Assembly: GCF_037975245.1 (NCBI RefSeq)
Contig: NC_092562.1
Span: 21,281,054-21,345,053, forward strand
Direction: 5' to 3'
Length of the DNA: 64,000 nucleotides
Source: Apostichopus japonicus
Taxonomy: Eukaryota > Echinodermata > Holothuroidea > Aspidochirotida > Stichopodidae
Shown: positions 1 through 64,000 of the stretch, piece after piece
Numbering within the stretch: the stretch's first letter is position 1
Layout of the letters: every line of letters begins with the position of its first letter
Position numbers and translations under genes: made by a program
Notes under the pieces: model-generated
The model's input: only the letters and a program-made list of their open reading frames with translations
Database searches by the model: none
Told to the model about the DNA's origin: nothing

Positions 1-118
1 GGTAACATTTGAGTGCGTATAAATAGGTGTTAAACCCTTATATCTAATAACGACCATCTCCAGAGTAGAAGGTTGTGTTTACTAGAAATAACTGCCTGCC
101 TGCCTAACTAACCCTAAC

Positions 119-390
119 GTCTCCCATGATTCGCAGCTTTGGGCTAAGATCGTGTGTAGTGTTTGCTCTTTTCGTGGGGGCATCTGTGATAGCTTGATAG
201 GTCTAACACGGTCATGATATTTTCACATTTGGAATGCAGGACTGGTGCTGACATCTCCCATGATTCTCAGCTTTGGGCTAAGATCGTGTGTAGTGTTTGT
301 TCTTTTTGAGGGGGCATCTGTGATAGCTTGATAGGTCTAACACGGTCATGATATTTTCATAATCACATTTGGAATGCAGGACTGGTGCTG
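119..390. repeat. Tandem duplication, period about 133 bp, two copies
   Basis: The block beginning CTCCCATGATTCGCAGCTTT at 121 recurs at 254 with few substitutions, and the unit ends in GGAATGCAGGACTGGTGCTG both times. The second copy has a short insertion near its end. No coding potential is seen. Confidence 0.9.
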
Positions 391-1122
391 TGGAGTGTAC
401 CAATTCAGTGAAATTGGTTTGCTTTTTTCTCGCACAGGCTATCTCCGGTGTCTTGTCTTGATAAGTAATGAAGATCTCCCGTCACAGCAGTCGTCGGTAA
501 TTTGTTGTGGAGTTGTGCAACAACAAGTTTAAAATCTTCCAAAAGAGAGTCACAATGAAAAACAAACATTAATGCTTAACCTTCATGGTGTATATATTTG
601 CATATACAAATCTGAGCTGCAATTGTTAGGACTAGTTTATTGAAAAGTTATCATATAAAAACTAAAATCTTTTGGTGATACTAACAATAAACTCCTTCAG
701 CTTCCTTCAGTGTGAAAAGGTAATAAGTTGAGCATATTTTAATGTCTTAATGTTATTTTAAAATTGATCTTTGCTTTTAACCCCTATGCAAACATTTGTT
801 TTTAGTTGGGTATTTCTGTAATACAGAGGGAGTTTGTTATTGTTTTCAAAACTGAGGACAGTGTATCATTGTCACCCGTTAAATGTGTCAACTTACTCAT
901 TGGTGGTTCTGTTAACAAGGTGAGAGTCTTACTAAACAAGGTGAGAGTCTTACTAATTTAAGACACCAAACCAAAGTTTCTCACAAAATTATTTAAAAAG
1001 CTTAACCTTACCCTCACATTACGTGCCGAGTCTATTTAGTAAAAGTTTTAAGATGATGACCTTTTTTTTTTACCAGGTTTTAACTGTTGTAAAAAAAAAC
1101 ACTTGGATCATCTGTGTCCATC

Positions 1123-1500
1123 TGCAGAATGGATTGAATATTTATTGACACACCTGACATGCTGTGTCTAATTCTATATATATATATACACACATATATA
1201 GATAAAAATAGTATTTCTATCCCTACTGGGGAAGATATGAATATTCACGAACATTAAGTAAATATATAAGTACCATCTGGCAGTATCAGATCTTGGTGAG
1301 TCCTTATGCAGAATGAATCAAATATTTATTTGACACACCCAAAGTGCTGTGTCTATTCTATATATATATATATACATATAAATAATTTTTCTATCCCTAT
1401 GGGGGAAAATATATATTCATGATGATTACTGATAAATATTCATGATGATTACTGTTATCATGAATATTCAGTAAAGATGTAAGTATCATCTGGCAGTATC
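1123..1500. repeat. Tandem duplication of about 190 bp with (TA)n core
   Basis: Two diverged copies share TGCAGAATG, a TATTTATT/GACACACC segment, a TA-rich microsatellite, TTTCTATCCCTA, and the ending CATCTGGCAGTATCAGATCTTGG (shared in pieces). The copies differ in microsatellite length and in a duplicated ATTCATGATGATTACTG motif in the second copy. Confidence 0.85.
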
Positions 1501-2142
1501 AGATCTTGGTCAGTATTCATGTCACAAACTTTCATACTAATAAAAAACAAGAGCATATTCCTAAACGAACAATGATAATAATACTGTTTTATCTCTGCTG
1601 TGGCATCTTTATCAAGGTGTTAAAATATCTACTGGAAAAAAATAAAATAATAAAATGCCCCTCTTGGAATGTTGATGTAAATTGTTAAATATACAGCCAT
1701 CCATATACACTATTCCACAATAAGACAAGTGGTACAAAAGTGGTTGCTATGTTAACAGTTTGCTACACATCCAACACTCGACTATACTGCCAGACATCAC
1801 TAACTAGAGTGAACTACATATATGTTTGAATGTCTATCAAAAGATTGATGTTTTTATTACAATTATTATAATTATGTGATTATATTTATGACATAAAAAT
1901 GAGATAACTTTAAAGCAATAGTAGTAAATAGCAAGAAAGCATCATGTACCATTAAGATTGAGAAGAGATCCCAAAGAGGAACTGCCAATGTTAGAATGCT
2001 TGGTACTGTTTCATCTCCTTGTCACTCTTTAATAAAACCTGTTATTATGTATCTCTTCTGTCAGTGTTCTTTTCTCCATGTCATAATATCTTCTTCGGAA
2101 GAATTAATATTCCCAATGAAATTAGGAAGAAATATATATAAT

Positions 2143-2488
2143 ATATTATACAACACCTAATTATATTCCGGCCATTTGATTGGTCAATTGCTCGTCGATT
2201 GCATGCAAAATCCGCTCTATTGCACGCTATGATGATAGAACCATGCGTTATACTTTTTTGGTAGCACTTTTTTCAATGGTAAGAGAGCAGAGAAACCTGT
2301 CTGTTCAAAACAATCTGTTGCATGAGTGCATTTTACATCCAATTATATCCAAATTTGAAGGTGTTGTATAAAACAAATAATGAATGGTTTCCATTCGCGC
2401 CTCGTTGAATGGAACAAATTACATCTTTCAACGAATGAAATATTTGCACTATTGCACGAATGGAAACCATTCATTATTTGTATAATAT
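2143..2488. mobile_element. Fold-back/MITE-like element with a perfect 25-bp internal hairpin
   Basis: The ends ATATTATACAA (2143-2153) and TTGTATAATAT (2478-2488) are exact inverted complements. Inside, 2373-2397 and 2457-2481 are perfect 25-nt inverted repeats (around AATGAATGGTTTCCATTCG) enclosing a 59-nt loop. CAACACCT and AGGTGTTG form another nested pair. No transposase is present, so this is a non-autonomous element or a strong cruciform-forming repeat. Confidence 0.75.
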
Positions 2489-2931
2489 CTCCTTGGGGAA
2501 AGCACAGGCTGTTTTGGTTTTAGTTTCAAGTTTGGTTTGTGACCCTGATCCCTTGCATCATTTCACCGGAAAGGCTTTTGATGAAAACCACCACTGATCA
2601 AGTTGATTTCCATTGCAAGGTAAGATCTTGAACGGTTTGGAATATTTGTCATTATCACACGTACCAAATTAGTTGGACATTGAATGCAATAGCTGTTGAG
2701 TTAATGTCACTAGCCAGTTTGAAGTCAACCTTTGTTCCATCCTGGATGTAACAACAGTTCACTTGAGGGAAAAATCTAAAGGTTGTCCAAGTTTAGTCAA
2801 GTGCAATTATCTTTCGAACGAAACACAGTGGGTATGATATTATCACGTTCATCGACGGTTGGAGTGAGTTGACGGTTTGAGTTGACGATTGGAATGAGTT
2901 GATTTAATGGAGATGAATTGCTTTCTACAGA

Positions 2932-5900
2932 TCAAAACTGAGGAAATGTTCTTGTCGGTTTGTAGTATTGATCAGTGTTACCAAGCTTGAGTCGAAGGTT
3001 GTTAATTTCCTCTCTGTACCTGTTAAGAAAAGAGAAATAGTTGAGACATTTAACCATTTGTATCGTCATCAATTCCATATTCTATCGGTCATCCATCAAG
3101 GATATCAAGTTGACATGTTTGTCTTAAAGCTAAGGAACTAGAAACATTTTTTTTAACCTTTTCTCACAAATGAAGTCACACAAAGGTTTGTTTGAGCACC
3201 ACATGAAAATGGCCTCTCACTCGACATCGTCGAAAACTGTCAAATACATTGAAATCAGTTTGAAAATACTAAACTTAGCAACGAAAGGTGCATAGTTAGT
3301 GCAGAGAATTTATGTAACCTAGTCATACTTAATTGATATATTGAAAAAGTTCAATCCTTAGTTGCCAGATGATTTGTGAACTTACCTAGGAATTTCTTTC
3401 CTGATGTATCTACTGCTCTCTGCTAGTTGTTCTTCCAGGAGGGCATTACTGGCTAGTAATGAAGCTCTCTCCTTCTCAATCTCCTCCTATGTCAGGGAGA
3501 AGAAGAAGAAACTACTGTCTGATTGATTCAAATGTAACCAGTAATTGCTGAGTACATTATAATCAGTAACTTCAGACTGAAGTTACAATCTGCAACTGAT
3601 CGCCGGTTTATAATTCTAACTGATAGAAATACACAGGAAGAATAAAGAGGTATAATCTTTACAAATGTTACTGTTTCATACAATTACTGGTTCATGGTGG
3701 GCAATTTATCAACCAGTTCTGTTTGTCAACCCACTGTGCCACAATCGCAACCATTCCGATTGCAAACTTGATTATAGTCTGTATAAGAATCATGGAGCAA
3801 TCACCAACCACATAGCCAGCACACATAATACAAACACTGGACTATCAAACTACCGATCAATCTTGAGTATTATATATAAGACTGGAAAACTATAAACTTC
3901 AGCTTGTATGAAGCAGTGGGCAAACCTGAACAGAAAATCAGACACAATTAGAAGTAAAGTACCCATTCCATAGCATGCCACTTTAAACTTCAAGAGAATA
4001 CTCTTATGAGCTATGGGAATCCAATACAAGGATCCAAATTTGAAAATCAAAAACTTTTATTTTTCAGCCAAATTGTTTTGTATGATTTTTTCAATATTTC
4101 AATACCCTTTATGATTTTTTCAAATTTTGGCCAAAATCATGACTTTTTTATTTCTTTCCAAAATAATGCGTGGAATCGGTGACACCCTTCTGATGACCTG
4201 CCAGTCAACAATAATCTCATAATCCGTCCCCATTTTGAAAATTGGACCAAGTTTTTGACAAAATGTCAAATATCATTTTCATATTTTGAGGCTTAAAATT
4301 CCATAGAATGCCATTTTTAATTTCAAGAGGATACTCCTATGAGCTATGGGTATTTCAAACGAGGATCTAAATTTCAAAACTTTTATTTTTTGGCCAATTA
4401 TTTTGTAAATTTCAAAAATGTTTAGAGGCTTAAACTTCCATAAAAAAACACTTTTAACTGGATTAACTCACCTGTTGTTCTTGAAACTTGGCCTTCATAA
4501 CGTCCAATGACTTATCACTAACTCTGAAATAAAATAAAACAACCAAAAGTTTCTTCTTGTTATTATATTGAGATCTGCTCAAATAGAATCTTGCTATACC
4601 TTTGCCAAATGATTGAGGGAATCAGGACTGTAGCCAGGTAGCCATTACAATGTCATATTTACTGTATTGAGCAACAACACATATTCCGGCTATCCATAAA
4701 GACCTCTGGTAAAATCAGAAAGCAGGCTCACATCTGAGACAGCAGAGACAACTTAACTAATCTTCAATCACACATTATTTTGGCCAATCATAAAGACCTA
4801 GGGTTTAGTCAGAAAGCAGGCTCACATCTGAGACAGCAGAGACAACTTAACTAATCTTCAATCACACATTATTTTGGCCAATCATAAAGACCTAGGGTTT
4901 AGTCAGAAAGCAGGCTCACATCTGAGAGAGCAAAGATATCTTAACTAATCTTCAATATTGATTTGTCAAATCATCCAAAACTTCAGGTAAAGTGATGCTA
5001 TATTTGACTATTTTTTGGGCCTTAGGCAATCAGGGAGACATAAATTTGCTTCATGCAAGTGTTAGATGATTTCACACTTTAGGAACACAGGCAAGCAAAC
5101 GATTGCATTTATACAGACCGATGGAAATATCTACTAGCAGTGTATATTTAAATTTAAGTAGGAGAGAATCATTGATTGAATCTGGTGGCATTAGTACCAC
5201 AAAGAGATAACTGGTTGCAAGCTTTGCTCACTTAATATGGAAAGATACTAGAGCAGTGTCCTAAGCGGTCTGTTCTGTCAAATGACATCGCCAAGAAATA
5301 AACAACAAATTGAAAATTACATACAAAAATTATGCAACAGCACTGCATGCAACAAATCTTTTAAAATAGTTTTATTTTGATTGTGATGCTATAGTTATTT
5401 CAACAGACATCATTTCATATCTCAAAAAATTACATCCCTGTGTCTTCACTTATATCTAACATTCTAAAAACACACCAGTTGTGAAATCTGTATGTTTGTC
5501 TTTGTTCTTGCAAATGCTGCAATTAGGATACTATTCTTAAGTCACCTTAAACATTTAATAGATTGTACAAAATAATTTTAAAGTGTCGACCCTGCACACA
5601 CTTTCGAGAAGTATAGAGTAAACTATTCTATCTGAATGGAGATTCAGTGATAATCTCTGGTCCTGATACCTTGGATACATGTCCAGAACATTCCATACTT
5701 TGATTGTTTTACCAAAGAGATGAATATGCAAAAAAATCTAAACTCACCCATCTGCTTTCATCTTATTCAGTTCATTTGTCACAGACTGGAGTTTTACTGC
5801 CAACTGTGTTAATTCTTTCCGATTACTGGATTCAAGACTGGCCTCTGATAAACTCAATTCGTATTCCTCTGGTCCAAGATCAAAGTCATTGAAATCTTCA

Positions 5901-8900
5901 ACCTGTTTCTTGAGCATTCTGAAATAATAAAATAAAACATGAATTAAAAATCCGCAGACAATGCTCCCGCCACCCATTGCATGATGTTAATGCTATCTGA
6001 ATTTATCAGCAAAGTATTACAACAGCATTATGTGGTAATGCACCATTCACCAACGGGGCAACATATCACCATGATCATGTACCCCAATGTGATGATCACA
6101 AGGGGTTAAGTACAACACCACACATCATGCTACACCATATATGCACATGACATGATGAAGTGGTAAAAACACCAATGTTACTGCACAGAACTGCTACATA
6201 CTCTACCCATCATAATGTCAAGAGAACGAAGCAGCCCTACAAACCGAACAGCATCCATCTCCCCGGATCAATTACTATGATGTTGAGACAGGCTATAGAG
6301 CTGACGAGAAGAGGGGCAAGGGTGGGGCTAATAAAGGGACCCAGCGAAATATGGGATAAAGAATACTGTTTCTCATATGTCTATATATGTATCATGAATT
6401 TATGAAGTGTTTAGGAAAGAGGTCAGTGACATACTTGTCCCAGAGACTAACCGCATCCATTGGCAGAGTAGCACCATCATGTCACATATAACATCTCTCC
6501 TAGATTTTCTATGGTTTGATCAAAGAGCAAATTAGCACCTTTGTCATACCATCAATGCTCCATACACTAGTAACATGGTCCAGGGAACAAAGTAGCACCA
6601 TGATCAAACACCAACTAATTTGCCAATGTTATGATCAAGCAACAACAGCAATGTTCCAGACAATCACATGATCCAGGACTAAAGTAACGACATGACCAAA
6701 CGTTAATGATCCATACAACACTCATATGATGGGAGGTTTATGAAGCACCATTACCACAGAGTAACGTGTAACATATCCTTCAAGAATCGACATTGCAGGA
6801 AAGTCATAGGAATTACTCTCATTTACATACAAATCATTCCTCCTTGAGATGATCTTAATAACTGACAATGTGACGTCTCTTACCTGTATGCTACAAGGAG
6901 TTCTTCATGTTTCTTGGCCACTCTCTGTGCTTGTTGTCTATAGTTGCGGGCCGCATCGCTTAATTGTTTCTCTCGGCTACGATACGTCTGTTTCAGTTCG
7001 TCTGTAATCTGATCCACGGTTCCTCTTAAAATCTGTCCTGCATTCGGCATCTTAGAACTCTGTTCCACAAAGTTCTTTGAGACAATGACATTAAAGAGGT
7101 ACTGTTAACGACTAAGCAATACGTGGAGATTATAGTGAGCAGTAAATCAACCTTAAGGCCCGGTCACACTATACCGATTTTTTATCGGAATACTATCCGA
7201 TTTTCCCAGAGGATTCGAAACAGCCTGTTTTCCGTTCGGATCTTCTAGCCACAGTGATAAAGGACCTGATTTGCTATCTGTTGAGCCATTCCGATGTGGA
7301 ATAGCCCTCTCCTAACTTTTGATATTGACTCCGTTTCCCTTTATCGGATAGCTATCCGATTTCTCTTCCGATTTTTATCCTTTTTCGATGTGACGTCACT
7401 TCAGAATGTAGTCAGTTCTAGAACCCCTCAGATTTGAAGTAGGCATTCGAATATTCCACTGCATTCATTACATTCACTACCACAAACCTCACTCTTCGGC
7501 CTAAAATCGGAAAAATCGGACCGTATTCCGATAAAATATCGCTGTAGTGTGACCGGGCCTTTAGTATCATCAATGTAACTGATTGTGTTGGCAATATCTC
7601 AAAGATTTGAACACAAAATATATTGTTAACTTGTCTAAGAATTACACAGCAGAAGATTATGTCCTGCACAAAGTTTGTAATTCTCAAAACCAATATCAAT
7701 GCTTTAAGCATGAGACATATGGCACTTTTACAACAACTGTACATTGGCTGAGTCTAATTCATGAACAAAGATTTGAGCCCCTAATGAGTTACTGCATATC
7801 AGAATGAAAAAAAATACATACATTTACTTCAGACAAATAATGAAAAAATTTGTACTTCACCAGCTCGAACAAACAAAGTCTGTAATAATTATACACATAT
7901 AAATGTAAGTTTAGTGACTCGTAAAACTATTTTTTACTTCTAAGCAGAGAAAGCTCTTTGTTTTTAACTCCATCAAAGAATCATACACCTCTTACACATC
8001 AACGTGAAAAGGCGCATATTCATGAATAATTAAGACTCACAGTGACATCGTCGAGATATTTTTGAAGTCTTCTCCTGTGTTCACTATTCTTCTCTTTAAT
8101 CTGAAGATGAAGACTACTAATCTCTCTCCCCATCTCCTTTCCTTCCTCTTTCTTCATCATTAGTTCCTGTAAATGATACAACTTGAAGATAGATGAGGGT
8201 AATCTTGGACATATGATTCAGCAAATGTTTATATCTGAATCAAGCTAATATGCCAACGATACACTTCCATGATATTTATGGGCCTTATTTTTTTACATAT
8301 CAAACTCAGTTTGAACACTGATATTACAAGCCTTCTATTTCAAACTTATGGTGCTAGTATAAATTCTTCCAACCAGAAATTAAGTGCTTCTCATATAATG
8401 TGATTTTATTTTTTATTTTTTATAATCATACATAACAGTTATTTCTATACATTGCTTCCAACAGAAGCCAACACACTATGCTGGTTTCACATTGCAAGGA
8501 CACCAGATAAATCTGGTGAAGAATTTTTTCCAGAAAATGTCAGTGCCCAAATGATCTTCAATGAGCTATAGGGAAAGTCAGGACCTATCCAAAATTTACC
8601 AATCTTACCAATCTCCTATGCAGATTGAGTTTCAAAGTCAATAGCACGGCCATTGCATTAAAGTTCCATAATAACAACCTACCACTTCCTGTTGGGCTAA
8701 TTTTCTCTGGGCGTCAAGAGCTTGTACCTTGGATTTCTGAACGCTATCGTTTAACATCTTACTGCAAATGAGTAATGAAAATGTAACGTGTCAGGAATCT
8801 TTGCTACAGTATGTATTAAAAATACTAAACTGTATTTAAATTAAAGTAAAGAAGGACAAAACTTAGGAAACTTATCAGAATTCAAAAGATGCTTTTAGCT

Positions 8901-11900
8901 AGCTTGAAAGAATCAATATGGGGTTATTAAGAGGCCATGAAGGTTGTGGTACTAGTTCTTCTCTTAAATGATCCTGCTTACAGTTCAACGTTAACTGGTA
9001 CTAGAAAATGTAACCAAATCAGCATCGGGAAATGAGAATCGTACCAAAACGTGATGCAAGAGTTAAAAAAAAGCGAGGTTGTAACAATGAACTCAAGAGT
9101 GCAGGTGGTCCTGTGCTCAACCAAACCAACCCTAACTTAGGGGTATTCATAATTCTTGAGCATTCATCAACGTTCTTAACACCTCATGTGAAACAAGTTT
9201 AACTCAAACACCCTTTTCAATATCATATTCAAAATGGTTTTTCGTGCGATCTACTCACATCTGGTTTTCAAGAGTAGTCTGCTGTTGCTCGTAAACCATC
9301 TTCATCTTCTCAGTCTCTCTCCTGAATTGTCCCTTATCACCAGAGAGGATGCCTGCACGGTCCCGGACTGGAACATCATTTACCTTTACCAATGAAATTT
9401 AAGAGAAAAAAATTAACGTTAGAAAAGGTTTAGTAGCAAAAAATGTTTAAACTGGCCTGGCAAATTCAATTCTGTGAAACATTGACTTGCTTTGTGTCCT
9501 ATGCATCATGTTTCCCCCATCCTGTACATGACACTCATACAGTACCTTCTCTACCCCCCTCCCCCTCAGCTAAATCTTTACTGTAAACTTGATGGACAGC
9601 GATGGTATATGGAAATGAAACCGCTTTGCTTTGTTTACTGGTAGTAAAGCAGTTTAGAAATCAGTACAAGAGGTTTTGAACTGAAAAGCTAAGACCAGTT
9701 GTCACAGGTTACCAATCTTACATGGTTTTCAAATAAAGACAAGCTGCTGGCTGCTTAGGCATCATGTCAATAAAGAAAAGTGGCAGCCCATCCTAAAATC
9801 CTGTCGTAGCAAGCCTGAATTAAAAATCAAACCATAGAACCTACCTCTTGCAGACCAGCAGTGCCTTTTATGTAATATGCAGAATACAAACTATTAGGTC
9901 TTACGCTGTCTGGCTGCAGTGATGCTGCAGACCCACCTCAGCGTCTGACGCGGTTCCTCACAAATACCGGGTCTGACTTACCTTTTCACGATCTGCTGCG
10001 AGGCCGAGGGCTATGTCCTTTATCTTCCTCAAATCTTCCGTTTCTGAATTCTTGAGATTTCCTTGTTGCTGTAGGAGGGCTACCTCTGCGTTGAGGAGAT
10101 TCAGCAATTCCATGCCTAACTCCCGGTTTCTTTTCACCTTAAATCAGGATAGAAGATTATGATGTAGGAATTGTATGAGAACAATATTTCTCTGTGTGTC
10201 CTGTGTGAATCTCAATCTGATTTTGTAAGGTTTTAGAGAGGTGACCGGCAAAAATGAGTGTCCGGTTGAATAGACCGGGCAATGAAAACAGTTCCTTTAA
10301 TACTTACAGAGTAGAAAGTTAAAAGGGAAATATTTCTTTGAGTTCTAATCTATAATAAATATATATCATTAAAACATATAAATATTACCGTAATGGGGCA
10401 CATTTTTAAGAAAAGCCTTCACAAAGACCTCTCTAAGATGAATCACTTAACAATTTTAAAACTTTCAAAACCTTCTACTTAAGTCTTTTGACCTAATGGG
10501 TCAAATAAATGTTATCTATGTGTCGATCTCACGTACCTCTAGGTCATGTTTTCTGATTAGTCCTGCATAGTTGTCCTCCAGTTCAGCATACTGCATGGAT
10601 AAGTTATGAGTCTGACTAATGTTACCTGCGGCTCGCCGACGATCAATCCTCTCTTGTAACAGCTGGCTTTCACATGACATTAACTGAAAAGTACAAAGTA
10701 AGTATTTAGGATAAAAGCAATGTCAGGGACATAGAGAAAAAATATATATTCTGGTAAAAAAACCAATCCAATAGTAAAATTTATCTTTCATTAGTTAGGT
10801 GACTATGTTTTAGCTTCAGGGGCATGGATGGGGTGACCTGTGGGCAGGGAAGGGCATAGTTCCCCACCTCCATCACCAATCCAGGGAAAACATTCAGTCG
10901 AGCGCTGTTGTAACAATTCAAGTGTATTTATTATTAGTAGTACAAACTTGTGCTGAGACCTAATTTATAGTATAAATATGCCTCCAGAAATGCACCATTG
11001 ACTTTGTATTTTTTCTGGGGGAACCCCAAGAACCCCTTCATGAGAACCCCCTAAAGACTACACCACCACCCTCTACTTTGACAAATCCTTGATCGGCCGC
11101 AGGACCTTCCATAAAGGTCCATGCTCTTACCTTAATCAGTTGGGGGGGGGGGGGTGCATGCCACAGCTTAGGTTGGCAGCACTTTCAATCCTCCCTTTTC
11201 TGAGCTTTCACAAAAACAATTATACATTTGGCCAAACTTATCAAGCAAAGAAATAGAAAACATTATCTTTAAAAGATTGTGTGTATATAGCCCAAAACCC
11301 TCCAACAAAAGACAAGAACGGTTTAATCTTATGTTCACTTTTGACAATTAATCACAGCGTACTAGCCATGAGCAGTGCCTTACCTTGTTTTTAAGTTCAA
11401 AGTTTTCTTGGTGTAGCCCATCTCGGTGGTGGCTGTTTTCGATCTTGAAATCCACGAGGGATCTTGACGCCCTTAGCCTTTCCTCCTCGCTAGAGATGAG
11501 TCTGCTGGAGAGGTCTTCCTTCGCAGCAACGACATCGCTGAACTGATTCTCAAGACGATCTAATTTTCTGGACAGATATTGGTTCTCCATCCTCAACCTT
11601 GACTGAAAACAAGAGGATAGGATATCACAAATAACTAAAAGATCAAATGTTTTCACTGATTAAAAAAGCCACAATGTTCTCTCTCTTTGGTGAATACGCA
11701 CAAAAAACAAAGACATCAGCGATGTATTTTGACTCCTTTTTAATAAAGTTTGTTGATCACGGATTGGTTAAATTAACGAGGAATTTTGGAGAAAAGTATA
11801 GTCTGTCTTTGACAACAGCTTGGTTAATGTAACAAATTGGTCCACCTCATCTTTGTTTGTCTTAAAGGTCAGATAACATTTGTTTCATTAATCTGTTATA

Positions 11901-14900
11901 ATTTATGTTTTTCCTATATGCCAAATTCTTGTAAAACATCACAGTGATGAGTATGAGTTATACTTACGATGCTGTATAGAATTCCACATCTGTAGCACAT
12001 TATTTTAAAATTTCAAACTTTCCTTCCAAGTTCCTTTGACAACCACTCATGAAATGCTTATATATTAACATCACCAGAAGTTTGCCCATAACTTTAATAA
12101 CCATCTGATGCTCTTGTCCTGGTTCCTGGCTTTATAAATCCTTAGCCTGAGGATATCCTTTCCATTTAATTCCTACCCTAAGCATATACTTCCCTTTTTC
12201 CTGTCACACTAAAGGTGTCATTTCCCTTTATAGCAATCATATGAATGTTCTTGCTTCATTATAGGGGGAATAATTTAGAGTTCAAAAGTTTGTGTAGCAG
12301 TTTTGAAGGCTTTCAACTTTGTCTCTTGTTGTGAAGTACTATGGTTTCTGTGTGCAAAAACTGATGTACATCTTTGCACTTGTTTATAGCAATTTGATCA
12401 ATTTGTATAGCATTCTGCCATGCGAACACTGGATAACTTACTCCCTGTTATACCATCTATGGTATGCTGTTGATTACTAACAGTGACCATAAGTATGCCC
12501 TCCTTTATGTAACAACAATGAATAAATCTGATTGTAAAAAAAGGAATTTTGTGATGGTTTCCTTAAAGTACTCTCCACAGATATGTAGGTAGTTTATTCT
12601 ACCTACCACTTCCGCTTCATTTCCTGGTGGATCCCTATTAACGGTCATCTGAGAAGATTGCGCCCCAAGTCTTCTCTGCAAGCTCAGTTGCCTGGCCCGC
12701 ATGCCTCCAATTAGCCCCTTAATGAAATGAAAGAAGATACGCAGGTCCTTTAAAACCTGGCATTTTGGGGTTTGATTTATCAGAACAAATTCATATTTTG
12801 TAAAGAGAAATTCTTCATGTCATTGAACATAGTATATTGCTACTAAATATGTAACGATCAGAAATAATGTAAACGAGTGACTTATTTTCGAACACATAGT
12901 CAACTAACCTGAGCAGCGACATCATTTAATATAAAATAATTCTTCACTTGGGAAAGAAGACTTGAAAATTGCAACAAATTTCTGACGCTCGTTTCAGTGG
13001 ATGTCGGTTTAAAATGAACCATCACTTTCGTCTTGGAATTTCCTCCAAACGAATCTTGAAGGAGATTGACAGCTTTGGACTCACTGACAAAATAAAATAG
13101 AGAAAAAAGCAAAATAAGACAACCTTAAATGTATAATTAAAATTAGAGCACCTCACTGCTGTGACTAAAGTTTATAAGATCCCAGAACATATCTGTCATG
13201 GATATGGTCAGAGACCTAAAATGACTTGCAACATCAAAAGGCACAAAAGGCAAAGTATTTCTTTCAATGAAGTTTGCGACCAAACCCTGTATCAGTTGGG
13301 TCGGTATTGTCCAAACGACCTCTTGATCAGAACTCTCAATTGTTACCTTGTTCTGATACCTAGCTAGAGAAATTCCATTGTAAATTTAACATTGAATAGG
13401 TATTGTAACTGAAGTGACGTGAATGAACCTTTGAGAGTATTGGGTTAATTAATAGCATTAGGACTAATTTGTAAGCAAACTCTTGTCTCTTTTATTTTCA
13501 TTTGTTTATCATAAATCTGTTACTGTATCTAGAAATATCACTGTTACTCTGTAATGGACATAATAACTTGTCTACTGTGTATGCATACATTATTCTGAGG
13601 GAGTATTAGGGCCAGTCTGCCAATGACATACTGCCTAATTTCTCAAGTCTTTTTATTTTCCTTTGATTATCATAAATCTGCTAAAGTATCTGTAAATATT
13701 GTTGTAACTCTGCATAGACATGGTCACTTAACTATCGAGTATGCATGTAAGTTAGCATGAGGGAGTATTAAGGCCTAACAATCTGCTACAGTATCTGTAA
13801 ATATTCATTGTATTCATGTTTGGGCATTGTAACTTACAGTAACTACTGTGTATGCATATATGAGTCAGTCTGAGGGAGTATTAGGCCAGTTTGACCAAAG
13901 CATACTGACGAAATTTCTCAGAAAATGCAGTTGTTTTATTTTCTTTCTCTTTTAACATAAATCCACAGACCGCATTTCACCAACCTGAAGTCTACACCTT
14001 CAGTTTCATCCGGTGACCTACTAAGGTTATCCAACAGTTTTTTCATCGCATTTAAAGTTTTATCAATCTGTTTCTCATCATCCCTCCTTGATTCTTGACC
14101 GTCTGTTTTGAAGCTATTGAAGGCCGGTAGTTCTACCAGAGTCAAGAAACTACGATGAGGAAAGCCAAACTGGTTGTTATCCTTCAAAGCAAGAAAAAAA
14201 ATCACATTTTCATCTGAGACCTGTTGAGGTATAAAAAAACTATACAGATGGTAACTCCAGAAGAGAGCAATGCCAAAATGAGTTGATGTGGGCTGAGAAA
14301 CTTATCTGCAAAGAAAGCATTATCAACATTAATTTCTTTCATTAATTTTTGTTCAGTTGATTTCAAATCCAACAGAATTCATTTCCAGCATAATGTAAAC
14401 AGAAAATAAAAAAACATTTAAAGAATAAAAAATTCACATTGAGTTTTCAGCCTGTGATATTAAAAGTTCCTTAACAGCTCAATTTTCCCCAAAGATATTA
14501 CAACAGCTAAATCCAGAAATAAAGTTCAGCTTCTGGCAAAAGCTTTTTTTTCCATTTGTAGATAGCTTATGATACTTCAAAAGTTCAAGATATAAACTTA
14601 ATGCCATAAGCTTTCTATTTTCCCACCAACCTCTGAAAATAATTGTATGTCCAATCTTAGTCTTTTATCCAGGTCAAAGAGGGAAAACACCTTTTGTTGT
14701 GAATACGATGTTACATTAAAAGAAAATGAGATGGTCTAATTACTGTTACGGCCTCAAATTGAATGATAACTGTGCCTTTATCTTCATTGTCTGAATGGCT
14801 GTTTGTTCTCCGGTTCCAACCGTTCTTCAGATTCATGAAAATGTGATCCTCGTCAGCGACTGGTATACTTGTTGCATTCTGTGTAGAAAATAATAATTTA

Positions 14901-17477
14901 AATATTAAGACTAAATGCATTGCTAAAGTAAATAACAAATATGTAAATGCATCAAAGTATAATAACCGAATGGTTAGCTTTAGACTAAGGCCTACTTGGC
15001 AGAGCCAAATTAATATTTAATGCAAATTAAGTTTTTATCTAAATAACAGAATGTCTGTCATCAATGGACCATTCTGGCTGAGGGTGCAAGTTTTAATCAA
15101 CACGAAATGATCGAATGATGAGTGTATGACTTATTCAGTGATTTCCCTTGCAAAATATCTGAGGGAAAAAAGAAGCAATTGAAAAGCTTCTTTTGTGGGG
15201 AAAAGTGCACAAATCCGTAGAAAGATGTGTTAAATTTTAATAATGGTTTTATAATGACTGTACACAGCCAATGATGAAACTGTTGACAAAGACATGTGCA
15301 CAACATGCTGTGACACCAATATCTCCAAATATATTTGGCAAGGCCCAGATTTAAGTTCTGTAGATGAGATCAATGTATGCAACACCAATATCAATACATG
15401 TTTCATCCTCTATCCAGCAAAACACTTATTTGAAGACCTTTGCAATGTGAGCAACATCACTATGACAACAACATCACCGAATATATGATAAAGGCAAAGC
15501 TCATGGAGAAATCTGCAGAGCTGATGATAACGTAAGCAGCCCCATAGTGACAACGACATCATTATATATCACCCCTGTAGCAAAACCACACGGGTGAAGC
15601 TTCTCACAATTTACAAGTAACACCATAGTAACACCGACGTATATCACATGGTGTATGGCTATGAAGGGGTCAATACTTACTTTTACATGGAACCAGTCTT
15701 TTGAAGTACATCCCAATTCTCCTGGTTGACTTGTTGGTTTAAGAAGGTCTTTTACCACTTCTTTATATACTTCGTACAATTTCATATGAACAGCAATACT
15801 CGGTAATGACGTTAGCACTCCTGTGGAAGGAACACAGCCAGCAAACATGAAATGATTTATCATCATTCATTTAAAATCTACTATTAAAATCTACTTTTAA
15901 ATTCATTTAAAATCTACATTTAAAATCTACTGTTTTCTATTGTCTTTCAATTTTACCATCTTATTTTACTCAAACTTGATATTTTTTTTGTTGAGAAGTA
16001 TGGTCCCTTTTTCTGCAGATCTAGTGTAATGTCCGAAATGAAGTAAAGTTTACACCGCCTGTCAATTTTGTATTAAATTACAAATGCTACAATCCAAGAC
16101 CTTTATGTCAAGGAAGTTACATACATTTCCAGTATACTAAGAAAATTACTGTTTCTAACAACAAAATTTTAAAGTTGCACATTCAATATTTGCAACTGGT
16201 AGTAGTGTTTGGGGATAGGTCACATGATAAAGACATGAACAAGATGAGTGAAAGACTTTGTTTACATCTATGTGAGTAGAGTAAACTTCATTAAATTTTC
16301 GCAAAGAACAAACCAACTAATCCTGATCGTCAAAGTATATATAGCAACAAAGCAATGAAACCAATAGGTCTTACCTTCTGCACTTTGTTTTATGTTCTGC
16401 AATAAATCTTGAATTGCAAAATGAGTGACTCCATTCTGACTTTGACTGTCACCAAGCAAGGTGAAACTCCTCCCAGACTGGCTCTCCCCCAAGCAAAAGA
16501 AAGAGAGATTATAGCCTGTCAGGAAGAGGTCCACCATTTGAGCTAAGCAGGTCTGGTACAAGTCTCTATTTGAAAAATCAGCATCAAACCATTCACTGAA
16601 ACTGTGACAAAGAAAAAAAAATGGATATTAAAGCTGTATAGTGTGTGGCTCATGAGGAGATGATGCTTACTACCCATGCAAGATTGAAAACATATTACTG
16701 TAGGAACAGAGTGGTGAATTTAAAACCCAGCAATATAAAATTATTAGTATGTACAGTAAGAACTGTGATAGAGCGGGTACACACAGGGTTCAGAGGGCTT
16801 AAGCTAAGACTGCAAATCTCTTTCCCTTTATTCATCTGTGTGCATGTACTGTACATACTGTACATGTGTATGCGAATTTGTGTGTACACTGGGGAGGGAG
16901 AAAGGTGGGAGATGTTTTTCTTCACAAACTATATACAGTACTGTTTTTGCTTAACGCCCGTTGAAAATTTTTTAACGATCGTCAAATTTCGATAAAAATC
17001 CATAAAATTCCAGGTGCCGATATAGACTACTTGAGAATTTTTCAACGATTTTACGCGATTTTCAACGTTCCGCGAAGCCACAGTTTGACCTCGCATTTCG
17101 TTGAAAATACATTTTCAACGCATCGTTGAAAAATCAACGAACGCAGTGACTTAAAATCCCAATCGTTGAAAATCGATAAATTTCGATAAAATGCGATAAA
17201 TTTTGATAAAAATCGTCGAAATTTGTGGAATTTTTTTTCAACGAATTTAAACGGGCGTTAAGCGAAACAGTACTGTAATTGTAATAAATTGGTATATCCA
17301 GCAAAGAGAAGAGTCACTTGAATACAATTCCCTTCTAAGTGGTTACAAGAATTTACATTTAAATTACCTGTGAGATGTTTCAGCCACTTCCACAGTGTTC
17401 TCCAAAACTTTAAACACAGGGTTGCCAGTCTCTCCCCTTAACAGGGGGCGAATCCTTCCAAAAACTTCAATGTTCAT
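2932..17477 (-). CDS. CCDC78: CCDC78 homologue: kinesin-motor-like domain plus coiled coil, 18 coding exons, 849 aa
   Basis: Exons (minus strand, 5' to 3'): 17477-17368, 16601-16375, 15820-15681, 14878-14744, 14181-13985, 13083-12909, 12717-12607, 11602-11384, 10683-10537, 10137-9982, 9383-9259, 8761-8683, 8166-8041, 7074-6884, 5918-5748, 4523-4472, 3486-3386, 3019-2932 (stop). All junctions are GT-AG, phases join, and the sum is 2550 nt. The start ATG opens with MNIEVFGRIRPLL, typical of a kinesin motor beta1. Residues about 1-330 are motor-like: a P-loop-like segment at 75-82 (GESQSGRS), a switch II position at 221-226 reading ELPAFN, and a conserved helix LQDSFGGNSKT at 278-288. Residues 366-438 resemble the DUF4472 segment of CCDC78 (SSEEERLRASRSLVDFKIEN). 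From about 440 to 845 the protein is charged coiled coil, ending YREEINNLRLKLG. CCDC78 is known in vertebrates from deuterosome-dependent centriole amplification in multiciliated cells; that role is inferred here. Human CCDC78 is, from memory, about half this length. The exon 4 donor could lie 6 nt earlier (exon end 14750), without changing the frame. The family could alternatively be named as a kinesin-like protein. Confidence 0.86.
3967..4400. repeat. Diverged duplicated block in CCDC78 intron 16
   Basis: The block around CCATAGCATGCCACTTTAAA, followed by AGAGAATACTCTTATGAGCT at about 3967-4068, recurs in diverged form at about 4302-4400, a spacing of some 335 bp. Both copies end in CTTTTATTTTT and GGCC/AGCC-type sequence. 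The segment lies in the intron between exons 17 and 16. Confidence 0.75.
4695..4950. repeat. Tandem array, about 94-bp unit, roughly three copies (CCDC78 intron 15)
   Basis: CAGAAAGCAGGCTCACATCT occurs near 4716, 4810 and 4903, with intervening TTAACTAATCTTCAATCACA and TTTTGGCCAATCATAAAGAC segments repeated. The copies are close to identical, so the expansion is recent. It is a simple tandem array without coding content. Confidence 0.92.
6000..6790. repeat. Degenerate minisatellite-like stretch (CCDC78 intron 14)
   Basis: Short recurring phrases such as AGTAGCACCATGATCAA, AACATGGTCCAGG, ACATGATCCAGGACTAAAGT and AACACTCATATGATG recur every 50-70 bp with heavy divergence. I read this as an old, decayed tandem array. 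A spurious 81-codon plus-strand frame at 6160 falls in it and is not convincing as a gene. Confidence 0.5.
7156..7560. mobile_element. TTA-flanked MITE (PIF/Harbinger-like) in CCDC78 intron 13
   Basis: The termini AGGCCCGGTCACACTA and its inverted complement TAGTGTGACCGGGCCT match exactly for 16 bp and continue imperfectly through ATCGGAAT for about 35 bp. The 405-bp element is flanked by TTA at 7153-7155 and 7561-7563, the 3-bp target duplication expected for PIF/Harbinger transposons. The interior has several short ATCCGATTTT/ATCGGA palindromes and no transposase frame. Confidence 0.85.
11384..11602 (-). other. CCDC78: CCDC78 exon 8, DUF4472-type coiled-coil segment
   Basis: This 73-codon, phase-0 exon begins SRLRMENQYLSRKLDRLENQ and contains the run SEEERLRASRSLVDFKIEN. 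I recognise that as the conserved DUF4472 signature of CCDC78 proteins, and it is the main reason for naming the gene CCDC78 rather than a generic kinesin. It follows directly after the motor-like region. The heptad spacing of Leu/Ile and the high Glu/Arg/Lys content indicate a coiled coil. Confidence 0.8.
13480..13925. repeat. Three diverged tandem copies beside CCDC78 exon 5
   Basis: Segments containing ATCATAAATCTG, AGTATCTGTAAATAT, GTGTATGCATA and TGAGGGAGTATTAGG recur three times with periods near 150-190 bp. The array ends about 60 bp from the donor of exon 5 (exon end 13985). There is no coding content. Confidence 0.85.
15290..15665. repeat. Degenerate short-period repeat next to CCDC78 exon 3
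   Basis: Phrases such as ACACCAATATCTCC, CAACACCAATATCAATA, ATAGTGACAACGACATCA and ATAGTAACACCGACG recur with drift along about 370 bp. I interpret it as an old minisatellite adjoining the donor side of exon 3 (15681). It has no coding value. Confidence 0.45.
16934..17277. mobile_element. CAGTA-type MITE with TA target site in CCDC78 intron 1
   Basis: The left end TACAGTACTG leads into TTTTTGCTTAACGCCCGTTG. The right end, inverted, reads TACAGTACTGTTTCGCTTAA followed by CGCCCGTTT. Terminal TA on both sides fits the TA target of Tc1/mariner/pogo elements, many of which begin CAGT. The 340-bp interior is made of nested AACGAT/ATCGTT and TCGATAAA palindromes and has no coding sequence. Confidence 0.85.
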
Positions 17478-17800
17478 TTTACTTGTCTGTCGTCACACAG
17501 GACCATGTTCTGGTCAACAAAACAAGACACAAATTGGAATAATTAGTACGTATTAATACATGTTTATGTGGAGAAAGAACATTAATGTTGATGTGAAGGA
17601 AATAAGTCAGTTAATTTTGTGCATCATTGCTATATTTAAACACCAAAGTGAAATAATATAGAGAAGGCAAAATAACTTGAAAAATCTATAAAGCTCTGTC
17701 CAATAATGATACATCACTTTAACAACCTGTTATTTATGTTCCGTGTACAGAACATTTAAAGTAAAAATTCATAGGCTAGCCTATTTCTATGTTTTGAAAG

Positions 17801-19103
17801 TATAGTCAGTATTGCGAAGTTCGGCATACTGCGAAGTTCGGACCACCCTAAGAAATACACGATTTCACCATGAAAACCTACAGGAAGAGCCAAATTTCAC
17901 CAAAAAGTACGAAGCTACAGTTATTTTCTCTCCAAAATGACCCGTGTGCAAGAAATTACTTACATATTTGTCAATAAAATGACGAAGATCTATGAAGTCT
18001 GTTATAATAACTGAAAGAGCAACTGCGCCACCAATTTTATCACCAGCGCCACACTGTAGGTTGCGTGTCCGAACTTCGCAATACTCTAGCAAAGAAATAC
18101 AGTTCCACAATCGCGAAGAATCTTCTTGGAAAACAACGTGAAAACAGTTTGCAGGAAAGAAAGTTTGGCCATGTATCGTACTATAACAAAATTCTCCCAC
18201 CATTTGAAGTATATTTTCAGGTGATTTATACCAGAAGATTTAGTTTTGGGGTGTTTTAAGTCTTAAGTGGCCGAACTTCGAAGTCACCATCCTACTGTAA
18301 CAAAAACCTGCCCACCAGAGTCCAACAACAAATGCAACACAAATAAATACAATTGAGGATTTAAAGCTCTTTGCCAACAATTGCTTAAAACAAAATACTG
18401 TAGATACAGTTAGGAATGTAGCATCTACTCTTTGAACTAAAGTAAATTACAGAACTGTGGACATAAATTCAACTCACATAATTAAGTAGGCTTTAGAACC
18501 TGACCCACTCATGCCCTGTAGCCAGGACAGCTCTAAACTATAAATACTACATAATCAAGCAGACTTTGTCCTGACCACCTTGGAATAAAACAACAGCTAT
18601 GAAAGAAACTGTAGGATGGTGACTTCGAAGTTCGCCCACTTAAGACTTAAAACACCCCAAAACTAAATCTTCTGGTATAAATCACCAGAAAATATACTTC
18701 ATATGGTGGGAGAATTGTGTTTTAGTACGATACACCGCCAAACTTTCTTTCCTGCAAACTGTTTTCACGTTGTTTTCCAAGAAAATTCTTCGTGATTGTG
18801 GAACTGGTATTTCTTGCTAGAGTATTGCGAATTTCGGCCACGCAACCTACAGTGTGGCGCTGGTAAAAATTGGTGGCGCTGTTGCTTTTTCAGTAATTAT
18901 AACAGACTTCATAGATCTTTCGTCATTTTATTGACAAATATGTAAGTAATTTCTTGCACACGGGTCATTTTGGAGAGAAAATAACTGTAGCTTCGTAATT
19001 TTTCGTGAAATTGGCTGTTGCTATAGGTTGTCATGGTGAAATCGTGTGTTTCTTAAGGGTGGCCGATTTTCGCAGTATGGCGAACTTCGCAATACTGACT
19101 ATA
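17801..19103. mobile_element. 1.3-kb inverted pair of about 500-bp repeat units upstream of CCDC78
   Basis: The left arm 17801-18299 is the inverted complement of the right arm 18608-19103, separated by about 308 bp. Outer ends are TATAGTCAGTATTGCGAAG and CTTCGCAATACTGACTATA. Inner ends contain TAGGATGGTGACTTCGAAGT on one side and its complement on the other. Because each arm carries CGAAGTTCGG at both its own ends, each may be one MITE copy, so this could be two inverted insertions rather than one palindrome. The arms differ by scattered substitutions. It starts 324 bp upstream of the CCDC78 ATG. Confidence 0.85.
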
Positions 19104-19542
19104 CTACAAAGTATGCCTAGGCTAGGCTGATGTAGCTCCATCATGGCTAATAGGACTCCCCTGTAATAACTAATATACATAGCAGTTTCCAATTTGTTTC
19201 CCTTCATGGTGCTACAATGTACAGTACTAGCTGATGCTTGCAGCAAGCCTTAGCACATCGATGAAATATAGCTTTATCATGCGAAGCTGTCAGTAGTCAA
19301 TTATTTCCCTGAAATGACTTTGCCATCAACCTGCTTAACTGTGTGCCGAGGCCTAGTAGTAACTCTGTAGCCTAAGTTAGGCTACCTCAACCCAGAGCCA
19401 TAATCAGAAATAACCTGTCTAGCCATACCTTTGCGTTACACTAAAGCCCGGGTCCCATTTACGCAACAAAAGATTAAACTTTCAACAAAATCGCGCTTTC
19501 TCGGTATCAACTTTCGACATAACTGTTCTATTCCCACACGCA

Positions 19543-19558
19543 CAACTCCCTAGCAACC
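19543..19558 (-). promoter_or_regulatory. Possible RFX X-box half-site upstream of CCDC78
   Basis: On the minus strand the sequence reads GGTTGCTAGGGAGTTG. GTTGCTAGG matches one half of the RFX X-box seen at many ciliary genes, while the second half is imperfect. CCDC78 is a cilium-related gene, so an RFX site would make sense. The site is about 2.1 kb upstream of the ATG, beyond the inverted repeat, and the transcription start is unknown. Confidence 0.25.
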
Positions 19559-21045
19559 AATGTTCTCAACAAGCTTGCTTGCAAAGTGCAATATAGGCCT
19601 AGGGCTTAGTCCTACAGTATAAGGGTCTCTAGTCTAGCCTAGCCTCAACACACAAACTTGTATAATATGGAGTATCGTCAGCATCTGTGATGGTGGTATA
19701 TTCTCTGCTAAAGCATAAAAGTAAGTCAAAACACTCTTGCTCGAATAGTCTCAAAAAGAGGCTACAGTTTGACAGTAATTATCATAACATACCTCCGGAG
19801 CTGCAAGACAGCGATCGCACAGCGATAGAATATACCCAGGCCTGTACTATAGTCAACAGATGTACGTATCACGGAAGTTCAGTTTCGTCACATCGTAAAT
19901 GTAGTTTCTCCTCGAAAGCAAAAGAGGGATTCTCACTGTAGGGAGAGATTCCGGCAGCACAGAAATTGGCAATAACCTCCGATTTCTACAGTATCTCGGC
20001 TCAAGGAATGTTGTTAAATACAATTGACAAACAGTAGACCTACTCTGGCTCGTCGAATTGGGGTTTCTCCAAGGGCCTATGGAGAGCGGGGGTGGGGGTG
20101 GCGGCGATTGGACATGGCAAGACAAGGTTGGTACTGGTCTAGGAAACTGTTTCTCACTTTTCTTCATGAAACACTGGGTGTATTATTCAGAAGCAGCATA
20201 AGTTTGCTGATTCCATTTGGGGTGTGAGTGCAAATTTACTGCAATCAGCATTTTCCTGAAAAATGTATTACTTCTTAGCTGAAATAGACGTACCTTAATC
20301 AGTATGAAATAATTTTTACGACCCAAAATAGACATTGCTGGTATCAGACTTCACATGCCAAATTTCCCTGTAGTACCTATGTACAGGATTACAGATCTGG
20401 CATTCAGGTCCGAGATTCGTCTTACAGAACTTTTATTTAGGTTCTAATTTATAGGTGGTCATGGGGCCAAATTTGTATCGCAAAAACGATCATAATCCAA
20501 ACGTTGGCAAAAAACATAATGAAAAGCAGTCACAAACAAGTTCATATGATTCTTTATAGAATGCATTTATTTCCATCTGTTGCACTTCAAAATATATTAC
20601 ACACTTATTTTCCTGTAAAACCATCCCAGCATACAACTGATGTTGAAATTCAGTGTCATGCATTTACCAGCTTCACATGGTGTGATTCCATCCTTTTTCA
20701 CTGATAAGTAGTCAAATATGCCAAAAAAAGCTAATATTCATTTCGGAAAAATTCTCCTTAACTTTTTAAAATGGTTTGTTTTTTTCAATACTTTTTACTA
20801 TGAAGGACACGCATGTTAAAGCTACTTGTCACATAGAAAGCCTCTAAACACTGGATACCGTACCTCTTTAAAGGATGATTCCTACCAAAAACTTCATATA
20901 TTGTGAAATCCCTTATCCTGGAAGTCCCATCCTCTTAATTGCCAGAAGTTTCCATTCTAGTCTGAACTATCCTTTTTGATGCCGTATTGATGTAAGAATG
21001 TTCAACTTCACAATATTTTAATTTTTTTGCTTTTGCACAGGTGAT

Positions 21046-21140
21046 GCATACCCGAGACTTGCAGTTTGCATTTAGTGTGCCCCACCACAGTTTGCATTTA
21101 GTGTGCCCGACCACAGTTTGCATTTAGTGGGCCCTACAAC
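21046..21140. repeat. Short tandem repeat, about 31-bp unit, three copies
   Basis: CAGTTTGCATTTAGTGTGCC occurs at 21060 and 21091 and, as CAGTTTGCATTTAGTGGGCC, at about 21114, each followed by a CCAC-type linker. The copies are nearly identical, so this is a young minisatellite. Confidence 0.85.
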
Positions 21141-22479
21141 AGCATTTCAAAGTTTATCCCAGAAGTCTGTGAAGCACTGTACCATTCATTGGCTCAAGGA
21201 TGACCAGCTGAAGGTAACTTCGATCATAAAAGTCTGTCTTCTTCAATGTTTTCACTTGAAAGCATAGTCTGAGCAGGGAGTTGTTATTTGAAAGGAGAGA
21301 CAATTGCAACAATTTTTTTGAGGCTAACTAGTTAGTAAACACAATATCTCAAGAGAGAAAGATATGATGAATCGCATATTTGACATGTGGATGTCCCATA
21401 TTAAGTAGAAGACCCCTACAGATTTTGTAAACACCAGGCATGGGGTGATTACATGTGAAATGTAACAGCACAGATTGGAGATACCCATGCCATAGAAAAT
21501 GGAATGATTAAGTCCTAACTTAGTTATTATCTAAATGTCTGGACACATACCTTCAGTAATCTAAAAATAACAATTCCATCTTCTGAACTTTGCAGCAAAA
21601 ACATTGAACAATAACAGCTGATGACCAGCATAAAGCACCAAGCTTTACCAGTTGACATTCTTATTCTTATTAAAGTTTAATACTCTGATGCACTTAACAA
21701 ATACATATAGCACAATCCATTTCACTTTCTGTGTCATGGCAGCAACAAAACAGAGAATGTGAAAGCCAATGGTTACTGTTTGCAGACTTTATTAAGAAAC
21801 TCTGCAATTAAGCAGAGATAACTTACACTTAATTCTGTCATATCTTGTAGTCTGTGCAGTCTGGGAGTTTAATTACTAGAAAATAATTTACAAATTTTTA
21901 TTGCTATATATTCACTTGCAAATCATAGATCAATATGTTTGATGTCCATACAGCAGAAGATATGAATCAAATAGCCGAGACAGACTCCTAAAGCTGTTAA
22001 CAGCTAGATCGCTATAGGCATGCTATACCTGCCTTACACAAGAGGTGAGGATTGGATGTCAAGGAGCTGTGATAAAGGCAGAGCAGATAGCACTGAAAGG
22101 ACCACTTTGCCTTTTTTTTAAATTTACAAATCATCAGAGAATAAGTATTACTGACAAGTTCTGTAATTCCCATTGTAACAGCATAACACACCTGGGAAGG
22201 CAAAGAACATGCTTCCAAGTATGTTTTGTAAAGTTCATAGATGATACACATATTTCATGTCAAAGCATTTACTAAGTACTGCTACCTGCAGCAATAGCAA
22301 TATCTCAGAGTCCCATTTTATCAGACTGGGCTCATTTTGCTTCATTTGTCCAGCTTCTTTCTACGACGGTTGTTCTACAAAGCCCTCCTTCTTTGAACCC
22401 TCAGCTGGAGGAGGAGCATCGATGGGAGATGGGAACAGAGACTCTGGAATGAAGAGGAATCATTCTCAAGGTACCTGCC

Positions 22480-25400
22480 TCAAACATCAAATCTCTCTTG
22501 GCAAATGGACTGCCCGTGCTCTTCAAACTCTTTCTTTGTAACACACATAGAACTGAAGTCATCCTTCTGCGATAGCTTCTTTCCTCCCTGCCAGCTGTGA
22601 GTAATGGCGCTGGTAAAGAAAAACGAAAACGAGGCATATGATCATGGTTCCTCCACTTTCCCACAAAACTTGTTCACATCTTTGAAAAATTGTCCATAAC
22701 CAATTGTTTAATTTTAATGATATCTTGTACCATCATCACTGTTGATAATTGCTTTGAAACAAGGTGAAAACAATCATGAATTTTCTAAATGTCAGATTTC
22801 ATAAAGTGATTCACAAGTTGTCTGATGATATTTTATCCAAATTCATCATCACTCTGAACTCTTTTTGACAAAATTCATGACTATTTGTATGTCTTAAAAT
22901 GCCTCTCACATGACCCATAACTTTGAAAAACTTTCCACCACAATGGAAACCTCAACCCTTGTATACATAAAGACTATATGGAACAGTCTCCATGTTATCC
23001 AAACAGGTACTGTAAGAATCTTCACTGATTAAGTTGAAAGTGAACAGTTAACTTACTTCTCTGGCAGGGTTACTTTCACTTCATAATCCAGTGGGGCCAT
23101 CGCCCTTACGTCTCGTTCCACCCTCTCCTTGAATCCAGGAAACAGACTGTTACCTCCAGTTAGGATGATGTTTTTGAACAGGTGGGGTCTCATATCTGGT
23201 GGCAAAAATACAAATGCAAATTAAATTTCGAGATACAAATTACATTACTATTACAACACTCTCTGAGCAGCTAACAAATTAACTGCATATTATTTGACTT
23301 CATTAGAAATATATTCACAGAGGGCAAGTTTGTGACTCGAAAGTAAGACAATGTAAAAAGAATGTACCAAAATAGAATCAAAAGCTTGAAGCTTGAAAGA
23401 AACTCTGAAGGGATTGACAATTTTTGGGAATTTCTACTTTTAATGAACCATGGCCAGTAACTCCCAAACAGACTGACTTCTGAAATCTAATGCTCATGGT
23501 TTCTAGTAGAATACAGAAGATAAACATTTTATGCCGAGGAAAGCGGCTCAATTGATTGACCAAGACAGTGATTTCAACTTGCCTAATCTTTGCCTGCAAC
23601 AGTGCTTCTGATTGTACCAAACAAACTTCTCATGACAACAATTAACTTTGTGCCTTTTGTAACTGTGCAATAATCATGTGCCTTCACTCCTGTTTAAAGT
23701 GACTAAAACCAAAAACTAATTTCTGGAAGAAAGACACTACTCCTTTGTTTCCAAAGAAGACCTCTTAATGACCTTTGCCTCCTTTTTTATGCACTTATGA
23801 ATGATTATGTTCACTAGAAACAATGATACCTTAAAAAAAAATTATAAAAAAATACCAATTTTGATTTATATTCATCTATAGAAACTTTTGATTATCCCTG
23901 AAACATCAAGGACATAACTAGATTCTGGCAAGGTCTACACAATCATCTCAAAGTTTAATATTTCACAGCAAAGATGCCAAAAACTCTACCTTCTTGAACC
24001 AGTCCAATGCAATAAACTATAGCCTCAGGAATTCCCATTTCATGAATACTAACATCAGATGGGTTGAACAGCACCTCAGGCACAGCAAACCTCTCATTAT
24101 TCAAACGGATTACCTGTGAAGCACATGAAAGAGATGCCTTTTGAAACATGTAGAATGTTTTAAGAAAAAATATATAAAATGTTCTATCATCTGTTTGTCA
24201 CATAGCCAGATGGAATTCATTCATGCCGTATGTAAATAACTATGTCGTGTGTGTCCAGGGCGAGTTTGAATGCCGGATTATCTGGACTACGCGAGGAAAA
24301 TTTGCATAAAAATGACTATAGCATTGACATTAGCGGTAATGGTAGGGTTTTCCATGGTAATCTATTAAAGAAATATGTTGAAGGACAGGTGCTAGGCGAG
24401 CATCTTGAAGTTCTTTCAGCAGGTTTTATACTAGATACTGCAGGGGCATGTCTTATAGTTGAAGGGGATACCCAGGAAATTGGCGAACTAGATTTTGAGA
24501 TGCCACCGGTTGGGGTGTAATGAGTCATTTCGTGATGCCCAGATGAACCAGGAATTGATTAGTTCTAGCAGAGATGAAATCTGTGATCAGGGATGAAATC
24601 GTTGATCTGCTATCGACATTTAGTGACGTTTGACTGACCCACCTAACGTGACTAATCTCAAAGAGTATGCGCTGCAGCTCGTAATAAGAGAACCTATCAG
24701 GTGTAGGCCACACCCCCTGCCTGTTCACGCCCGAGCAGCGGTAGAAATGAAATTGACATTATGCTCAAACTAGAGCCCTCTCAGTCGCCATATTCCTCCC
24801 GGTAGTGCTCGTTAGGTAAAGGGATGGGACCAATATTCATTTCCGTAAATTGAACAAAATTGCCTTGTTTGACCCAGAGCTGGTACCCAGTGTAGAAAAT
24901 CTAATGGTTGAAGTAGCAGAAGGGAAAATTTTCACAAAACTGGACCTTAGTAAGGGCTTGTGGCAGATTCCCATTCCTACTGAGGAATGGTGAAACACTG
25001 CTTTTGCAACTCATAATGGGTTGTACCAGTTTAAAGTCTTGCCTTTCGGAGTAGTTAATGCCTCGGCTGTATTTACTTGGATGGTTTTTTACCTAGATCC
25101 CAATCTTAACTTTCTTGTAACAGACTGTTGAGGAAGGTATTATTTTCGCTAGTTATAGATTTCTCCATACTCAAAACACTGCGCAGAACATTACATGTTT
25201 GCTCTCTTCTGCCTGCCCTTCTGACCTCACAAAAACTATTACATAGTAGTATTTGTTACCAATTTCTACCCCCTTTGGAGATGGAAAATGGAGACGGAGT
25301 TGGAATTTTCTTAACATTAGAATTGTTAATTTTCACATTATTGAAAGTCAACTCTACATGTCCCTTGACCTTTAAGTTAATATACTGTATGAATGTAACA

Positions 25401-28400
25401 CTGTGTCAGTCCGATATATTATAATATCAAAATATTTATGTGTAAGGGTTTATGGTGTTATGTGTACACTCTAACATTTTTGTTATTCTATTATTCCTCT
25501 TGCAGGGTTTTCCTGTCCACCACCTTACGTAACCTGTGACACTGATGTCACGTAATGACATGAAATCAATACTATGTTTGTTGCATTAAATGTCGCAAAA
25601 GATGTGTTTTAAAATATAATATCCTGAGAAAGCTCTTGCAAATTGAATATCAACATCCTGTGTATTACAGACTATTGAAGGCATTTCACGATAACAAAAC
25701 AGTTTAGTCTGACAGTTCGCCACCCAAGTTAATGCACTTAAACAGTATTACTCACTGATAATTGTGAGCCTTTAGAAATATGACCACAAGAAGAGAATGA
25801 ACCTTAGTTTACTGTACCTGTTCAGTACTGGATGCTGTTGAGTCTTGGCCCTTCATGTAACCTCGTCTGATTTGCTGGAAGTCTGGTAGTACATAATCTC
25901 TGACAATTGTGTTCTCTGGACCCTTCAGCCTACGGCAACAAGAAAAAGCGGTTTGCTCGATTTGTCATAAGAGCAAATTGTAGCACAGCCTTACATAATA
26001 TTGTTAATTATCGCTTGTTTGGTTAATGTATATTTCTGTTACAACAGACAATAGTTCTAAAATGTGTCTGCTGTTCATCACAAATTGTCCTTTACAGTCT
26101 TCCATATTATTGTTGACTATTTACTGTTCATCTTACATGTTTCTGTTATAACAGATAGTGGTTCTAAATTGTGTCTGCAGTTAATTTGAGAATAGGAAAA
26201 TGCACTGCAACATCACACATGTATAATTGACAATGAAAGAGCCCACAATATTTTCAGAATCTCTCCAGGATGTAGCCACCTTTGACAATATCTTCTCTTC
26301 AGCCCTAGACTTATCTATCTTTTGCTTTAGATATATGTTCGCATATCTACTTTCAACCCCTGCCCCCACCCCCACCCCCTTAAGTAAAGCCAAGAGAGAG
26401 AAACTTAAATAATAGTGATCGTTCCACAAAGGAATTCATTTTCATTTTGCCATGTAAACTCTTGATATATGTATGCATAAACACTTACTTGGATATTTCC
26501 ATATCTTTCATAAATTGTGATGATACGAAGCAAGCATCTTCCTTGACTTGGTTTATGACGTAAGTCTCATCCATGACATGCAGCTGTCGGTACGACAGAA
26601 TCTCCTTCAAGTGGTTTGTTAAGAGCTTTCCTCCAACATTTATCCTAAAAAATAAAAAATAAAACAGAACAAAAGAAGAATAAAAATTCAACATTTACAT
26701 ACTATGACCAAAGGACGATAATGTTTCTTATTCTTATTCAAGAAACCGTTTACATCAGGGCTGTGCAGGAATCAGGTTGATACAGGTCACCATCATATTT
26801 TGTACCCAAACATTTCATTTCAGAAACACCTAATTTATCTTGGCTGGTACATTTCGTGCAGTTGCCATAAAATTTGATGCCTTAAACAAAATCAGCTAGT
26901 TTGAAGCGGTGTTCTATAATTGGCAAAAAAGAAGACAAAAAACCCCAAAACAGGGCACACAAGAACAATATACAGTACCCATTTGTTACTTTAGTAACAA
27001 TAATGATAATAATAATAATGAGGATTTGTAAAACACAGACATATCCACTGAAAACGGTGCTCAAGGCGCACAACAATATTACCCTGGTCAACGATAACAT
27101 GTCAAACATAGAGACAATCCTTCCACATGGCAGCAGCTAAACAGCGCCCAGCTGACAGTTTTATCTCACAGGTCCCCATTTATACACCTGGGTGAAGAGA
27201 GGCAATGGAGATGAAGTGCCGTGCCCAAGAACACAACGTAATGATCTGGCCAGGACTTGAAACCTGCAATCATTAGATCATAAGTCCACTGCCTTAACCA
27301 CTTGACCATAATGCTCTTATTTGTCAGACATTGTAAACACATTTCATCTACACGTCTGACTTTTGTGTTGCTGGAGTACTAACTTTTTGCAAGTTTGAGA
27401 CATACACACATATGGTGTAAAGTCTGTGTAACAAAGGAAACATGCTTTTCCACGACTCACCTTCGAATTGCTGATGATACTTTCTTCCCTTTGTGATATG
27501 GAGCGATGTGAGTAAAAGAGTAGCCACTCTCCACAACTAGACAACACTGTTCCTGTGGTTTATCTGTCATTTGTAAATAAGCACTCAGGGTACCAGCTAT
27601 GGGTAAAGGAAATATAAAACAATGAGGATAGAATTCAAGTTTTTAATCTATTCAAAATTATGCACCTGTAAATTGAGGGAAGGGGATGGGGGTGGGGAGT
27701 TTGGAGATTGGGTAGACAAAACAGAAAGATCATGATTGGAGACTAGTTTGAGACAATAATTTTGTACCCACAATCCACACTAGTTTTGTGGGACAACATG
27801 CTCAGGGAATAGCAGTCATGAGAGCATGTTACCCAAAATACACAAGAAAGCTATATTAAATATTGACCTTCCTGATGTGCATTTTACTACAACTTTTGCA
27901 CATTTTTACAATTAAGTTAATACACTTAATTACTTTGTTTCCCTTATTTATGAGTCCATTCAGATTGCAACCTTATTTGTGGATGTGCATGTTTCACCCA
28001 GCTGCTGCTCATGCCCAAGCAGTGTCCCAAAAGAGATGATGGAAATCTTAATACAGCATATGAGACCAATCACTGATTGGTCTGTAGAGTAAGGTCAAAT
28101 GACCCATGTGAGGAATAACACACAAAAAGTCGCCCATATCCCATTGATCTACCAAATGTTAGTATTACAGATTTGATGCTGCAACCTGCGGTGTAGATCT
28201 TGTCCAATTGATCTTGATTCAATTACTCTTTATCTAATTAATCTTGAGCTTGTCCATTTGGAAAAGATATGGGGATGACCATGGGAGGTGATTCTTGTCT
28301 GTTCTCTTACAAAGAACAATTTGCAACACCAAAAGTCAAAGACTAAACTGGTAAGGATGCAACCTCAGGAGCCCTTACAGAATGGAGATGTTTGTATGTG

Positions 28401-31399
28401 TACTTAATCTCCAACATATAGGACATATATGGCTGGTTGGCCCGGTACTACAGGCAACACTAAAATAATTGACATTATACAACATTGTAAAATGCAACCT
28501 AAGAAAGAGCCCTTACAGGATGGATATGTTTGAACGTGTACTTAATCTCCAACATATAGGGGCATATATGGTTGGTTGGCCCGGTACTACAGGCAACACA
28601 AAGTACTTGAAATTATACAACATTGTAGGATACAACCTAAGAAAGAGCCCTTACAGGATGGAGATGTTTGTATGAAGTTTACTCTCCAACATATAGCCCT
28701 GACATATATGGTTGGTTGGCCCGGTACTACAGGCAACACTAATGTACTTGACATTATACAACCATTTAGTGTTGTGGTTTACCGTTAGTTCTGTGCAAAG
28801 CTTTGAATTTGTATTCTTCAAAGAAGACTTCGTTCATTGATTCCTGAATAGCAGAGAAATTGAAGTAAGGTTCTGTGATGACCATAGTTGTTTCTGATGG
28901 TTCCAGGCTATTGACATCTTTACTAAAGACATGTTCCCAGATTTGCCTTTGTACATCCCAGTTGACCAAATAGCCCTGTGGAAGCAAAAGAAAAAACATT
29001 AAAGGTATCAACGAAAGCATTGTTTGCATCTTAAAGAAACGTGCAAACTTTGAATAAGCAGGTTTAACACAAAGCTAACACAAAACCTTGATAAAATGAT
29101 ACAAATACTGGTTTTTCATGAATATTGCTTAAATTTGCTTAGTCAGTGACTATAGTATCGACTTTCGATAGCTCTTAACTCTCAAGGAATACAGTCTCTA
29201 AGAATCTAACAAGGTCTTTAGCCTTACAGAGGACTGTTCTTACTAGCATAGTAATGTAACAGTTAGCAATGAAAGAGCTTTCTTGAGGAGTGAGAAGGAG
29301 TTCAGTCATACTAACCTTCTGAAAAGGAAGGAGATAATACAGTCCTGATAGATCCCTGCAGTCTTCATACTGATTCCCAATAAACTGTTTCCTTCTTTCA
29401 CTTTTGGCTTTGGCTATACAATTTTGAATACTTCTGCGAGAGATAGCAAAAATATAATAGTATAAACTGTTCTAAGATTGGGAAGATTTATATTGTTGGC
29501 ATTGGCTAAGTACTGCTAATACAGACATATGACCAAAGCAATATCTATCTTGCCATAATTAGTAAAAACATCATTAAGGCAATACTTGTGAAGGCATGAT
29601 AACCAGGTATTACTAATAGACCTGGACTATGCAAGAACATTAAATGGTGGATTGAAAGTTGCTGTGTTTTGTATAACATATTTGGTTTTCACTACACAGT
29701 TTGTTTGAACGGGGAACGCATTTCCCACACCAGGCTTACTTGACAGTCTGGTGAAAGGAGTCATAGAAAATGTTAGGGTTTGGAAAGCACGTAGCTTATT
29801 ATTACTAGACAAGACTTACACTGTAATAGGTATACAAACACTGTAAGGAAATAACATCACTATTTTATTTAGACCCTAGGTTCTCCACCTTTTTCTATCC
29901 ATGGAACCCTTGAGATAAACTGAAATGTTTGGAGGACCCCCGGACAGTGACCGCCGGCCTGGGGGAGGGGTATAAGGGGAGCGGGTATCCCCCTCCCCTT
30001 TTGATTTTTTTTTCAATATTTGAGGGTTAGATGCGAAATGGTGCATTATTTTGTGACTTTTGAAGTTAATTTATGTTCAAGAATTTATGTTTAGAAATGC
30101 ATTTTTTTCTGGGACTGGAATGAAGTTTTCCTAGACCTGCAAGTATTGCTAGGCATAGGCCTATATACTTGGAAATTCTTACTTTCAAATTATATATTTC
30201 CCAATTAAATTTTAATTTGGAAGCGATGAGTTCTCAGATACAAACTGGTTGATTCTGAATGAGGTCAGGAGAATTATGGGTTTTCTTTGTCAGAGATGCA
30301 AATGGCACCGTTTTTTTGTGTGTCAAATCCAAGTTAGTTATAACTTTTCCTCCACCAAATTTCAACTCAGTCATCAATATGTACCACCAGTCTTTTTTAC
30401 CATACTAGTCTTCCCCCTGGAACCAACCCACCCATATAGTCCTGCGGGACTAGGTGGGCATAGGCAAAAATCTAATTTGATCTGTGCTACTGCCTTTCAT
30501 CTTTGTTACATCGAAATGAAAAATTGTAAGTGTATATAGTCTTGGAAATTACCACAGTGGGCTACTATTGAACTCCAGTCCTCGTTCAGTGCATTGCTCA
30601 ATAGCTTCCTCGTGATTCTGTAATCAAAGTCTTTATTCTTGAGACTTAAAAACGCATTATGAATATAACAAACGGAACTCTAAGAAAACATTGGTAAAAA
30701 TAATATAGCCAACAAATGAAAGAAACCTAGCTCTTGGATTCCAGTCCTTATATTCTGCTCAAGAGTCAGTGGCTCCCTTGAGCCTGTACATCAGAGACCA
30801 TGCAGTTTTTGTACGTTTGGCTTCACCTTTGTTACGGCCATCCGTAAGTCATTATGAATTGTGAGTTTGTTCCGGAACTTAGTTTTCATGTGCACAACGG
30901 CACTGAAAGTAGATTCTGCCAAGTTTGTAGTTGCGAAAGGGATTATTGCTTTCTCCAAAGCGATCTTCGTTAAATTTGGGGCAATCAATGCTACTTTAGC
31001 AATCCAGAATTTAGCATAGCCATGCCTTTCAAAATATCTTCTTTTGTTGATCGAGGATTGAATTTCGATGAGTTCCTCCGCATCAGGAACATCGATCCAC
31101 CCTTATTTTTTCACGGACCCCCTGCGGACCCCTTTGCCCTCACGGACCCCCAAATAAATTTCACGGACCCCCTAGGGGTCCGCGGACCCTAGGTTGAGTA
31201 ACCTGGATTAGACCAATGCCTAGCCTAGCCTTAAGTTAGGCATAAGCTAGTTAGATAAGGCCATCATTAATAACAATACACAGTAATATTAAGTAGCCTA
31301 TCCAACATAGGCCTACCTTGGTTCGGAGTCTGTTGAATAGCCGATTTTCGCGGAATAAGCACCATTATCAAGGATAACCACCTTTGAAGTTGAATCCAT
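22480..31399 (-). CDS. ACTR6: Actin-related protein 6 (ARP6), 9 coding exons, 396 aa
   Basis: Exons (minus, 5' to 3'): 31399-31317, 29433-29316, 28975-28783, 27596-27461, 26644-26489, 25929-25818, 24113-23990, 23195-23057, 22609-22480 (stop). The sum is 1191 nt, so 396 residues, the same length as human ARP6 as I recall it. Phases are consistent at every GT-AG junction. Signature segments: LDNGAYSAKIGY near the N terminus (actin phosphate-1-like), LPFQKGYLVNWDVQRQIWEH, MVITEPYFNFSAIQESMNE, VVESGYSFTHIAPY, INVGGKLLTNHLKEILSYRQ, LNNERFAVPEVLFNPSDV, NIILTGGNSLFPGF and the C-terminal QERFDV. ARP6 is a nuclear subunit of the SRCAP/SWR1 complex that exchanges H2A.Z into nucleosomes. The short first exon and the ATG are supported by the actin-fold N terminus. 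Introns carry a hAT relic (intron 1), a 138-bp tandem array (intron 3), a SINE (intron 4) and an antisense Ty3/gypsy fragment (intron 6). Confidence 0.97.
24242..25127 (+). pseudogene. Broken Ty3/gypsy pol fragment, antisense in ACTR6 intron 6
   Basis: A 92-codon frame at 24242-24520 contains RVFHGNLLKKYVEGQ, similar to the YHxNxLKKY segment found in the pol of many invertebrate Ty3/gypsy elements. After several frame breaks, 24815-25110 reads through KDGTN, KLNKIALFDPELVPS, IFTKLDLSKGLWQIP and LYQFKVLPFGVVNASAVF, the hallmark reverse-transcriptase blocks. In-frame stops (for example after PTEEW) and the shifts show it is dead. No LTRs were found within the intron. Confidence 0.85.
26999..27318 (-). 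mobile_element. tRNA-derived SINE with Meta-domain-like body, ACTR6 intron 4
   Basis: Read on the minus strand, a tRNA-like head begins near 27318 with an A box (TGGTCAAGTGGTTAAGGC) and a B box (GGTTTCAAGTCC at about 27255-27267). The body has GTGTTCTTGGGCACGGCACT and CACCCAGGTGTATAAATGGG, which I associate with the conserved central domain of Meta-type SINEs of invertebrates. The tail has GCGCCTTGAGCAC and TCCTCATTATTATTATTAT, matching the 3' tail of LINE fragments elsewhere in the window. Confidence 0.82.
28355..28765. repeat. Tandem array, about 138-bp unit, three copies (ACTR6 intron 3)
   Basis: CCCTTACAG(A/G)ATGGA recurs at about 28372, 28509 and 28647, and GGCCCGGTACTACAGGCAAC at about 28439, 28577 and 28717. 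The array ends less than 20 bp from the donor of ACTR6 exon 3 (exon end 28783). Short open frames across it (28469-28788) arise from repetition and are not genes. Confidence 0.92.
29876..31206 (-). mobile_element. hAT-family element with transposase C-terminal remnant, ACTR6 intron 1
   Basis: The termini CTAGGTTCTCCACC (left) and CCAGGTTACTCAACC (right, inverted) are matching imperfect TIRs, flanked by the near-identical 8-bp sites TTTAGACC (29868-29875) and ATTAGACC (31207-31214). An 8-bp duplication is the hAT hallmark. On the minus strand about 30790-31090 encodes GYAKFWIAKVALIAPNLTKI and FATTNLAESTFSAVVHMKTK, then FRNKLTIHNDLRMAV, the C-terminal hAT dimerisation region resembling ZBED5-like transposases. 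The rest of the transposase is missing, so the copy is defective. Confidence 0.85.
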
Positions 31400-31944
31400 G
31401 TCCGTGAATGTGAAGAACCTCTAGGCCTAGGTATACTTATAGCCAAAGATTACAGAGAGGCGCTTTCTAAAATCTTTGCCCGTCGAACCGCGGCAGTGTC
31501 GTACAGCATATTATGAAGGGACACAATGGAAGCAATTGCGCGAAAACCAAGCTGCAGCATGTAGTAATGTTGCCAATTAGTGGACCAGGATCTCGGCCAA
31601 CGAATGCTGGATTCGGCCTCCGAAAGAAAGTTGCCCGATGACTGCTACAAAATAGCCAATGGAATTGGTGGGCAAATAAGGTGTGTAGACAAGAGAAAAT
31701 ATGAGGATCTAACTCCATAACCAGAAGAAAAAAAAATACAACGGACACCAGCAATCCCAAATGGGATTTGCATTGATATGTTGGGACCCCCATGAAAGGC
31801 ACAGGAGAATTTAACAGACATCAGTATTGGCCTCAAATTTTAGAATGCTAAAAACTGCTGGAAGTTTTCAAAAAGTACTCTCCTAGAGGCACAGATCCTC
31901 CAACTTACTTACAGCTATTCAGGATTATTAAAATAGACAATTAA

Positions 31945-32490
31945 ATGTCTCAGCAGGGACAATTACCTTTAGAGTGGCAGTAAAACGCTTGCTGAAATCT
32001 TAAGCACATGCAACCATTGATCTGTATTCTTAAAGGGTGTGAAGACTCGCTCAAAAAGAAACGTCTAATGCCGGTAATCTGACCTAGTTTCGAATGTGGT
32101 GTAGTAACAGAAGTGTTAGACACCACCATCGTTCCCAGAAAAATGCACACACAGCTTGCTACCGTCGGTAATTAGACACTAGTGTACAGTCAATACATGC
32201 AGCTGTGGTCAATACCCACAGCACAGCTGTTTACACACGATACAGCGATGGACATCTCAGGTCCAGCTAAAGATAACAAGGTATCACGTTTCATTACTGT
32301 CTGCATTTTTTAGGGACAAGCAGAAAACTTCACTTGCAAGCAACGGAAAGTTACATTTTTCAGAGCGAGGCACGGTGTTTTGGGCGAGTCTTCAATGCCT
32401 TTATGTCTCAGCATGGACAATTACCTTTAGAGTGACAGTAAAACACTTGCTGAAATCTGAGCACATGCGACCGTTGATCTGTATTCTTAA
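31945..32490. repeat. 89-bp direct repeats bracketing the TTAA element
   Basis: 31945-32033 and 32403-32490 are near-identical direct copies: both start ATGTCTCAGC and contain GGACAATTACCTTTAGAGTG, and both end TCTGTATTCTTAA. The 367-bp element sits exactly between them, so the locus reads repeat-element-repeat. Confidence 0.88.
32034..32400. mobile_element. TTAA-site element, copy 1 (piggyBac-like MITE), upstream of ACTR6
   Basis: The element begins AGGGTGTGAAGACTCGC and ends GCGAGTCTTCAATGCCT, which inverted reads AGGCATTGAAGACTCGC. It is preceded by TTAA (32030-32033) and followed by TTAT, a decayed TTAA. The interior is about 85-90 percent alike by eye to the copy at 61989-62352, including CATTACTGTCTGCATTTT and TGCAAGCAACGGAAAGTTA. 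There is no reading frame for a transposase. TTAA targeting suggests piggyBac-type mobilisation. Confidence 0.8.
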
Positions 32491-35399
32491 CTTATTTGGG
32501 GACAATACTGGCAATACAAGGCAGCATGAGCATTTTCAATATCATATTCTTCAAAACTAAAATGATAACATACACAAATGTTGGATCGAGATAACAGTCA
32601 TTTATTGCAATTATACTTCAGTTTTGTATTCACGTTAGAGTTCATGATATAAAAAAGGTTAGATAGCTTTCATATCTGTGTTAACTAATCATCACATATT
32701 TACAATTATTAAAACTAATAACCACAGAAGGCACTAATGAAGAAACAAACCATAATATATTTTTAACCAGTTGAAAGTGTTCAGTTAATAATTTAAATAC
32801 AGATTAAATTATGAATTATCAAGAGAAACAAGAAGTTATTAAGCTGAAAACTGTTCCTATTACATCCAGCAAAAAATAAAATTGAGATTCTTCTTCAGTG
32901 AACGGAGTGTTCTTTCAAAAGACCATTAAGTGGCTATTAAAGAAAACCCCAAAAAATCCTGTGCCAGGCTAATGAGTTAACATATATTTACAAAAGTGTA
33001 AAAAAAAAAAAAAAAAAATTAAGGATACCAGAATTTATAAAATAAGTTGAATTAGAATGTGTGATGAATGCAAATGACCCTGAAGGAAAGGGTCATACTG
33101 ATATGTTTCCATACACTTAGAATCAAACACAAAACATGGTCAATTGATACAGATATATTCAGTGCTGTGTAACAACATCAAAACATTCTCGCGAGTTGTA
33201 AACTAGTTCCTCCCATTTTCTGTGCAGTAAGGTCCTTACTAGTCTGTCATTTCCATGACTCATAGAATCAAGTCACGCACTGTATTATCTTTAGAGGGAA
33301 ATACTTCACAAAACTTCTTCATATCATTTCACATTTGGATTTAGTGACTTGTCACAACACTGCATGCTTGAAACTTTCATTGCAATGTTAATTGCATTCT
33401 ACTTTAAAGTGGATTCAATAATGTTGCTAAAAGACAAACCAAATTGTCACTTGTGATCATATTACTCCTTCACTACAGGTCCTGGAATTGTGAATTCTGA
33501 GTTTGGAAATGCTCCAACAATTTAAGGAGGGGCTCAATACTTGGGTCATGTAACTTATTAAAGTTTCGATGCTGGCACAGATGAGGGGGTACATTAATCT
33601 GCAAGAAGGGGGGGGGGAGCATGGTCCACCCATGCCCCGACCTGTTTCATTAGCACAGTTGTCTTCCTCATTCGGATCAGTGTTTTTAGCCTGCCAATTC
33701 ACAGAGTCCAAGAAAAATGAAAAAATCCACATTAAAAGTACAATGTAACGTAGGTAGAGACATGAACCACTGGCAATGTAAAGCATGCAAACTAATCAAA
33801 TCTTTGTCACACCATATTACCACACATTGTCATATATATTATCATTCTATTGTATCCTATAATCCATTCAAAGGTTAGTTTTAATGAACACAAAACATCA
33901 TATCTTACCAATAATATTAATGAAACGTAATAATAAACAGAAGCAAAAACGAAGGGTTACAGAGCACAGCATACTTTGCCATACTATGAATGCTATTATT
34001 TGGTTACCTTGGAAACAAATGATCATACAATTTTCAAAACTGACATATTCAAAGATTGTGTTTAGCTAAATCTGTGTTCACTGAACAACTCTATAACAAA
34101 CAGATATTTAAAAAAAAAAAACAGGCCAAAGAACAAAACTTATCCCATTCAATCAATCTTTACAAAAATATGCATTCTATCGACTTTCTGCTTGTAGTAA
34201 TAACAAATTTAAATGAAAATAACAATCATAAAAAAAAAACATAAATTCTGCCAAAACAAACACCCTCCAAAAAAAGAAAACATGCAAAAGCCACAGTTGC
34301 AGAACTAATGCATTTTTCATCTATTTTTTTTTTCTCTCTATGACATTAACAAGTGTGATAAAATATTGCAATTTATTCTAATAAGGTCTCTTTAGTCTGG
34401 GTTTAAATATTCATGGTCATCTCATTAGGGAAACACACATTCATGCAAACAAACACACGCACAGACCTCAGAGACATCTACACACAAATCAAGTTTTAAA
34501 CAAACCAAAAACAGACGACTATAAAAGCAAGAGAGAAGAGAAAAAGACAAAATACGATCTTGGGTGGGGAAGATTACAAGTATATCCATATATGACTAAG
34601 AACAAAATATACATGATCTTTATGTTCGCTTTTGGCTCAGATCCAGAGAGATCAATTTTTCATGAAAGGAAACTAAATCGATAGAAGCAAATTCCAATAC
34701 ATTTATGTATCAAAGACAAGTCAGTATGACACAAATATATGCAAGCGACAAAACATAACAAGAACCACTTATTACTTCATTCTTTTTTTTTTATCCGCAA
34801 GAGTATTTCTTTCATGTGACAGTAAGCTCTCTGGTTTTCTTCACGTCAAAGACTGCTCCAGACTTAACTCAAAGATTTCCGCAAGACTTGAAACTTAAAA
34901 ATCGGACAAAGAAACAACTTAACTTAATAAAACTCTGTGGAAAATGACTTCCTATTTATTAACAAATATAACATCTTAAACTATAATGCCCCCAAATGTG
35001 TCAGGTATGACCTAAAGATATAATATCCTATGATGGTATCATCGTCAAAAACGTCTTTAAACATTCGCATCCAAAAGCTCTCATAATTGCTTTCGAGTGT
35101 GATCATTGCTGACAGTGAATGCAACATCAGCAATGTAACCACAGGTGGAAAGGGTTGTTTAAGCTCCCTCCGTTATAACCTCTTGTCCCATCACCACTTG
35201 CTTCTCCCAATTTAAACTGAGACGTGGCATAAAAATTAAACCATACAGTAGCTTTACTCTTCATTAAATTAACTGAAAAGTGTTAAAACGAAAATATCCC
35301 TACCCCACAGTCCCAACTCCTTGGCTGTGTCTCCCCAACCCTCCCCTCCCTCCCTCCCTTCCTCAAGATGGAAAAGGCTGAAGGGGTCCTCTGATTAGC

Positions 35400-35475
35400 A
35401 ATCCCAGGATAGCTCAGTCGATAGAAGATAGTAATTTTACATTTGAGGTCATTGATTCTTATTCCATTAAAGCCT
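35400..35475 (+). repeat. Decayed tRNA-like sequence (possible SINE head)
   Basis: GGATAGCTCAGTCGATAGA resembles a tRNA 5' half with an A box, and GAGGTCATTGATTC about 30 nt later resembles a degraded B box. The stems do not pair well, so this is at best a relic SINE or tRNA pseudogene. Confidence 0.35.
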
Positions 35476-36437
35476 AAGATATCTATACTCTAATGATATC
35501 TATACTCTTTGAAAATTTGTTTGAAATTTTGCCTTTATTAATAATTTGTTCTTCCTTTACTCTTGGAGGAATTCTATCTGCATCAGTTAGTCATTTGACC
35601 TAAAATCAGTCAAAATCTGGACAATGCACTTTTCCGAATGCATTCGACATTTCACGAAAATATTTTGTGTAGTAATTAAATATTTTCATGAAACTAATCT
35701 TTGCAGACTTTTGACAATATTTGTAGTATAAAAGTGTAGAATATTCACCATACAAGAAAATTAAATTACATATACCATTATTAAAACTCCCCCTTCAAAA
35801 TTAATATGTAACAGTAAATTTGCATCCACACTTTATATACCTTTAACACAGTATTTTGACCACTCACCAAGCCAGACGAAATTCTTAGACAAAAGAATCA
35901 TACATGCAAATATGAAAAGCAAATTACCTGCACTACTCTCAACTATTTGACAAAGCTAACAACTGGAAATTGGAGGCCATTTTACTGTTAATGAAACTCA
36001 GGGTGCTATATCAGTCAGAAAAGTGAAAGATGCAGAAGTTTTTGCTATGAAAGTGAATCACTAGATACGTATTCTGGCTTATAAAGCCAGAGACCAATAA
36101 GGGTTGGGTGAGGGGCGGGGGGGGGGGGGGGAAGGGAGGTGTTGAGTTGGAGGAGAGAGAGAATGGGATGCAGGAAAATGGGAGCAAGCTGATATATTGG
36201 CAGTGGTTGACTATTATTATGGAATTTTCTTTGTATTATTAAATAGTTTACACCTACCACTGCTACACAGAGCACATCTGTAATATACAAAACTGCAGTA
36301 TAAAAATCATCTTCCATCTTCAGAACAATGGATTCGCTTCTCAATCCAACCAATTTCATCTTCTGAGATTTTGTTAATAATGTGGAGCATTATTTTCAGT
36401 CCTTCTCAGGGTCAGGCAAGTCCAAAGCCGCGATTCC

Positions 36438-60455
<24,018 letters not shown>

Positions 60456-60918
60456 GGTCTGTTGTTGTGCAGATGCATCATGCAATTAAAAAAAAAATTA
60501 AAAAATCGGGCGAACAGCTCTATTACTCACTCAGGCAGCATCACGGATGCAGGCAACGCAATTAAGAGAACTGTAAGTACAAAATCATAGGAAAACAGAA
60601 AAAAAACAAAATGATGGAAAGTTCGTGAAAAATGATTATGAACGCAAAAGAGGGACGTTTCTTTTTGAGAGGATTTGCGGTGAATCTGGGATACTTTTTA
60701 TCATTATGCAATTTGGCTATCACACAGATTATTTGTATTTTCTTAAGACTCAGGAAAGGCTTAAAATCCAGAAACAAGTTTGTCTTGTTGACAAGAAATT
60801 GCACACTGGTGCTGTACATATCACAGCATAGCAATCTGATTTCTTTAAACTGAGAAATAATTGAGACTTAAACACACACAAATATCTATATATATGTTTA
60901 TATATCTAGATATATATA

Positions 60919-61046
60919 ATTGAAATTGTAGTGAGTTGGAAAATCCAGAACAGTGAAAAAATTTCCAGCCTCCATCGGGATTCAAACCCGGGCTTCCTGC
61001 TTTATATGCAGACACCCAAACCACTAGGCTAAGGGCACTGATTGTA
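60919..61046 (-). mobile_element. tRNA-derived SINE upstream of ZFYVE9
   Basis: Read on the minus strand from about 61046: an A box TTAGCCTAGTGGTTTGGG, an anticodon-like stem CTGC-ATATAAA-GCAG, a B box CGGGTTTGAATCCCG, then a unique body with TTTTCACTGTTCTGGATTTT and a TA-rich tail. The 5' and 3' acceptor-stem halves do not pair, so this is a SINE head rather than a working tRNA gene. Confidence 0.75.
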
Positions 61047-61290
61047 CAGTATGTCCAGAAGTTTGGTATGAGTAGACGTTTGCCACCTGAATCGAACACT
61101 ACTAGTTCAGTTTTGGTGACATATTTGCCTAACTATACTACAGACCTACTGTATCTTGAAGCCATGCTCAGTATCTATTTTTATTTTTTTTCACTCTTGC
61201 AAGATTTTAATCATGTCATGAGAGCTGAAATGAAAATATGTGAATTTGCTTCATGATGGATTGATGATAGTTAAAGGAGAGTCACAAGCA

Positions 61291-61595
61291 TTATTGGTCT
61301 ATGTGATAGAGGGAACAACATCCCCAAACAGCTAAGAAATTCACAATCCATGAAGGAGGTATCACACACTTTAAAGTATTTTACACACACACACAAGGCT
61401 GAAGACTTGATCAAGTATAAAATACGCCATCAAGGAGTCACTTTTAATTGGTCTATTTGATAGAGTGAACAACATCCTCAAACAATTAAGAAATTCACAA
61501 TCCATGTCAGAGATATCACACACTTTAAAGTATTTTACACACACAGAAGGCTGAAGACTTGATCAAGTATAATTATGCCCTCAAGGAGTCACATG
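61291..61595. repeat. Tandem duplication, about 160-bp unit, two copies
   Basis: ATTGGTCTAT(G/T)TGATAGAG, AAGAAATTCACAATCCATG, TATCACACACTTTAAAGTAT and GGCTGAAGACTTGATCAAGT each occur twice, about 155-160 bp apart. Both copies end in CTCAAGGAGTCAC or its near match. Confidence 0.92.
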
Positions 61596-61988
61596 TGCTT
61601 CCTTTTCTACATGTTTTCTTTATTTATTACAATCTTAATTTTCTGTAATGGAGTTCTGCAAAGTTCTGGAGTTTTGCAAAGGCTGAATAGAAACATTGAC
61701 CTTCTTATTAAACATGACCTAATGATGGCCATGGTTTCAGTGTCAAAATGGTTACCAATAACATTCTACCTGGAAAATATGAAAAGGAAGGATAAGGTGT
61801 CAGATACTAGTGACATTTATGACATCACAAATGTACAAAGTGACAGCTCCCAGACATGACTTTGAAGTTAGGACATCTCCCAAACGGAACAAGACTTTTC
61901 TGTTTTTTAGCTGTTTCTGAGAGTTGTTCTGAACAAAGATCTCTGTCACACATAAGCCAAAAATGATGGTTCTGTCTGCCTCTCTTAA

Positions 61989-62352
61989 AGGGTGTGAAGA
62001 CTCGCGCACAAAGAAACGTCTCATGCCGGTAATCTGACATAGTTTCGAATGAGGTGTAACAGAAGTGAACTAGACACCACCATCGATCCCAGAAAATACA
62101 CACACAGCTTGCTACCATCGGTAATTAGACACTAGTGTACAGTCAATACATACAGCTATGGTCAATACCCACAACACAGTGTACTGTACATAGCAGCGTG
62201 GACATCTCAGGTCTAGATTAAATATAACAAGGTATCACGTTTCATTACTGTCTGCATTTTGTAGCGACAAAGAAGAAAACGTCATTTGCAAGCAACGGAA
62301 AGTTAACTTTTTCAGAACGCGGTACGCTGTTTGGGGCGAGTCTTCAATGCCT
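61989..62352. mobile_element. TTAA-flanked element, copy 2 (piggyBac-like MITE), upstream of ZFYVE9
   Basis: The termini AGGGTGTGAAGACTCGC and, inverted, AGGCATTGAAGACTCGC are flanked by intact TTAA on both sides (61985-61988, 62353-62356). The 364-bp interior is clearly homologous to 32034-32400 (TCGGTAATTAGACACTAGTG and CAAGGTATCACGTTTCATTA shared). The intact TTAA pair here identifies the target-site preference. No transposase frame is present. Confidence 0.87.
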
Positions 62353-64000
62353 TTAAAGTTACTATACATGTGCTTGTTCACATTTTTGATGCAGAAATGA
62401 AACCCTGAATGATGAACTTAATGGTCCCCAATATGAATCTGTTCAAATCCAACTTTTACTTCCTACTCGGGTTCACGCACTTTACTTTGGAGAAGAATGA
62501 CAAGTGTCAACCCTGCCTATTATAGTGCTAAAGTGTTTTATCTGAGACCTGTAATTTATACATGAGAGATGTTTTTACAAAAGCTTACACGTTTTTATCT
62601 CTTATCATGTCTTTTCAATTTCTAACGGTTGATATTTGTCCTTGAAAGGCATATTATTGCACACATGACATGTTTTCTTAGCTGCCAATATAAACAATCA
62701 CTTCAAGGCCTCATCAAACTGCAGGATAAATCATTTTGACATTACACACACATAACATAAAAAATTATTTCAAAAAAAATCAGCTCAATCTACAGTCACC
62801 GTGATAGCTCTTCTGTCGACATTCGACAAAGCTATAAAGTTATGGACAAACTTTCAAAAAATTCACCATCTTCACAATAAAACCTGACTTTGGGATTTAA
62901 TTTTTGGCCAAGAGAAAATCTCATGTCCAAGAAATATGCTAAATGAAAAAAACCCATTTAGCTTGAGAGCTTTACAAAACTGGTGCAATGAAATAAAACC
63001 ATGGTGATGTAAACGCTGAAACGTTGATAACATCATGCTAAAATTAACTGGTTTGAGATCCACATTTATGCCAACGTGAAGCTGATAGACTGATAATGGG
63101 GAAAGTAGTACAAAGCAAACTATAGTTTATTTCCAAATACTGTAAACCAAGTCAATAAATTTTCTGCTTCAATAACTACAGTAATTAACAATATGATCTT
63201 GAATCCTGAAAATTCCAGCTGTACCATTCTGCAAATTAGATTCCAAAGATAGAAGTGATGTAATTATTCTGTCAATACAGCATTTTTTTCACACTTTGAT
63301 ATTTCCTTGTTCTGTCCCCTTTTTTTCCCCTTTTTTTGTTGTTGAGGCTTTCGAAAGAAACATCCCCAGTCCTCAAACACAAACATGTGCAAATGTTACT
63401 TAAATGATAACAATACCAATTTACATGAAAAGAGTTCAGGAAATTGATACCATCAGAACCATAAACATGATACTAAGGTAAGGGTTCTGCATGTGTCATT
63501 TTTGATATTTTGAAAATATGGCCTAAATTAAATCTTGGTCGGGACATACACCGCTATGCACAATATAATCATACTAAAGAAAGAAAAGAGGGGTTAAAAT
63601 TCAACAGTCCTGAGTAGCATGTTTGATCATCAGAGGATAGAGTAAAGCTATAAATTCTTTACAATGGAAAATTGAAGATTGTCAATTCAGATCCTGAATT
63701 TTTTTACCTTAAACTGGCAGTAAAAGAAAAAAACAACACACACATCGAAGTGGCGCACCCATTCATACAGTACAAATTAGATTGTATGAATTTGTGGGTA
63801 TAAGGCACCTCTGACAAAGAATCAGTGAATGCTTTAGACAACAGTACTACTTAATCATTCATTTTTGCTGAACACAATCACAGAGTTTGACGACGTTTGC
63901 ACAAAAAAGCTAACAATTTGGAATCAACAACAGGGGTGAAAGTCATGCTTGGAGAGGTAACACTGAAAAATCTCTTTGAGAAGTACAGGAATCTAGAATG

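Follow-up and report, generated by a model that had tools for sequence, protein, structure and literature searches.

The window analysed here is a 64,000 nt stretch of Apostichopus japonicus contig NC_092562.1 and contains, on its minus strand from 17477 to 2932, a predicted gene of 17 exons that we assembled by hand and whose ORF spans 825 residues. Exons were obtained by linking stop-free stretches wherever GT-AG borders agreed in phase, and the joined 17-exon frame is open throughout, from the start codon at 17477 to the stop codon at 2932; because borders and phases were the selection rule, they support the gene model but do not prove it. The interval 13985–17477, in which a first-pass annotation had recognised the kinesin-like domain of a CCDC78 protein, corresponds exactly to exons 1–5, the model continuing beyond it down to 2932. 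Also on the minus strand, the window contains a SARA/ZFYVE9-16 type gene (39788–54323) with three SARA_C exons, whose 781-codon ORF ends in the first half of a FYVE finger and which includes a GC-rich segment (52001–54000, 52.5%). Two probable actin-related exons, presumably resembling ACTR6, lie on the minus strand at 23958–24197, with an Actin match that stays under the curated cut-off (E = 0.0005), and at 28769–29074 (E = 1.3e-14), and the C-terminal dimerisation region of a hAT transposase at 30794–31102 (minus strand; E = 1.6e-5).

The motor region occupies the first six exons of the model, all of them, like the rest, on the minus strand. Exon 1 (17368–17477) supplies the start methionine, beta1 and the RxRP motif (R8-I-R-P11, 17456–17445), and the VFGRIRPLL that had been read at the start of the motor is indeed found there. 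Exon 2 (16375–16601) encodes GYNLSFFCLGESQSGRSFTLLG and has the P-loop at 16489–16466, with Arg in place of Lys; exon 3 (15681–15820) corresponds to the kinesin beta5/L8 region (KLYEVYKEVVKDLL); and exon 4 (14744–14878), whose 3′ end, and with it the length of the switch I loop, is uncertain, reaches the switch I region (NRRTNSHSDNEDKGTVIIQFEAVT). Exon 5 (13985–14220) encodes VSDENVIFFLALK, including ELPAFN at switch II (14133–14116) and the alpha4 region, and exon 6 (12909–13083) encodes ESKAVNLLQDSFGGNSKT (alpha5/L13), alpha6 and a neck-linker-like VKNYFILN. The second kinesin landmark of the annotation, LQDSFGGNSKT, is present, at 13061–13029, but belongs to exon 6 and falls outside 13985–17477. 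The DUF4472 coiled-coil part begins in exon 7 (11384–11602) and is completed in exon 8 (10537–10683). Exons 9–17 (2932–10137) of the hand-built model encode a coiled-coil-like part up to the stop codon and are located at 10137–9982, 9383–9259, 8761–8683 and 8166–8041 (exons 9–12), and at 7074–6884, 5918–5748, 4523–4472, 3486–3386 and 3019–2932 (exons 13–17). A minisatellite array with a 94-base unit (4695–4956) lies inside intron 14, and just upstream of the gene there is a large fold-back element (17799–19105), which may be a mobile element; its arms of about 500 bases are in four segments, 87–98% complementary, with 309 bases between the inner arms.

Exons 1–6 run through 341 codons with no stop or frameshift. 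The codon scores of these six exons (−0.26 to 0.08 bits per codon) overlap those of 63 stop-free stretches from introns (−0.98 to 0.07, median near −0.36), and the codon usage of the motor exons is not decisive on their coding status; when the SARA-type ORF served to train the model, the coiled-coil exons scored from −0.27 to 0.35.

Residues 1–341, encoded by exons 1–6, match the Pfam Kinesin profile (PF00225) with E = 1.9e-40 and 139.3 bits (cut-off 29.3); the match is undivided, covers positions 33–322 of 327 and is thus near full length; for the complete 825-aa ORF, the match has E = 1.6e-39. A HMMER search of solved structures retrieved as best match 3j8x, a kinesin-1 heavy chain that we take to be KIF5B (E = 4e-21). 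The search matched 156 distinct sequences at E values up to 10, of which the best 60 have kinesin names, counting as kinesin-family names, on our assumption, those of the CENP-E and claret entries. An NCBIfam profile search with the protein gave no match, and six peptide patterns, suited to finding close relatives only, yielded 15 pattern matches in bacterial and archaeal genomes and seven in viral contigs, none of which was confirmed. The near full-length Kinesin match suggests that the head may still fold.

Downstream of the motor, DUF4472, which we take to be the domain that marks CCDC78, is matched end to end in the 825-residue protein (profile positions 1–107 of 107, E = 2.4e-13), and the C-terminus presumably resembles that of human CCDC78 (HEELLVAYR). 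The CCDC78 identity previously proposed is thus supported by a complete DUF4472 in a frame-consistent gene model that also carries the motor; that is, a kinesin motor and a CCDC78 part are in one predicted gene.

To describe the nucleotide pocket we used KIF5B numbering and a list of sites taken to be those of KIF5B, and residues were read from a MAFFT alignment that was identical in three modes. The RxRP motif is fully kept (R14, R16 and P17; 3/3). The P-loop changes from GQTSSGKT to GESQSGRS, as previously read, so that both glycines are kept whereas Lys91 is replaced by Arg and Thr92 by Ser; with this Arg the sequence departs from the signature GxxxxGK[ST], and Arg in place of the P-loop Lys is usually crippling. 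For switch I, the signature NxxSSRSH is absent, with 0/6 positions kept in the MAFFT alignment. The residues opposite SSRSH are GTVII according to MAFFT and VSDEN according to HMMER, and the placement of this switch is alignment-dependent; switch I had earlier been described as not recognisable as NxxSSRSH, which holds for the motif, but the region can be roughly placed. At switch II, VELPAFN stands where kinesin-1 has VDLAGSE, with one of the six positions kept and with the loss of Asp, Gly and Glu; the absence of Asp and Gly from ELPAFN had been noticed before and is borne out by the alignment to kinesin-1. The closest solved relative by sequence, 3j8x, with 83/317 aligned residues identical, has intact GQTSSGKT, NEHSSRSH and DLAGSE motifs, whereas the head from the window lacks all three.

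Conservation was also quantified over the 186 columns that are identical in two kinesin-1 motors, 3j8x and 1goj, of which the window protein keeps 59. It retains 1/13 catalytic positions (six from switch I, six from switch II and the P-loop Lys, all of them kept in both controls by construction), compared to 58/173 of the other shared positions (Fisher p = 0.065), a difference that is only suggestive of a faster loss at catalytic sites than elsewhere. General divergence could therefore account for much of the motif loss. Motif by motif, RxRP keeps 3/3, the P-loop 2/5 shared positions, switch I 0/6 and switch II 1/6; since RxRP, the P-loop glycines and a P-loop Ser are kept, the pocket is partly, and not wholly, degraded. 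As judged from these alignments, the catalytic motifs common to the two active controls are lost in a domain that is otherwise of kinesin type, which is one of the features expected of Vik1/Cik1-like pseudokinesins. The first-pass annotation had proposed a pseudo-motor unlikely to hydrolyse ATP, and the sequence data agree: the head very probably lacks a kinesin-type ATPase, with room left for some weak, unusual activity.

Splice sites that would restore GKT, SSRSH or DLAGSE were sought in the reading frames, in the introns and with three ends of exon 4, and none was found. In the three minus-strand frames of 11000–18500, a scan for the patterns GK[ST] in a P-loop, SSRSH and DLAG found no intact motif; it returned GESQSGRS, ELPA, LQDSFGG and one unrelated DVAA. 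Likewise, the six introns scanned contained two GK[ST] tripeptides, both of them without the upstream P-loop glycine. The donor of exon 4 is the weakest of the 16 in the model, and this exon has four in-frame donors, the alternatives to the modelled end being at 14750, 14771 and 14861. The Kinesin match holds with each of the three ends compared in Pfam (139.3, 139.5 and 146.6 bits), and SSRSH is absent in all three; the highest score corresponds to the end at 14771, which nevertheless has the worst splice score. The donor at 14861, outside this three-end comparison, would remove most of exon 4. An in-frame ORF in intron 5 (13359–13216; 144 bases, 48 codons) was first included as an exon and then dropped, because with it the Kinesin score is 125.1 bits, against 139.3 without it, and the match breaks into two, and because it has the weakest splice sites. 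Its acceptor and donor score −4.45 and −2.03, against minima of −0.25 and 2.45 among the other 16 of each, with scores derived from our own gene model. Its codon usage is undecisive, with 7/63 intron stop-free stretches scoring higher in a set that includes the ORF's own region; if it were a real exon, the kinesin head would gain 48 residues close to loop 12, on the microtubule face.

For the microtubule face we considered nine kinesin-1 positions that we take to be microtubule contacts (141, 156, 161, 237, 240, 274, 278, 281 and 284). In the MAFFT alignment the window protein keeps two of these nine residues, K240 and K281; the control 1goj has exact residues at seven, and R141 and H274 at the other two. 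The stretch aligned to 237–312 (L11–L13) has a net charge of −2, vs. 0 and +3 in the controls, and that aligned to 139–173 (L8) shows no loss (+1, vs. +1 in 3j8x and −1). The PF16796 ‘Microtubule binding’ profile, which we had presumed to be a link to a Vik1-like head, matches with 40.8 bits; it was rejected as such a sign because the profile gives stronger matches to both kinesin-1 controls (96.7 and 88.5 bits) and is therefore unspecific. With 2/9 of the presumed contacts kept, the earlier suggestion that the head might perhaps bind tubulin is weakened, and binding through the usual kinesin face appears possible but not favoured.

Vertebrate CCDC78 has a role in deuterosomes. According to a preprint (PMC11870508), vertebrate Ccdc78 is found at the tips of motile cilia, consists of coiled coil with no other domains, including no kinesin domain, and bundles microtubules; it therefore shares DUF4472 with the window protein, and only the latter has a kinesin head. 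In the same source, the Tetrahymena protein I7LVY1 is a homologue of CCDC78 that has a kinesin motor domain and is located at the ciliary tip (PMC11870508). As here, I7LVY1 combines a kinesin domain and CCDC78 homology in one protein; the catalytic motifs are lost in the window head, the comparison with I7LVY1 being by description alone. The window gene thus looks like one that would fit between the motor-bearing Tetrahymena homologue and the motorless vertebrate Ccdc78. Human CCDC78 is also described as a candidate gene for a centronuclear myopathy (PMC11394131).

The yeast kinesin-14 partners Cik1 and Vik1 are reported to have heads that lack elements to bind and hydrolyse ATP, as here, and yet possess a microtubule site; the Cik1 head renders Kar3 processive, and Kar3 is said to use the non-catalytic head as a foothold (PMC4338441). 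Unlike the window protein, these partners lack a CCDC78 part, and the microtubule site shown in them is doubtful in the window head. A fungal ‘pseudoKinesin-21’ group is named in the literature, where Kif26b is also called an ‘atypical kinesin’. A literature search over titles and abstract openings found no description of an animal CCDC78 pseudo-motor and returned no paper for DUF4472, and CCDC78 was not mentioned in the available text of one review. Costal-2, VAB-8 and KIF26, which we take to be animal kinesins without normal motor activity, presumably belong to different families and have different tails.

The reading that we prefer, to which we give about an even chance, is that this animal CCDC78 uses its N-terminal kinesin-type pseudo-motor as a structural head in a non-motile scaffold of the cilium tip. 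Unable to run the kinesin ATPase cycle, such a head would not let the protein walk, and the protein would most likely be a non-motile tip scaffold; its ciliary role, carried over by analogy from vertebrates and a ciliate, is probable. Since the vertebrate protein has no head and bundles microtubules nonetheless, microtubule binding is likely to fall to the coiled coil, which may bind and bundle microtubules here as it does in vertebrates; in that case the head would be either an accessory part that is folded, or a relic. As an accessory part, it might hold partners or help to pack the protein at the tip. The gene could then represent a stage from a motor-bearing ancestor toward the vertebrate protein, which has dropped the head. 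That animals long kept CCDC78 with a selected, non-motile structural tip head before vertebrates discarded it, in a series from motor to pseudo-motor to none, we consider plausible but somewhat short of even.

That vertebrates manage without the head would count against its being useful, and it could instead be a functionless relic under relaxed constraint, heading for loss as in vertebrates while the coiled coil does the work. The erosion of both catalytic (1/13) and microtubule-contact (2/9) residues is consistent with a relic, as are the identity of 83/317 to the 3j8x motor, a codon usage that is not clearly coding-like, and the headless bundling described for vertebrate Ccdc78 (PMC11870508). 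However, 341 codons without stop or frameshift, a Kinesin match that is near full length, and the retention of RxRP and LQDSFGGNSKT are not what a decaying head would lead one to expect, and we regard a relic as rather unlikely, if deserving of weight.

A head that binds nucleotide without hydrolysis and serves as a switch or clamp held by the nucleotide is improbable: RxRP is intact (3/3) and the P-loop frame, GxxxxGRS, is preserved, but the P-loop (2/5), switch I (0/6) and switch II (1/6) are poorly kept, and the change of the P-loop Lys to Arg is of a kind that is usually crippling. Even less probable is an arrangement like that of Vik1/Cik1, in which the coiled coil would join the protein to a catalytic kinesin and the non-catalytic head would serve as a foothold. 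The anatomy is of the same kind (PMC4338441) and Kifap3, an IFT kinesin subunit, is among the prey reported for Xenopus Ccdc78, but the most enriched prey is Ccdc33, which is not a kinesin head (PMC11870508), and the kept microtubule contacts are few (2/9). That the protein is an ordinary active kinesin, with motif losses due to wrong exon choice or sequence error, has a negligible probability, for although the end of exon 4 is uncertain, with the weakest donor, and the P-loop Lys/Arg change can be a single base, the P-loop and switch II sit within aligned exons, the motifs are missing from the skipped frames and with each of the three ends tried for exon 4, and the switch losses would need many base changes.

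Returning to the structural head, an inert kinesin head in animal CCDC78 would suggest that this tip protein descends from a kinesin, which would bear on how CCDC78 came to bundle microtubules without a recognised domain. Additionally, a CCDC78 with an inert head would allow testing both the remaining role of the head and the time at which motility was lost.

Elsewhere in the window, a tRNA-like Rfam match (60967–61036, minus strand; score 31.7, cut-off 29) may be a tRNA-derived repeat, and ARAGORN, with bacterial settings, called no tRNA there. Minisatellite arrays with units of 26, 138 and 230 bases occur at 21062–21142, 28369–28762 and 46775–47196, respectively.
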